Of a stretch of 54,330 bases of DNA, positions 1 to 54,330 are shown one piece after another. The DNA is from a virus. The stretch's first letter is position 1. Each line of letters starts with the position of its first letter. The position numbers and the translations under genes were made by a program. The notes beneath the pieces are model-generated. The model saw only the letters and a program-made list of their open reading frames with translations, had not been told where the DNA came from and searched no databases. The stretch spans positions 1 through 54,330 of the IMG/VR virus record IMGVR_UViG_3300044846_004207. One strand, 5' to 3'.

Positions 1-48
1 AAAGTAACAAAAGATAGAGCTGAACTTTATAAAACTTTAGTAAAATGA
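1..48 (+). CDS. C-terminal end of an upstream gene (partial)
   Basis: An open frame runs from the first base to a TGA at 46-48 and encodes the C-terminal residues KVTKDRAELYKTLVK. Its stop overlaps the ATG of the exonuclease gene in an ATGA arrangement, the same coupling used by many genes in this operon, so it is probably the real end of the preceding gene. Too little is present to assign a function. Confidence 0.5.
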   Translation, partial: KVTKDRAELYKTLVK

Positions 49-773
49 TAAACATACCAATAACTAAAATTTTATTCTTGGATATTGAAACCGTTGGTGG
101 TTGCCCTGATTACGATTCTTGTGAAAGATTCAACCCCCAACTTGCAAAACAATATGATAACTATTTTGATTGGTTTCTAAAAAGATTTCCTGAAGACGAT
201 TACGTCACTTATAATTTGGAGGAGGAAATGCAAAAAAAGAGAGACGTTTATTCCAAACGATCGGCACTTGTTCCTGAATTTGCAAAAATTGTTTGTGTAT
301 CAATGGCTTTTGTTATGGAAAATGGTGAAATTAAAAAACAAACATTTTCAGGAGATGATGAAAAAGAACTTTTACTCCAAGTAAGAAATCTTCTTGATAG
401 ATGTCATAAGTTAGATTTTTATCTTTGTGGACACAATCTTAAAAACTTTGATATCCCGATGATGGCAAAAAGAATGATAATAAACGGAATTATGCCGAGT
501 AAGATACTTCCAGATTACAACACTAAACCTTGGGAAGTAAAAGCAATCGACACTAAAGAAGTTTGGCAGTATGGTTCTTATTCATCAATAGGTTCACTTG
601 ATTTGTTATGTTCTTGTTTAGATATCCCGACACCTAAAGATGGTGAAGTGAATGGTGGTATGGTTCACGAAGCATATTGGGGTCATAGTCGGTTAAGTGA
701 GATTGCAGAATATTGCGAAAAAGATGTGGAAGTATTAATTGAAACAATAAAAAAATTAAAAAATTTAATTTAA
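45..773 (+). CDS. DEDDy-type 3'-5' exonuclease (DnaQ/PolB-exo-like)
   Basis: A 242-residue protein with the three exonuclease motifs of the DEDD superfamily. ExoI is LDIET with D13 and E15, ExoII is GHNLKNFD ending in D136, and ExoIII is YCEKD with Y223 and D227, which places it in the DEDDy subgroup. The fold is that of stand-alone 3'-5' exonucleases related to the proofreading domain of family B polymerases; no polymerase domain is attached. It probably trims or proofreads 3' DNA ends, although an RNA substrate cannot be excluded. Its start overlaps the upstream stop (ATGA) and the dUTPase gene follows 2 nt after its stop, so it belongs to a nucleotide and DNA metabolism group. Confidence 0.82.
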   Translation: MINIPITKILFLDIETVGGCPDYDSCERFNPQLAKQYDNYFDWFLKRFPEDDYVTYNLEEEMQKKRDVYSKRSALVPEFAKIVCVSMAFVMENGEIKKQTFSGDDEKELLLQVRNLLDRCHKLDFYLCGHNLKNFDIPMMAKRMIINGIMPSKILPDYNTKPWEVKAIDTKEVWQYGSYSSIGSLDLLCSCLDIPTPKDGEVNGGMVHEAYWGHSRLSEIAEYCEKDVEVLIETIKKLKNLI

Positions 774-775
774 AA

Positions 776-1378
776 ATGGAACAAAATTTAAATGAAATCA
801 GACAAAATCTTAAACTTATTAAAGATTTACAACAAAATATGAATGATTTTGATATGACAAACCCCGAATCAATATTTGAATCTTTAGGTTTGGATGAAAA
901 TGAATTTGCAAATATTTTTGAAGAGACAATTGGAAGTCAAAAAATTGATTTAAATTTTATTAATAATTCTGAATCAAAAAACCCAAGTTATGAGCATTTA
1001 TCAGATTCAGGTTTTGATTTAAGATCATCAGAAGAAATTTGGGTTCAAGCAAATGATAGAAAGTTAATTCCAACAGGATTAATATTGGATATTCCAGAAG
1101 GTTACGAAATTCAAGTTAGATCAAAAAGTGGGTTAGCATTAAAACAAGGATTGATGGTTTTAAACTCACCTGGCACTGTTGATAGTGGTTATTTAGGTGA
1201 GATTGGTGTAATTTTATTTAATACCACAAACGACAGAATTAAAATAGAAAAAGGACAAAAAATTGCACAAGCGGTTTTATGTCCAGTAATTTCAGGTAAA
1301 TGGGTTAATTTGGTACAGGTTACTCACATCAATGAAAAAGATAGAAACAATAACGGATTTGGAAGTACTGGATTATGA
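776..1378 (+). CDS. dut: dUTPase with N-terminal extension
   Basis: Trimeric-type deoxyuridine triphosphate nucleotidohydrolase, which hydrolyses dUTP to dUMP and pyrophosphate. All five family motifs are visible in order: DSGFDL (77-82, motif 1), RSKSG (115-119, motif 2), GTVDSGYLGE (133-142, motif 3), KGQKIAQ (159-165, motif 4) and the Gly-rich C-terminal arm NNNGFGSTG (191-199, motif 5). The catalytic core starts near residue 65, so about 60 residues at the N-terminus are extra relative to a minimal bacterial dUTPase; they are polar, predicted helical and of unknown role. The TGA stop overlaps the ATG of the next gene. The enzyme would keep uracil out of this AT-rich genome and supply dUMP for dTTP. 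Confidence 0.93.
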   Translation: MEQNLNEIRQNLKLIKDLQQNMNDFDMTNPESIFESLGLDENEFANIFEETIGSQKIDLNFINNSESKNPSYEHLSDSGFDLRSSEEIWVQANDRKLIPTGLILDIPEGYEIQVRSKSGLALKQGLMVLNSPGTVDSGYLGEIGVILFNTTNDRIKIEKGQKIAQAVLCPVISGKWVNLVQVTHINEKDRNNNGFGSTGL

Positions 1379-3012
1379 TAACAATTGGATTTTCAACAAG
1401 AAAAATAGATAACAACTTTGTTGATATGTTAAAGAAAACTTCAGGGGTACCTAACACTGAAGTTATTCCATTTGAAAATAACGGAGAGTATTCTTTAACT
1501 GAGGTTTATAATAAGATTTTAAATCAATCGTCAAACAATGTTGTTATTTTGTGTCACGATGATATATACTTTGATTCAAAAAATTGGGGACAAAAGATAT
1601 TAAATCATTTTAAAAGAAAAAACGATTACGGTATCTTAGGTTTGGCAGGTACAACTCATTTACCTAAGTCAGCCAAATGGTGGGAAGATTTTTCAAAAAT
1701 GAAAGGTATTGTCAACCACGAGAACAAAGGTAAAAAATGGGAATCCAAATATTCACCAAGCAAGGGAAATATTTTGGACGACGTGGTATTAGTAGATGGT
1801 TTATTTATTGTTGTCAATAAAAATAATATAATTCATAATTTTAACGAAGAGGTAAAAGGTTTTCATTTTTATGATGTAGATTTTTCTTTTAGAAATTTTA
1901 TGTCTAATGTTAAGATTGGTGTTATGTATGATGTTAGAGTAACACATAAATCGGTTGGGCAAACAAATGAACAGTGGGAAAAGAATAGAGAAGTATTTTC
2001 TAAAAAATATGAGGATGTTTTACCAGTTAAAGTTAAAAAAAATTTAACAATAGATTCACCATTAAAAGTACTACTTTCTTGTTTATTCTTTAAAAATTTT
2101 ACAGGTTCAGAAATGTATGTATACGAATTGGCAAAAGGATTAAAAAAATTAAATTGTGATGTTACCGTTTTATCTGACATCGATGGACAACTTTCAAAGT
2201 TAGCAAAACAACAAGGAATCAAAGTTTTATCATTTAACGAGGCACCCGGATTTAAAATGGGTGACGGTAAATGGGGATTTAACACTCCACAAGGCACACA
2301 AGTATCACAACCTAATGTGATGTATAAAGTAGGTGAGGTTAATTTTGATATAATCCATACCCAACATACACCAGTAACAAATCAAATATGTCAAATGTAT
2401 CCGAACATTGATAAATTATCGACAATACATTCTGAGGTAATTGAATTAGAAAATCCGGTGTTGAATGAATCAATAAAAAAATATATTTGTATCAGACCTG
2501 AAATACAAAATCACATAACAACAAATTTTAATATTGAAAAAGAAAAAACAGAAGTAATTTATAACCCAATTGATTGTGAAAGATTTAACACAAAAAACAC
2601 AAAAGATAATGGATATGTTTTATTTGTTGGGACAATCGATTACTTAAGAGAAAACACAATAAAAGATCTTGTTGAATATACTAAAACCATTGGTAAAGAA
2701 TTGTTTTTGGTAGGGGAGAATAAATCAAATTATTTAAATGATATTTTGATAAACAGTCACGTAAAATATTATAACTCAACAAATAAAGTTGAGGAGTTTG
2801 TAAAAAATTGTAGTGAGACGGCAGGGATATTACTTGGTAGAACTACTATTGAAGGGTGGTTGTGTGGTAAACCAGGTTGGATTTATAATGTTGATGAATC
2901 AGGTTATATTATGACCAAAGAAAAACACGGAGTACCTGAAGATGTTAGTAAGTTCAATTCTTTAGAAATTGCAAAAAAAATAAAAGAAGAATACATAAAA
3001 ATATTAGAATGA
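1375..3012 (+). CDS. Two-domain glycosyltransferase (GT-A plus GT-B)
   Basis: A 545-residue protein that reads as a fusion. Residues about 1-215 look like a GT-A domain of the family 2-related type, with the acidic motif HDDI near residue 60 and a later FHFYDVDFSFR stretch typical of the acceptor side of these enzymes. Residues about 225-545 look like a GT-B, family 4-like transferase: a first Rossmann half beginning PLKVLLSCLFF and including GSEMYVYELAKGL, and a second half with VLFVGTIDYLRE and ILLGRTTIEGWLCGKP. A two-domain enzyme could add two successive sugars. It opens the carbohydrate operon and is joined by ATGA overlaps to dut and to the next gene. Donor and acceptor cannot be read from sequence. 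Confidence 0.72.
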   Translation: MITIGFSTRKIDNNFVDMLKKTSGVPNTEVIPFENNGEYSLTEVYNKILNQSSNNVVILCHDDIYFDSKNWGQKILNHFKRKNDYGILGLAGTTHLPKSAKWWEDFSKMKGIVNHENKGKKWESKYSPSKGNILDDVVLVDGLFIVVNKNNIIHNFNEEVKGFHFYDVDFSFRNFMSNVKIGVMYDVRVTHKSVGQTNEQWEKNREVFSKKYEDVLPVKVKKNLTIDSPLKVLLSCLFFKNFTGSEMYVYELAKGLKKLNCDVTVLSDIDGQLSKLAKQQGIKVLSFNEAPGFKMGDGKWGFNTPQGTQVSQPNVMYKVGEVNFDIIHTQHTPVTNQICQMYPNIDKLSTIHSEVIELENPVLNESIKKYICIRPEIQNHITTNFNIEKEKTEVIYNPIDCERFNTKNTKDNGYVLFVGTIDYLRENTIKDLVEYTKTIGKELFLVGENKSNYLNDILINSHVKYYNSTNKVEEFVKNCSETAGILLGRTTIEGWLCGKPGWIYNVDESGYIMTKEKHGVPEDVSKFNSLEIAKKIKEEYIKILE

Positions 3013-3740
3013 TAAAAATTGTAAGTTGTTTTTGGAATGCTGAGGACTACATTGAAAAATGTATTAAATCTGTATTAAATCAAAGTTTTACTGATTTTAA
3101 AATGTATCTTATTGATGATGTATCGACAGACGACACAAAACAAATTATCAAAGAATTAATAAAAAATGATGATAGATTTATTTTAATTGAAAACACGGAT
3201 AAAAAATTTAAATTAAAAAATTTAGATGATTTGTTAATGAATGAAGATGAGTTTCAAGACGAAGATATTGTTGTCGAATTAGACGGTGATGATTGGTTAT
3301 ATGACTCAAATGTTTTAACTTTAATTAATGAAAAATACACAAACAATAAAGATTTGTGGATTACAAATGGAAGTTTTGTTTATTCTTCGGGAGGGTTTGG
3401 GTTTTCTTCAAAAGTTAACACTTCGACAATAAGGACTGATACATTTTTTTTCTCTCACTTAAGAACTTGGAAAACACATTTATGGAGAAATATTGAGGAG
3501 GAATCTTTTATGGATGTTAATGGTGAGTACTTCAAATCGGGGGGTGACGTAGCATATTGTTTTCCTATGGTTGAAATGGCTGGTGAAAAACATTATGAAT
3601 ACATACCAAACATTTTATATGTTTACAACGAACAAAACCCAAGAAACGACCATAAATCAGGAAGTGGTTCTGGTAGTCCACACGAACAAGTAAGATGTTC
3701 CAATATTATTAGAAACATGCCAAAATATAAAACACTTTAA
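3009..3740 (+). CDS. Family 2 glycosyltransferase (GT-A)
   Basis: A 243-residue GT-A transferase. The N-terminus MIKIVSCFWNAEDYIEKCI, followed by SVLNQSFTDFKMYLIDDVS, is the usual start of family 2 enzymes, where the nucleotide-sugar pocket is formed. The acidic cluster LDGDDW near residue 93 is the metal-binding DXD-like motif. It lacks membrane segments, so it is a cytosolic enzyme acting on a lipid- or protein-linked acceptor. The start codon overlaps the preceding stop (ATGA at 3009-3012), and the fucosyltransferase gene follows 3 nt after the stop. Confidence 0.85.
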   Translation: MIKIVSCFWNAEDYIEKCIKSVLNQSFTDFKMYLIDDVSTDDTKQIIKELIKNDDRFILIENTDKKFKLKNLDDLLMNEDEFQDEDIVVELDGDDWLYDSNVLTLINEKYTNNKDLWITNGSFVYSSGGFGFSSKVNTSTIRTDTFFFSHLRTWKTHLWRNIEEESFMDVNGEYFKSGGDVAYCFPMVEMAGEKHYEYIPNILYVYNEQNPRNDHKSGSGSGSPHEQVRCSNIIRNMPKYKTL

Positions 3741-3743
3741 AAA

Positions 3744-4556
3744 ATGTTTATCACATCACATTTAATGGGTGGTTTGGGTAATCAAATGTTCCAAATGTCA
3801 AAAGCTTTATCCGAAGGTTTTGAAAACAATATTGATGTAAAATTTAAACTTGAGTCTTACATACCAATGGAGGGAAACCAACCCTCTAAGTATAAAAGTA
3901 ATATTTTTAGAAATATAAAATTTGAGGATTACAAAGAAAATACTTTACAAATTTCAGAACCGAGTTGGTCATATAATGAACTGAATGTTTTTTATTACAC
4001 ACCTGTAAAATATTACGGATACTTCCAAAGTAGTAAAAACTTTAAATCTCAAGGAAAAAAAATTAAAGAAATTTTTTCACCAACAGATGATTTTATTGAT
4101 AAAATAAAAAATTTATACCCAAATATTTTTGAAAAAAATTCAGTTTCTATACACGTAAGAAGAGGTGATTACTTAAGTATTTCTAATATTCTACCAATAA
4201 TTGATAAATCATATATAGATGAAAGTTTAAAACAATTGGGTGAATACTCTAATATATTTATTTTTTCAAACGATAAGGTTTGGTGTAAAGAAAATCTAAA
4301 TTACCCTAACTCTACTGTTGTTGAAAATCTTGAAGATTATGAGGAACTGTGGGCAATTAGTTTGTGTAATCATAATATTATGTCTAACTCTTCATTTTCT
4401 TGGTGGGGTTCATATCTTAATAAAAATGATAATAAAAAAGTTTTTGTCCCGTCAATATGGTTTGGTGCAAATGGTGAAAAAAATTATCAGGACATATATG
4501 AAAAAGAATGGATAAAAATAAATGTAAATTTTAAAAATGGAAAACTTATTTACTAA
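3744..4556 (+). CDS. Alpha-1,2-fucosyltransferase-like protein (GT11)
   Basis: A 270-residue protein with the hallmarks of GT11 fucosyltransferases: GGLGNQMFQ at 9-17, the GDP-fucose-binding HVRRGDY at 137-143, and the C-terminal block NSSFSWWGSYLN followed by VFVPSIWF. The size fits the bacterial WbwK/FutC group. The family transfers L-fucose from GDP-fucose, usually in alpha-1,2 linkage to galactose. The donor would be made by the Gmd and GDP-fucose synthase homologues of the same operon (13868-15746). Its last 20 nt overlap the next gene. Linkage specificity is inferred from the family. Confidence 0.85.
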   Translation: MFITSHLMGGLGNQMFQMSKALSEGFENNIDVKFKLESYIPMEGNQPSKYKSNIFRNIKFEDYKENTLQISEPSWSYNELNVFYYTPVKYYGYFQSSKNFKSQGKKIKEIFSPTDDFIDKIKNLYPNIFEKNSVSIHVRRGDYLSISNILPIIDKSYIDESLKQLGEYSNIFIFSNDKVWCKENLNYPNSTVVENLEDYEELWAISLCNHNIMSNSSFSWWGSYLNKNDNKKVFVPSIWFGANGEKNYQDIYEKEWIKINVNFKNGKLIY

Positions 4557-5307
4557 AACATCAATTTCTGATGATGAAAAATTTAAAAAAATTTGTGAAG
4601 AATCAAGTAAAAATGAAAATTTATTTCAAAACTTTAAACGAAACCCTACGTTTACGGAAATATTAGAACATACCACATACGATCAAGGTTTAATGTATAT
4701 TGGTGAAATAGAAAAAAACCCTAAAATTGACTTGGAATTAATTGAAAAATTTAAAACTAATGACATTCAAGGTAACCCTTTTGTTTACGAATATAAGGAA
4801 CCATACGGATTAATATCACCGTCAACGTTAAGATATATTAAAATTTTAAATGATTTAATAAATCTTTTTGGTGATTTGACAAATTATTCTATAGTTGAAA
4901 TTGGTGTGGGTTACGGGGGACAATCCAAAATAATACAAGATCAATTTGAGGTTAAAGAATATAATTATATTGATTTACCCGAAGTATTGAACTTAACAAA
5001 AAAATATTTAGAAATTTTCAATTTTGAAAATTTAAACTTTTTAGATTTTAAAACCTTACCAAATAAAAAATATGATTTAATAATTTCAAATTACGCAATT
5101 ACTGAATGTTCCAAAGAAATACAAGACATTTATATCGAAAAAATTATTAATAATTCTAAACATTGTTACATTATAGGTAATGATATAGGTACCCATTTCA
5201 ATTTAAAAAATTACAATAAAAATGATTGGTTTGAGATATTACCTAAATCTAAATTTTTAGAAGAGTCTCCAAAAACTCATCAAAATAATTATCTTTTATA
5301 TTTTTAA
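4537..5307 (+). CDS. Putative sugar O-methyltransferase
   Basis: A 256-residue class I SAM-dependent methyltransferase. The SAM-binding motif I is VEIGVGYGGQ around residue 126, preceded by the block SPSTLRYIKIL seen in the putative sugar O-methyltransferase family found in polysaccharide clusters. Motif II-like sequence YNYIDLPEVL and the later LIISNYAITECS fit the same fold. It would cap or modify a sugar in the glycan made by neighbouring transferases. The gene starts inside the end of the fucosyltransferase gene (20-nt overlap), an indication of translational coupling. Confidence 0.72.
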   Translation: MENLFTKTSISDDEKFKKICEESSKNENLFQNFKRNPTFTEILEHTTYDQGLMYIGEIEKNPKIDLELIEKFKTNDIQGNPFVYEYKEPYGLISPSTLRYIKILNDLINLFGDLTNYSIVEIGVGYGGQSKIIQDQFEVKEYNYIDLPEVLNLTKKYLEIFNFENLNFLDFKTLPNKKYDLIISNYAITECSKEIQDIYIEKIINNSKHCYIIGNDIGTHFNLKNYNKNDWFEILPKSKFLEESPKTHQNNYLLYF

Positions 5308-5310
5308 TTT

Positions 5311-6108
5311 ATGCTAAAATTTAATATGTTGAGTAGTGTATTTGAACACAACGGTTCATCTACAGTCAACCAAAAACCGTCTTTTTTTGAATGGGATTTT
5401 AAAAATAAAACGGGGGATATTGATTTTTATATTGATGGGGACATTCACAAGGCAATTTTAGAACGGAATAATGGTAGAAAAAAAATATTATGGACTTTAG
5501 AATCTCCTCATTTTAATAATGGTGTTTTTGATTATATAAAAAACAATTTAAACGTTGTTTTGGAAGTTTTTGAATTTATTTTTACTTATAACGAAGAATT
5601 TTTAAAGATTGATAAAAAATTCAACTTTGTACCCGCAATGGGTTCTTGGGTTAAAAATCCTCAACTAAAAAATAAAACAAAATTGATATCTATGGTAACT
5701 TCAAATAAAACCATTACTCCACAACAAAAGTACAGAGTCGATTTTGCAAATAGTAATAAAAATAAAATAGATATTTACGGTAGAGGATTCAAAGAAATTT
5801 TAAATAAAGAAGAAGGTTTAGAAGACTATATGTTTTCTGTGTGTATTGAAAATGCAACAACAGATACGTACTTTACTGAAAAAATATTGGACTGTTTTGC
5901 TTTAGGAACAATACCAATATACAAGGGTTCTAAAAATATTATTAATCATTTCGATGTCGGTGGAATTTTATTTTTAGATGACGTAGATTTGAAAGATATC
6001 AGTGAAAATTTATATATTTCTAAATATGAACATATTAAAAATAATTTTAATAAAGTAAAAAATTTAATTATTCCGGAGGACATCATATATAAAATAATAA
6101 AAAAATAA
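5311..6108 (+). CDS. GT10-like alpha-1,3-fucosyltransferase
   Basis: A 265-residue protein whose C-terminal half carries the signature of GT10 fucosyltransferases: FSVCIENATTD, then YFTEKILDCFALGTIPIYKG, where the ENxxxxxYxTEK block binds GDP-fucose. The N-terminal half is divergent and shorter than in Helicobacter or animal enzymes, and there is no membrane anchor. It is the second fucosyltransferase-type gene in the operon, consistent with the GDP-fucose pathway genes downstream. Alternative activities of GT10-like enzymes on other donors cannot be excluded. Confidence 0.75.
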   Translation: MLKFNMLSSVFEHNGSSTVNQKPSFFEWDFKNKTGDIDFYIDGDIHKAILERNNGRKKILWTLESPHFNNGVFDYIKNNLNVVLEVFEFIFTYNEEFLKIDKKFNFVPAMGSWVKNPQLKNKTKLISMVTSNKTITPQQKYRVDFANSNKNKIDIYGRGFKEILNKEEGLEDYMFSVCIENATTDTYFTEKILDCFALGTIPIYKGSKNIINHFDVGGILFLDDVDLKDISENLYISKYEHIKNNFNKVKNLIIPEDIIYKIIKK

Positions 6109-6720
6109 ATGACAACAACTATAATAGCTAATTATTATAACTCAAAAGAGTTTTTAGATTTAACTAGTTCATTAGAAGATGATATTAATGTGATTATATA
6201 TAATAAATCAAGCGAAAATCTAACATCATTAAAGGATAATCACATAGTGATTAATAGTGAAAATATTGGTAGAGAGGGACACACTTATCTAACATATATA
6301 ATTGAAAATTACGAAAAATTATCAGATGTAAATGTTTTTATACAGGATGATTTTTATAACCACTTATTTAATATAGATTATTTTAAAAATAATTTTAATA
6401 ACAATAAAAATAACGATTTTTATCAATTCCCATGCTCTTGGAGAAAGGGATCAGAAGCTATACCATTTTCAAGAACAATTGTAGATGGGTATTTAGATTT
6501 AGGGTTTTTTAAGAATAATGACATTAAAAAATTTGCTGAGTTATTTAAGGTTGAGTTACCGCATGTTTACACTACTGAAACATGTGCGCATTTTTTAGTT
6601 TCTAGAAATAGAATATTAAGACATAATAAAGAAAAATATAAAAAAATTCTAGAATGGTTATTAAGTAACGAAATTAATGGTTATTTACTAGAACACACTT
6701 GGAAAATTTTATTTATGTAA
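6109..6720 (+). CDS. DUF3431-like protein, probable glycosyltransferase-related
   Basis: A 203-residue protein that matches from memory the DUF3431 family: the block NIGREGHTYLTYIIENY followed by VNVFIQDDFYNH corresponds to the family's conserved NxGREaHTYL...vFlQgd core. These proteins are found in sugar-modifying clusters and are thought to have a GT-A-like fold, but no activity is established. The gene starts directly after the previous stop and ends 1 nt before the mutase gene, so it is an integral member of the glycan operon. Confidence 0.6.
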   Translation: MTTTIIANYYNSKEFLDLTSSLEDDINVIIYNKSSENLTSLKDNHIVINSENIGREGHTYLTYIIENYEKLSDVNVFIQDDFYNHLFNIDYFKNNFNNNKNNDFYQFPCSWRKGSEAIPFSRTIVDGYLDLGFFKNNDIKKFAELFKVELPHVYTTETCAHFLVSRNRILRHNKEKYKKILEWLLSNEINGYLLEHTWKILFM

Positions 6721-6721
6721 T

Positions 6722-7813
6722 ATGTATGATTATCTAATAGTTGGGAGTGGTTTATATGGTGCTGTTTTTGCACACGAAATGAACAAAATAGGTAAAAAAT
6801 GTTTAGTTATCGAAAAAAGAAACCATATTGGTGGAAATTGTTTTACTGAAAAAAGAGATGGAATTAATATACATATGTATGGCGCACATATCTTTCATAC
6901 AAATGATTTAGAAATATGGAATTGGATAAATCAATTTACTGAATTTAATAATTATCAACACACCTTAAAAGTAAAATATGACGATAAATTATACTCATTT
7001 CCAATTAATTTATTAACGATGTATCAATTATTTGGTGTTATGTCACCAGAAGAAACCAAAAATAAACTTAATGAGTTAAAAATAAAAAATAAAAATAACG
7101 AAAATTTAGAAAATTGGGTTTTATCACAAGTTGGTAAAGAGATATATGAAATTTTCATAAAAGGATATACAACAAAACAGTGGAATAAAAATCCAATTGA
7201 TTTACCATCTTCAATAATAAAAAGAATACCTATAAGATTTAATTTTAATGATAATTATTTTTCAGATAAATATCAAGGAATACCAATTGATGGGTATACA
7301 AAAATTTTTGAAAAAATTTTTAATGGTATAGAAGTTAGAACAAATGTTGACTATTTTAAAAATAAAGAATATTTTGATTCTATATCAAAAACAATTGTTT
7401 TTACTGGTAAAATTGATGAGTTTTTTGATTATAAATTTGGTAGACTAGAATATAGGTCTTTGTTTTTTGAACATGAGAAATTATATATTGAAGATTTTCA
7501 AGGATGTTCAGTTATTAATTACACAGACATTAAAATTCCATACACTAGAATTTGTGAACACAAACATTTTGAAAACTCAAAATCTAATGTTACTTGGATA
7601 ACAAAAGAATACCCTAAAGATTATGTAGAATCAGACATACCCTATTATCCAATAAATGATGATAAGAATAATAAAATTTATCAAAAATACAAAGAATTAT
7701 CCAAATCATACCCAAATGTTATTTTTGGAGGTAGATTATCGGAATATAAATATTATGACATGCACCAAGTTATTGGTTCAGCGTTAAAAAAAGTAAAAAA
7801 CATAAAAAACTAA
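6722..7813 (+). CDS. glf: UDP-galactopyranose mutase
   Basis: A 363-residue flavoenzyme that interconverts UDP-galactopyranose and UDP-galactofuranose. The FAD-binding motif GSGLYGA is at 8-14, followed by VIEKRNHIGGNC, the family's second dinucleotide-binding block. Further family signatures are YGAHIFHT, RIPIRFNF with YFSDKYQG, LEYRSLFFEHE and the C-terminal GRLSEYKYYDMHQV, which together include the conserved arginines and tyrosines around the substrate. Length is typical. Its presence implies that at least one transferase in the operon uses UDP-galactofuranose. Its stop overlaps the next ATG. Confidence 0.94.
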   Translation: MYDYLIVGSGLYGAVFAHEMNKIGKKCLVIEKRNHIGGNCFTEKRDGINIHMYGAHIFHTNDLEIWNWINQFTEFNNYQHTLKVKYDDKLYSFPINLLTMYQLFGVMSPEETKNKLNELKIKNKNNENLENWVLSQVGKEIYEIFIKGYTTKQWNKNPIDLPSSIIKRIPIRFNFNDNYFSDKYQGIPIDGYTKIFEKIFNGIEVRTNVDYFKNKEYFDSISKTIVFTGKIDEFFDYKFGRLEYRSLFFEHEKLYIEDFQGCSVINYTDIKIPYTRICEHKHFENSKSNVTWITKEYPKDYVESDIPYYPINDDKNNKIYQKYKELSKSYPNVIFGGRLSEYKYYDMHQVIGSALKKVKNIKN

Positions 7814-8523
7814 TGAAAAAATATTTGGTAAACTATTCAGACAAAACACACAAAAATTCACAAATAGAAAATACAAATTCCGCATTATCTATTGGTGGGT
7901 TTGATAACGTATTTTCATTTAATTTACAGGATTTAGGAGATGAATTTATTTTTCAAAATAAAAATATAATGTCTCAACCAAGAGGTGCTGGTTATTGGAT
8001 GTGGAAGCCATTTGTAATTAAAAAAGCTTTAGAATTAATAAATGATAATGATATTCTAATGTATTCGGATTCTGGTATTTCATTTATAAAAAATATTGAT
8101 GAAATAGTTACTATTATGGATAACACAGATGAAAAATTATTGTTATTTGAGTTAGACGATATTCATCCAAATAAAAGGTGGACAAAACGTGATTGTTTTG
8201 TTTTAATGGGTTTGGATAACGAACCATATCTATCTCAGAATCAATTATTGGCTAGTTATATTTTGATGCGAAAAAACAAGTTTGTGATTAAATTCATTGA
8301 TGAATGGTTACATTATGCAAAAGACTACAGAGTAATTACAGATTCATCAAACGAATGTGGTTTACCTAACTATTTAGAATTTGTTGATCATAGACACGAT
8401 CAAAGTATTTTAAGCCTATTAGGTCGAAAGTATAAAATTAAAAACATCCCAGATGTTAGTCAATATGGGATTGGTAGGATGATTACGGGTCAAGTTTTTA
8501 ACCATCATAGAAATAGGAGTTAA
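7813..8523 (+). CDS. Putative glycosyltransferase, YWMWKP-type
   Basis: A 236-residue protein with the segment SQPRGAGYWMWKPFVIKKAL, followed by DNDILMYSDSGISF, in which the Asp-Ser-Gly resembles the metal-binding acidic motif of GT-A enzymes. A later DHRHDQSILSLLGRKY matches the usual helix after the acceptor loop in such transferases. I recognise the pattern from carbohydrate clusters but cannot name a characterised family. It overlaps the mutase stop by one base and is followed by the next transferase after 1 nt. The role is inferred from fold-like motifs and context. Confidence 0.55.
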   Translation: MKKYLVNYSDKTHKNSQIENTNSALSIGGFDNVFSFNLQDLGDEFIFQNKNIMSQPRGAGYWMWKPFVIKKALELINDNDILMYSDSGISFIKNIDEIVTIMDNTDEKLLLFELDDIHPNKRWTKRDCFVLMGLDNEPYLSQNQLLASYILMRKNKFVIKFIDEWLHYAKDYRVITDSSNECGLPNYLEFVDHRHDQSILSLLGRKYKIKNIPDVSQYGIGRMITGQVFNHHRNRS

Positions 8524-8524
8524 T

Positions 8525-9247
8525 ATGAAAATTAAATATGCAATTATGGGTTCAAATATGAACCCACTATATTATGACTTTTGGCCGATAATATCTAAGA
8601 CGTGGAAAGAAGTTTTTGATATTACGCCGGTTTTAGGTTTAATATGTGATGAAAATTCTGACATTATACAAGACAGTTATGGTTTAATTAAAAAATTTAA
8701 ATCTATTGATGGTATTGATGATGGGTTACAATCACAAATAGTAAGATTTTATTTACCTACATTATTAGATGACATTTCAATTACGTCTGATATTGATATG
8801 GTTCCATTATCAAAAAAATATTTTATTGATTACGTTAATTCTTTTGATGAAAATAAGTTTTATGTTATGACATCTGATAACCCAGAATGTCTTAGAAATC
8901 GTGAGTATCAAATGTGTTACAACATTGCAAAACCACAACTATTTAAAGATGTTTTAAAAATTGAGGAATCATGGGTTGATTTTGTTAATAAGTTAAAAAA
9001 TTTAGGGTTTGGGTGGACTACTGATCAACGTTATTTATATGATATGATAAATGCGTATGTAAACAAAGAAAACATAGTTTTATTGAATAGAGGTTTCAGC
9101 GGTTTCGCACATAATAGAATTGATAGAGCAATATGGCGTTATGATGTTAATGCTGTTAAAAATGGTGATTACATTGATTCGCATTTACTCAGACCGTATC
9201 AAGAACATAAAACAGAGATTAATAATTTAATTAATTTATTATATTAA
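8525..9247 (+). CDS. Putative glycosyltransferase (GT8-like GT-A fold)
   Basis: A 240-residue protein with ITSDIDMVPL near residue 87, an Asp-x-Asp metal-binding motif in the position typical of nucleotide-sugar transferases, preceded by QSQIVRFYLPTLL, which resembles the helix before the DXD in family 8-like enzymes. WTTDQRYLYDMI and the C-terminal RPYQEH complete a GT-A pattern. No donor can be assigned. It ends by overlapping the start of the next gene by one base. Confidence 0.55.
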   Translation: MKIKYAIMGSNMNPLYYDFWPIISKTWKEVFDITPVLGLICDENSDIIQDSYGLIKKFKSIDGIDDGLQSQIVRFYLPTLLDDISITSDIDMVPLSKKYFIDYVNSFDENKFYVMTSDNPECLRNREYQMCYNIAKPQLFKDVLKIEESWVDFVNKLKNLGFGWTTDQRYLYDMINAYVNKENIVLLNRGFSGFAHNRIDRAIWRYDVNAVKNGDYIDSHLLRPYQEHKTEINNLINLLY

Positions 9248-10011
9248 TGGAGCTAATAACTGGAAATAAATTTAAAAGAAGTTGTCATTACTCATATGAT
9301 GAATTTGGTTTTGTTGTACAATCTGAACCAAGAGAGAATGAAATTTTAAAAGTATTTGTTAAAATTGACTACGTTCATAAATTTTTTATGAATCCACCGT
9401 CTATACCTTTTATATTAGTAACCCACAATGGTGACTTACCGGTTGATGGTAATTATTTACAGTATATGGATAATCCAAATTTAATAAAATGGTACGGACA
9501 AAATATTATGGTAATTCACCCAAAATTGCAATCGATACCAATAGGAATTGCAAATGAAAAATGGGATCATGGTAATGAATCGATATTTTTTGATGTTATG
9601 AATCAAAAAATTAAAAAAGAACGATTACTTTACGTTAATTTTGATATTAACACAAACAGAAATGAACGCAATTACTGTATATCAGAATTGAACAAAAAAG
9701 GTTTACAAATGGGCAGTAAGTTACCATTTAAACAATATTTAGAAGAAGTTGCAAAAAGTTATTTTGTCGTTTCACCAAATGGTAATGGTGTAGATTGTCA
9801 TAAAACATGGGAAGCTTTGTATTTAAAAACAATTCCTATCGTAACAAAATCAATTAATGTCGACTATTATAAAAAATTACCTATAATTGTAATAGATAAT
9901 TGGTTAAACTTTGATTTTAACATGTTTAATATTGATTTATATGAAAAAACATGGAAAAATTTTAATATAAATAATTTATGTTTTAAAAAACATGAAAAGT
10001 TAATAAAATAG
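9247..10011 (+). CDS. Exostosin/GT47-like glycosyltransferase
   Basis: A 254-residue protein whose C-terminal half contains SYFVVSPNGNGVDCHKTWEA followed by LYLKTIPIVTKS. This resembles the nucleotide-sugar-binding segment of exostosin-like GT-B transferases (S/P-x-G-x-G-x-D-x-x-R/K-x-x-E-A). The N-terminal half includes LVTHNGDLPVDG, a probable acceptor-side loop. Bacterial relatives occur in capsule and O-antigen clusters. It sits between two GT-A-type genes in the operon with gaps below 10 nt. Assignment rests on motif similarity only. Confidence 0.5.
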   Translation: MELITGNKFKRSCHYSYDEFGFVVQSEPRENEILKVFVKIDYVHKFFMNPPSIPFILVTHNGDLPVDGNYLQYMDNPNLIKWYGQNIMVIHPKLQSIPIGIANEKWDHGNESIFFDVMNQKIKKERLLYVNFDINTNRNERNYCISELNKKGLQMGSKLPFKQYLEEVAKSYFVVSPNGNGVDCHKTWEALYLKTIPIVTKSINVDYYKKLPIIVIDNWLNFDFNMFNIDLYEKTWKNFNINNLCFKKHEKLIK

Positions 10012-10017
10012 TGTATA

Positions 10018-10662
10018 ATGATTAATTTGTATTATAATTATTATCGTTCAGATAACGAAAAAAGAATGAAAGAATTAGATTTTTGTTTGCTAAAAACAAT
10101 AGAAAATAAATTTATAGACAATGTTTTTGTAATCATTTCTAAATCTGATTTACTTAACTTTAAATTAGATAATAAAAAAATAACTATTGTTGAAATAGAA
10201 AACAGACCAACGTATAACTTTGTAATCGAATTAATCAATAAAACAACAAATAATGAAGATATAAATGTTATCATAAATTCAGATTGCTTTATTGATGAAT
10301 CAACAACAAATCTAATACAAAAAATAAACATTGATGAAATGTGGTGTATGAACAAATATGACATTATTGACGATTACTTTAATTTAAAATTTCATGGAGA
10401 TTCATCCTCACAAGACTGTTGGATTTTTAAAGGATTTTCAAAAAAAATAGAAAACATAAACTTTAATTTTGGTACGCCTGGTTGTGATAATAGGTTTGCA
10501 CATGAATCTAAATCTGCTGGTTATACTTTAAAAAACCCATCAATAGATATAAAAATATTACATTATCATTTAAGTCAAATAAGAACTTGTCCACATATTG
10601 ATTGGGATAAGCACAGAATAAATGGTGATTATGAATTTGTGACACCAGAAAAAATACTTTGA
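10018..10662 (+). CDS. Putative glycosyltransferase of unknown family
   Basis: A 214-residue protein that starts INLYYNYYRSDNEKRMKELD and contains VIINSDCFID (a possible DXD-type site near residue 88), SQDCWIFKG, FGTPGCDNRFAHE and a C-terminal ILHYHLSQIR. The order acidic motif, QDxW, GxPGxDN and HxH resembles GT-A proteins of surface-polysaccharide loci, but I cannot name a characterised family. It lies between other transferase genes with 6-7 nt gaps. Confidence 0.45.
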   Translation: MINLYYNYYRSDNEKRMKELDFCLLKTIENKFIDNVFVIISKSDLLNFKLDNKKITIVEIENRPTYNFVIELINKTTNNEDINVIINSDCFIDESTTNLIQKINIDEMWCMNKYDIIDDYFNLKFHGDSSSQDCWIFKGFSKKIENINFNFGTPGCDNRFAHESKSAGYTLKNPSIDIKILHYHLSQIRTCPHIDWDKHRINGDYEFVTPEKIL

Positions 10663-10669
10663 AAATAAC

Positions 10670-11314
10670 ATGAAAATTATTACATTTTATTCGGATTCTC
10701 ATTATGAGATGTATAATGATTATTTTTTATCTTCATACAATAAACATTTATCAGAACATAAATTAATAGCAAAAAAAATAGAACAGGTATCTCCAACTGG
10801 AGAATATGAATCTACCGGTTTTGACTATGCTATGCTTGAAAAAATAAATTTAATAATTGAAAATATTGATGTAAATGATGGAACCCCATTTGTTTATTCA
10901 GATTGCGACATACAATTTTTTGGTAATATTGATGTTGATATGGGTGATAACGACATTTTATTTCAAAATGATTTTAATAGTTACTGTGCAGGTTTTTTTA
11001 TTGCTAAACAAAGTAAAAAAGTTTTAGATTTTTTTATTGATGTTAAAGAAAGGTTTATCAAATCTATGAACGGTAAAATACATGATCAAGTTGTTATTAA
11101 TCTTATGTTTTCAGAGGGATATAATAAGATAAAAAAAGACTTATTACCTAATAATAAATTTTGGACGGTTGCTTTTTTAACGAATGGTCATCATTGGAAC
11201 GGACAAGATGTAAACGTTCCAAAAGAAATAGTGATGCATCATGCCAATTTTACTATTGGTATTAAAAATAAACTTAACCTATTGAAATTAGTGAAAGAAA
11301 AAAATGGAAAATAA
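10670..11314 (+). CDS. Nucleotide-diphospho-sugar transferase-like protein
   Basis: A 214-residue protein resembling the GT77-like nucleotide-diphospho-sugar transferase family. FVYSDCDIQFFG near residue 77 is the DXD motif, followed by FNSYCAGFFIAK and KIHDQVVINLMF, which correspond to the family's conserved NAGfmiar and DQ blocks; the C-terminal VMHHANFTIG supplies the usual metal-binding histidine. Its end overlaps the next gene by 11 nt. Sugar specificity is unknown. Confidence 0.62.
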   Translation: MKIITFYSDSHYEMYNDYFLSSYNKHLSEHKLIAKKIEQVSPTGEYESTGFDYAMLEKINLIIENIDVNDGTPFVYSDCDIQFFGNIDVDMGDNDILFQNDFNSYCAGFFIAKQSKKVLDFFIDVKERFIKSMNGKIHDQVVINLMFSEGYNKIKKDLLPNNKFWTVAFLTNGHHWNGQDVNVPKEIVMHHANFTIGIKNKLNLLKLVKEKNGK

Positions 11315-11831
11315 AATATCTTTAGACACTGAAAGAATGAAAGGTTTTGGAAATTACATTGTTGATAATTTTGAAGTAAACTACTTATTTGGTTTGAATG
11401 ACTTATGTGAAAAATATGTTAAAAAAAATTTTAAGATATTAGAACTTGGTTCAAACGAAGGTGTCAGCGCTAGACTATTTTCTTACTTTGCCGAAAAAGT
11501 TGTTTGTGTAGATTTAAATAAAACTAAATCGATGGATAAAGCAGTATCGAAACATAATAATATCATTTTTTACCATACATCATTTAAAAATTTTTTAGAA
11601 AATGATAAAAATAATGAATACGATTTAATTTACATTGATGGTGATCATGATTTCAAAAATGTAAATGAAGACATAGAATTTTTTAAAAGTAAAGTAAAAA
11701 AGGGTGGATACATATCTGGACACGATTGTAACTCAGAAACACCAGACGTTAGATTAGCAATTGAAACCCATTTTCCAAATGAGGAAATAATCTTGTTTTC
11801 AGATAGCTCTTGGTTAATTAAAATAACATAA
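11304..11831 (+). CDS. Class I SAM-dependent methyltransferase
   Basis: A 175-residue methyltransferase of the Methyltransf_24 type. Motif I is LELGSNEGVSARL, the ribose-binding acidic residue is in VVCVDLN, and YDLIYIDGDHDFKNVNEDIE followed by VKKGGYISGHD is the characteristic IDGDHxYxxVxxD region that binds metal in related O-methyltransferases. It probably methylates a hydroxyl on a sugar of the glycan. It starts inside the preceding transferase gene, in a run of three adjacent methyltransferase genes. Confidence 0.72.
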   Translation: MENKISLDTERMKGFGNYIVDNFEVNYLFGLNDLCEKYVKKNFKILELGSNEGVSARLFSYFAEKVVCVDLNKTKSMDKAVSKHNNIIFYHTSFKNFLENDKNNEYDLIYIDGDHDFKNVNEDIEFFKSKVKKGGYISGHDCNSETPDVRLAIETHFPNEEIILFSDSSWLIKIT

Positions 11832-11848
11832 TAATAAAAATAATAAAA

Positions 11849-12418
11849 ATGTACGGAACAGAAAACAAAAAACATTTAGGTGGTTATATAATAAACTTAA
11901 CAGATCATGGAGATCCTAATTCATATTCTACGGAAGTATGGGATTGGATGATTAATAACGGTATAAAATCGATAATAGATGTTGGTTGTGGGGAAGGGCA
12001 TTCAACAAAATATTTTTTAGATAGAGGTGTCGACGCTATAGGGGTAGAAGGGGGTGAAAACGCATATAACAACAGTCCTGTCAAAAATAATTTGGTGTTA
12101 CATGATTACGTTGATGCTCCTTTTATACCAAAAAAAAAATATGATGCAGTTTGGTCTTGTGAATTTGTAGAACATGTTGAAGAAGTTTTTTCTGAAAACT
12201 TTTTAAAAACTTTCGATTTTGCCGATAAAATTTTTATGACACATGCGGTTGTTGGACAAGAAGGGTATCATCATGTAAATTGTCAGAACACAGAATATTG
12301 GATTGAAAAAATAGAAAAAAGAGGTTATAAGTATAACAATGATTTATCTATATATTTAAGAACCTTGACTGATAAAATACATGTGAAAAACACATTATTA
12401 GTGTTTGAAAAAATATGA
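11849..12418 (+). CDS. Class I SAM-dependent methyltransferase
   Basis: A 189-residue methyltransferase. Motif I is IIDVGCGEGHST near residue 38 and the acidic loop is AIGVEGG. YDAVWSCEFVEHVEE is the post-motif II block seen in Methyltransf_23/25 proteins. Substrate unknown; the neighbourhood suggests a sugar or sugar-linked group. Its end overlaps the TylF-like gene by 14 nt. The 17 nt in front of its ATG are A/T only with no Shine-Dalgarno sequence, as usual for Bacteroidota. Confidence 0.7.
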   Translation: MYGTENKKHLGGYIINLTDHGDPNSYSTEVWDWMINNGIKSIIDVGCGEGHSTKYFLDRGVDAIGVEGGENAYNNSPVKNNLVLHDYVDAPFIPKKKYDAVWSCEFVEHVEEVFSENFLKTFDFADKIFMTHAVVGQEGYHHVNCQNTEYWIEKIEKRGYKYNNDLSIYLRTLTDKIHVKNTLLVFEKI

Positions 12419-13064
12419 TATGAAATTAGATGATTTTATTAACATAGTAAAACCATTCACTATGACATCAGTTGAAAGAATCACTGGATTATATTATTCG
12501 TTGGAACATATAAGAATAAATAAAATTGAAGGTGATTTTGTAGAATGTGGTGTTTGGAAAGGGGGAAATGTTTTGGGTATATTAGAATATTTAACCAAAC
12601 ACAATATGACAAAAAATAATGTTTGGTTATACGACACCTTTGAAGGTATGACAGCTCCTGAAGATATTGATGTAGACTCAAGTGGTAAAAAGGGTGATAT
12701 TAAATTAGAAGAAGTGTTATGTTATTCTTCATTAAAAGAAGTTAAAAATATTTTATCTGTTTCTAGTTATCCAAAAGATAAAATTAAATTTATAAAAGGA
12801 GATGTTTGTGAAACATTAAAAACAAACGTAAACGTTCCGAAAAATATAAGTTTATTAAGATTAGACACTGATTGGTATAAATCAACAAAAAAAGAGTTAG
12901 AAGTATTATATCCACTATTGTCCTCAAAAGGAGTTCTAATTGTAGATGACTATGGACATTGGAAAGGTTCAAAAATGGCTGTTGACGAATATTTTAATAA
13001 TCTTAATTTGGATGTTGAAATACATAAACTTGACTATACTGGTATTAAAATAATTAAAGATTAA
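12405..13064 (+). CDS. TylF/MycF-like O-methyltransferase
   Basis: A 219-residue protein of the TylF/MycF macrocin O-methyltransferase family, members of which methylate sugar hydroxyls. Visible family blocks are TSVERITGLYYSLEHI, GDFVECGVWKGGNVLG (motif I), LYDTFEGMTAPE, ISLLRLDTDWYKSTKKELE and GVLIVDDYGHWKGSKMAVD; the Asp residues in LDTDWY and VDDYGHW are the expected metal ligands. An alternative start at 12420 (MKLDDF) is possible. It is the third methyltransferase in a row. Confidence 0.82.
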   Translation: MKKYDMKLDDFINIVKPFTMTSVERITGLYYSLEHIRINKIEGDFVECGVWKGGNVLGILEYLTKHNMTKNNVWLYDTFEGMTAPEDIDVDSSGKKGDIKLEEVLCYSSLKEVKNILSVSSYPKDKIKFIKGDVCETLKTNVNVPKNISLLRLDTDWYKSTKKELEVLYPLLSSKGVLIVDDYGHWKGSKMAVDEYFNNLNLDVEIHKLDYTGIKIIKD

Positions 13065-13071
13065 TAAAATT

Positions 13072-13836
13072 ATGGGTGTAAGTATTGATAATTGGTTTGG
13101 TAGATTAGGTAATAATATTATACAACTAACCTCCGCTTTAAGCTTTTGTGAAAAGAATAAAACTAATTTAACAATACCAAAACATGATGTAATAACAAAA
13201 ACAGAAATAGATTTAAACGGTGAAAACAATTTAACGTACTCAAATTTATTTTGGGGTGATTATGTTTCAGATGATGAAAGACGAAAACTAGCTAAAAAAT
13301 ATATATTACCAATACTTAAACACAAAAACATTAATTTAACAGACAAAGATTTAATAATACATCTTAGGGGTGGTGATATCTTTAGCCATAACCCACCTAA
13401 AAATTATGTGCAAGCCCCCATATCGTATGTTGAAAAAATAATACAAACAGAAAACCCAAAAAATATAATAATAGTTTATGAAGATTTTTCAAACCCAAGT
13501 GTTAATTATCTAATAAATAATTATAAAAATATTGTTTTGGTTAATAATTTAATAGAAGGGATAAGTTATATTTTATCTGCAAAAAAAATAGTTATAACTG
13601 GAGTCGGAACATTTGCTAGAAGTTTGGTAATGTGTTCTAACAATATTGAAAAAGTTTTCGTACCATCTTTTTTAAAAAAAGATAATAATAATGATAACAC
13701 TCTTTATGATTATGATTGTTGTGTTGATTATTCAGATTTAGAAATAATAAAAATTAATATACCAAACTACTTAACAACCAATAGCTGGGAATGGAATAAT
13801 GAAATAAAAAATTTATATGTAACACATAAATTATAA
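13072..13836 (+). CDS. Divergent GT11/O-fucosyltransferase-like protein
   Basis: A 254-residue protein with FGRLGNNIIQLTSAL near its N-terminus, equivalent to the GGLGNQ block of GT11, and LIIHLRGGDIF, equivalent to the HxRRGDY donor-binding block, although one Arg is replaced by Gly. The C-terminal VGTFARSLVMCS aligns in position with the NSSFSWWG region. This looks like a distant fucosyltransferase or a relative with altered specificity. It is followed by a 31-nt AT-rich gap and then the GDP-fucose pathway genes. Confidence 0.6.
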   Translation: MGVSIDNWFGRLGNNIIQLTSALSFCEKNKTNLTIPKHDVITKTEIDLNGENNLTYSNLFWGDYVSDDERRKLAKKYILPILKHKNINLTDKDLIIHLRGGDIFSHNPPKNYVQAPISYVEKIIQTENPKNIIIVYEDFSNPSVNYLINNYKNIVLVNNLIEGISYILSAKKIVITGVGTFARSLVMCSNNIEKVFVPSFLKKDNNNDNTLYDYDCCVDYSDLEIIKINIPNYLTTNSWEWNNEIKNLYVTHKL

Positions 13837-13867
13837 TAATTGATAACATTAAATTAAAAAATATATA

Positions 13868-14845
13868 ATGAAAAAAGCACTTATTACAGGAATTAATGGT
13901 CAAGATGGTTCCTACTTAGCCGAATTACTTTTAGATAAGGGATATGAGGTTTGGGGTACAGTAAAAAGAAATTCAGTATCAGAAACACAATCCAATAGAA
14001 TAGATCATTTAAGGGACTTTAATAAAGTAAATTTAGAATACGCCGATTTGACTGATATGGCATCTTTAATTAGAGTACTATCTTTAGTTCAACCAGACGA
14101 AGTGTATAATTTAGCAGCACAATCACACGTAAGAATATCTTTTGATCAACCAATTTATACCGCAAATGCAACAGGATTAGGTACGTTAAATTTATTAGAA
14201 GCAGTTAGGATGGTTTCACCACATTCCAAAATTTATCAAGCATCTTCATCAGAGATGTTTGGTAACAATATTGATATTGACAGTTACCAAAGAGAAACTA
14301 CCCCGATGAACCCTGTTTCTCCTTATGGTTGTGCCAAAGTATTTTCTTACAACATTTGTAAGAATTATAGAAATTCATACGGAATGAAAATTTGGAATGG
14401 TATTCTATTCAATCACGAATCACCAAGAAGAGGGACAAATTTTGTAACTAACAAAGTTGTTAAATCCGCTGTCAGAATCAAGTTAGGGTTACAAGATAAA
14501 CTACATTTAGGAAATCTTGACGCAACAAGAGATTGGGGGCACGCAAAAGATTATGTTAAGGCAATGTGGATGATGCTACAAACAGATACACCTGATGATT
14601 ACGTTTGTGCAACAGGAATATCACATTCGGTTAAAGATTTATGTGAATACACATTTACAAAATTAAATTTAGATTTTAAAGAATTTGTTGTTGTAGATGA
14701 AAAACATTTCAGACCCGAAGAATTACACGATTTAAAAGGTGACTCGTCAAAATTAAAAAATAAATTAGGTTGGATTCCTGAATACACATTTGAATCAATG
14801 TTAGACGAAATGATTCAATATTGGTTAGATTATTATGGAAAGTAA
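13868..14845 (+). CDS. gmd: GDP-mannose 4,6-dehydratase
   Basis: A 325-residue short-chain dehydrogenase/reductase that converts GDP-D-mannose to GDP-4-keto-6-deoxymannose, the first step to GDP-L-fucose. The NADP-binding motif is TGINGQDGSYLAE, followed by the family blocks NLAAQSHVRISFDQP, QASSSEMFG, SPYGCAKV (catalytic Tyr and Lys), FNHESPRRGTNFVT and LGNLDATRDWGHAKDYV. All are nearly canonical. It is slightly shorter than the Escherichia coli enzyme (373 residues). It overlaps the next gene, GDP-fucose synthase, by 11 nt. Confidence 0.95.
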   Translation: MKKALITGINGQDGSYLAELLLDKGYEVWGTVKRNSVSETQSNRIDHLRDFNKVNLEYADLTDMASLIRVLSLVQPDEVYNLAAQSHVRISFDQPIYTANATGLGTLNLLEAVRMVSPHSKIYQASSSEMFGNNIDIDSYQRETTPMNPVSPYGCAKVFSYNICKNYRNSYGMKIWNGILFNHESPRRGTNFVTNKVVKSAVRIKLGLQDKLHLGNLDATRDWGHAKDYVKAMWMMLQTDTPDDYVCATGISHSVKDLCEYTFTKLNLDFKEFVVVDEKHFRPEELHDLKGDSSKLKNKLGWIPEYTFESMLDEMIQYWLDYYGK

Positions 14846-15746
14846 GGTATTAATCACGGGCGGTAATGGTTTAGTTGGTTCCGAATTTAAAGGAGATATT
14901 TATTTCAAACCTACTTCTAAACAATTTGATTTGATTGATAAAAATCAAACATATAGTTTATTATTAAAAAATTTTGATAGTGTTATACATTGTGCGGCTA
15001 AAGTTGGTGGTATTGGTGGGAATATGAATTTTAAAGGAGAATTCTTTTATGATAATATAATGATGAACACAAATATTATTGAGGGATCAAGATTAACAGG
15101 TGTTAAGAATTTAGTTTGTTTTTTATCCACTTGTATCTTTCCTGATAATGTTGAATACCCGTTAACAGAACCAAAAATTCATTTAGGTCCTCCACATTTT
15201 TCAAATGATGCGTATGCTTACGCCAAAAGAATGGCTGATGTACAAATAAGAGCATATAAAGAGCAGTACGGTTTAAATTATAAATCGGTTATCCCAACTA
15301 ACATATACGGACCAAATGATAACTACAATTTAAAAAACGGACACGTAATACCTTCTTTGATACATAAATGTTACTTAGCAAGAGAAAATAAAACCGACTT
15401 TATTGTGTGGGGTAGCGGTAACCCAATGAGGGAGTTCATTTTTAGTAGAGACGTAGCAAAACTAACGGAATGGGTATTACATAATTACAACGAAAGTGAA
15501 CCAATAATACTATCAACGTCGGATGAAATATCAATAAAAGATGTGGTTGAAGTAATAATAGAGTTAATGAATTTTAAAGGTAACGTAACTTTTGACACCT
15601 CAAAACCTGACGGACAATTCAGAAAACCATCAGATAATTCAAAAATAAAAACATATTTACCTGATTTTAAATTTACATCATTATATGATGGTTTGAAAGA
15701 AACTATTGAATTTTTTGAAACTAACTATAATTTTATAAGAAAATGA
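14835..15746 (+). CDS. fcl: GDP-L-fucose synthase
   Basis: A 303-residue epimerase/reductase that converts GDP-4-keto-6-deoxymannose to GDP-L-fucose. The sequence shows GGNGLVGS (NADP binding), HCAAKVGGIGGN, FLSTCIFP (catalytic Ser and Cys region), AYAYAKRMADVQ (catalytic Tyr and Lys) and IPTNIYGPNDNY, all diagnostic of the WcaG/Fcl family. Together with the dehydratase it completes GDP-fucose synthesis from host GDP-mannose. Its stop overlaps the ATG of the cytidylyltransferase gene. Confidence 0.94.
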   Translation: MESKVLITGGNGLVGSEFKGDIYFKPTSKQFDLIDKNQTYSLLLKNFDSVIHCAAKVGGIGGNMNFKGEFFYDNIMMNTNIIEGSRLTGVKNLVCFLSTCIFPDNVEYPLTEPKIHLGPPHFSNDAYAYAKRMADVQIRAYKEQYGLNYKSVIPTNIYGPNDNYNLKNGHVIPSLIHKCYLARENKTDFIVWGSGNPMREFIFSRDVAKLTEWVLHNYNESEPIILSTSDEISIKDVVEVIIELMNFKGNVTFDTSKPDGQFRKPSDNSKIKTYLPDFKFTSLYDGLKETIEFFETNYNFIRK

Positions 15747-16168
15747 AAAAATTAGTTGGTATAACTTGTAGTACTTTTGACTTGTTACATTCAGGACACA
15801 TTTTAATGTTAGAAGAATGTAAAAAACATTGTGACTATTTAATATGTGCACTTCAAAACGATCCAACAATAGATAGACAAAACAAAAACAAACCAGTACA
15901 AACTTTAGTCGAAAGATTTATACAATTAGATGCTGTTAAATACGTAGATAAAATAGTCCCTTATAATACAGAATCGGAATTAGAGGAAATATTTAAATCA
16001 TTTGACATAGATGTAAGAGTAATTGGTTTTGATTATTTCAATAAAGATTTTACCGCCAAACAAATTTGTATAGATAGAGGGATTAAAATTGTCTATAACA
16101 AAAGAGATCACAATTATTCTACAACAAATCTTAGAAAAAAAATACATAAAATAGAAAACAAATTATGA
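15743..16168 (+). CDS. Glycerol-3-phosphate cytidylyltransferase-like nucleotidyltransferase
   Basis: A 141-residue nucleotidyltransferase of the TagD/RfaE-C type. The HxGH motif is HSGH near residue 16 (FDLLHSGHILMLEECK), and the C-terminal YSTTNLRKKI is equivalent to the ISTTxxxxR/K block that binds the nucleotide phosphates. The family makes CDP- or ADP-activated polyols or heptoses; the length is that of CTP:glycerol-3-phosphate cytidylyltransferase. It would activate a further building block of the glycan. It ends the carbohydrate run and overlaps the PhoH gene by ATGA. Confidence 0.8.
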   Translation: MKKLVGITCSTFDLLHSGHILMLEECKKHCDYLICALQNDPTIDRQNKNKPVQTLVERFIQLDAVKYVDKIVPYNTESELEEIFKSFDIDVRVIGFDYFNKDFTAKQICIDRGIKIVYNKRDHNYSTTNLRKKIHKIENKL

Positions 16169-16902
16169 CAAGAAAAAAACCATTACCTCAAAATGAAGAA
16201 AGTGAAGTGAAACCATTTTCAAGAAAGGAATACATTAATTCTGTAATTAAGAAAAAACAAAAAAATAAATTTTTATCTCCTCATCAAGAAGAATATTATA
16301 ACATTTTAAAAGACAGTCAGATTACTATTTGTTCAGGTCCCGCAGGTGTAGGTAAGTCATATATAGCAATGAAAGCTGCTGTTGATTTGTTGATGGACTC
16401 AAGTAATTCGTATGAAAAAATAATTATTGTAAGACCTGCTGTGGAAGCAGAAGAAAAACTTGGTTCTCTTCCTGGAAATTTAGAAGAAAAATTAGACCCT
16501 TACATTTTTCCATCTTATTATCTATTAAATAAAATTATTGGAAAAGATGCTCGTGAAAAATTAAAAGACGCAGAAATTATCGAAGTATTTGCATTGGCAT
16601 ATATGAGAGGAATGAACATTGATAATTCTATTTTAATTTTTGAAGAAGCACAAAACGCAACACCAAATCAGATGAAATTACTATTGACAAGAATTGGTTA
16701 TAATAGTAAATTTTTTATATCTGGAGATTTAGAACAAACTGACAGATATAAGGACAAAAAACAGTCAGGTTTGTACGATGCTCTTCAAAGGTTTCAAAAT
16801 ATTAATGATATTGGTGTTTATGATTTCAGAAACGCTAAAAATGTTAGAAATCCTTTAATTGGTAAAATTCTTGAAAAATACGATGATGAGAATAGGAATT
16901 GA
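16165..16902 (+). CDS. PhoH-like ATPase
   Basis: A 245-residue P-loop protein of the PhoH family, common in large phages. Walker A is GPAGVGKS at 58-65 and Walker B is ILIFEEAQNATPNQMK, with the family blocks IIVRPAVEAEEKLG upstream and FISGDLEQTDR downstream. PhoH proteins are RNA-directed ATPases or helicase-like; the phage role is not established. The first 40 residues are a basic extension. The 3' end overlaps the next gene by 20 nt. Confidence 0.92.
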   Translation: MTRKKPLPQNEESEVKPFSRKEYINSVIKKKQKNKFLSPHQEEYYNILKDSQITICSGPAGVGKSYIAMKAAVDLLMDSSNSYEKIIIVRPAVEAEEKLGSLPGNLEEKLDPYIFPSYYLLNKIIGKDAREKLKDAEIIEVFALAYMRGMNIDNSILIFEEAQNATPNQMKLLLTRIGYNSKFFISGDLEQTDRYKDKKQSGLYDALQRFQNINDIGVYDFRNAKNVRNPLIGKILEKYDDENRN

Positions 16903-17536
16903 AGTTAATGGTGTTTTAAGAGATACTATCGGTAAGTTTAAACAATTGTATGAAAAACATATGATTGAAGAAAAAACAGATGATGGTGTGATTTCGTATG
17001 ATATTGATGAGTCAGGAAACACCACGCAAGTTTTACAGGAAGAAAATTTTACTTATGATATAATAAGTGATGTCACAACATTAGATTTGTCAAAACATTT
17101 TAAATTTAAAAACGAAGATGAGTTGTATTCTTTTATGTATGAAGATTTTGCAATGCAAATTTTTGGACATGCGGGTTCTACCGAAACATTTACATTCAAC
17201 GACTTAAACGAGTTTTATTTAAAAAATAGAGACAATTATGAAATTCTTATTGTGTCTGATGAAATTGGTAAATCAAAACCCGCCACGTTATTCTTTCTTT
17301 CAAAATTTGGATGTTTAATTGAAAAGATAAAATTTTACTCAAAATCAACAATTCAAGGTATGTGGGATGAAGTAGACATTTTACTTACAGCAAATCCTGA
17401 TTATATTACAAATAAACCAAAAGAAAAAACTATCGTAAAATTTACGACAGAATACAATAAAAATATCGAAACTGACTATGAAATTGACACATTAAAAGGG
17501 TTCGATGAAATAATACAAAAAATAACATTATGTTAA
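16883..17536 (+). CDS. HAD-superfamily-like protein with altered catalytic motif
   Basis: I place the start at ATG 16883 or 16886, because from there the protein opens MRIGIEVNGVLRDTIGKF, the position of HAD motif I; an upstream ATG at 16859 would lie deeper in phoH. In active HAD enzymes motif I is DxD(G), but here both aspartates are replaced (E-V-N). Downstream ILIVSDE resembles motif II, SKPATLFFLSK motif III, and VDILLTANPDY the motif IV region. The phage might have kept the fold as a regulatory or structural protein. Between motif I and motif II there is an acidic insertion of about 90 residues. Neighbours are PhoH and a small unknown gene. Confidence 0.55.
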   Translation: MMRIGIEVNGVLRDTIGKFKQLYEKHMIEEKTDDGVISYDIDESGNTTQVLQEENFTYDIISDVTTLDLSKHFKFKNEDELYSFMYEDFAMQIFGHAGSTETFTFNDLNEFYLKNRDNYEILIVSDEIGKSKPATLFFLSKFGCLIEKIKFYSKSTIQGMWDEVDILLTANPDYITNKPKEKTIVKFTTEYNKNIETDYEIDTLKGFDEIIQKITLC

Positions 17537-17814
17537 AATTTTTAGGAGAAAATTATTATTTAGACATCGATGAAATTGAAAAAAGAGTAAGTTTCGAAGG
17601 TTCATCAATCACTAACGAAAATAGTACTGGTGGTACAGAACAACAAATTAGTGTTACTCGATATGAAATTATCAAAAGTATGATAGACGTTATACTAACA
17701 GAAAGAGAAGATATAGATGAAGGTTTAGGTGCACACGCAGGTAAAGATTTATCTATTCCCTTTAAAATTGCTTTTAATACATTGTTAATAAACCGCATAA
17801 TTATAAATTTATAA
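17530..17814 (+). CDS. Conserved-looking small protein, function unknown
   Basis: A 94-residue protein beginning MLKFLGENYYLDIDEIEKRV, with a polar middle (NENSTGGTEQQ) and a C-terminal helix-rich segment ending NTLLINRIIINL. Start overlaps the previous stop by 7 nt and the next gene follows 5 nt after its stop, so it is part of the operon. I do not recognise a family. Confidence 0.6.
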   Translation: MLKFLGENYYLDIDEIEKRVSFEGSSITNENSTGGTEQQISVTRYEIIKSMIDVILTEREDIDEGLGAHAGKDLSIPFKIAFNTLLINRIIINL

Positions 17815-17819
17815 ATAAA

Positions 17820-18878
17820 ATGGAATTAGAAAAAATTCAAAAAATTGAACAGTCGGTATCAAACTTAGAAAATAAACAATCAAGAATTTATTTTTTAGTT
17901 CAGGATACAAAAGGTAACCCAAAAGCCAGTATAAGACACATTTATGACATCGCTCTTGTTTTAAGAAAACAGGGTTATAACAGTATTATCATGCACGAAA
18001 CAAGTGATTACAAAGGTGTTTCAGAATGGTTAGGAGAAGAATATATGGAACTACCTCATCAAGTTATTGAGGGACAAAACTTACCAATCTCACCTGAAGA
18101 TTTTGTTGTTATTCCTGAAATTTATGGGCACGTAATGGAACAAATTAAAAATCTTCCTTGTGGAAAAATTGTTCTTTGTCAGTCCTATGATTATATGTTA
18201 GAAACATTACCTCCTGGTGTAAGTTGGAGTCAGTATGGGTTTATTAAATGTATTACAACTTCAGAGTTTCAAAAAAAATACATTAATGAAATTATGAGAA
18301 ATGTGAGTATTGATGTTTTACCAATAAATATTCCTGACACATTTAGTAAAAAATCAAACCCATCAAAACCAATTATTGCAATTCACACAAGAGATCAAAG
18401 GGATACCGCAAAAATAATTAAAACTTTTTATCTTAAATACCCACAGTTTAGATGGATAACTTTTAGAGATATGAGAGGTATTACACAAAAAGATTTTGCA
18501 AACTTTTTAAAAGATTCTTTTGTGTCTGTTTGGGTTGATAATGAATCGGCGTTTGGTACTTTTCCTTTAGAATCTATGATAAGTGGGACACCTGTAATTG
18601 GAAAAATTCCTAACTTGAAACCTGATTGGATGTCAGAAAATAATGGTGTATGGACATATCAATTTAATGAAATTGTAGATATACTTTCTACATTTACTCA
18701 AAATTGGCTTGAAGATAACATTTCTGAAAATTTATATGAAGAAATGGGTAATACCGCAAAAGAGTTTCAGAATAGAGAATTATATGAAAATAATATTGTT
18801 AGTTTGTTTGAGTCATATTTCACAAAAAGATTGGAGTTATTTTCAGAACAATTAGAAAAAATAAAAGTATCACAATAA
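17820..18878 (+). CDS. GT-B glycosyltransferase (family 4-like)
   Basis: A 352-residue transferase with a short N-terminal helix and then a Rossmann-type half starting SRIYFLVQDTKGNPKASIRH. The C-terminal half contains PIIAIHTRDQRDTAKIIKTF and the signature SAFGTFPLESMISGTPVIGK, equivalent to the E-x7-E nucleotide-sugar-binding motif of family 4 enzymes. It is separated from the main sugar operon by PhoH and two small genes and lies directly upstream of a second transferase and the late sigma factor, so it may have a separate target, for example a virion protein. Confidence 0.75.
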   Translation: MELEKIQKIEQSVSNLENKQSRIYFLVQDTKGNPKASIRHIYDIALVLRKQGYNSIIMHETSDYKGVSEWLGEEYMELPHQVIEGQNLPISPEDFVVIPEIYGHVMEQIKNLPCGKIVLCQSYDYMLETLPPGVSWSQYGFIKCITTSEFQKKYINEIMRNVSIDVLPINIPDTFSKKSNPSKPIIAIHTRDQRDTAKIIKTFYLKYPQFRWITFRDMRGITQKDFANFLKDSFVSVWVDNESAFGTFPLESMISGTPVIGKIPNLKPDWMSENNGVWTYQFNEIVDILSTFTQNWLEDNISENLYEEMGNTAKEFQNRELYENNIVSLFESYFTKRLELFSEQLEKIKVSQ

Positions 18879-18886
18879 AAAATATT

Positions 18887-19696
18887 ATGGAAATGAATAA
18901 GTTTAATGTATCGGTAATTTTACCTATAAGTTCATCAAGTGTTAGAGATTTTGACTCACTTTTTGAAAGATGTATAAAATCAATTAAAAATCAAGTTGTT
19001 GAAGTTAATGAACTAATAATTGTACATTCTCAAGATGAAACTTTGAAAACAAAAATTAACTCTTTTGACTATGAGAATTTAAATGTTGTAAAAATAAAAA
19101 ATACAGGAGATATAGATTTCTCATCTCAAGTTAATTTAGGGGTTAAAAATGCAACCAGTAAATGGGTATCTGTTTTAGAATTTGACGACGAATACTCATC
19201 GATTTGGTTTAAAAACGTTAAACGTTTTGAAGAATCATATTCAGATGTCGATGTATTTTTACCTTTAGTTGTTGATACTGATGATAAGGGAGTTTTTGCT
19301 GGATTTACAAATGAAGCGACTTTTGCTGTAAGTATTAATTCTGAAATGGGTTATTTAACAAATGATTTATTACTTACTTACCAAAATTTTCAAACAAGTG
19401 GGATGGTAATTAAAAAATCATCGTATGAAAACAACGGAGGATTTAAACCATCAATTAAATTAACATTTGTTTACGAATTTCTTTTAAGGTTAACGTATAA
19501 TTCTGTAAAAATAATGACTATCCCAAGAATTGGTTACAAACACACAAATATGAGAGAAGGTTCTATTTTTTGGAATTATAAATTTAGTGATGAAAAAATT
19601 TCAGATGATGAGGTTACCTTTTGGTTGGAAACCGCAAAAAAAGAATATTTCTTTACGTCGGATAGAAATATAAAATTTGAACCTCAAGTGTCTTAA
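18887..19696 (+). CDS. Family 2 glycosyltransferase (GT-A)
   Basis: A 269-residue transferase. NVSVILPISSSSVRDFDSLF and ELIIVHSQD are the first two strands of the GT-A fold. WVSVLEFDDEYSS carries the acidic motif at the metal site, and TSGMVIKKSSYENNGGF corresponds to the family's GxxxxR/K acceptor segment. The stop and the sigma-factor start overlap as TAATG. The upstream gap is 8 nt. Together with the preceding GT-B gene it forms a transferase pair outside the main cassette. Confidence 0.75.
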   Translation: MEMNKFNVSVILPISSSSVRDFDSLFERCIKSIKNQVVEVNELIIVHSQDETLKTKINSFDYENLNVVKIKNTGDIDFSSQVNLGVKNATSKWVSVLEFDDEYSSIWFKNVKRFEESYSDVDVFLPLVVDTDDKGVFAGFTNEATFAVSINSEMGYLTNDLLLTYQNFQTSGMVIKKSSYENNGGFKPSIKLTFVYEFLLRLTYNSVKIMTIPRIGYKHTNMREGSIFWNYKFSDEKISDDEVTFWLETAKKEYFFTSDRNIKFEPQVS

Positions 19697-20442
19697 TGTT
19701 TGTATCTGGTGAAAATGAAACGATTAATATTGAATTAAAAAAGACGAATAAAGTAAAAAAAAATAATTACTTTGATGTTCGTGAAGAGCAGGCAGTGAAA
19801 GATTACATTTTATCTGACTCTCGTGAAGAAAAAGAATTTATCTATAACACATATCTTCGAGAACCATTGAACAAGATGATTGAATCAATTATTCGAAGAT
19901 ATAAGTTATATAGGAAAGATATGAATTTTGATGATAATCATTCTGATACTCATTCCTTTCTTATGACAAAAGTCGATAAATTTAAACCCGCTAAGAATAA
20001 AAAGGCATATTCTTATTTTGGTACTATTTGTAAAAATTATCTTATGGGGCAAATCCAAAAAGAACAAAAAGATACAAATAGAAAAATTTCTTACGAGGAT
20101 ATTTCATCGGCGTTAGAAAATCGTCCTGATATGATTTATTATTTGGAATTTGAAAAAATTGATGCCGAAAAAATAATTGATAAGTTTTTGGATGATTTAA
20201 GAATTTATGTTCGTAACAAAATAGACAACGAGAATGAACTGAAATTGGGTCACGCTTTAATAGAACTTTTTGATAACTACGGTAATATTTTTATAGGAAA
20301 CGATAATAACAAATTCAATAAAAATATTGTTTTATTGTCACTAAGAGAAATGACGAATTTAAACACAAAAGAAATTAGAATATATCTTAAAAAATACAAA
20401 ACACTTTATTTAGATACTCTTAAAAGAATTCATAATTCATAA
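19696..20442 (+). CDS. Late-transcription sigma factor, T4 gp55-like
   Basis: A 248-residue protein that looks like a divergent sigma factor of the phage late type. Its N-terminal part has EKEFIYNTYLREPLNKMIES and IRRYKLY, then HSFLMTKVDKFKPAKNKKAY followed by SYFGTICKNYLMGQI, which resembles sigma region 2 (core binding and -10 recognition) as in gp55 homologues of marine T4-like phages. The rest is helical with no obvious region 4. It would direct host RNA polymerase to late promoters; a candidate motif recurs in front of many structural genes in this window. A structural or profile comparison would settle the assignment. Confidence 0.65.
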   Translation: MFVSGENETINIELKKTNKVKKNNYFDVREEQAVKDYILSDSREEKEFIYNTYLREPLNKMIESIIRRYKLYRKDMNFDDNHSDTHSFLMTKVDKFKPAKNKKAYSYFGTICKNYLMGQIQKEQKDTNRKISYEDISSALENRPDMIYYLEFEKIDAEKIIDKFLDDLRIYVRNKIDNENELKLGHALIELFDNYGNIFIGNDNNKFNKNIVLLSLREMTNLNTKEIRIYLKKYKTLYLDTLKRIHNS

Positions 20443-20455
20443 ATGATAAAATAAA

Positions 20456-20463
20456 TATTTATT
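20456..20463 (+). promoter_or_regulatory. Candidate late promoter motif
   Basis: TATTTATT on the coding strand, 3 nt before the ATG at 20467, in the short gap that separates the sigma-factor gene from the structural block. A one-base variant of the recurrent TATTTATA box. Confidence 0.4.
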
Positions 20464-20466
20464 ATT

Positions 20467-20838
20467 ATGAACAGAGCAAGAAAAAAAGAAATAACACTCA
20501 ACAAAGATTCGGTATTGAGTTTAATGCAAGAAATTTATAATGAACTTGTAGAACAAAGAGCAACCGCTTTAAGAATACAAAATAAGATGTTATCGCTTCT
20601 TAAAGATCCCGAAGATATGACAGTAATCGGTCCGGTTATTAAGGAACAACAAAAAATCATTAATGATACCATTGAAAAAAAATTAACTCTTTCTAAGTTA
20701 CAATCCACAATTTGGGAAAAAAGTAATAGTAGTAAAGAAGAATCTTTTACTTTAAGTGATTTTGATGACGATATGTTACAAAATTTAATCAAAAAAGATG
20801 TAGATAAAAATAACGATGAAAAATATACTTTAGATTAA
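20467..20838 (+). CDS. Small helical protein, function unknown
   Basis: A 123-residue charged protein, predicted almost entirely helical with a central coiled-coil-like stretch (EQQKIINDTIEKKLTLSKLQ) and an acidic C-terminus (DFDDDMLQNLIKK). It is the first gene of the structural block, after a gap with a candidate late promoter, and is followed 2 nt later by the large structural gene. Its acidic, amphipathic tail resembles sliding-clamp-binding tails of late transcription proteins only superficially; I make no functional call. Confidence 0.6.
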   Translation: MNRARKKEITLNKDSVLSLMQEIYNELVEQRATALRIQNKMLSLLKDPEDMTVIGPVIKEQQKIINDTIEKKLTLSKLQSTIWEKSNSSKEESFTLSDFDDDMLQNLIKKDVDKNNDEKYTLD

Positions 20839-20840
20839 TT

Positions 20841-22778
20841 ATGTCTACTAGAAAAAAATATGACGACGCTAAAAGTAAGGTAGATTCGTATAAAACCGTT
20901 AGAGATCAAAAAAGAAAAGAACTCGAAGAGAGAAGAAATGCAACAAAAGAAAATTTTAATCAGAAAAAACAAGACGCAGTAAAACAAATTAATGATTTTA
21001 AAAAAAATGCAAAAAACAAGGTAAATGAAATTAAATCCCAAGTTAAAAACCAATTAGAAGAGTTATTGGATTTATATAAACAAATTTTACCTTCAGGTGG
21101 CGGTAACAACGGATTGTCTACAATTGGTAAATTATTTTTAGAGGCTTGTGAAAACACTAAAAATAGAATGTTAGAAATACTGGTGGAAGAGATAGTTTCT
21201 ACCCTTGGGTGTTCTGAAGAACAAAATTTTCAAGCAGACATACCAATTTATATAAAAGTTAGTCAAATAGATTTATTTAAAATATTAAAAGAAGGACCTG
21301 AAGGGGAATTTGCAAAATTTTACTACGAAAAGAAAGAAACCCCAAATGGAACTTTACCGTATTCTATGAATCGGGAATTATATAAAAGACTTCAATCACC
21401 TTTGTCTTTTGTTCAAGAATATGGATCCAAATATATTGGAGCATCAGGTAACGGTTTATTTAATATACGGTATGTTGATCAATATACCGATAGTAATGGT
21501 GTAGTACAATATGGAGACTTTTATGAAGTTATAGTCTCATCACAACCTAACGGTAATATATCAATAACAAATTTTCTTTTTGATTACTTTGAAAGTATTC
21601 AATTATTTGATATAGAGGACATTGCTGCGAATTTATTAAATTACCTTTTAGGTTCATTAAGTTTTGGGATGGGTACCTCAAAAGCGGATTTAACTGATCT
21701 TGAAAAATTCTTTAAAATTATTATGAGAATTATGGGACTTTGTTTCGATCCAACAAAAAAAATAGACGTAGCAGGAACCGCAAAATTACCTGAATTTGAT
21801 ATTATTGATGATGATTTTTTTGAGGTTACAAACCAAGAATTAAGACAAATTGAATATAGTGTTGATTTAACCGTAAATGGACTTGTTGAGTTTGAGGATT
21901 GTGGGGATGTGACTTTACCAATAAACCCTCAAGCAACTGTAAATATTTTGGATGAAATAATTACAGAGGTAAATTTACCAAATAAAATTAAAAAATTATT
22001 TAACGGATTAAGTGACACCGCTAATGATCCTAATTGGCAAAATTTAATATCCCCTCAAGTTGATATTAATGCAAATCTTATATTGAACTTAATTAAAAGT
22101 TTACCAATGATTCTTGTAAAAATAATTTTATCACCTAAAGTAATGTTAGGTTTTTTAGTGATGTTAAAATCAATAGCAAGTAATTTTGATTTGAATTATG
22201 AAAACTTAGAAGAATTTTTAAAAAATTTCAAAAAATTTGCTGTTAATTTTTCAAGAAGAATTTTTGCAATTTTTATTGAGGAAATATTTGAGATAATCAA
22301 AAGAGAGATAAAAATATTAGTAGAAAGTTTACTATTAGACATCATCCAAGAAGCCAAAAATAAAAGGATTCAGATGTATTCTACAATTATATACATATTA
22401 CAACAACTTGTCCAAGCATTTATTGATTTTAGAAGTTGTAAAAGTGTTATTGATGAAATTCTAAAACTATTGAATTTAGGATTAAGTCAACTTAATTTAG
22501 GGTTACCTTTATTTATTTTAGCCGCTTCTGATTTATTAGGTGGGGTTTCAGATACTAGGGCGTTTGCAAACGTAATTGAAAACATGCAAAGGGCAGGGTT
22601 ACCTACCGGAGACAATGGTGATGGTTCACCAAACAGAATGAACGCAGCAATGTTTGGAATGATTAAAGGACAAAATAAAGAACAGGCTGAAAATGGAAAA
22701 ACAGAAATTTATATACCACCATTAGCGGTTGCTGGAGGGTTTACAAAACCAACAAAAGGAAAAGGAAAATCATATTAA
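20841..22778 (+). CDS. Large virion structural protein, probably baseplate or tail
   Basis: A 645-residue protein. Residues about 1-80 are a highly charged coiled coil (Lys/Glu/Arg-rich), then a mixed globular region from about 85 to 400, then an unusually hydrophobic, helix-rich stretch about 400-580 (for example LNLIKSLPMILVKIILSPKV), and a Gly/Pro-rich tail ending GFTKPTKGKGKSY. The C-terminal LPTGDNGDGSPNRMNAAMFG is reminiscent of structural proteins of T4-like marine phages. It lies immediately upstream of the gp5-like gene, which supports a baseplate role. No family name can be given. Confidence 0.55.
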   Translation: MSTRKKYDDAKSKVDSYKTVRDQKRKELEERRNATKENFNQKKQDAVKQINDFKKNAKNKVNEIKSQVKNQLEELLDLYKQILPSGGGNNGLSTIGKLFLEACENTKNRMLEILVEEIVSTLGCSEEQNFQADIPIYIKVSQIDLFKILKEGPEGEFAKFYYEKKETPNGTLPYSMNRELYKRLQSPLSFVQEYGSKYIGASGNGLFNIRYVDQYTDSNGVVQYGDFYEVIVSSQPNGNISITNFLFDYFESIQLFDIEDIAANLLNYLLGSLSFGMGTSKADLTDLEKFFKIIMRIMGLCFDPTKKIDVAGTAKLPEFDIIDDDFFEVTNQELRQIEYSVDLTVNGLVEFEDCGDVTLPINPQATVNILDEIITEVNLPNKIKKLFNGLSDTANDPNWQNLISPQVDINANLILNLIKSLPMILVKIILSPKVMLGFLVMLKSIASNFDLNYENLEEFLKNFKKFAVNFSRRIFAIFIEEIFEIIKREIKILVESLLLDIIQEAKNKRIQMYSTIIYILQQLVQAFIDFRSCKSVIDEILKLLNLGLSQLNLGLPLFILAASDLLGGVSDTRAFANVIENMQRAGLPTGDNGDGSPNRMNAAMFGMIKGQNKEQAENGKTEIYIPPLAVAGGFTKPTKGKGKSY

Positions 22779-22780
22779 TT

Positions 22781-22984
22781 ATGAAATCAGATAAAGTATT
22801 AGAAATATTAAAAGATTATAAAAATGCATCTAATAAAGAAATAATGGATGTTATGAATTTTTTAATTGAGGATTTTGAAAAAACAAAGGATTTAATTATA
22901 AAACTAACACACCATTTAGATTCAACAGAAAATAGTTATAATAAATTATTAGACGAGTATAAAAAAAGAATAGATAATGCCTAA
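22781..22984 (+). CDS. Small coiled-coil protein, function unknown
   Basis: A 67-residue helical protein, mostly Lys/Glu/Asp with heptad-like spacing (IKLTHHLDSTENSYNKLLDE). It is squeezed between two structural genes, 2 nt after one stop and overlapping the next start by 8 nt, so it is very likely translated. It may be a small chaperone or structural accessory of the neighbouring baseplate proteins. Confidence 0.55.
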   Translation: MKSDKVLEILKDYKNASNKEIMDVMNFLIEDFEKTKDLIIKLTHHLDSTENSYNKLLDEYKKRIDNA

Positions 22985-24557
22985 AGAAAAAAGACCAACA
23001 GTAGAAGATTTTCCGTTTGACATAACCCAAAACTTTTTTTTTGGTCAATGTTTGGATTATAATGATCCATTAATGTTGGGTAGGATTCGTGCGGTTTCTA
23101 TTGTTGACAATTACGAACAAAGAGAAAAATCTGCACAGGGGTTCGACCCAAACGGTTCATTTGAAACAAACGGTCCTTGGTCTGAAAAAGATCCATTTAT
23201 TTTTTTACCTTACTTACCTTACTTTATTAATCAAGTTCCACAACCAAAAGAAATGTGTCTTTTATTTTATTTTGATAGAAGAAACCGTTCTGGTAGGAAT
23301 AAATTTTATATGGTTGCCCCGTTTTCTTCTCCTTTAACTATTAAGTTTGAAGATTACCAATCCGCAAGAACGAGGTTGGATTTTGGTAGACAAAATTCAT
23401 CGGTAAGTTTTCCACCAATAAAAAATGGTGATGGACAATATAAAAACCCGTTACAAAATAAAGGGGTATTTGTTGAACCGGCAGACATATCAATTAATGG
23501 TAGAGATAGTGCCGATATTATTTTAAAAAATAATGAGTTATTATTAAGGGCAGGTAAACACTTACCTTTTGAACGTGGACAAATACCTGCAGCAAACGAT
23601 AATAGGGCATTTATACAGTTAACTAATTATGATAAAATGACAGTTAACGGTGAAACTAAAGAATACCGAAGATTAACAAAAGAAAATCGTAAAATAAAAT
23701 ACCTTGTAGAATATTACTGTCTTAATCCTGAAACTCAGTTTGAAGTTTTTACTGGTGGTGTCTTAATTTATGAGGTTCCTGATAATCCATTTTCTAATGA
23801 AACACAAATTGGATTTTTTGGTTACGGAACAAACTATACAGGAGAAACAAATTTAATTTATCAAAAACAAATTAATTCAGTTAGTGGTGTCACTAATTTT
23901 GCAAAAGAAATAAACGACGTTTTAGTAAATTTTAAAGACACGCCAAATTTAATAACTTCAGTCCCTAACGGACAACAATTTCCTTTTTACTATAGACCTG
24001 ATTCCAATTTTAGAAAAACGTTAACTGATGTTACAGGAAATATAGATTTAGTAAAATTAAGTAATTTAACAAGAATAAAAGAATCGGTTAGGATGTCTGC
24101 AACCGAAAACACTATGGGTTATAATTTTATTCTTAATAAGAAAATGGATCCGAATATTCCAATAGAGGCAGTAGATGAATCGGTAACAGAAAAAATTACA
24201 GAAAACATTGATAACTCGGTTGGTATTATTGGGGCTAATCAAATATTTTTACTTTCCCATCAAACAAATATTGAGGGTAAACCACCAGGTGTTGATTTGA
24301 AAAACAGTGTTTACGGAATTGAATATCCACAAGTTGTTGATAACATTGAGCCAAGTACGTCCCCAATGGTTAGAGGTGATGAGCTTATGGATTTATTACA
24401 ATTAATTGTTGAATTCCTTGTGACTCACGATCACCCATACCCGATGCTACCTCCAACACCGGTGTCTCTATCATCCAATATTTCAACACAACAAGTATTA
24501 ACTAAACTACAAGAAGCTTACGAAAAAGTATTAAACAAAAATATTCGAATCAATTAA
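22977..24557 (+). CDS. Baseplate hub/spike protein, gp5-like with OB-fold
   Basis: A 526-residue protein. Near the N-terminus NFFFGQCLDYNDPLMLGRIR has the DPxxLGRI/V signature of the OB-fold in T4 gp5 and related spike proteins. The C-terminal part has VRGDELMDLLQLIVEFLVTH and DHPYPMLPPTPV, a block common in baseplate proteins of marine T4-like phages. There is no lysozyme domain and no long beta-helix repeat as in T4 gp5, so cell-wall digestion would need another protein. The gene overlaps the upstream small gene and ends just before a candidate late promoter. Confidence 0.62.
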   Translation: MPKEKRPTVEDFPFDITQNFFFGQCLDYNDPLMLGRIRAVSIVDNYEQREKSAQGFDPNGSFETNGPWSEKDPFIFLPYLPYFINQVPQPKEMCLLFYFDRRNRSGRNKFYMVAPFSSPLTIKFEDYQSARTRLDFGRQNSSVSFPPIKNGDGQYKNPLQNKGVFVEPADISINGRDSADIILKNNELLLRAGKHLPFERGQIPAANDNRAFIQLTNYDKMTVNGETKEYRRLTKENRKIKYLVEYYCLNPETQFEVFTGGVLIYEVPDNPFSNETQIGFFGYGTNYTGETNLIYQKQINSVSGVTNFAKEINDVLVNFKDTPNLITSVPNGQQFPFYYRPDSNFRKTLTDVTGNIDLVKLSNLTRIKESVRMSATENTMGYNFILNKKMDPNIPIEAVDESVTEKITENIDNSVGIIGANQIFLLSHQTNIEGKPPGVDLKNSVYGIEYPQVVDNIEPSTSPMVRGDELMDLLQLIVEFLVTHDHPYPMLPPTPVSLSSNISTQQVLTKLQEAYEKVLNKNIRIN

Positions 24558-24558
24558 G

Positions 24559-24566
24559 TATTTATA
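24559..24566 (+). promoter_or_regulatory. Candidate late promoter motif
   Basis: TATTTATA on the coding strand (context AAGTATTTATATATAAAA), 12 nt before the ATG at 24579. It lies in a 21-nt gap between structural genes that are otherwise packed without gaps. Confidence 0.5.
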
Positions 24567-24578
24567 TATAAAAAACAA

Positions 24579-26060
24579 ATGTCTATATATAAATCTTATT
24601 TTGATAAGTCGGATACTATACTTTATAATTCATATACCAATACCTCAAGAAACCCAATTGTTGAGTTGTTTTTTGGTAGATTGGACAATATCGGTATTCC
24701 TTTTGGTTTTAGTAGGTATATCTTTGATTTAGATTTAACCAAACTTACAAATCTATATAATGAAGGTGTAATCTCAACTGGGTGTACAGGGTTTAATGGA
24801 ATATCCCACACTTTAAGAATGACAAATACTTCGTTTTTTGATGGGGATTTATTAAATGATAAAACATCTCAAGGAAGAAGAAGAGCAACATCATTTGATT
24901 TAGTATTGTATAGAATACCAAAAACTTCAGGTACAACAGGTGACACTCAAGTTTGGGATAGTGGTGTAGGATATGATTATTACGATTATAAAATAAATCC
25001 ATATAACGACAAATCTTATTCGGATAGACCTGTCAATTGGTTTCAAACAACAACTATTAGTAATTGGTCGTTACCTGGAATATATGATAATACAAACTCA
25101 CAAGTAGAAACAGGTTTGAATTTTAGTGGGTTAACTATCATAGATACCCAACATTTTGAATTTGGTAATGAAGATATCGAGTTTGATATGACAGACGAAA
25201 TAAACGGGATATTACAGGGTACAATAACTGGAGTAACAGGATGGGGTATTTCATATTACCCACAAGTTGAAAACATATCAGGACTTACTGAAAACTATTC
25301 CGTAGGGTTCTTTTCCCCTAATACACAAACATTTTATGAACCATTTTTAGAGACAAATTACGACGATTTAATTATTGATAATAGAACCACGTTTTACGCT
25401 GGAAATAATAACAATTTATACTTATTTGTTTATGAAAATGGAAATCCAGTAAATCTTGACTCACCTCCATTAGTTGATATCCAAGATATGGATGGGACTT
25501 ACATTTCAGGTTTTATTAATTTACCATCTTGTCTTGTAACAAAAGGGGTTTATAAAGTAAATGTTAATAATTTAACAGGAGTAACAACTCCTTGTTTATA
25601 TTATGACATATGGAAAAATTTGTCAATTAACGGAACATCATTAAGTAATCAAGAAAATGAATTTGTATTGTTAGCAAAAAATGGAAACATAAAAATTGGT
25701 AGTACAACAGAAACACCAAAACTTTATGGGTTTGACTTTTTTGGTATTAAACAAAACGAAAAAATATTAAACACAGATGTTAGAAAAGTTAACGTCATAA
25801 TAAAACAAGCATACACTTCAAGTCAACCATTATTCAATGTCGAAGCCTATTATAGAATTTATGTTAGAGAAGGGGCTAATACCGAAGTTCAAGTTCAAGA
25901 TTGGACAAGAATAAATCAAACTGTAGATGGGTATTATTTCATTTTTGATACAACAGATAAATTACCAAATGAATATTTTATAGACATTAAAGTTAATAGT
26001 GATAGAAACATTGACACATATAAACGAGAATTACAATTCCAAATAGTTAATAAAAAATAA
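24579..26060 (+). CDS. Virion structural protein, probable tail or fibre component
   Basis: A 493-residue beta-rich protein with many Gly, Thr and Asn residues. The N-terminal YNSYTNTSRNPIVELFFG followed by GFSRYIFDLDLTKL resembles the DNRLRE-type beta-sandwich modules found in extracellular and phage adhesion proteins. The remainder has repeated Tyr/Thr/Asn beta-strand patterns and no enzymatic motif. It is joined to the next gene as TAATG. A role in host attachment or in the tail shaft is inferred. Confidence 0.55.
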   Translation: MSIYKSYFDKSDTILYNSYTNTSRNPIVELFFGRLDNIGIPFGFSRYIFDLDLTKLTNLYNEGVISTGCTGFNGISHTLRMTNTSFFDGDLLNDKTSQGRRRATSFDLVLYRIPKTSGTTGDTQVWDSGVGYDYYDYKINPYNDKSYSDRPVNWFQTTTISNWSLPGIYDNTNSQVETGLNFSGLTIIDTQHFEFGNEDIEFDMTDEINGILQGTITGVTGWGISYYPQVENISGLTENYSVGFFSPNTQTFYEPFLETNYDDLIIDNRTTFYAGNNNNLYLFVYENGNPVNLDSPPLVDIQDMDGTYISGFINLPSCLVTKGVYKVNVNNLTGVTTPCLYYDIWKNLSINGTSLSNQENEFVLLAKNGNIKIGSTTETPKLYGFDFFGIKQNEKILNTDVRKVNVIIKQAYTSSQPLFNVEAYYRIYVREGANTEVQVQDWTRINQTVDGYYFIFDTTDKLPNEYFIDIKVNSDRNIDTYKRELQFQIVNKK

Positions 26061-28078
26061 TGGCAAATTTTATTAAATTACAAGCATCGGTTTGTTGTAC
26101 TGAAGAGGTAGTACAATTTGTTGTTGACGATATAACTAGTGCAATAACAACAGGAAATACGTACTATTTCACCGTTGGGGAAAACCGTTACTGTGCAACC
26201 GTTGATGCAATTCAAGCCGGTGAAGGTCCAGCAAGGGCAACTTTTACTGGAGATTACACATCTTGTGAAGAGTGTTTAAGTGGAATAACAACTGCTGTAC
26301 AAGTTACAGAATGTGTAAGAGGGGAAAGTTATTTTATTGATATTGCAACATTTACAACATTACCAACAATTGGTGATGTTTATTATATGACAATAACTTT
26401 AGACGATACTATCATAACGAGTTGTTTTACCATTAGATGTTTTGTAACACCAAGAGATGGTGAGAGAATCTTAAGTTTAACATCTATTAGTGATTCATAT
26501 ACTGGATGTACCGAATGTTTAGTAAATAATTTTACAATATATCAAGTTAATACTTGTTTAGAACCCTTTACCGCCTATTATATTGAATTTCCTTCTGGTT
26601 TTGATTATAGCAACTATGTTGTGACTTTTATTGATAGTTTTGGTGATATACAATGTGGTATTACCGATACCGTCCAAGAGACTGAAGCAACAGGGACATT
26701 AATTTCTATTTTAGGTACAAATTTTGATGTTTCTTGTGAAGAATGTTTAGCAATTAGTAATGAAAAAAGAATTATAACAAATTGTTTAACAGGAGGGACT
26801 GAAGTTGTTTGGGGTTCTGTATTTTATGAAGGCGCTGAAGTCACAAATTTATCAACAAATACAGGTTGTTTTGAGGTAGGCGATTTAACTGAATCTGCAG
26901 TTACAATTAATACCTTTTTAGATTATAACCCACAACCTGATTGTCAAGAATGTATTCAGTGTGACGGCGTAGATTATTATTATTCGAGTTGTACAGAAAA
27001 CGGACCAATTGCAAACATAAGTTACGACGCAGGTTCAGAATTATTGGATGGTGAATATTTCCTTACAGGAACCACAGACGGTAATGGTGTTGGTGCATTT
27101 TTTAATGTAGTCGTTGATGGTGGTAGTATTTTAAATATTAGTTTTGGTAGTGGTATTGGTTATCAAGTAGATGATACGATATCAATAAGTTCACCTCCTT
27201 TTGGTGGTTCTGATCCATTTGTAATAACTATTACTGATGTAACATTAACTGGTATTGTTAGATCGTACCAATATGTGAATAATGCAGTTGGAAAAACGTT
27301 TTTTGTACCTCAATTAAATTCGTGTGTTGAGATTACATTAGTTGCAAACCCATCAGACGCATTACCAAATTATTATTTATATAGTTTTGATGTTTTTGAT
27401 AATTGTCCGCAGTGTGAATCAGAAGCTGATAATTTTTATATATGGAAAACAAGGGAATGTGGTACTGGTTTAAACTATATTGTTGTTTTGGATAGCAATT
27501 CTTTCACAACAGGAGACTATGTTAAAGTAAAGAGAGGGACAATTGATTTTCAGTGTCATGAATTAATATCACCATATGATTTTATAACTGATCGTAATTT
27601 GAATTCTTATATTTCAAATACAACATCCCCTTTTAGTGATTGTGAAACTTGTAATATCGGAACTTTGATTGGTGCATCCATTGTTAAATGTGGTGGTGGA
27701 GGACAACAGTTTGTTAATATTCCAATTGATATATGGAATATAATGGCATATACAGACAGTCAATTAGTGTTTGTAACTCAAAATTATGGACAATGTTATA
27801 TTTTATTAAATAGTTGTCCATTAGAACCTAATTACACGACAATAACACCCGTATCAACATATTATAACTGTATTCAATGTGTTTTTGATAACACAAGATT
27901 TCCAAGAAGTGCAAATACAGAAACTTTAATATGTGTTGTTTGTTGTGATTGTGGTTCTACAGGAAGCACAATAACCCAAGTGGCTCCACCACACCCAGTA
28001 TATACCGATCAATATGGTACTGATGTAACACAAATGAATATGGTTGTACTTGGTGGTCCAAAAGGATTGAATAATTAA
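26060..28078 (+). CDS. Cys-rich repeat structural protein
   Basis: A 672-residue protein made of about seven beta-rich repeats of roughly 80-100 residues, each carrying a C-x-x-C pair in contexts such as YTSCEECLSG, YTGCTECLVN, DVSCEECLAI, PDCQECIQC, FDNCPQCESE and FSDCETCNIG, followed about 15 residues later by another Cys. The C-terminal 60 residues contain VVCCDCGSTG and GTDVTQMNMVVLGGPKGLNN, which is almost duplicated at the end of the next protein. The cysteines could form disulfides or bind metal in an extracellular tail or fibre protein. Function unknown. Confidence 0.6.
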   Translation: MANFIKLQASVCCTEEVVQFVVDDITSAITTGNTYYFTVGENRYCATVDAIQAGEGPARATFTGDYTSCEECLSGITTAVQVTECVRGESYFIDIATFTTLPTIGDVYYMTITLDDTIITSCFTIRCFVTPRDGERILSLTSISDSYTGCTECLVNNFTIYQVNTCLEPFTAYYIEFPSGFDYSNYVVTFIDSFGDIQCGITDTVQETEATGTLISILGTNFDVSCEECLAISNEKRIITNCLTGGTEVVWGSVFYEGAEVTNLSTNTGCFEVGDLTESAVTINTFLDYNPQPDCQECIQCDGVDYYYSSCTENGPIANISYDAGSELLDGEYFLTGTTDGNGVGAFFNVVVDGGSILNISFGSGIGYQVDDTISISSPPFGGSDPFVITITDVTLTGIVRSYQYVNNAVGKTFFVPQLNSCVEITLVANPSDALPNYYLYSFDVFDNCPQCESEADNFYIWKTRECGTGLNYIVVLDSNSFTTGDYVKVKRGTIDFQCHELISPYDFITDRNLNSYISNTTSPFSDCETCNIGTLIGASIVKCGGGGQQFVNIPIDIWNIMAYTDSQLVFVTQNYGQCYILLNSCPLEPNYTTITPVSTYYNCIQCVFDNTRFPRSANTETLICVVCCDCGSTGSTITQVAPPHPVYTDQYGTDVTQMNMVVLGGPKGLNN

Positions 28079-28088
28079 AACATAATGA

Positions 28089-28096
28089 TATTTATA
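28089..28096 (+). promoter_or_regulatory. Candidate late promoter motif
   Basis: TATTTATA on the coding strand (context TGATATTTATATAAAAAAG), 13 nt before the ATG at 28110, in the 31-nt gap between the two Cys-rich genes. Confidence 0.5.
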
Positions 28097-28109
28097 TAAA
28101 AAAGAAAAA

Positions 28110-28736
28110 ATGGCAAATTATATTGTAGAAGGTTGTTTAGATGGTTTAGAGTATATTGTATCGGCATCTACAACACTATCACCTCTTGAGGTTATTGATT
28201 TTAACTTTGGCGAAGAACCAGCGATTTGTGGTACAGTTATATCTGAAACTGAACTTGAACCCCTACCGTTATATACTTATTTACATTCTTATACTGATTG
28301 TTGTGATTGTTTTACTGGTGGTACTTTACAATCTTTAGAATTTCAAAACTGTGACGGGACAACTTTTTTATACAGTATAAGTGGTTTTTGTGAAGTTTAT
28401 GGTAGTAACCCAAGAAAAGATGAGGTATTTCAATTTTCTGAAAATGAAGTATTATTTTGTGCTACTTTTATAGAGGGAAAAGATGATATACCTGATGACA
28501 ATAATTATTTTCCTGAAAACGGTCCATTTGTTACTTGTAATGAATGTGAATCAGACATACCAAGATCGGCAAATACCGAAGCAACTGTTTGTGTAATTTG
28601 TTGTGATTGTGGTTCAACTGGTGGTACAATAAATCAAATTACCCCACCTAATCCAGTATGGACTGATGGATATGGTACAGATGTAACACAATTAAATATG
28701 ATTGTTCTTGGTGGACCAACAGGTTTAAATTCTTAA
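28110..28736 (+). CDS. Short Cys-rich paralogue of the preceding protein
   Basis: A 208-residue protein with two copies of the Cys repeat (YTDCCDCFTG and FVTCNECESD) and the same C-terminal domain as its neighbour: IPRSANTEATVCVICCDCGS and then YGTDVTQLNMIVLGGPTGLN. Over the last ~57 residues the two proteins are nearly identical apart from conservative changes, so one arose by partial duplication, or both carry a module needed for assembly. Probably a virion protein. Confidence 0.6.
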   Translation: MANYIVEGCLDGLEYIVSASTTLSPLEVIDFNFGEEPAICGTVISETELEPLPLYTYLHSYTDCCDCFTGGTLQSLEFQNCDGTTFLYSISGFCEVYGSNPRKDEVFQFSENEVLFCATFIEGKDDIPDDNNYFPENGPFVTCNECESDIPRSANTEATVCVICCDCGSTGGTINQITPPNPVWTDGYGTDVTQLNMIVLGGPTGLNS

Positions 28737-28740
28737 AATT

Positions 28741-29193
28741 ATGAAAAATATTAATAGTATTATAAAAAAAGTTTTGATGGAAACCCGTCAAGAATCACAA
28801 AGATATATGTTCTTTTCAAATCTTGAACAAATGAAAAGACAATGTGAAACGTTATTAGAAATGGACAAATCTGAAATTGAACAAATATTGGATTATGGGC
28901 ATGATTGGGCACAAGATCATATTGCAGAAGCAAAAAACAATATGGATCAAGTTTTTGATTTTCTAATGAACGAAACGAAAGGTGGTGATATGTCATCTGA
29001 AATGGATATGGAAGATGATGATATGATTGAAGAGGGTAGAAAAAAGAAAAAAAACAAACCAACAAATCCAAGTCTATGGCAACAATCATTATCATGGGCA
29101 AAACAAAGATATGAGGTATGTCCAAGTGCCTATTGTAATGGTGCTGCAGCAAAAAGATACAAATCCAAAGGAGGTAAATGGAGAAAAGGATAA
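28741..29193 (+). CDS. Probable packaged basic protein with capsid-targeting-like N-terminus
   Basis: A 150-residue protein. The first 14 residues, MKNINSIIKKVLME, form a short basic amphipathic helix ending in L-M-E before Thr15, which fits the (L/I)xE cleavage rule of T4 gp21-type prohead proteases. An acidic Met/Asp/Glu middle follows, and the C-terminal ~45 residues (NPSLWQQSLSWAKQRYEVCP and AYCNGAAAKRYKSKGGKWRK) match a basic block that I recognise from many marine phage structural proteins. I infer an internal head protein; the alternative is a tail accessory protein, given its upstream neighbours. Followed by a terminator. Confidence 0.55.
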   Translation: MKNINSIIKKVLMETRQESQRYMFFSNLEQMKRQCETLLEMDKSEIEQILDYGHDWAQDHIAEAKNNMDQVFDFLMNETKGGDMSSEMDMEDDDMIEEGRKKKKNKPTNPSLWQQSLSWAKQRYEVCPSAYCNGAAAKRYKSKGGKWRKG

Positions 29194-29208
29194 TAATTCC
29201 TTTTTTTT
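29184..29208 (+). terminator. Intrinsic terminator after the structural block
   Basis: AAAAGGA, loop TAATAAT, TCCTTTT with four further Ts. The stem begins inside the final codons of the preceding gene and ends a long plus-strand structural run. Confidence 0.6.
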
Positions 29209-29219
29209 AAAAAAACTTT

Positions 29220-29248
29220 TTGGTAATTAGATAATTTTATTATCTTTG
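29220..29248 (+). promoter_or_regulatory. Host-type (Bacteroidota sigma-A) promoter
   Basis: TTG at 29220-29222, an 18-nt spacer and TATCTTTG at 29241-29248, matching the Bacteroidota consensus TTG / TAnnTTTG. The predicted start of transcription leaves a leader of about 15 nt before the ATG at 29270. Confidence 0.6.
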
Positions 29249-29269
29249 TTCTTTATCAAACAACCATAT

Positions 29270-29548
29270 ATGAAGAACAAAAAAATTTATGTGTTAAGAA
29301 CAGGAGGACTTTCCAAGATTGATAACAGGTTTCATTTTCACGATATTGAAGTTTTTTCTTCAAATAAAAAAATTAACGATGAAATCAAAAAAAGAATCGA
29401 CATTAATAAGGGTACAAATGTCAGATATGATGAAGGATTTTGTGGTTATGGAACATACCAAAACACTTTGATTACTTACGATTCAATAGATATTGATGAA
29501 AATCCAATAACAATCAGATATGAATTATTAGAAAAAAAGTTAAATTAA
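29270..29548 (+). CDS. Small protein, function unknown
   Basis: A 92-residue protein that starts MKNKKIYVLRTGGLSKIDNR. I chose the ATG at 29270; a TTG 24 nt upstream is in frame but lies inside the promoter's -7 element. The protein has mixed alpha/beta character with a FCGYGTYQ segment and no family I recognise. It has its own host-type promoter and no downstream operon partner, since the next gene is convergent and overlaps by 4 nt, so it may be expressed early. Confidence 0.6.
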   Translation: MKNKKIYVLRTGGLSKIDNRFHFHDIEVFSSNKKINDEIKKRIDINKGTNVRYDEGFCGYGTYQNTLITYDSIDIDENPITIRYELLEKKLN

Positions 29549-30267
29549 AGAATAGATAAAATACTTTTTACAAGAAAATCAACGGACTCATTTTGAGTTT
29601 TTTTCTTTTTTGGTTTGTATGAAACCATTATTGGTTTTTGTCCCTTTCCTGTTTGAGTATCTTTTTTCTCGGCTCTTCTTTTTTGTTGACATGCAGCTCT
29701 TTTTTGTGCTGCCGTCATATTTCTTGCAACATTCACCGCTCTACATTTAGGATAACCCTTCGATTCACCTTCAGGTCTACCACATGGTGGATGTCCACCA
29801 CCTTCCTTTTTTCTGCAAATATTAACCCAAGGACCTTGTGGTTGTTTAGAACCTTTTCCTTTCTTTTTTGTTCCAAACCAAACTGCCAAATCTTCATTTA
29901 AATTAATACTATCTAACTCAACCCATTCTTTTAGTGGTACAAAATTTTTATTTTTTCCTGGCGTTGCATTTATAATTCCTCCGTCATCATCACTAAATGT
30001 TTTATGAGTCTTATTATATTTAGAAATTTTACGTGCCTTTGATTCCATTTTTTTAATGTTTTTTTTACCAGTATCTAATGTACCATCATAACTATCATAT
30101 TCTAATTCGGCATTGAAAAAATCAGAAACTTTGGTGCTAAATGGTGCAGTTTCAGTTTTGTTCCATTCAATCTCGCCCATAGTTAAAGGTCCGTTATATG
30201 ATCCAGCGTATCTATTAGAATTTGCTTCTTTAATGATTGTCCTTACAATATTTTTTATATTTAACAT
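29545..30267 (-). CDS. Probable packaged basic protein with capsid-targeting-like N-terminus
   Basis: A 240-residue protein. It opens MLNIKNIVRTIIKEANS, with I12-K13-E14 before Ala15, the same length and spacing as the N-terminus of the protein at 28741 and an excellent match to (L/I)xE|A prohead protease sites. Residues about 130-240 are strongly basic, with LAVWFGTKKKGKGSKQPQGP, WVNICRKKEGGGHPPCGR and a run of Arg/Lys/Ala near KRAACQQKRRAEKK. This Cys/His/Arg pattern recalls a DUF5872-type domain, though I am not certain. It could be a DNA-binding internal head protein. A candidate late promoter lies 15 nt upstream. Confidence 0.55.
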   Translation of the reverse strand: MLNIKNIVRTIIKEANSNRYAGSYNGPLTMGEIEWNKTETAPFSTKVSDFFNAELEYDSYDGTLDTGKKNIKKMESKARKISKYNKTHKTFSDDDGGIINATPGKNKNFVPLKEWVELDSINLNEDLAVWFGTKKKGKGSKQPQGPWVNICRKKEGGGHPPCGRPEGESKGYPKCRAVNVARNMTAAQKRAACQQKRRAEKKDTQTGKGQKPIMVSYKPKKKKTQNESVDFLVKSILSIL

Positions 30268-30281
30268 ATAAACTGTTTATA

Positions 30282-30289
30282 TATAAATA
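30282..30289 (-). promoter_or_regulatory. Candidate late promoter motif
   Basis: TATTTATA on the minus strand (context AATATATTTATATATAAAC), ending 14 nt before the ATG of the gene at 30267. Confidence 0.5.
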
Positions 30290-30301
30290 TATTATAACTT
30301 C

Positions 30302-31387
30302 TTATTTAAATACTTTTTTCATTGTACCATCGTCATAAATTATAACATAAATTTCATTTGACGAAAAATCATTAACTTCTTGTCCCATCATATTAATAAT
30401 TTTTATTATTTTTTTTTGATTTAAGGAATTATCTATTGATACAACATTGAAGTATTCTTTTTCACCATTAAAATCTGTTTGATACAATCTATAATAGTTT
30501 ATTTCACCTCTTTTAAATGTTTTATCAGTGTATGAATAGTTTAATACTTCTTGTGAATTACCAGCACCCCCCATATTTGTTATGGTTTCCCAATAACTAC
30601 CATCAATAGAACGTTCAAGTGTAAAATAATTGTTATCTTTTTCAGATGCGGTAGCCCAATATAATAAATTAATCCCATCATTTTCTGTCCCATCAAAGAA
30701 AATAAGTTCTATTGGTAATGGGATTATTTCAATAAGTTCAATATTATCAATCCACCATTCTTCACCTGAGGCATTTACTCTACATAAAATATCTATGGCA
30801 ACTTGTGATATATTTGTTGGGAGATTAAGTGTGATTGTGGAAGGTCCTGTAGTAGTTACCCCCGCAGGTGCTTGATAAACGTCACCCGTTGGTGCGACTG
30901 AATTAGTAAAACTTCCATTTGCTGTGTGGGTGATTGTTCCTGTTGCGGTATAATCCCATCTTGCGTTATTATTACCTGTGATTCTTAATTCGGAAATATA
31001 ATTAACCCCCCCATTTGTAGAAACTTGAACATCGACAATATCAGCAACATCTACCCCCCTTGTTGTTGCGGTTGAATTTGAAAATGTGTATGAAGCCAAA
31101 CGAAATTTAAGTTGGTATTGTCTGTTTATGTTTAAACCCGTTACATTTGGTAACGAATACCAATCTTGTTCATTACCCGATGTTCCCGAACCTGAACCAT
31201 ATATTACAGCACTAAGTGTTGGTGAAACAGATGCGTTATTAAACCAACCTGCCGTCACCGCTGGTGTCCACCATCCGGCAGATAAGTATACGGATGATGA
31301 AGTTTCCATATTATCAAACTGAATAACTGTTTGACTTATTAGTATATTTGATACTAAAACAAATAACGTAATTAATAAATTTTTCAT
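30302..31387 (-). CDS. Secreted protein with T9SS-like C-terminal sorting domain
   Basis: A 361-residue protein with a signal peptide (MKNLLITLFVLVSNILISQ), a beta-rich domain to about residue 215 (GWWTPAVTAGWFNNASVSP; a probable carbohydrate- or surface-binding sandwich), and a C-terminal region that begins PLPIELIFFDGTENDGINLL and ends IINMMGQEV ... NEIYVIIYDDGTMKKVFK. That tail closely resembles the type A C-terminal domain of Bacteroidota proteins secreted by the type IX system (GxYxIxxxDGxxxKxxK ending). It is very unusual between head genes of a phage and looks acquired from a host. No catalytic motif is evident. Confidence 0.7.
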   Translation of the reverse strand: MKNLLITLFVLVSNILISQTVIQFDNMETSSSVYLSAGWWTPAVTAGWFNNASVSPTLSAVIYGSGSGTSGNEQDWYSLPNVTGLNINRQYQLKFRLASYTFSNSTATTRGVDVADIVDVQVSTNGGVNYISELRITGNNNARWDYTATGTITHTANGSFTNSVAPTGDVYQAPAGVTTTGPSTITLNLPTNISQVAIDILCRVNASGEEWWIDNIELIEIIPLPIELIFFDGTENDGINLLYWATASEKDNNYFTLERSIDGSYWETITNMGGAGNSQEVLNYSYTDKTFKRGEINYYRLYQTDFNGEKEYFNVVSIDNSLNQKKIIKIINMMGQEVNDFSSNEIYVIIYDDGTMKKVFK

Positions 31388-31486
31388 ATGATTTCTTTTT
31401 AAATAATTATATGAAACATTTTATTTTTTTAAAACAGATTTAATTGATATTTTATCAAATAATAGTTTTACACGAATATAATGGGG

Positions 31487-32176
31487 TTAATTTAAAATTT
31501 TATTTGACTTACGGATGTTCTCATCTCCCCATAATGGCTGGAGGTTTTCTAATGACCAACATTTATTAAACCCCTCGTCACCTATTTCTTTAATATCAAA
31601 TGATGAAATTGGGATGATGTGATCTACGTGCCATTCCCCATAATTATCCCAAGTAATATCTCCTGTAAATTTGTTTTCTAAATGTTCTATTAATTGTTCG
31701 GGAGTATAATTTAGTATCTCAAAATAGTGTCCGTTTTTTTGAATGTTTCTTTCTTTTAATACTTGATAAATTGCAGTTCTGAAATTGTTGATTAACTTGT
31801 ATATTGGATCGTTTGCTTTACGAGTTTTTTCGTAATTTCTTTTGGTTTCTCTAATTTTATCTATATTTTTTTCACGGTATTCTTTCATATATTCTTTACG
31901 GTGTTCTTTATTTTGTTCGTACCATTTATCGTAATTTTTTCTTTTACGTTCTTTAGTTTGTGGTTTTAATTCATATTTTTTCATTGCAATTTTCCTACCA
32001 CCAATATTTCTCCTACCAGAATTACCCATAACAATACCATTGTCTTTTAATATACGAATTATTGTTGGTTTACTTAAACCCGTTTTTATAGATATTGTAT
32101 GGGATCCAAGTAAATCTTCATTGTACCATTTTAATATATCGGTTAATTCTTCTTGTGTAGGAATATATTTCTTCAT
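31487..32176 (-). CDS. HNH homing-type endonuclease
   Basis: A 229-residue protein. The N-terminal ~50 residues are a helix-turn-helix (SHTISIKTGLSKPTIIRILK), then a long Lys/Arg/Glu-rich linker, then an HNH nuclease core: EWHVDHIIPISSF with the catalytic His, CWSLENLQPLWGDENIRKSN with the structural Asn and terminal block. It sits directly downstream of the capsid gene, a common insertion point for free-standing homing endonucleases. It is preceded by its own TATTTATA motif and separated from the capsid gene by a terminator. Confidence 0.88.
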   Translation of the reverse strand: MKKYIPTQEELTDILKWYNEDLLGSHTISIKTGLSKPTIIRILKDNGIVMGNSGRRNIGGRKIAMKKYELKPQTKERKRKNYDKWYEQNKEHRKEYMKEYREKNIDKIRETKRNYEKTRKANDPIYKLINNFRTAIYQVLKERNIQKNGHYFEILNYTPEQLIEHLENKFTGDITWDNYGEWHVDHIIPISSFDIKEIGDEGFNKCWSLENLQPLWGDENIRKSNKILN

Positions 32177-32180
32177 ATAG

Positions 32181-32188
32181 TATAAATA
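32181..32188 (-). promoter_or_regulatory. Candidate late promoter motif
   Basis: TATTTATA on the minus strand, 4 nt before the ATG at 32176 (context ATATATTTATACTATATG). Confidence 0.45.
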
Positions 32189-32230
32189 TATTACATTTTA
32201 CCAAAAAATCAATTGTTAACTTTATTGTAT

Positions 32231-32258
32231 AAAAAAAGGGACAATTTCTTGTCCCTTT
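32231..32258 (-). terminator. Intrinsic terminator after the capsid gene
   Basis: Read on the minus strand: AAGGGACAA, loop GAAA, TTGTCCCTT, followed by a run of T. Perfect 9-bp stem with tetraloop, 24 nt after the capsid stop. It would end the head-gene transcript and explains why the HNH gene has its own promoter-like box. Confidence 0.85.
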
Positions 32259-32281
32259 AAGGTGTTATTTAAGGTTTTTGA

Positions 32282-34096
32282 TTATCTCAATTCTCTTAAA
32301 TCAAATGTACGAACACCATCAACTGTAATTCGGCCGTAGAACCTGTTATTTACCATCTTCTTAGCGTATCTTGTCATAATACCTTTGATTGGTGTAAAGT
32401 TAAATGGATTGTACATTGTAGGTGTCAATTGTAGAGGTACATACGGTGCGTAAACGTACCCAGTATCCAACAATGATGTTCCTTTATGTCCAATTAGGAT
32501 TTGGTTTGGTGGGAAGTATGGGTCACGGTACACTTGGTAACGTCCTGCCAATGTTCCAACTCTTTCAATACCCATATTGTACTGATCTTGCTCAGGAGAT
32601 GCGTTAGATACGTGGAAGTATTCTAAATCATCAAAGATTGCAGAAACTTCAGAAGATACAACAATCCAGTTAGCTCCACCTCTCAATGTAGATTTGTGGA
32701 TTTGTGCTGACAATTGGTTGATTGCTGTAATCAAAGTTTGATTCCAATCTTTTTGAGTGTATGATGTTGTTTGAGAAATTCTTCTCCATCCGTTGTAATC
32801 CCAACGTAGGTTCCATGCTGCTCCTTTTCTCAAGTCACGTAGAATTTCACGGTCGATTTCTGCTGCCACTTGCTCAGAAAGTAAAGCTGTCAATTCAGCT
32901 TCAGCATCGATGTTGTGGAATGCAGAAACGTCTTGTGCTAATTCAGGAGACCATTGAGCTCTTAGTTTTCTTTCAGTTACAGAAACAGTTACTGATTCTA
33001 AATCAAAAGAAACCTCACCAATTTTGTCTTCGAATTCAAGTTCAGCATATCTTCTATACACAACAGTAAATGCCGATCCAGAAGTTACAGCTGAAAGAGT
33101 TGCTCCTGTGTAACCATCTAAAGATGTTGCATTACAGTCAGCACATACAGGACAAGAAAGATCAACTTCTAAAAAGATACAACCATTTTGGTCACAAACA
33201 TCATCATAAGATCCACCATTTCCTGACGCAGGGAACGTAGCTTGTGTTTGAGTATATGTAGGTTGTACAATTCCTTTACCATAAATTTGAGTAACAACTC
33301 TAAACAAAAGTGGTCCAGAACCTACAGAACAAGGGGATGTTGCAGAAACACCTAAACCTGTACTTTTAGCTACTTTCAAGTCAGAAAGGAACGCTTCAGT
33401 ATCAATTTCGTTACCATCAGGTCCGATTAATTTACCTACACCAGCATTTGCAAAACCACATACTTTGATGATTACTTTTCTAACACCTGTTGTTTCATAA
33501 TCAGTTTCGTTTGGTACTAATGTACCGTTACTCCAAGAAACAGTAGTAACTTCAGGAGCAGTAACTGCTGTCCATTGTCCTTTTGAATAATCAAAAAGTC
33601 CTGGTGGATCTAAAGCCGCCTCAGCACCTTCGTAGAATAAATCGTAAAGATTTTTTGCGTAAGCATTTGCATCGTTGTAACCACTATTTGTGTCTGTACT
33701 TGAACCAGGAGCTCCAATTGGTGCAAAGTGAGAACCACCATTAGCAGTTGCTCCGTTATAACCTTGGATTTTAGGTACAAAGTAGAACAATTTACCGATA
33801 GGTAAGTTCATTGCTTGTACAGAAACGATGTCGTTTGCCAACAATTTAGAGAATACACGTCTTACGATAGGGAAAACTACAGTTTCGAAAGAACCTGAGC
33901 TATCAGTTGACGCAGCTTCGTTAATTAGGTGAGATGCTTGGTTTTCATATAATTGTGCCATATTCTCTTTAATGTGACCTTTAAGTCCATCTAGGAATCC
34001 TAATCTATCCCATTTGTTAATTGTATCTTCTTTGATAACTTTAAGGTGCTTAAGACCGATGTTACCAACAAGACCTGATTCTAATAATGCTCCCAT
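32282..34096 (-). CDS. Major capsid protein, T4 gp23-like
   Basis: A 604-residue capsid protein. The N-terminal 60 residues end in SHLINE|AASTDSSG; I58-N59-E60|A61 is an ideal gp21-type cleavage site, in the same place as the T4 gp23 cut after residue 65. After the cut come PIVRRVFSKLLANDIVSVQA and MNLPIGKLF (gp23 VRRAIPNLIAFDICGVQPM block), and later LRAQWSPELAQDVSAFHNID with AEAELTALLSEQVAAEIDRE, diagnostic of gp23. It is about 80 residues longer than T4 gp23; the extra sequence includes a Cys cluster (CDQNGC, CPVCADC). The C-terminus is TVDGVRTFDLRELR. Located between scaffold and terminator. Confidence 0.93.
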   Translation of the reverse strand: MGALLESGLVGNIGLKHLKVIKEDTINKWDRLGFLDGLKGHIKENMAQLYENQASHLINEAASTDSSGSFETVVFPIVRRVFSKLLANDIVSVQAMNLPIGKLFYFVPKIQGYNGATANGGSHFAPIGAPGSSTDTNSGYNDANAYAKNLYDLFYEGAEAALDPPGLFDYSKGQWTAVTAPEVTTVSWSNGTLVPNETDYETTGVRKVIIKVCGFANAGVGKLIGPDGNEIDTEAFLSDLKVAKSTGLGVSATSPCSVGSGPLLFRVVTQIYGKGIVQPTYTQTQATFPASGNGGSYDDVCDQNGCIFLEVDLSCPVCADCNATSLDGYTGATLSAVTSGSAFTVVYRRYAELEFEDKIGEVSFDLESVTVSVTERKLRAQWSPELAQDVSAFHNIDAEAELTALLSEQVAAEIDREILRDLRKGAAWNLRWDYNGWRRISQTTSYTQKDWNQTLITAINQLSAQIHKSTLRGGANWIVVSSEVSAIFDDLEYFHVSNASPEQDQYNMGIERVGTLAGRYQVYRDPYFPPNQILIGHKGTSLLDTGYVYAPYVPLQLTPTMYNPFNFTPIKGIMTRYAKKMVNNRFYGRITVDGVRTFDLRELR

Positions 34097-34129
34097 TTTT
34101 TATTTTTTTAATTTGAGTTTATTTATTGT

Positions 34130-35767
34130 TTATTTTATTTTTCCCATTAAATCCTTCATTCTCAAGAATTGTGGATTTTCATAAGTTTTATTTTCAATTA
34201 GATTAGTAGAGGAACCATTAGAAGGTGTTTGAACAACTCTTCTTTCAATTGATTCTTTAATTGTATTGGTAGAACCTTTACCGTCTAATTCTGTTTTGAT
34301 TGTTTTGTATAAAGATTTTGATTCTTTCAAAGTATCAACTTCGTCAAATCTTCTAAGAATGTTAATCTTTTCTTGTTTAGTTGTTGAATGTTCTGTGAAC
34401 AATCTTGTAGAGTATGCTAAATTGGAATTGAATACAGCAACTTCATTTAATTTGTTTCTGAAGAAATCTAAAGCCTTTTTGTACTCTTCATTTTTTTCTC
34501 TCAACAAATTAACTTCTTGTTGTACAGATTCAGTATGAACTCCATTTTCTCCGTAAACAAGATTTCTGTTTGGTGTAATACCTTTTCTTAAACCTCTACC
34601 TCTTTTGGAACCTTTTCCGTAAGTTCTTGCGGCTTCGTTGTGTTCTGCTTCCATTTCATCAACTTCATCAAGTTCTTTGTCTTCCATTTCGGTAACTCCG
34701 TGTTTAATTTTAGGGTAATTGAATTTAGGTCCTTTTCTTTTGTTTTTGTCACCTAATTTCATTTCATCTTTGAAACCTTTATTGTTTACTTCCATTTTAG
34801 AGAAAGTTTTCATTGGTTTACCGAAACCAAGTCCGATAGCTCTAAATGATTCCATTACAGAATCTAAAACATCTTGATCGATTTCATAAACATTTTCTTC
34901 TTGCTCTTCTTTGTCCATATCCCAACCTTCGAATTCTTCTTCTTCATTGTACATACCTTCGAATTCTTCTTCTTCATTGTACATACCTTCGAATTCTTCT
35001 TCTTCATTGTACATACCTTCGAATTCATCTTCTTCATTGTACATACCTTCGAATTCATCTTCTTCGTTGTACATATCTTCGAATTCATCTTCTTCATTGT
35101 ACATACCTTCGAATTCATCTTCTTCGTTGTACATATCTTCTTCGTCCATATACATTTCTAAATTGTCCGACTCATCAACTTCTAACTCATATATTACATT
35201 TTCTGCCATTTGAGCTTGTTCGTTATCTTCGAAAGTGTCGTCAGCATCACTAATTAGATATTCAGCATCTGTATCGTTATCTTTCAAATGAATATAATCA
35301 TTATCCTTTTTAACAATGATACCGTCTTCATCACCCATCGCTTTGAATACTTTCAAAATTTCTTCAGGAGTTGCAGTTGTCATATCTAATGGTGGCATTT
35401 CGTCACCTTCTTCATTATCACCCATCATCATAGGTTCTTCTAGGTCTAATGTATCGCCTACATTTTCATCGCCTTGCGGCTCATCGAATTTTTCTACTGC
35501 CGAAAAATCAACCTCATCTTCTCCTTCAGGTTCAAAATCCATCTCTGCATCAGCATCAATTTCTTCTTCTCCTTCAGGTTCTTCTGGTGCATCTTGTTCA
35601 CGTAGATTTTTTTTGTAACCACCTAATGATTCTTTTACTAACTCACTGATTTCTTCCTTCATTGTAGAAGCAAGTATTCCTTTTGCGTTTTCATTGATAG
35701 CATCTTCAAGGTTTTTTATTTGTAATAAAGCCTCTTCAACTACCGATTTATTTTCATTTATTCCCAT
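34130..35767 (-). CDS. Prohead core/scaffold protein, gp22-like, with acidic repeats
   Basis: A 545-residue, very acidic protein in the T4 position of the scaffold gene, between the protease and the capsid genes. Residues 1-60 are helical (SVVEEALLQIKNLEDAIN), 60-160 rich in Glu/Asp/Pro, then seven exact 10-residue repeats of the type MYNEEDEFEG, then a Lys-rich segment (GKGSKRGRGLRKGI) and a C-terminal coiled coil. Internal (I/L)xE sites such as EEISEL would allow digestion by the prohead protease, as for T4 gp22. Sequence similarity to gp22 itself is not visible; the call rests on position, charge and helical content. Confidence 0.7.
   Translation of the reverse strand: MGINENKSVVEEALLQIKNLEDAINENAKGILASTMKEEISELVKESLGGYKKNLREQDAPEEPEGEEEIDADAEMDFEPEGEDEVDFSAVEKFDEPQGDENVGDTLDLEEPMMMGDNEEGDEMPPLDMTTATPEEILKVFKAMGDEDGIIVKKDNDYIHLKDNDTDAEYLISDADDTFEDNEQAQMAENVIYELEVDESDNLEMYMDEEDMYNEEDEFEGMYNEEDEFEDMYNEEDEFEGMYNEEDEFEGMYNEEEEFEGMYNEEEEFEGMYNEEEEFEGWDMDKEEQEENVYEIDQDVLDSVMESFRAIGLGFGKPMKTFSKMEVNNKGFKDEMKLGDKNKRKGPKFNYPKIKHGVTEMEDKELDEVDEMEAEHNEAARTYGKGSKRGRGLRKGITPNRNLVYGENGVHTESVQQEVNLLREKNEEYKKALDFFRNKLNEVAVFNSNLAYSTRLFTEHSTTKQEKINILRRFDEVDTLKESKSLYKTIKTELDGKGSTNTIKESIERRVVQTPSNGSSTNLIENKTYENPQFLRMKDLMGKIK
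34926..35135 (-). repeat. Seven tandem 30-bp in-frame repeats
   Basis: Seven contiguous 30-bp units encode MYNEEDEFEG-like decapeptides in the scaffold protein. Units differ by a few bases (GAT or GAA at one codon, G or D at the last). Flanking coding sequence is continuous and there are no unique spacers. The pattern suggests slippage-driven expansion of an acidic spacer. Confidence 0.95.
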
Positions 35768-35800
35768 TTTAAATGCAATACGTTATGCGTTTATTTACCA

Positions 35801-35808
35801 AATAAATA
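35801..35808 (-). promoter_or_regulatory. Candidate late promoter motif
   Basis: TATTTATT on the minus strand (context ACATATTTATTTGG), 33 nt before the ATG of the scaffold gene at 35767. The surrounding 150-nt gap also holds a terminator for the upstream genes. Confidence 0.4.
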
Positions 35809-35872
35809 TGTACAATGTTGAAAAAAATCGTTATCGAATGTATTTTATCTGAAAAAAATTAATTTTTGGCAT

Positions 35873-35901
35873 AAAAAAAGGATGAACATTTGTCCATCCT
35901 T
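35873..35901 (-). terminator. Intrinsic terminator after the protease transcript
   Basis: Read on the minus strand: AAGGATG, G, ACA ... TGT, T, CATCCTT, followed by seven T in total; a strong stem with one internal mismatch. It lies 20 nt after the stop of the small gene at 35922. Confidence 0.8.
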
Positions 35902-35921
35902 ATCAATTTTTAAGTTTTTAG

Positions 35922-36131
35922 TTATTCGATTACCTCGTCAATTTTACTTTCAACAATCGCCGTAATCCTCCAATCCATAGTATAAGATTCATAAGCCTTT
36001 GTTACTTTTGCTTCTACATCTGTTGGTGAATACCCTCTAACTAATTTTTCTTCTTTAATCTTTTTTACCTTCCCTGTGTTTTCGTCTACCATATCTGTGG
36101 TAACTCTTGCTACAAAATATTTTTCATCCAT
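35922..36131 (-). CDS. Small DUF4494-like protein
   Basis: A 69-residue protein: MDEKYFVARVTTDMVDENTG, then KKIKEEKLVRGYSPTDVEAK and a final WRITAIVESKIDEVIE. The pattern (a strand with VARV, then K..E.yLV.a.S.teAEa.v) resembles DUF4494, a family of small Bacteroidota proteins. Role unknown. It follows the prohead protease gene with a gap of 6 nt and is probably co-transcribed with it. Confidence 0.5.
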   Translation of the reverse strand: MDEKYFVARVTTDMVDENTGKVKKIKEEKLVRGYSPTDVEAKVTKAYESYTMDWRITAIVESKIDEVIE

Positions 36132-36137
36132 AATTAA

Positions 36138-36842
36138 TTATTTTCCTAAATAATCGGATAATCTTTTCATTAAGTCAACAGAACCTTGTAAAGGATTAGT
36201 CACGTTATTTTCGTGTTCAGTAAGTTTTTCTTCGTATTTAGGTCTATCTTCTTTATTTAAATAAAGATATGCACCAGGAGTAGAAGGGGATGATACTAAG
36301 TCAAAACATATTAGTTCAAAATCTTCTTGCACTTCATTTTGTTCTCCTTTTTTAACAAGTGAACCAACCCCACGAGAAGACACCCCCATAGTAACACCTT
36401 GTCTCATCATATTTGCAGCAATATCCCCTTTGGATGATACAATTCCTCTTTCGTGAAAACCAGGTGTGGTTAATAATTTAATTTTACCCATTAAAACATT
36501 ATCTTCCCACCATACATCAGTAATCAAATGTGCAACTCTATCTAAATCAATTAAAGATGAATCGGGGTGATTTAACTCGGATATAGACATACCCCGATTA
36601 ATCATTTCTTTATATTTTTCAGCTTCTCGTTTTAATATTTTTTCAGGGTAAATTCTTCCATTTCTGTTTGGAACTCCATACTTTTGAAGTGTTGCGTAAA
36701 AAACAAATGGTTTAGAGTAATCTAATTGACCATAAGATTCGTTTATTGTTTTGTTATTTCTAACATCATTTAAACTAATCAAACCTGCGTCATGCTCAAT
36801 TAATATCCCCTTACCAATATCATTGGGTCCTAATATTCTCAT
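36138..36842 (-). CDS. Prohead maturation protease, T4 gp21-like (peptidase S77)
   Basis: A 234-residue serine protease that would digest the scaffold and trim capsid proteins. The family pattern is clear: KYGVPNRNGRIYPEKIL, then SELNHPDSS with catalytic His92, then VTMGVSSRGVGSL with catalytic Ser155 or 156, and FELICFDLVSSPSTPGAYL containing the conserved Asp181. Length fits T4 gp21 (212 residues). T4 gp21 cuts after (L/I)xE; matching sites are seen in the capsid protein and in several small proteins of this window. A candidate late promoter lies 13 nt upstream. Confidence 0.92.
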   Translation of the reverse strand: MRILGPNDIGKGILIEHDAGLISLNDVRNNKTINESYGQLDYSKPFVFYATLQKYGVPNRNGRIYPEKILKREAEKYKEMINRGMSISELNHPDSSLIDLDRVAHLITDVWWEDNVLMGKIKLLTTPGFHERGIVSSKGDIAANMMRQGVTMGVSSRGVGSLVKKGEQNEVQEDFELICFDLVSSPSTPGAYLYLNKEDRPKYEEKLTEHENNVTNPLQGSVDLMKRLSDYLGK

Positions 36843-36855
36843 AATACTTTTTAAG

Positions 36856-36863
36856 TATAAATA
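36856..36863 (-). promoter_or_regulatory. Candidate late promoter motif
   Basis: TATTTATA on the minus strand (context ATAATATTTATACTTAAAA), 13 nt before the protease ATG at 36842. It lies in the 21-nt gap after the upstream gene. Confidence 0.5.
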
Positions 36864-37313
36864 TTATATACCAACGAATTCTTTTGTTTTTGTTTTACTT
36901 AATGTGAAGTATTTGGAGTTTTTTAGTTCATCAATGTAGATTGATTGTGCGATTTTTTTAATTTTACTTCTCAAAATTAAGGATTTAAAATCATAATCGT
37001 TGTTATGAACAAAAAGGGTTATTTCTAAATTTAAAAAACTTTTTTTGTTTTTTTGTATACCACTTGTTCTTAAATCTAAATCAACAATTTGTTTTCTTTC
37101 AAATGTGTTTGTTTCTACTACCTCTAATAAATTATGTAATATCTGTCTTTTAATTTGCCCTGTTATTTTAGTCCAATTTGTGTAATCATCATTTGGTTCA
37201 ATCCAAGTTTGTATTACGATGTATAAAGATTTAAAATCTTTGGAGTCGACTGTCCCGTAATAACATTTAGCATCATCAAAAATGTTTAATTTTGATGTTT
37301 TTCCTTTTTTCAT
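36864..37313 (-). CDS. Head-region protein, function unknown
   Basis: A 149-residue protein, basic at the start (MKKGKTSKLNIF) and with beta-strand-rich middle (SLYIVIQTWIEPNDDYTNWT; SFLNLEITLFVHNN), ending in a Lys-rich helix. I see no family match. It is placed between the prohead protease and the bS21/holin-like region, where T4-like phages keep small head or neck genes, so a virion assembly role is plausible but unproven. Confidence 0.55.
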   Translation of the reverse strand: MKKGKTSKLNIFDDAKCYYGTVDSKDFKSLYIVIQTWIEPNDDYTNWTKITGQIKRQILHNLLEVVETNTFERKQIVDLDLRTSGIQKNKKSFLNLEITLFVHNNDYDFKSLILRSKIKKIAQSIYIDELKNSKYFTLSKTKTKEFVGI

Positions 37314-37394
37314 TTTTCATAACTTAACCGTTTATTATTTTAGTTAAATATAAAAAAATATTTATGATATGTCAAAATTTAAAAAAATCCTTTA

Positions 37395-37402
37395 TATTTA
37401 TA
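37395..37402 (+). promoter_or_regulatory. Candidate late promoter motif for bS21
   Basis: TATTTATA on the plus strand (context CTTTATATTTATACAGG), 19 nt before the bS21 ATG. It points opposite to all neighbouring genes, matching the orientation of the bS21 gene. Confidence 0.5.
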
Positions 37403-37421
37403 CAGGAAACGACAAAAAATT

Positions 37422-37604
37422 ATGATTATAGTAGAAGTTAAGAATTCAAACTCAATTGAAAGTGCACTTAAAACCTATAAATTCAAAGTTTACAAAACAA
37501 AACAGAATGAAATTTTGAGAAATAGGCAAGAGTATGTGAAACCATCGGTAAAAAAAAGATCTGAAAAGAACAAAGCGATTCACATTCAGAAATTAAAAAA
37601 GTAG
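37422..37604 (+). CDS. rpsU: Ribosomal protein bS21
   Basis: A 60-residue protein with the bS21 signature: MIIVEVKNSNSIESALKTYK (IxVKxxExIExALKxxK), then QNEILRNRQEYVKPSVKKR (ExRxRxxYxKPSxKR). Length and basic C-terminus fit Bacteroidota bS21. bS21 binds the 30S platform next to the 3' end of 16S rRNA. It is the only plus-strand gene within the minus-strand head cluster, with a promoter-like box upstream and a terminator at its end. No strong Shine-Dalgarno sequence is near the start; an AGGA lies 14 nt away. Position 54, by ungapped alignment to Flavobacterium bS21 from memory, is His where the host has Tyr. Confidence 0.88.
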   Translation: MIIVEVKNSNSIESALKTYKFKVYKTKQNEILRNRQEYVKPSVKKRSEKNKAIHIQKLKK

Positions 37605-37618
37605 TTACTTACTTTTTT
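37595..37618. terminator. Bidirectional terminator between bS21 and the holin-like gene
   Basis: AAAAAAGTA, loop GTTACT, TACTTTTTT: a weak AT-rich stem with T runs on both strands, spanning the stops of the two convergent genes. Confidence 0.5.
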
Positions 37619-37844
37619 TATCCTTATTACCAAAGATTCTTTCAGTCGAAGTTAATCCCAAAGTACCAAAGGCAAGTAAACCTACAGTTTCAACTAGTAT
37701 ATCTGATGGTGCATAATCACCATGCGAAAAAGAATTCGCTAAAAGTGTTACGTTTAAGAATAATACACAGATTAAACCAGATAATCTTTTTGATGATATA
37801 CTACCTGATTCATCGCTCAATAATTTAATGAAAAAATTTTTCAT
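37605..37844 (-). CDS. Small two-helix membrane protein, holin-like
   Basis: A 79-residue protein with a short charged N-terminus (MKNFFIKLLSDESGSISSKR), a hydrophobic helix around residues 22-38 (LSGLICVLFLNVTLLAN), a second around 50-66 (VETVGLLAFGTLGLTS) and a charged C-terminus (GNKDKKSK). Size and topology match phage holins, and I recall similar proteins annotated that way in Bacteroidota phages. No endolysin gene is adjacent, so the lysis role is tentative. Its start overlaps the upstream gene by 4 nt. Confidence 0.5.
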   Translation of the reverse strand: MKNFFIKLLSDESGSISSKRLSGLICVLFLNVTLLANSFSHGDYAPSDILVETVGLLAFGTLGLTSTERIFGNKDKKSK

Positions 37845-38575
37845 AGTCCCGCATTTAAATTTTTAAGTTTATATAAATTGTAATGATCATATTTAGATTC
37901 TTGAATTTTTTTAATTGTATTATTTACAGCATTATTTAATTCAACATCCTTTGATTCATTAAGGTTTGATTTAAGTTTTGATATTGCTTCTTTCTTTAAT
38001 AAGTCCATTTCTTTTTTTATTTCAGAAGAAGAAAGAGAAACGATAGAATTTAATTCCTTTTTTTCTTGTTCTGATAAAGTTGCAAAATGGTTATTTAAAG
38101 TAGAATTTGCAATTTTTAACATCGAGGTTAAAGGTACATTAAAATTCGTGGTTGGTTTTTTAACTTCCTTTACACCTTCAGTAAGAGTACTTTTAATTTT
38201 TCTTTTAGACTCAAGTACAGACTCAAGATTTTTGATATTATTATTATAAATCATAACATCAATATCTTTATAATCGTTGTTATTTTTCTTTACAATATTA
38301 TTAATCCAATTATTTGTTTTTGAAATTGTTTCATCATTATTTTCTATCAAAATTTGAGCGTATTCTATTGATTCATTAATATAATCGTCAGCAATATCTG
38401 AAGGTAAATTTTTATTTGTAGATAAATCGTCGTATATATAATATAATTCAGATAAATCTTTATTTTCCAAAACCATTTTTTTGAACTGACTCATAAATGT
38501 TTTGAAATGTGGTTTACCATACATCTCTACAGACGCTTTTTCTATTTTTGATTTAATATTTCCAAAAGTATTCAT
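37841..38575 (-). CDS. Helical head-assembly protein, function unknown
   Basis: A 244-residue, Lys/Asn/Glu-rich, almost wholly helical protein directly downstream of the portal gene, where T4 keeps prohead core genes 67 and 68. Potential (L/I)xE cut sites occur, for example STLTEGV and SNLNESK. These features fit a small prohead core component, but there is no recognisable family similarity. It is preceded by a TATTTATT box. Confidence 0.5.
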   Translation of the reverse strand: MNTFGNIKSKIEKASVEMYGKPHFKTFMSQFKKMVLENKDLSELYYIYDDLSTNKNLPSDIADDYINESIEYAQILIENNDETISKTNNWINNIVKKNNNDYKDIDVMIYNNNIKNLESVLESKRKIKSTLTEGVKEVKKPTTNFNVPLTSMLKIANSTLNNHFATLSEQEKKELNSIVSLSSSEIKKEMDLLKKEAISKLKSNLNESKDVELNNAVNNTIKKIQESKYDHYNLYKLKNLNAGL

Positions 38576-38586
38576 ACTGTTTTTAC

Positions 38587-38594
38587 AATAAATA
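38587..38594 (-). promoter_or_regulatory. Candidate late promoter motif
   Basis: TATTTATT on the minus strand (context TAAATATTTATTGTAAAAAC), 11 nt before the ATG at 38575. Confidence 0.4.
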
Positions 38595-38595
38595 T

Positions 38596-40413
38596 TTACT
38601 TATCTATTAAATCGTTAAGTTTTTGATTAATTTCTACAAGAGAATTTTTTCCTTTTGATAAATCCATAGTGTTATTACCATAAAAAAGGGTTTCTTCTAA
38701 GATTAAATCTAACCCATCTTTTACAAATCCTTCAGGTGCCAAACCAGCTTCACCTCCCGGAGGTGGTGCTCCACCTGGTTCAGGTTCAGATCCTCCCGGA
38801 GGTGGTGCTCCACCCATATCACCTCCACCGGCACCACCTTCTGCAGGTGCTCCGCCAGCTTCATCATCCTTTTTACCGTATAAATTATCGATATTATCAA
38901 ATAACCCTGTTTTAGTAATAACTTCTGCAGTTTTACCAAGTTCAGCAGAAACCGCCCTTTCAATTCTTTGTTGTTGTAAGTCAAGTCTTATTTCTTCATC
39001 TGAGAAACCAAGTATGTGTTTCTTAGCCCAAGAAGCAGAAACAGGAGCAACAGTATCAGCAATCGGTGTAACAGCATCTTTATATAATGTAATTTTTTCT
39101 TTCCAAACCTCAACACCAAGTAAATCAGCCTGTTTAGATGGGTTATGTAATCCTAAACTGAAATTAGTAAGTTCGTCCTCGAATCCTAAAAGAAATAAGT
39201 GAATTATTGCAATTTTGTTTAATTCGGAAAGCATAGATTTTTGAATCCTATTGATTGTTCTAGCAAATCTAATATCTAAAAGAGAAAGGTTTTTTCCATC
39301 ACCAACAGCCTCCTCAAAACCTAAATATGCCTTTGGTACTCTTAATGCCGTTACAAGTTTCTTTTGGATATATTCAATATCTGCAATTTCCGCTAAGTTT
39401 GTACCTCCAGGTAAAGTTTCTATTGGGTTGGTTTGTGCTGGGTCTCTAACAGGGATAAAGAAATCTTGATCGACAGCAAGTTGGTTATATCTTAAATCGA
39501 CGTTTCCTGTTTTTGGATCGGCAATCTGGTCTCTTTTAAATTTATTTGCAACTCTTTGTACATATGGATCAACATCTTTATCATCCATATTACCAACAAA
39601 CACTTTAAATACTCTTCTTTCAGGTGCTCTTGAAACACGATAAATTAACATAGCATCTTCAGATAATAAAAGTTGTTTCCATATTCTTCTTGCTTTTTCT
39701 AACATAGAAGTACCATAAGGTAATTTTCTATCATCACCTAAAATTCTAAAGTGTCCAACTTCCCAAAGATTAAATTCCATATTCTTTTCTTTCCACACGA
39801 ACTTTAATGCATCGTTCTCCATTTCTTGGGAATACTTATCGGGTTGAAATCTCATCCCTTTTTCTAACCTTTCAATTTGTATATTTGGTAATTGTTGGCA
39901 ACCAACTACCCCTTTTTCGGGATCTAATTTTAGATAAACAAAATTGTCACCAAATTTACAAGTGTTTCTTGTCCACATCGGTAAATTGGTATTAATGTCC
40001 AATCTTGTTACAAATAAGTCAGTTAATACAGATTTGATTCTTTTTGATTCTGAATAAACTTTTAAAATGTCTCCGTCTTTATCGGGAGTAGTAGATTCTT
40101 CGGCATAAACATCAAGTGCTGCTGAAATTTCAGGAGTATATTCCATAGATTCGTAATCATAGTATGAAGCCATTCTTGTTGGTTCATAATAGACAGCTTG
40201 TTGATATAAATTGGATTCAACCTTTTGCCATTGTTTACCCAAATATACAGTTTGTTGTGCTTGAAGTTTTTCAACTTCATATTCTTTTTTGTCTGTAGTT
40301 TTAAGTAATTCTTTTTTATCGAATTTGAATACGGGGGATTGTTGATCTAAAGTTGCACTCGGTCCAAATGCTTTACTCAACCTTTGCCATATTGTATATT
40401 TATCTTGTGCCAT
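38596..40413 (-). CDS. Portal protein, T4 gp20-like
   Basis: A 605-residue portal (head-tail connector) protein. Family-like blocks include YDYESMEYTPEISAALDVYA followed by EESTTPD, then PMWTRNTCKFGDNFVYLKLD, APERRVFKVFVGNMDDKDVD, ARTINRIQKSMLSELNKIAI and GLHNPSKQADLLGVEVW, in the order of T4 gp20. The C-terminal ~90 residues contain a Pro/Gly/Met-rich, low-complexity stretch (GGGDMGGAPPPGGSEPEPGG) that T4 gp20 does not have. Located between terminase and core genes as in T4. Confidence 0.92.
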   Translation of the reverse strand: MAQDKYTIWQRLSKAFGPSATLDQQSPVFKFDKKELLKTTDKKEYEVEKLQAQQTVYLGKQWQKVESNLYQQAVYYEPTRMASYYDYESMEYTPEISAALDVYAEESTTPDKDGDILKVYSESKRIKSVLTDLFVTRLDINTNLPMWTRNTCKFGDNFVYLKLDPEKGVVGCQQLPNIQIERLEKGMRFQPDKYSQEMENDALKFVWKEKNMEFNLWEVGHFRILGDDRKLPYGTSMLEKARRIWKQLLLSEDAMLIYRVSRAPERRVFKVFVGNMDDKDVDPYVQRVANKFKRDQIADPKTGNVDLRYNQLAVDQDFFIPVRDPAQTNPIETLPGGTNLAEIADIEYIQKKLVTALRVPKAYLGFEEAVGDGKNLSLLDIRFARTINRIQKSMLSELNKIAIIHLFLLGFEDELTNFSLGLHNPSKQADLLGVEVWKEKITLYKDAVTPIADTVAPVSASWAKKHILGFSDEEIRLDLQQQRIERAVSAELGKTAEVITKTGLFDNIDNLYGKKDDEAGGAPAEGGAGGGDMGGAPPPGGSEPEPGGAPPPGGEAGLAPEGFVKDGLDLILEETLFYGNNTMDLSKGKNSLVEINQKLNDLIDK

Positions 40414-40456
40414 TGTTATATTTTTTTATTAAAAATTAAATAGGTTTGTCTATAAA

Positions 40457-42232
40457 CTAAACCCTTTTACTACCGAATAACCATAAATAGTTTTCATAGT
40501 CACTTTTAGTCGGTCCACTTTTAGGGTAATTATTCAACCCATAAACATCTACAGGTATTCCGGGATTAAAACTTCTTGTCGGATCTGAATGAACTTTTGT
40601 TTCAACTTGCCAAGATTCTAACATTGCTTTTGTTTGTTCTGTAACCTTTTCTAACTGTGCAAATGATGTTTCAGCAACATAAATTGCCATAGCAAGAGCC
40701 ATAATTAAATCATCGTGTTGTCCTTTTTGGTGGTCAGGTCTACCATTAATGTACACAAATGTGTTTAATTCATTAAACAACCTTTGGGACTTCACACTAA
40801 AGTTATGTCTTAATGCTTCCTCAAAAGATGCTACTATTTGTACCCTTTTACTGTTAAAGTTAATTCCTGGTATTTTTTCTTGTGCTTTAGGATTCCACTT
40901 CCATTTATCTGCAGGGTTAACCCCATCAACATATAAATTTTTATATCCAAGTTCTTGTAGTTTTCTTGAAGTCGCAACACCCATTCCGCCTGTAATATCA
41001 GTAACAATAAGTGCGTTATACATCGTCCCCCATTTATAAGCGATTTCTGCAACAACATCAGGTGGTACTTTTGCTATGTATTCTAAAACTTGTTCTCTTT
41101 CCTCAAAATCGATGATAATAAATGTCGTAAAATCTTCACTGTCTCCTCTTGAAACGTCCATACCAAGTATATATCTGTGTCCTTGTACCGGTTCTTTCCA
41201 CTGCCAAAGAACTCCACCCATAAATTTATTTTCAGGTTCTCTAATATGGTTCTCTTTAATTTTTTTCATTGTTTCAGGTGGTATTACGTTATCCCCTGAA
41301 CCAAGAAAGTTACATTCTAATTCCTGTGAAATTTTTCTTTTATCAAACTTTAGTTTTTTTGCCATAGCCTCAAACCAAGAACTATATGCTTTGTACCCGT
41401 TTTCAACCTTTTCTTTTATCTCTTGAAAATTTCTATCTGAAACTTTAATATTACTATAGTCAATTGTTATTTCATCATCTTTATAATCAGAACGATTTAA
41501 CATATAGTGGACAATATCATCACATTTTATAAGTTTTAAATCTTTAGAATACCTTGGATCTCTAAACCAATACATTTCAGTGATTCTAAAGTCATTCATT
41601 CCTTTTATTGCCTGACTATAAATCGAATAATATATAGGGTCGAATCCGTTAGGTGTTGATATTACAATAACTTTACCTCCCGTTGAGAGGGATGCCATAC
41701 ACGCCGACCAAAAATCCTCATCAGCGTCAATATATGCTGCTTCATCAAAAATTAGAATTGTTGGTGTATATCCACGAAGTGCATCTTTAGATGTTGCAAC
41801 TGCCTTAACCTCACACCCGTTTGTTAATTTAAAATGTCTTTGTGAATTTTTTTCATTTGAAAATGTCACGCCTAACCATTTCGGCCACTGATCAACAAAT
41901 GCCCTTACTTTATTTGCCATTTCGACAGCAGTATCAAGTTTGTTTGCAATTATTAGGATTTTTTCGGGCTTTTCTTTACGGGCAAATACCAATCTTTTAG
42001 ATGCCCAAGCAGATGTTACAGTAGATACTCCCGCTTGTCGATATTTAAGTGCGATATTTTCTTCACACTCATCATAATCTTTAACTAAAGTTACTTGATC
42101 GTTAAAAAGTTCTAACGGAACATATTTTGATTGTGTGTTATCGTAAGTTTGTAAATATGTTTTTAGTGCGTAAGGTGTATCTCTGACGCATTTCGCATAT
42201 TCTAATAGTGCTTGTTCTTTCGATAACGCCAT
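40457..42232 (-). CDS. Terminase large subunit, T4 gp17-like
   Basis: A 591-residue packaging motor. The ATPase part has a Walker A-like RQAGVST (65-71), Walker B ILIFDEAAYID (160-169) and the coupling motif VISTPNG. The nuclease part begins at GMDVSRGDSEDFTTFIIIDF, with later acidic residues in VTDITGGMG and KGQHDDLIMALAMAIY, the usual RNase H-like triad. Size and order match T4 gp17. The small terminase subunit was not recognised. Start lies 4 nt after the stop of the upstream gene. Confidence 0.95.
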   Translation of the reverse strand: MALSKEQALLEYAKCVRDTPYALKTYLQTYDNTQSKYVPLELFNDQVTLVKDYDECEENIALKYRQAGVSTVTSAWASKRLVFARKEKPEKILIIANKLDTAVEMANKVRAFVDQWPKWLGVTFSNEKNSQRHFKLTNGCEVKAVATSKDALRGYTPTILIFDEAAYIDADEDFWSACMASLSTGGKVIVISTPNGFDPIYYSIYSQAIKGMNDFRITEMYWFRDPRYSKDLKLIKCDDIVHYMLNRSDYKDDEITIDYSNIKVSDRNFQEIKEKVENGYKAYSSWFEAMAKKLKFDKRKISQELECNFLGSGDNVIPPETMKKIKENHIREPENKFMGGVLWQWKEPVQGHRYILGMDVSRGDSEDFTTFIIIDFEEREQVLEYIAKVPPDVVAEIAYKWGTMYNALIVTDITGGMGVATSRKLQELGYKNLYVDGVNPADKWKWNPKAQEKIPGINFNSKRVQIVASFEEALRHNFSVKSQRLFNELNTFVYINGRPDHQKGQHDDLIMALAMAIYVAETSFAQLEKVTEQTKAMLESWQVETKVHSDPTRSFNPGIPVDVYGLNNYPKSGPTKSDYENYLWLFGSKRV

Positions 42233-42236
42233 TCAT

Positions 42237-42761
42237 TTAGTTTTTTCTTTTAATCATTTTAATTAACTCACCTTTAGTCGTATGTGGAGGTAAATGTTTT
42301 TCTAAAAGTTTAAGAATTCCTTCCTCAAGTTTTTTTACTTCGTTAGTTTCTGTTTTCTTTTTTGGTAAACCTTTATGTTTGGTTGATGCAAAATCTTCTA
42401 AATCTTTTTCTGACATTTTTTTTGCCATATCTTGCACCTTTTTTGAAACTTTAGATTTAGGTGTGTCACCTCTTTTTACTGAAAGAGCTAAACCCATAAT
42501 TTTTTGTTGTTGTTTAGAAACCGCTTTTTCTGTCATTTCACCTTCTTCCATTTCTTCTTCGTATGTGACAAATGGTTTTTTTTCTGATTTAGCTTTGGTA
42601 ATTGCATCAGTATCTGCTTTAGGTATATTCAGAACACCTGTTGATTGTTCAACAACTCTTTTATATAAAGCATTTAATTGTTTCCCATCCAATTTTTCCA
42701 AGGTACTAATTGAAAATCCTTCATAAAGAAGTTTAGCCAATTTAGGATTCATATGTTTCAT
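42237..42761 (-). CDS. DUF3008-like protein
   Basis: A 174-residue protein, Lys/Glu-rich. Residues about 78-130 contain AVSKQQQKIMGLALSVKRGD, then KVQDMAKKMSEKDLEDFAST and KHKGLPKKK, the pattern of DUF3008, a domain frequent in large marine phages. Function unknown. It lies immediately before the terminase gene, the place of the small terminase gene in T4, yet it lacks a recognisable DNA-binding domain. Start alternatives at Met1 or Met4; its start overlaps the upstream gene by 20 nt. Confidence 0.65.
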   Translation of the reverse strand: MKHMNPKLAKLLYEGFSISTLEKLDGKQLNALYKRVVEQSTGVLNIPKADTDAITKAKSEKKPFVTYEEEMEEGEMTEKAVSKQQQKIMGLALSVKRGDTPKSKVSKKVQDMAKKMSEKDLEDFASTKHKGLPKKKTETNEVKKLEEGILKLLEKHLPPHTTKGELIKMIKRKN

Positions 42762-43161
42762 CTTGCACTAAAGTTTTTTCCCATTTTAATACGATATCTC
42801 GTTCATATAATTTGTTTTCAATTTCTTTTTCAGTTTCACCAAAATTGAAAACCAATCTTTTTTTCTTTTTTATTAATATTTCGTCACTATCCGATCTTTC
42901 CCACCCAAGAGCAATTACACCATCAACTGAATCATACACACCAAAGAAATCAGAATTCTGTATAAGATTTAATTCTATTAATGAATTTTTCAAAGTTCCA
43001 ACTCTTTTAATAAACTGAATTTCAGGTGGTTGTGGTTTTCCTGAAGCAGGTTCCGAATCCCAATCTTCACCCCAAACATCGTCCAAGTCAGAAAAGATAA
43101 ATTCATATATATTATCACCTTTATAATTTGGACCCAATTCATTTATATAAATCAATCTCAT
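42742..43161 (-). CDS. Conserved phage protein, function unknown
   Basis: A 139-residue protein: MRLIYINELGPNYKGDNIYE, FIFSDLDDVWGEDWDSEPAS, then a beta-rich domain (SDFFGVYDSVDGVIALGWER) and a Glu/Lys-rich C-terminal helix. The motif DLDDVWGEDWD is striking but unassigned. It overlaps both neighbours and is translationally coupled with them in the packaging operon. Confidence 0.6.
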   Translation of the reverse strand: MRLIYINELGPNYKGDNIYEFIFSDLDDVWGEDWDSEPASGKPQPPEIQFIKRVGTLKNSLIELNLIQNSDFFGVYDSVDGVIALGWERSDSDEILIKKKKRLVFNFGETEKEIENKLYERDIVLKWEKTLVQDETYES

Positions 43162-44519
43162 ATAATATCTCCGTTTGGTGTTACTTTTACTTGTTTACCG
43201 TTAATCGTAAAAACTAAATTTTTCTTATTTGTTAAACCAATGATTTTTGCGTTTGTATTTTCTTCCAACAAATAAAAAGCACTTAATCTTTGATTTTTTG
43301 TTTCACTTAATCTGTGAATTTCATTCTTTGTTTCAATTTTGTTAATTTTTTCTTTCAAAAATTGTTTCTTCTTTTTATTTTCTAAAATAGTTTTTTCACT
43401 TGGTTTAATATCAAAATATTTAGAAAGTACTTTTTCCACTTTAGATTCACTATAGATAGAATCTGTCATATAACCATAAGTTTCTTTTGGTTCTGACATC
43501 ATAGGTTCTTCAGTTGACATTGGTTCTTCTCCACCCAAATCAAATTCATCTTCTGAACCTAAGTCAAGTTCACCTGGACCTTCAGCACCGTAATCATCCG
43601 ATTCTTCGAATTTTGAAAGAATGTCTTCTTTATCATCCTCATCAAGATTTTCTAAATCAATTGCCGATAATATTGAATTTACAACATATTTTATATCTTG
43701 AGAATCCATACCTTTTTCTTTATCGTAAGCTCTGATTTTTTGTCCTAATTTTCCTGTAAGTTTTTGTATTGTTTTTAATGCGTAAGGCTCACCTGTTTCA
43801 TCGGATTCTCCACCCATTGGTGGTTCTCCCCCCATATCTTCTTCTCCCCCCATCGGTGGTGCTTCAGATCCCATATCTTCAGGTGGTAACCCCATACCTT
43901 CTTCACCTCCCATTGGTGGTGCTTCTGCTCCCATATCACCTCCTTCTGCTGGTGGGGCACCCATATCTCCCCCTTCCATTGGTGGTGGTACGCTTGCTCC
44001 CATATCTGCAGGTGGTGGAGGTGTACCCATATCAGCAGGTGGTGCCCCTGCTCCCATATCAGCAGGTGGTGGTGCACTTGCTCCCATATCAGCGGGTGGT
44101 GGAGGTGTTTCTACTGAAGGTTCAGTTACGGGTTTACTTTTTTTTTTAGTTCTGAGAACAAATCTTTGTTCTCCGATTAATGGAATCTCATTCTCGTTTT
44201 CGTGAATACGATTTAATTCACCAGCCAACAAGTTTAATTTTTTCATCGCCTCTGAATAAGATCTAAAATATTTTCTATGTCTAATAGAATCAGTATAATC
44301 TAAATTAGATTCATTAATTCCTTGTTTAATTATATATCCCAATCTTTCTTTTACAATACCATAGGTATTTCCATCAGCCAATTTGATAGTATAATTTAAT
44401 GTTGATAGTTCATTAATTTCTTGTTTAGGTGTTTCATTATATCTTGCAATTTCAAGGATACGTTTAATTTTATCCATACCTTGTAATTTTTCACTACCTA
44501 GTGGTTTTAAATCCGCCAT
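43158..44519 (-). CDS. Head-operon protein with Pro/Gly/Met-rich repeats
   Basis: A 453-residue protein. Residues about 1-125 form a globular or helical domain, about 130-240 a low-complexity stretch of PPPADMG, GGDMG, PPMGGEE units, followed by an acidic helical domain (LSAIDLENLDEDDKEDILSK) and a C-terminal small beta domain ending TINGKQVKVTPNGDII. The low-complexity segment resembles the C-terminal tail of the portal protein. It is the first gene of a coupled group leading to the terminase. I do not know its function; a scaffold or virion role is plausible. Confidence 0.55.
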   Translation of the reverse strand: MADLKPLGSEKLQGMDKIKRILEIARYNETPKQEINELSTLNYTIKLADGNTYGIVKERLGYIIKQGINESNLDYTDSIRHRKYFRSYSEAMKKLNLLAGELNRIHENENEIPLIGEQRFVLRTKKKSKPVTEPSVETPPPPADMGASAPPPADMGAGAPPADMGTPPPPADMGASVPPPMEGGDMGAPPAEGGDMGAEAPPMGGEEGMGLPPEDMGSEAPPMGGEEDMGGEPPMGGESDETGEPYALKTIQKLTGKLGQKIRAYDKEKGMDSQDIKYVVNSILSAIDLENLDEDDKEDILSKFEESDDYGAEGPGELDLGSEDEFDLGGEEPMSTEEPMMSEPKETYGYMTDSIYSESKVEKVLSKYFDIKPSEKTILENKKKKQFLKEKINKIETKNEIHRLSETKNQRLSAFYLLEENTNAKIIGLTNKKNLVFTINGKQVKVTPNGDII

Positions 44520-44562
44520 TGTTAAATGTTTTTAATGTTTAATTATTTTAAAAAACTTTTTA

Positions 44563-44570
44563 TATAAATA
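44563..44570 (-). promoter_or_regulatory. Candidate late promoter motif
   Basis: TATTTATA on the minus strand (context ATATATTTATATAAAAAG), 43 nt before the ATG at 44519, in a 75-nt gap. Confidence 0.45.
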
Positions 44571-44594
44571 TATTGTTATTTAGTAATTTACTTT

Positions 44595-45368
44595 TTATTC
44601 GTAATTTTCTTGTTCTAAAGATAATCTTTTGTCTGTTATTTTGTTTTTGAAGTTTTCAAGTTTTTCAATATAACCATTTCTTCTTAAGAATTTAAAAACT
44701 AAATTCTCGTATGAAAACTCTCCTTCTTTTTTCAAACCGCACGTTCTATATTTTCTAAGTTTTTCACGATATTTTTTAACTAACTTTACTGCTTCAGGTA
44801 AAGATTTACTTTCAGCGTCATCTAAAGCTCCGTCAATTATGTCCATCCATTGTTCCGCCTTCTGTTTGATTTTTTTCTCGTTAACAACAAACTCTTCTTT
44901 TTTTGGAAATTTTACCCATTCATTTTCCATTAATGAATAAACTCCAGAACTTTCATTTTTTTCATTTAAATCTTGAACGTATACTTCTACTTCATAACCT
45001 TTAATGATAATGTCGTGTGCGGCGTTAAAAACGGTTTTTTTCAATCTAAATAATTCTTCATATAACTCTTTGTCTTCTTCAGCATCATCAAAGTCGTATA
45101 CAATATGTAAATCAAAGTCAGAAAACTCACTCCAATTGTATCCAACAAGAGAACCTACAAGAATTATATCTTGAACAAAAAAATCAACATCAAGATAATC
45201 GATAAATAATTCAGCAATTTTTAAAAGTCTACTTTTTATTTCTGACTTTAATTCGGGGTTTTGTCCTTCAGAATCTCCCGTATTTTTTTCTTTAGTTAAA
45301 TTCCATATATCTGGATTTAACTCGTCCTGTAAATAAAAACTGTTTATTATTTTTTTTGTGTCTGCCAT
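44595..45368 (-). CDS. MNT-type nucleotidyltransferase
   Basis: A 257-residue protein starting MADTKKIINSFYLQDELNPD. I use the ATG at 45368, not an upstream in-frame ATG at 45509, since the longer form would run through the end of the KTSC gene with hydrophobic junk sequence and a promoter-like box lies just upstream of 45368. The core is IILVGSLVGYNWSEFSDFDL, the GS-x-x-G-x-x-W-S-x-x-S-D-x-D-L signature of the DNA polymerase beta-like superfamily, followed by a further Asp/Glu in the strand VEVYVQDLNE. It might modify RNA, protein or a small molecule; similar genes occur in T4-like marine phages without assigned role. Confidence 0.7.
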   Translation of the reverse strand: MADTKKIINSFYLQDELNPDIWNLTKEKNTGDSEGQNPELKSEIKSRLLKIAELFIDYLDVDFFVQDIILVGSLVGYNWSEFSDFDLHIVYDFDDAEEDKELYEELFRLKKTVFNAAHDIIIKGYEVEVYVQDLNEKNESSGVYSLMENEWVKFPKKEEFVVNEKKIKQKAEQWMDIIDGALDDAESKSLPEAVKLVKKYREKLRKYRTCGLKKEGEFSYENLVFKFLRRNGYIEKLENFKNKITDKRLSLEQENYE

Positions 45369-45371
45369 AAA

Positions 45372-45379
45372 TATAAATA
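45372..45379 (-). promoter_or_regulatory. Candidate late promoter motif
   Basis: TATTTATA on the minus strand (context GAGTATTTATATTTATGG), 3 nt before the ATG at 45368; supports the choice of that start. Confidence 0.45.
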
Positions 45380-45390
45380 CTCTAATTGGT

Positions 45391-45639
45391 TCAATTTTCC
45401 AATTTTTTATACTTATACTTTTTAGATATATCAGAATTAAAAAATTTACCCTGTGACTCAGACAATCTAAACCTAGCATAAACATTATGAGGAACATCTT
45501 CATATTCATATTTTACACCATTTTTAAATTCAGAAATTAATTTTTTTGTTTCTACATCATATTCTGTTCTAACAAGATTTGATGAGTTAATTTCACAAAT
45601 TATTTTTGTGTCGTGGATTGTTGTTCTTGTAATTGCCAT
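45391..45639 (-). CDS. KTSC-domain protein
   Basis: An 82-residue protein that is nearly all one KTSC domain: SSNLVRTEYDVETKKLISEF, KNGVKYEYEDVPHNVYARFR and SESQGKFFNSDISKKYKYKK. The family core is SsxixxxgYdpexxxLxvxFxnGxxYxYxxVPxxvYxxf with SxGxFFNxxI. The domain is small and widespread, often in phages and next to nucleic-acid enzymes; proposed roles include RNA or DNA binding. The neighbouring downstream gene encodes a nucleotidyltransferase. Confidence 0.85.
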   Translation of the reverse strand: MAITRTTIHDTKIICEINSSNLVRTEYDVETKKLISEFKNGVKYEYEDVPHNVYARFRLSESQGKFFNSDISKKYKYKKLEN

Positions 45640-45682
45640 ATTTTTAGTTTTTTACATTTAATGTAACTATAATTTTATAGAT

Positions 45683-45690
45683 TATAAATA
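45683..45690 (-). promoter_or_regulatory. Candidate late promoter motif
   Basis: TATTTATA on the minus strand (context AAATATTTATAATCTATAAA), 43 nt before the KTSC ATG at 45639. Confidence 0.45.
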
Positions 45691-45747
45691 TTTGGACACC
45701 TACTAAAGAGTACAACAAAATTTTTTTGAAAAAAATATGAGTAAAAT

Positions 45748-45778
45748 TTGGCAGATTGTAATATTTTGTATAAGTTTG
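45748..45778 (+). promoter_or_regulatory. Host-type (Bacteroidota sigma-A) promoter
   Basis: TTG at 45748-45750, 20-nt spacer, TAAGTTTG at 45771-45778. Divergent from the KTSC gene promoter and about 35 nt upstream of the ATG at 45814. Confidence 0.55.
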
Positions 45779-45813
45779 TGTTATAGTAATAAACCCTTAA
45801 AAAAATAAAAGTT

Positions 45814-46257
45814 ATGAAAAATTTGATTTTGTCTTTAGTAATGTCAGTAGTAAGTTTGGTTTCTTTTTCACAAGTAATTGAAATTGAATTCAGTAAGTTC
45901 ACTCTTTTTAATACAGGTATGTTAAGAGGGTATGATAATGTAATTGATTCCACGAATTATGTGGCGGTTGATAAAGATATGGTAGGTAAAAATAAGTATG
46001 TATTTGACTTGGATAATAAAACTGCAAAAAGATACTTCAATGGATTACTTGCTGAGAGTACTGATATTCTTACCTTCACAAAAAAAGGAAGTACTGTAGT
46101 TCTTACGATGAATGATAAAGAAACGTCTACTGGTAAAACTGTTGTTAGTACTGTTCATTTAAACACTAACAAGAACGATAAAACTAAACCTCACTACTTA
46201 ATGTACTTTATCAGTACTGTAACAAATACAACTAATGGTACGATTGTGTACAATTAA
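45814..46257 (+). CDS. Secreted protein, function unknown
   Basis: A 147-residue protein with a clear signal peptide (MKNLILSLVMSVVSLVSFSQ, cut expected near the Ser-Gln) and a mature beta-rich domain of about 125 residues with no Cys and no catalytic motif (KTAKRYFNGLLAESTDILTF). It is a monocistronic gene with its own host-type promoter and strong terminator, inside a region of opposite strand. That arrangement is typical of morons: extra genes expressed independently of lytic control. It might alter the host envelope or block superinfection; this is a guess from location and export signal. Confidence 0.7.
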   Translation: MKNLILSLVMSVVSLVSFSQVIEIEFSKFTLFNTGMLRGYDNVIDSTNYVAVDKDMVGKNKYVFDLDNKTAKRYFNGLLAESTDILTFTKKGSTVVLTMNDKETSTGKTVVSTVHLNTNKNDKTKPHYLMYFISTVTNTTNGTIVYN

Positions 46258-46258
46258 A

Positions 46259-46284
46259 AAAAAACCTCCAATCGGAGGTTTTTT
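46259..46284 (+). terminator. Intrinsic terminator
   Basis: AAAACCTCC, loop AATC, GGAGGTTTT with two more Ts. Strong 9-bp stem directly after the stop of the secreted-protein gene. Because the stem is A-rich at its base it may also stop the convergent paralogue cluster. Confidence 0.9.
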
Positions 46285-46287
46285 AAT

Positions 46288-46794
46288 TTATTTAACTTTA
46301 ACAGAAGAACAATACTTAGATGTCATATCAGCAATCGCCCCTTTATTAGGATAAGTTCCACCGTACATTGATTGACTCATCCAATTTTTAGCACTATTGG
46401 TGTCAAAGTTTGATTCCCTACCAGTTGACTTAAAATTAATATCAGTATATGTGTCATAAGAACCACCAGTTGCTCGTCCCATAGTACCCGTATTACAATC
46501 ATAAACCATAGATGCATATGTGTCAGGTTTCCCATCCATTGCAATACGAATTCCTAATTTACCTGGTTGTACAACCATATTACCTTTATTGTCTTTAAGT
46601 TTTTGTGGGTATGCTTGAACCTTAAATTTTACATCTGCTCCTGATGCATAATTTGCTGAATATTCTCTATTTTCTATACCAATTATGCTTGTGTAAAATT
46701 CCGGAGTCATAGTTGTTGTTTCAGTTTTTTCACTGATAACTCTTTTTATAATTCTTGTTAAATCTGATTCTGTTAATCTTATAATTCTTTTCAT
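46288..46794 (-). CDS. Paralogue 1 with shared N-terminal targeting-like sequence
   Basis: A 168-residue protein, the most downstream of four tandem paralogues. It begins MKRIIRLTESDLTRIIKRVI, then SEKTETTTMTPE, with a basic amphipathic helix that ends I20-S21-E22 before Lys23. That is a possible (L/I)xE prohead protease site. The body (about residues 30-168) is a beta-rich domain shared in outline with paralogues 2 and 3: DNKGNMVVQPGKLGIRIAMD, GKPDTYASMVYDC, and the C-terminal GAIADMTSKYC. A conserved Cys pair may form a disulfide. Role unknown; internal head protein is my preferred reading. Confidence 0.65.
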   Translation of the reverse strand: MKRIIRLTESDLTRIIKRVISEKTETTTMTPEFYTSIIGIENREYSANYASGADVKFKVQAYPQKLKDNKGNMVVQPGKLGIRIAMDGKPDTYASMVYDCNTGTMGRATGGSYDTYTDINFKSTGRESNFDTNSAKNWMSQSMYGGTYPNKGAIADMTSKYCSSVKVK

Positions 46795-46817
46795 ATAGTT
46801 TTTTATTTTATTTTATT

Positions 46818-47321
46818 TTATACCTTTGAGCAATAATTAGATGTCATATCAGCAATTGCCCCTTGATTTTTAAATAATCCTTCTGCATTATGAAGAGTGT
46901 TTTGTAAAATTTGTTTTCCCATCGCATGATCATAATTACTTTCTCTTCCGACACCTATAATATTTAAATCACTATAATCATCACCAATATATCCCATACT
47001 TCTAGTGAATGTTCCATTTTTACAATCATAAATTGTGCGTCCATAAGTGTTAGGTTTACCTGGCAATTCTATTGTAATATACAGTTTACCTGGTTGTCTA
47101 ACTGACTCCCCTTTATTGTTTTTAACGTAATAACCTGATGGTGTAACTTTAAACATAACATTCTTTTTTGATTTATCAAAAGCCTGTAATTCTTTACCAC
47201 CTATTCCATTTATTTTAGTATAACTTTCTGGAGTCATAGTTGTTGTTTCAGTTTTTTCACTGATAACTCTTTTTATAATTCGAGTTAAATCCGATTCTGT
47301 AAGTCTTATTATTCTTTTCAT
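46818..47321 (-). CDS. Paralogue 2 with shared N-terminal targeting-like sequence
   Basis: A 167-residue protein with the same first 32 residues as paralogue 1 and the same body plan: NNKGESVRQPGKLYITIELP, GKPNTYGRTIYDC and GAIADMTSNYC. Between conserved blocks the sequence is clearly diverged from paralogue 1, including a different central turn (MGYIGDDYSDLNIIGVGRES). The gap to paralogue 1 is 23 nt of A/T-only sequence, without a separate promoter-like box. Confidence 0.65.
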   Translation of the reverse strand: MKRIIRLTESDLTRIIKRVISEKTETTTMTPESYTKINGIGGKELQAFDKSKKNVMFKVTPSGYYVKNNKGESVRQPGKLYITIELPGKPNTYGRTIYDCKNGTFTRSMGYIGDDYSDLNIIGVGRESNYDHAMGKQILQNTLHNAEGLFKNQGAIADMTSNYCSKV

Positions 47322-47341
47322 AGTTTTTTTATTTTTTTTAT

Positions 47342-47839
47342 TTATACTGATTTACAATATTTAGATATCATTGTTGCAATAGTACCTTTTACAGGATACG
47401 TACCACCCTTCAAACTTTGGTTCAATAAGGATATTGCTCGTTCTGTGTCGTATTTAGCCTCCCATCCACCAATTGAAAAAATATAATTACTGTAATTATT
47501 ATCCAAACTACCTTGTGCATAACTCATAATATTTTTTTTACAATCATATGTCATAAGAGCTTTGGTATTAAGTTTACCATCCATCTTTACTTCTATACCC
47601 AACTTGCCAGGGTCAGCCACCATATTACCTTTGTCGTCTTTTATTTTAGGTTTGTATGGTGTAATTGTAAATGTCACGGGATTACCTGATTTATCTGTTC
47701 CTGAAATGGTTCTGTCACCAACACCCCTAAATTCAGTTACTGTTTCCGGAGTCATAGTTGTTGTTTCAGTTTTTTCACTGATAACTCTTTTTATAATTCT
47801 TGTTAAATCTGATTCAGTTAATCTTATTATTCTTTTCAT
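47342..47839 (-). CDS. Paralogue 3 with shared N-terminal targeting-like sequence
   Basis: A 165-residue protein with the common N-terminal 32 residues, then DDKGNMVADPGKLGIEVKMD, GKLNTKALMTYDC and GTIATMISKYC. It is closer to paralogue 1 in the Gly-Lys-Leu block and more diverged elsewhere. Like its neighbours it has no transmembrane segment and one conserved Cys in each of two blocks. Confidence 0.65.
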   Translation of the reverse strand: MKRIIRLTESDLTRIIKRVISEKTETTTMTPETVTEFRGVGDRTISGTDKSGNPVTFTITPYKPKIKDDKGNMVADPGKLGIEVKMDGKLNTKALMTYDCKKNIMSYAQGSLDNNYSNYIFSIGGWEAKYDTERAISLLNQSLKGGTYPVKGTIATMISKYCKSV

Positions 47840-47856
47840 AATTTTTATTTTTATTT

Positions 47857-48363
47857 TTATTTTGCAGGAGTACTAGGTATTGCTGATTGTAAATTTTTAA
47901 CCCAATCCAAAACTTTAAATGATTTACTAGCACTTGAAATAAGCCCACCAGGTACTTTAGAACCATAATTATCAAAATTTGATTTAAAATAGCTAGCAAC
48001 ATTATTGTATGTTGCTTCAGTATTGAGGGGTTGTTCGGCACCTCCAACATCTATAATAGCACTTGGTTTAAGTATTTCAAGGTTTTGTCCTGATACTGCA
48101 TCCTTGAAAACGTTAAAGGTACATCTAACAGCACTATTAGCAGCAACAACTTTATAATGGTTATTTTTAGGAAAAAATGTAACCGACTCTACTACCAAGT
48201 TCCCATCATTAGGAAAAGTACAATCATACGATTTTCCATTAACTGTTATTTTTAAAGGTATTGTTTGTCCTGGGGTTAATACTGTCGTTTCCACTTTTTC
48301 ACTAATAACTCTTTTTATAATTCGAGTTAAATCTGATTCTGTTAACCTTATAATTCTTTTCAT
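47857..48363 (-). CDS. Paralogue 4 with shared N-terminus but unrelated body
   Basis: A 168-residue protein. The first 23 residues are identical to the other three; the linker differs slightly (VETTVLTPG for TETTTMTPE). The body shows little similarity to the others: VNGKSYDCTFPNDGNLVVES, VVAANSAVRCTFNVFKDAVS and a C-terminal GGLISSASKSFKVLDWVKNL. So the N-terminal module has been kept while the cargo differs. It is the first gene of the cluster, downstream of a TATTTATA box. Confidence 0.65.
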   Translation of the reverse strand: MKRIIRLTESDLTRIIKRVISEKVETTVLTPGQTIPLKITVNGKSYDCTFPNDGNLVVESVTFFPKNNHYKVVAANSAVRCTFNVFKDAVSGQNLEILKPSAIIDVGGAEQPLNTEATYNNVASYFKSNFDNYGSKVPGGLISSASKSFKVLDWVKNLQSAIPSTPAK

Positions 48364-48380
48364 AATTTTTTTATTTACAA

Positions 48381-48388
48381 TATAAATA
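48381..48388 (-). promoter_or_regulatory. Candidate late promoter motif for the paralogue cluster
   Basis: TATTTATA on the minus strand (context ACATATTTATATTGTAAAT), 17 nt before the ATG at 48363. The only such box upstream of the four-gene cluster. Confidence 0.5.
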
Positions 48389-48479
48389 TGTGTTATTTAT
48401 AAAAAAATTCTAAAGACGTATAAAAAATAAGAATTGATTAATTTTTTAATATCAATTACAATTAAAAAAAAGAAAAAAT

Positions 48480-50528
48480 ATGATTGATTCAGCAGACAGT
48501 AACGAAAAATCAAAAAACAAATCTCAGTCAAACAACTCAACAAAAACACCCGTTTTGGATAATTTTTCTAGAGATTTAATAAAATTAGCAGAGGAAGGAA
48601 AATTAGATCCGATTGTTGGTAGAGAAAATGAAATTAATAGAATTGCACAAATTTTATCAAGAAGAAAAAAGAACAATCCAATTGTTCTTGGTGAACCAGG
48701 ATGTGGAAAAACGGCAATTATAGAAGGACTTGCAAAAAAAATATTTGAAGGTGATTGTCCACAAATATTATCAAATAAACGTATTGTTTCATTGGATATG
48801 ACTTCTGTTGTTGCGGGCACAAAATACAGAGGACAATTTGAAGAAAGAATGAAGGTAATAATGGAAGAACTTTACGCAAATCCTGACATTATTATTTTTA
48901 TCGATGAAATACATACTATGATTGGCGCAGGAAACGCATCAGGTACAATGGATGCGTCAAATATCTTTAAACCAGCACTTTCAAGAGGAGAATTACAATG
49001 TATTGGAGCAACAACTTTAGAGGAGTATAGAAAAAATATCGAAAAGGATGGTGCCCTTGAAAGAAGGTTTCAAAAGGTAATGGTTGACCCATCAACAAAA
49101 GAAGAAACACTTGAGATATTAACAAATTCCAAAGAAAGGTATGAGGATTATCATAAAGTAAAATATAGTGATGAAATCTTAAATCTGTGTGTTGAGTTAG
49201 CAGATAGATATATTACAGATAGGGAATTCCCCGATAAGGCTTTTGATATTATTGATGAGGTGGGTGCAAGATCTCAAGTAGAAATTAAACTTCCTGAAAT
49301 TATTGAAGATTTAAAAAAACAGGCAGAAGAAATTAAGAAAGAAAAAATTCGTGTTATCAATAGTCAAAAATACGAAGAAGCGGCAAACTTAAGAGATAAA
49401 GAAAGAAAAATATTAATTGAGTTAGAAAAAGAAAAGGAAGAGTTTGAAAAAACCAGGAATTTATTCAAAAGAGATGTAACAGAAGATATTGTATATGATG
49501 TTGTATCCCTTATGACAAAAATTCCAATAAATAAAATTTCCACAGATGAGTCTGAACAATTAAAAACATTAAAAGAGGTTCTTAATAAAAAAGTTATCGG
49601 ACAAGATGATGCGGTTTCAAAAATTGCAAGAGCGATTCAAAGAAACAAAGTCGGTTTAAATGATCCAAAAAAACCAATTTTTAGTGGATTACTTATTGGT
49701 AATTCAGGTGTTGGTAAAACGGAACTTGCAAAACAATTAGCAAAACATATGTTCAATACAGAGGATGCTCTTATAAGGTTAGATATGAGTGAATTTTCTG
49801 ACAAAATTTCAACATCTAAATTAACGGGAACATCTCCAGGTTATGTTGGTTATGATGACGGTTCACCATTTTTAAATAAAATTAAAAACAAACCGTACTC
49901 AGTTATTTTACTTGATGAAATAGAAAAAGCACATCCTGAAATTTTTAACGTGTTTTTACAAATGCTAGATGAAGGGTTTTTAACAGATGGACACGGAAGA
50001 AAAATTAATTTTAAAAATTGTATAATTTTAATGACATCTAATGTTGGTACAAGAGCAGTACAGCAATTTGGTACTGGTGTTGGATTTTCTACTTCAACAA
50101 AAATAGAACAAAAAGAAGAAGAAATTAAATCAGTTTTAGAAAAAGAACTTTTCAAAAGATTTGTACCTGAGTTTATTAATAGATTTGATGATATTGTATA
50201 CTTTAAAGATTTGGATGAAGATGATTTAATGAAAATTATTGATTTGGAACTTGAAAAAGTTTATGAAAGAGTTAGAAAAATTGAATTTGATGTTGAAGTG
50301 GATGAATCATTAAAGAAACATATAATATCAATTGGAACTGATACTAGGTTTGGTGCAAGGATTCTAAAAAGAACTGTACAAAAATGGGTAGACGATTTTA
50401 TAACAGATAAAATTTTATCGGATAACCCTGAAAAAGGTAGTAAATTTATTTTATCTTATAATCAAAAAACCGATAAAACCGATATTAAGATTAAAAAACC
50501 AACAAAAAGAAAAATAAAAACAGAATAG
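48480..50528 (+). CDS. ClpC-like AAA+ unfoldase lacking the N-domain
   Basis: A 682-residue Clp/Hsp100 ATPase with two AAA+ modules. Module 1: Walker A GEPGCGKT (71-78), Walker B FIDE (140-143), Arg finger region ALERRF. Module 2: Walker A GNSGVGKT (407-414), Walker B LLDE (477-480), sensor block DTRFGARILKR. Between them is a short middle segment with a UVR-like motif (NSQKYEEAANLRDKERK, about 294-310) as in ClpC. G-V-G-F (533-536) sits where ClpC/ClpA carry their ClpP-docking loop, so it probably feeds host ClpP. The usual ~140-residue Clp N-domain, which binds adaptors, is replaced by about 30 polar residues. No clpP gene is in the window. Confidence 0.88.
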   Translation: MIDSADSNEKSKNKSQSNNSTKTPVLDNFSRDLIKLAEEGKLDPIVGRENEINRIAQILSRRKKNNPIVLGEPGCGKTAIIEGLAKKIFEGDCPQILSNKRIVSLDMTSVVAGTKYRGQFEERMKVIMEELYANPDIIIFIDEIHTMIGAGNASGTMDASNIFKPALSRGELQCIGATTLEEYRKNIEKDGALERRFQKVMVDPSTKEETLEILTNSKERYEDYHKVKYSDEILNLCVELADRYITDREFPDKAFDIIDEVGARSQVEIKLPEIIEDLKKQAEEIKKEKIRVINSQKYEEAANLRDKERKILIELEKEKEEFEKTRNLFKRDVTEDIVYDVVSLMTKIPINKISTDESEQLKTLKEVLNKKVIGQDDAVSKIARAIQRNKVGLNDPKKPIFSGLLIGNSGVGKTELAKQLAKHMFNTEDALIRLDMSEFSDKISTSKLTGTSPGYVGYDDGSPFLNKIKNKPYSVILLDEIEKAHPEIFNVFLQMLDEGFLTDGHGRKINFKNCIILMTSNVGTRAVQQFGTGVGFSTSTKIEQKEEEIKSVLEKELFKRFVPEFINRFDDIVYFKDLDEDDLMKIIDLELEKVYERVRKIEFDVEVDESLKKHIISIGTDTRFGARILKRTVQKWVDDFITDKILSDNPEKGSKFILSYNQKTDKTDIKIKKPTKRKIKTE

Positions 50529-50530
50529 TT

Positions 50531-50560
50531 TTGTTGTTAGTAAATTTTTATATATATTTG
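50531..50560 (+). promoter_or_regulatory. Host-type (Bacteroidota sigma-A) promoter
   Basis: TTG at 50531-50533 (or 50534-50536), TATATTTG at 50553-50560. Begins 3 nt after the Clp gene stop and leaves a very short leader before the GTG at 50575. Confidence 0.6.
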
Positions 50561-50574
50561 TAAGAAATATAACT

Positions 50575-51414
50575 GTGAAAAATTTAGAAAAATTCAAAGA
50601 ACTCCTTGCCGTACCTTCAAAGACATATCAAGAAGAAGATATGGTGGAGTATCTTTGTGACGAACTCGATACCATACCAAACGTTTCATACTACCGAGAT
50701 GAAATGATGAACATATATGTAACAAAGGGTGAATTAGAAGAAGGTGAATACTACCCAATGTTTATTGCCCATACGGACACCGTACATAATAAGGTAGATA
50801 AAATCATCGTTAAAGAAGAAAATTTAGTAAGACCCAACACTTTTGGAAAAACTTTTGACGACAAGAAAGTCCCATCTTTGAAAGCTTATTTAGAAGATGG
50901 GACACCTACAGGTATTGGTGGTGATGATAAATGTGGTATTTTTATTTGTTTGGAACTTTTAAAAAGTTTAGATAAAGTAAAGGTTGGTTTATTTGTTTCA
51001 GAAGAAACGGGGTGTCACGGTTCTTCAAAATGTGACGAATCGTTTTTACAAGATGTTGGTTATATTACCCAATATGATGCTCCAGGAAACCATTTAATTT
51101 CTGAAATTTGTTCGGGTGTTCGTTTATTTGATCGAGATAGTGAGTTTTTTGAAAAAACAATTAAAGTAATTGAGAATGGTTTTGGAAATGAAATGTTAAT
51201 TCAGTCACATCCATATACAGATGTTTCACAATTAAAAAAGAAAATTGATGTTTCTTGTATTAATATGTCCTGTGGATATTATAATATGCACTCAAAACAA
51301 GAATTCGTATCAATTGAAGATGTTGAAAAGGCAATAAATGTTGGAAAACTAATGGTTGAAAATCTTGGTTACAAAAAATATAAGTTTGATTATAAACCTA
51401 TTGTTTATAGATAA
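50575..51414 (+). CDS. M20-type metallopeptidase (peptidase T-like)
   Basis: A 279-residue protein with the two-zinc site of the M20 family in order: AHTDT (His66, Asp68), GGDDKCG (Asp117/118), SEETGCHG (Glu143 as general base, Glu144), QYDAPG (Asp168) and NMHSKQEFV (His239). Family members are tripeptidases, dipeptidases or deacylases. It is shorter than bacterial peptidase T (about 400 residues) because most of the lid/dimerisation domain is missing. Start is GTG, chosen because the only in-frame ATG lies after the first conserved helix. It has its own host-type promoter, directly after the Clp gene. It may recycle short peptides made by proteolysis. Confidence 0.8.
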   Translation: MKNLEKFKELLAVPSKTYQEEDMVEYLCDELDTIPNVSYYRDEMMNIYVTKGELEEGEYYPMFIAHTDTVHNKVDKIIVKEENLVRPNTFGKTFDDKKVPSLKAYLEDGTPTGIGGDDKCGIFICLELLKSLDKVKVGLFVSEETGCHGSSKCDESFLQDVGYITQYDAPGNHLISEICSGVRLFDRDSEFFEKTIKVIENGFGNEMLIQSHPYTDVSQLKKKIDVSCINMSCGYYNMHSKQEFVSIEDVEKAINVGKLMVENLGYKKYKFDYKPIVYR

Positions 51415-51420
51415 TATAAA

Positions 51421-52575
51421 TTAAAGAACAGAGTCGGATAAGAATCTCAAAAAGTGTTCTCTAAATTCTTTTGGGTTCCACAAGGATTGTTGATATAATA
51501 AGTTATATAATGAGTCTATATCGGTAATACCTTTTTTTACATTCATATCCCAAGTTGTGTTTGATATAAGATATGTTACTTTTAAAGTATCCTTATCAAC
51601 ATCTTTGATTTGTATTTTGTATTTCCCATCTTTAGTAGGAATCCATATACCAAACCCCCCAAGTTTTAAAACTTTATCTATTGTCTCTAAATATTTTTTA
51701 CTATAGGTATCATCTTCAAGTAACGTTTCATATAATTTTTCTAAAACACTTGTAACTTCAGAGTCAAATACGTTATTAAAAGATTCTTGATTCCAATAAT
51801 TATACATCATTTCGTAGTAATTAGGTAAATGACTTACTTTTGTTTTTTTAATTCCTTCAAATAATAAATCTAATAAATTATCTTCAGGTGCACCAAATCT
51901 TGCAAACAGTAACATAGCATCACCCCATGCAAGTTCATATTTCCAAAAACAATATCTTTGTGAATACCTTTGAATTCCAATTTCACGTAATGAATCACAA
52001 TAAGTTTTTTCTATTGCTTTTTTAATTTCATCTTCACATGCCTCAGTATTTCCGTCAACATATGCGGATTCAATATCATCTCTTACATTTGGGAAACTTT
52101 CTAAAAAATTTGCAATTTCTTTATCTAACACTTCACCTTTTTTCTCACTATTAATTAAACTATAAAGTCTTGGTGAAACAATTTTAAATATTTTAGATAA
52201 AATTTCGTAATGTTCTTTTTTAAATGATCCCGTAATATAACCCTCTCCCCAATCTTCACTCGCCCTATCCCAATATTCATTTCTATAATCATAGTTTCCA
52301 CTATACATATATTCATAATTCATAGCATCGTACTCACCATCACTATATTCTGTACCATAATCATCAGGAAAAAAGAATTGAAGATATTCTTTTAAACCAT
52401 CAAAAGTAAAAACTAAACCATCTTGAGTTACTTCTATAATATTTGAAAAATCATCTCCATTTGAGTTATAAAACCCAACCTCCCCGTATGGTAATTTTTT
52501 CTTATTAATTAAAAGTATTTTTTTAAAATCAGTTAATTCTTCTTCTTGTTCAAGAATATATCTTTTTCTTCTCAT
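51421..52575 (-). CDS. Large acidic protein, function unknown
   Basis: A 384-residue protein: MRRKRYILEQEEELTDFKKI, then a Tyr/Asp/Glu-rich section (YMYSGNYDYRNEYWDRASED), a helical middle and a C-terminal mixed domain (GGFGIWIPTKDGKYKIQIKD; SLWNPKEFREHFLRFLSDSV). I do not recognise a family. The basic N-terminus ending I-L-E before Gln10 may be another short capsid-targeting-like sequence. It is divergent from the tmRNA gene, with a TATTTATA box right before its start, hence probably late. Confidence 0.6.
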   Translation of the reverse strand: MRRKRYILEQEEELTDFKKILLINKKKLPYGEVGFYNSNGDDFSNIIEVTQDGLVFTFDGLKEYLQFFFPDDYGTEYSDGEYDAMNYEYMYSGNYDYRNEYWDRASEDWGEGYITGSFKKEHYEILSKIFKIVSPRLYSLINSEKKGEVLDKEIANFLESFPNVRDDIESAYVDGNTEACEDEIKKAIEKTYCDSLREIGIQRYSQRYCFWKYELAWGDAMLLFARFGAPEDNLLDLLFEGIKKTKVSHLPNYYEMMYNYWNQESFNNVFDSEVTSVLEKLYETLLEDDTYSKKYLETIDKVLKLGGFGIWIPTKDGKYKIQIKDVDKDTLKVTYLISNTTWDMNVKKGITDIDSLYNLLYQQSLWNPKEFREHFLRFLSDSVL

Positions 52576-52578
52576 ATT

Positions 52579-52586
52579 TATAAATA
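52579..52586 (-). promoter_or_regulatory. Candidate late promoter motif
   Basis: TATTTATA on the minus strand (context ATATATTTATAAATATG), 3 nt before the ATG at 52575. Confidence 0.45.
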
Positions 52587-52588
52587 TA

Positions 52589-52619
52589 TTGTTTAAATCA
52601 AATATTTGTTTTATATTTG
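52589..52619 (+). promoter_or_regulatory. Host-type (Bacteroidota sigma-A) promoter of the tmRNA gene
   Basis: TTG at 52589-52591, 20-nt spacer, TATATTTG at 52612-52619. The predicted transcript begins about 25 nt before the mature 5' end, as expected for a precursor trimmed by RNase P. Confidence 0.6.
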
Positions 52620-52651
52620 TATAAGTTCTTTGAAAATAAAATTACGATATA

Positions 52652-53047
52652 GGGGCCTATATTGGAATTGACGGGCATTGGTTGAATAAAAGGAGCATGT
52701 CGGGACTGAATTAATCTCGTTAAAAACTGATTCACAATACAATTGGCAATGTGCTAAACAACCTTGAGACTTTGGGACTAATCTCAACTCAAGAAGTAAC
52801 TGTAGCTTAAGAAGTTTACGGATACGCGAGCCGGTTCACATACGCTCAGGAACAGGAGTGACTAAGGTGTGGTTTCTACCCGAAAAGAAACAAAACGGGT
52901 ATGGTTCCCCGAAAGAACTGTCACCGTTTTTTGATCGGTGTGAAAAATCAAATATTTTGGGGTATTAGAAAATACCAACCTAAGCATGTAGTCGTCTTTT
53001 AAACAAGATGAGCCGGACGAGGGAGTCGGAGCCCTCTAGGTCCACCA
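52652..53047 (+). ncRNA. ssrA: tmRNA (transfer-messenger RNA)
   Basis: A 396-nt tmRNA, the ribosome-rescue RNA. The acceptor stem pairs GGGCCTA (52653-52659) with TAGGTCC (53037-53043), followed by A and an encoded CCA. Pair 3 is G-U, the identity element for alanyl-tRNA synthetase. D-region block TGGAATTGACGGG and the 3' block CTAAGCATGTAGTC are canonical. The likely resume site AATT|GGC at 52745 fits known Bacteroidota tmRNAs; from there a 21-codon frame reads GNVLNNLETLGLISTQEVTV and final Ala, then TAA at 52808-52810. The usual ALAA ending is absent. The T-arm has stem GAGGG/CCCTC but an 8-nt loop without TTC. Followed by a terminator. Confidence 0.93.
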
Positions 53048-53053
53048 ATTAAA

Positions 53054-53083
53054 AAAACCTCACCATTTATTTGGTGGGGTTTT
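53054..53083 (+). terminator. Intrinsic terminator of the tmRNA gene
   Basis: AAAACCTCACCA, loop TTTATT, TGGTGGGGTTTT with one G-T pair, followed by a T-rich tract. Ends the tmRNA transcript 7 nt after the CCA. Confidence 0.9.
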
Positions 53084-53101
53084 ATTTTTTTATTATATTT
53101 G
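53071..53101 (+). promoter_or_regulatory. Host-type promoter overlapping the tmRNA terminator
   Basis: TTG at 53071-53073 lies in the 3' arm of the terminator; after 20 nt comes TATATTTG at 53094-53101. The start codon follows only 4 nt later, so the predicted transcript would be leaderless or nearly so. Confidence 0.5.
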
Positions 53102-53105
53102 TGAT

Positions 53106-53603
53106 ATGCAAACATTTCTTCCGTATTCAGATTTCAGATTATCATTAGAATCCCTTGACAATAAGCGTCTTGGAAAACAACGTGTTGAATCTTATCAAAT
53201 AATTTCAGCAATTACAGGTAGATTAAGAAAAGATGGAAAACCATACAAAGGTTGGTTAAACCACCCTTGTTCAGTTATGTGGAGACCTTATGTGAATGCA
53301 CTTAAACAATATTACAACGATTCCATTGATGTATGGAAATCTCGTGGTTTTAAAAACACAATGGAATATGAGATAATTGAAGGTGATTTTATTTTACCTG
53401 AATGGTTGGGAATGGAAGAATTCCATTCCTCTCATAGAGCAAACCTTTTAAAAAAAGATTCTGAATATTATACAAAAAAAGGATGGACTGAAAATCCTGA
53501 TGACCCATACGTGTGGTTGGATGAATCAAAAAAATGGTATAAACAAATGGTTGGGAGTAAAGAAAGAATTTACTTTGTGCCTAATCAGACAATTGTGGTT
53601 TGA
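53106..53603 (+). CDS. Pyrimidine-dimer DNA glycosylase-like protein (MSMEG_6728 type)
   Basis: A 165-residue protein with a typical family pattern: MQTFLPYSDFRLSLESLDNK, RLGKQRVESYQIISAI, WLNHPCSVMWRPYVNALKQY, LPEWLGMEEFHSSHRANLLK and the final PYVWLDESKKWY. This group is annotated as pyrimidine-dimer excision-like after T4 DenV, but most members lack biochemical proof. The protein would act on damaged DNA. It stands alone with its own host-type promoter. Confidence 0.8.
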   Translation: MQTFLPYSDFRLSLESLDNKRLGKQRVESYQIISAITGRLRKDGKPYKGWLNHPCSVMWRPYVNALKQYYNDSIDVWKSRGFKNTMEYEIIEGDFILPEWLGMEEFHSSHRANLLKKDSEYYTKKGWTENPDDPYVWLDESKKWYKQMVGSKERIYFVPNQTIVV

Positions 53604-53659
53604 TTAAAAGAGTAATGTTCTCCGACAAATGATGGTATTGGAAAATTTATTGGCATATC

Positions 53660-54330
53660 TTATAAATAATATAATATTTCAGCGGTTCCCAAAAATGTCG
53701 CTGAGTTGCTTAGTGGTGTTATACATACCCACATTTCGTCAAGTGTTCCGTTAACATTAGAACCAACCCTAATTTGATTATCATCCACTTTAATTGTTGT
53801 AAGTGCGGATGTTCCTGATTCACCAATTAATGATGTCATAATGTGTCCTGGTGATGTTATTGTTGTTGTAACAGTCCCGTTATATACCGAGTATTGAAAT
53901 GGTGAATTTGGTATGTCAGTCCAACTTGGAGTTGCAGATAATGTAGGGTTATATTCAATGGTTACTAAGTAATTATCATTTGAGGTGTTTAAAATGGATA
54001 AACTACTATATTGTGATGTCACTGATTTATAACTTTCTTTAAGCCTATAACCAATATACGGATATTTTGTACCTGAAGTTCCTAAATCTGCGGTTGTTGA
54101 GTTTATAACACCAATGGTTGAATAAAGTCCATTTAATGATCCTTCGGTTGATACTTGACTACATAACATATCAAAGTATCCTGAACCAACACCTACTTGT
54201 CTTATTTCGTACCTTATTGGTTGATTTGGTGATGACATATAAACGGTAGGTATATTGTTTGCTGCGGTATAATCTAAAAAATAAAATGTCTGTCCCGATA
54301 ATACCATTCCAAATCTCATTCTACCAACAC
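53660..54330 (-). CDS. Virion structural protein, 5' end beyond the window (partial)
   Basis: At least 219 residues, beta-rich, rich in Ser/Thr/Gly/Asn. The first in-frame Met within the window is at 54319, yet the frame stays open to the window edge (preceding codons Val-Gly-Arg), so the true start is probably outside. Notable segments are NIPTVYMSSPNQPIRYEIRQ and GVGSGYFDMLCSQVSTEGSL, patterns I associate with tail or head surface proteins of environmental T4-like phages. No enzymatic motif is visible. Confidence 0.5.
   Translation of the reverse strand, partial: VGRMRFGMVLSGQTFYFLDYTAANNIPTVYMSSPNQPIRYEIRQVGVGSGYFDMLCSQVSTEGSLNGLYSTIGVINSTTADLGTSGTKYPYIGYRLKESYKSVTSQYSSLSILNTSNDNYLVTIEYNPTLSATPSWTDIPNSPFQYSVYNGTVTTTITSPGHIMTSLIGESGTSALTTIKVDDNQIRVGSNVNGTLDEMWVCITPLSNSATFLGTAEILYYL

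Follow-up and report, generated by a model that had tools for sequence, protein, structure and literature searches.

The stretch of DNA analyzed here (the window) comprises 54,330 nucleotides, positions 1 to 54,330 of the IMG/VR virus record IMGVR_UViG_3300044846_004207. Flanked by a divergent and a convergent gene without assigned family, an open reading frame on its plus strand translates into a 60-aa protein, MIIVEVKNSNSIESALKTYKFKVYKTKQNEILRNRQEYVKPSVKKRSEKNKAIHIQKLKK, which was identified as ribosomal protein bS21 (Table 1). A profile search matched the protein to Pfam family PF01165 (Ribosomal_S21) with an E value of 2.5e-10 and 40.3 bits, above the curated cutoff of 27. One scan of viral contigs yielded 139 viral relatives, and three further contigs encode an identical protein; in a collection of phage records, bS21 matches were distant only (huge phages and others), with identities of ≤58%. 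Compared to the relative L005, the window gene showed a dN of 0.055 with saturated dS, and its dN/dS was ~0.09 to 0.10 relative to L009 and L015. Saturated synonymous change together with a dN of ~0.06 relative to the nearest distinct relatives indicates strong purifying selection. The Pfam score, the viral relatives, and the purifying selection confirmed the original prediction, made from the sequence alone, of a phage-encoded bS21, and ruled out a chance open reading frame. AlphaFold2 placed helices at residues 9 to 26, 28 to 36, and 41 to 59 with a pLDDT of 85.8 but a pTM of 0.47, and a Foldseek search with this model returned no significant PDB match (best E value, 5.1). Judging solely from family resemblance, the window virus is probably a large phage of Bacteroidota.

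Table 1. Features of the bS21 locus and its surroundings (positions in the window)
Feature	Position	Strand	Evidence
Major capsid protein, T4-like (gp23)	32282..34096	-	PF07068 4e-73
Prohead protease	36138..36842	-	PF03420 2.5e-23
Divergent neighbor, 149 aa, no family	36864..37313	-	ORF and family searches
TATATTTATA, putative phage late promoter element, ~20 nt 5' of ATG	37393..37402	+	Motif enrichment
Phage rpsU, 60-aa bS21	37422..37604	+	PF01165 match; gap-free phmmer alignments with 7jil_z and 9i5v_9; purifying selection
Codons 21-28, encoding the phage-type signature FKVYKTKQ (RKFDKTGT in the host)	37482..37505	+	Alignment; divergent positions of Chen et al.
Codon 54 (His, CAC), aligned with Tyr54 of F. 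johnsoniae bS21	37581..37583	+	Alignments
Weak A/T-rich hairpin at convergent junction, possible terminator	37595..37618	+	-5.4 kcal/mol, z -1.6
Convergent neighbor, 79 aa, no family, abuts bS21 stop codon	37605..37844	-	ORF and family searches
Portal protein, T4-like (gp20)	38596..40413	-	PF07230 4.5e-75
Terminase large subunit	40457..42232	-	PF03237 6.3e-12; phrog_2 3.3e-37

The bS21 gene stands alone against a T4-like head and packaging block: from position 29545 to 45509, every other gene taken as real lies on the minus strand. This orientation opposite to all neighbors, as first noted from the sequence, was confirmed and is kept in essentially all relatives. Chen et al. 2022 (PMC9723584) described 47 Bacteroidetes myophage genomes with a reverse-strand bS21 in the terminase/capsid/protease/portal region. 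The window phage shares with them the opposite-strand bS21 within the block of TerL, portal, prohead protease, and major capsid genes, and a Bacteroidetes-type bS21 with an aromatic residue 54 (His54 in a few of them) and divergent residues 21 to 28, whereas the individual genome differs. Since the FKVYKTKQ signature, His54, and the gene arrangement are already published, the window phage is a further member of this group; the virus type and the His54 variant have been known since 2022. More broadly, bS21 is the ribosomal protein that phages carry most often (PMC9976891). Pelagibacter phage HTVC008M, whose host phylum differs from that of the window phage, also encodes a bS21 (Mizuno et al. 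2019, PMC6375957). Elsewhere in the window, glycan genes lie at 1375-16902 (glycosyltransferases, UDP-galactopyranose mutase, and a GDP-mannose dehydratase-type epimerase), and a ClpA/B/C-like AAA+ protein (48480-50528, phrog_4871) is followed by an M42/M20-like peptidase (50575-51414). McNutt et al. 2023 (PMC9976891) raised the speculative idea of a phage-encoded protease that removes host bS21 in phages of this kind.

To characterize the region 5' of bS21, we pooled the upstream regions of the window genes with those of related loci with distinct bS21s, 245 regions in all. The octamer ATATTTAT was found in 78 of these regions, with 3.3 expected, and its reverse complement in 1; the counts are not independent, because related loci share ancestry. 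Upstream of bS21, TATTTATA was present in 52 of 82 distinct phage sequences, compared to 4% in shuffles, and most phage bS21 genes carry the directional ATATTTAT(A) motif in common with structural genes. Within the window, directional TATATTTATA or TATTTATA copies lie upstream of genes at 37393-37402, 36856-36863, 32181-32190, 30282-30291, and 52579-52588, among others, and the bS21 motif TATATTTATA recurs in closely similar form at the genes for prohead protease and endonuclease VII. Thus, the promoter-like box originally perceived 5' of bS21 was recovered as a motif enriched in the phage group. We consider TATATTTATA/TATTTATA a candidate late promoter of this group, and it corresponds, in reverse complement, to the T4 late box TATAAATA. 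A sigma-70 promoter scan was uninformative for this AT-rich phage. A terminator, also predicted, found weak support in the window: the A/T-rich hairpin speaks weakly for it (z, -1.6), relatives often have a hairpin at the bS21 convergent junction (mean z, -3.3), while a scan for GC-rich terminators, uninformative for an AT-rich phage, detected no canonical terminator at bS21. A second enriched upstream word, AAATAAAC, occurred in 53 of the 245 regions (4.1 expected), for example, 5' of the minus-strand genes at 34130-35767 and 32282-34096; a single conserved gene with homologs across the loci may account for it, as may a sequence context for translation initiation.

We then turned to residue 54, where the original prediction had placed a His at the position of the Flavobacterium Tyr. 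The phmmer alignment of the window bS21 with F. johnsoniae bS21 (PDB 7jil, chain entry 7jil_z; PMC9976891) is ungapped over residues 1 to 59, with 45% identity and the same C-terminal helix, and His54 therefore falls exactly opposite Tyr54. The two proteins differ in that F. johnsoniae bS21 has Tyr54 and RKFDKTGT, and the window bS21 has His54 and FKVYKTKQ. Every alignment was ungapped at position 54, which rules out misalignment; alongside host and other phage bS21s as well, the window protein keeps His, not the Tyr54 of the Bacteroidia type. Among 85 distinct viral bS21s, 77 have Tyr54 and 8 have His54, so that residue 54 is aromatic in 85/85. All 45 distinct Flavobacterium bS21s have Tyr54, and a phylum-wide sample contained two cellular Bacteroidota with His54 (L461 and L464). 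In the set of Chen et al. 2022 (PMC9723584), Tyr54 was present in 54 of 61 phage bS21s and the rest had another aromatic residue, mostly His; these authors predicted that an aromatic residue 54 preserves the stacking on A1534.

In a tree of 131 proteins, phage bS21 formed a clade apart. Six His54 phage proteins, including that of the window, were united in one clade (support, 100/93), and L233, a phage with His54, was separate from it. The viral contig L249 grouped with both cellular His54 forms (100/99), a placement that makes it probable that L249 is cellular DNA or was acquired recently. The alignment has 64 columns only, which makes the deeper forks uncertain; the separate positions of the His54 forms indicate at least three origins of His54, two in phages and one in cellular Bacteroidota. 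Classed as "viral," L249 spans 72 kb and encodes a bS21 almost identical to that of a cellular His54 form; it may be the flank of a prophage or bacterial DNA under a wrong label. The cellular His54 forms resemble the window in carrying His54 in an otherwise normal bS21 encoded by an rpsU without a Shine-Dalgarno (SD) sequence but differ in their chromosomal location, host-type residues 21 to 28, and separate clade. In the window clade, His54 is fixed and has been kept under purifying selection despite saturated synonymous change. Because His is aromatic and is found at this position in cells, the window bS21 likely still works like the anti-SD-masking type.

The original prediction had drawn a different consequence from His54, namely, that ribosomes with the phage bS21 might expose the anti-SD and choose different mRNAs. 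Such a switch has a precedent in the Y54A mutant of McNutt et al. 2023 (PMC9976891), in which an SD reporter rose only 1.7-fold in vivo and ~3-fold in vitro and whose ribosomes translated rpsU mRNA ~3-fold better in vitro, with colonies that look like the wild type; fixation of His54 in the window clade would also fit. However, His is aromatic and Ala is not, making His54 the milder change (our literature search found no Y54H biochemistry), and Tyr54 is retained by most bS21 phages of equal gene context. Nor did the two cellular His54 genomes show an excess of SD sites: AGGAGG-N4-9-ATG and the reversed pattern occurred 155 versus 169 and 162 versus 194 times. The corresponding ratios were ~0.6 to 1.5 in nine Tyr54 genomes and tended to be higher, ~1.1 to 1.9, in five genomes with an Arg-type bS21, in a test that is coarse because all sites were counted, not gene starts alone; an AGT control of the SD-site count did not separate the groups either. 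As had been predicted, the phage genes have hardly any SD, with energies in the window close to those of shuffles (-0.71 versus -0.57; standard deviation, 0.15), and would have nothing to profit from an exposed anti-SD. SD sequences were not commoner in the genes of His54 phages than in the genes of phages with Tyr54. With no SD excess in His54 cells or His54 phages, an aromatic His, and stacking predicted to be kept, altered anti-SD accessibility is unsupported, and we regard it as improbable. These data suggest instead that His54 is a mild, conservative aromatic substitution that leaves normal function intact, and position 54 seems a minor detail.

In the alignment, the main difference between phage and host bS21 lies not at residue 54 but at residues 21 to 28, where Chen et al. 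2022 (PMC9723584) reported phage-host divergence. FKVYKTKQ, in place of the host RKFDKTGT, is nearly constant among the aligned phage bS21s, and any mRNA preference is more likely to stem from these residues than from residue 54. The proposal of Chen et al. that phage-type residues near the mRNA path give ribosomes a preference for phage mRNA has that divergence analysis and the constancy of the signature in its favor; phage ancestry alone could account for these positions, and we hold the proposal only tentatively. It can hold together with the late supply of bS21 discussed below.

The extended SD of Flavobacterium rpsU is the basis of its autoregulation (McNutt et al. 2023, PMC9976891). With a pairing energy of -13 kcal/mol or stronger as the threshold for an autoregulated rpsU, an extended SD was present in 45/45 distinct Flavobacterium genes (median, -19.8 kcal/mol), whereas 0/85 viral bS21 genes reached this value; 75 of the 85 were weaker than -5 kcal/mol, and the median was -0.8. 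The window set, encoding identical proteins, had an energy of -4.3 kcal/mol, short of the threshold. One phage clade (L049, L053, and L059) carries AAAGGAGG ~8 nt 5' of the bS21 start (-12.2 kcal/mol); thus, the SD was not dropped by all phages, and bS21 in this clade may respond to bS21-deficient ribosomes like host rpsU. This SD stands out in a phage group otherwise without SD on its genes. In the phylum sample, ~17 of 38 Tyr54 cellular rpsU genes, extra paralogs included, also had an absent or weak SD, so that SD loss is not confined to phages and the contrast is sharpest against Flavobacterium; SD energies of non-Bacteroidia cellular genes, many with mechanically assigned starts, were left out. 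Some cellular Bacteroidota have two or three bS21 genes per genome (L448/L516/L520, L480/L517, L465/L518, and L405/L451); three of these four genomes keep an extended SD on one copy, and the extra copies have weaker ones or none. The at least three origins of His54, one of them cellular, the missing host extended SD, and the promoter-like motif are added here: a literature search, with subscription journals mostly outside its coverage, found them in no other report, and the main text of Chen et al. 2022 (PMC9723584) lacks promoter and autoregulation terms.

Altogether, the family match, the ungapped alignment, the conserved context, the promoter-like motif, the distribution of His54, and the absence of an SD lead us to favor, with some confidence, a late, feedback-free supply of bS21 that replaces host bS21 on the 30S subunit while the anti-SD stays masked. 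Late replacement had been offered as the alternative to a switch, and the head and packaging context and the promoter-like motif now speak for it. The phage bS21 would probably be made late, from a phage promoter common to structural genes; Chen et al. 2022 (PMC9723584) reported its cotranscription with such genes. It would then take the place of host bS21 on 30S subunits. Stacking of its residue His54 on A1534 of 16S rRNA is most likely retained, as published predictions have it, and would keep the anti-SD masked, and SD-less phage mRNAs would consequently be translated as usual. Lacking the extended SD, phage rpsU should not need bS21-deficient ribosomes for its translation; the phage gene could supply bS21 regardless of host feedback, and its product may keep host rpsU off.

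Whether the supplied protein alters the ribosome at all bears on a simpler reading, in which it merely replaces limiting or damaged bS21 and ribosome behavior is unchanged. The invariably aromatic residue 54 (Tyr or His) of the viral forms and the SD-less gene with its promoter-like motif would suit this reading, but it leaves the separate phage clade with its own signature unexplained, and we think it rather unlikely. The location among head genes would fit a nonribosomal function, or a bS21 carried in the virion and ready for use at once, and Chen et al. 2022 (PMC9723584) considered virion packaging possible; the strongly conserved ribosomal protein sequence, and the reported entry of a pelagiphage bS21 (that of HTVC008M) into E. 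coli ribosomes, cited by both Chen et al. 2022 and McNutt et al. 2023, make such a role very improbable. A late, feedback-free supply may have a further consequence, which we put forward as speculative: phage bS21 freed from rpsU feedback might, through an SD-less mRNA from a late promoter, fill ribosomes with an anti-SD-masking bS21, silence host rpsU, and convert the pool to the phage form, with one clade having a host-like SD instead. Bacteroidota bS21 controls the usability of the anti-SD, and SD-less phage genes set against an SD-controlled host rpsU offer a clear test of phage takeover of a specialized-ribosome switch.
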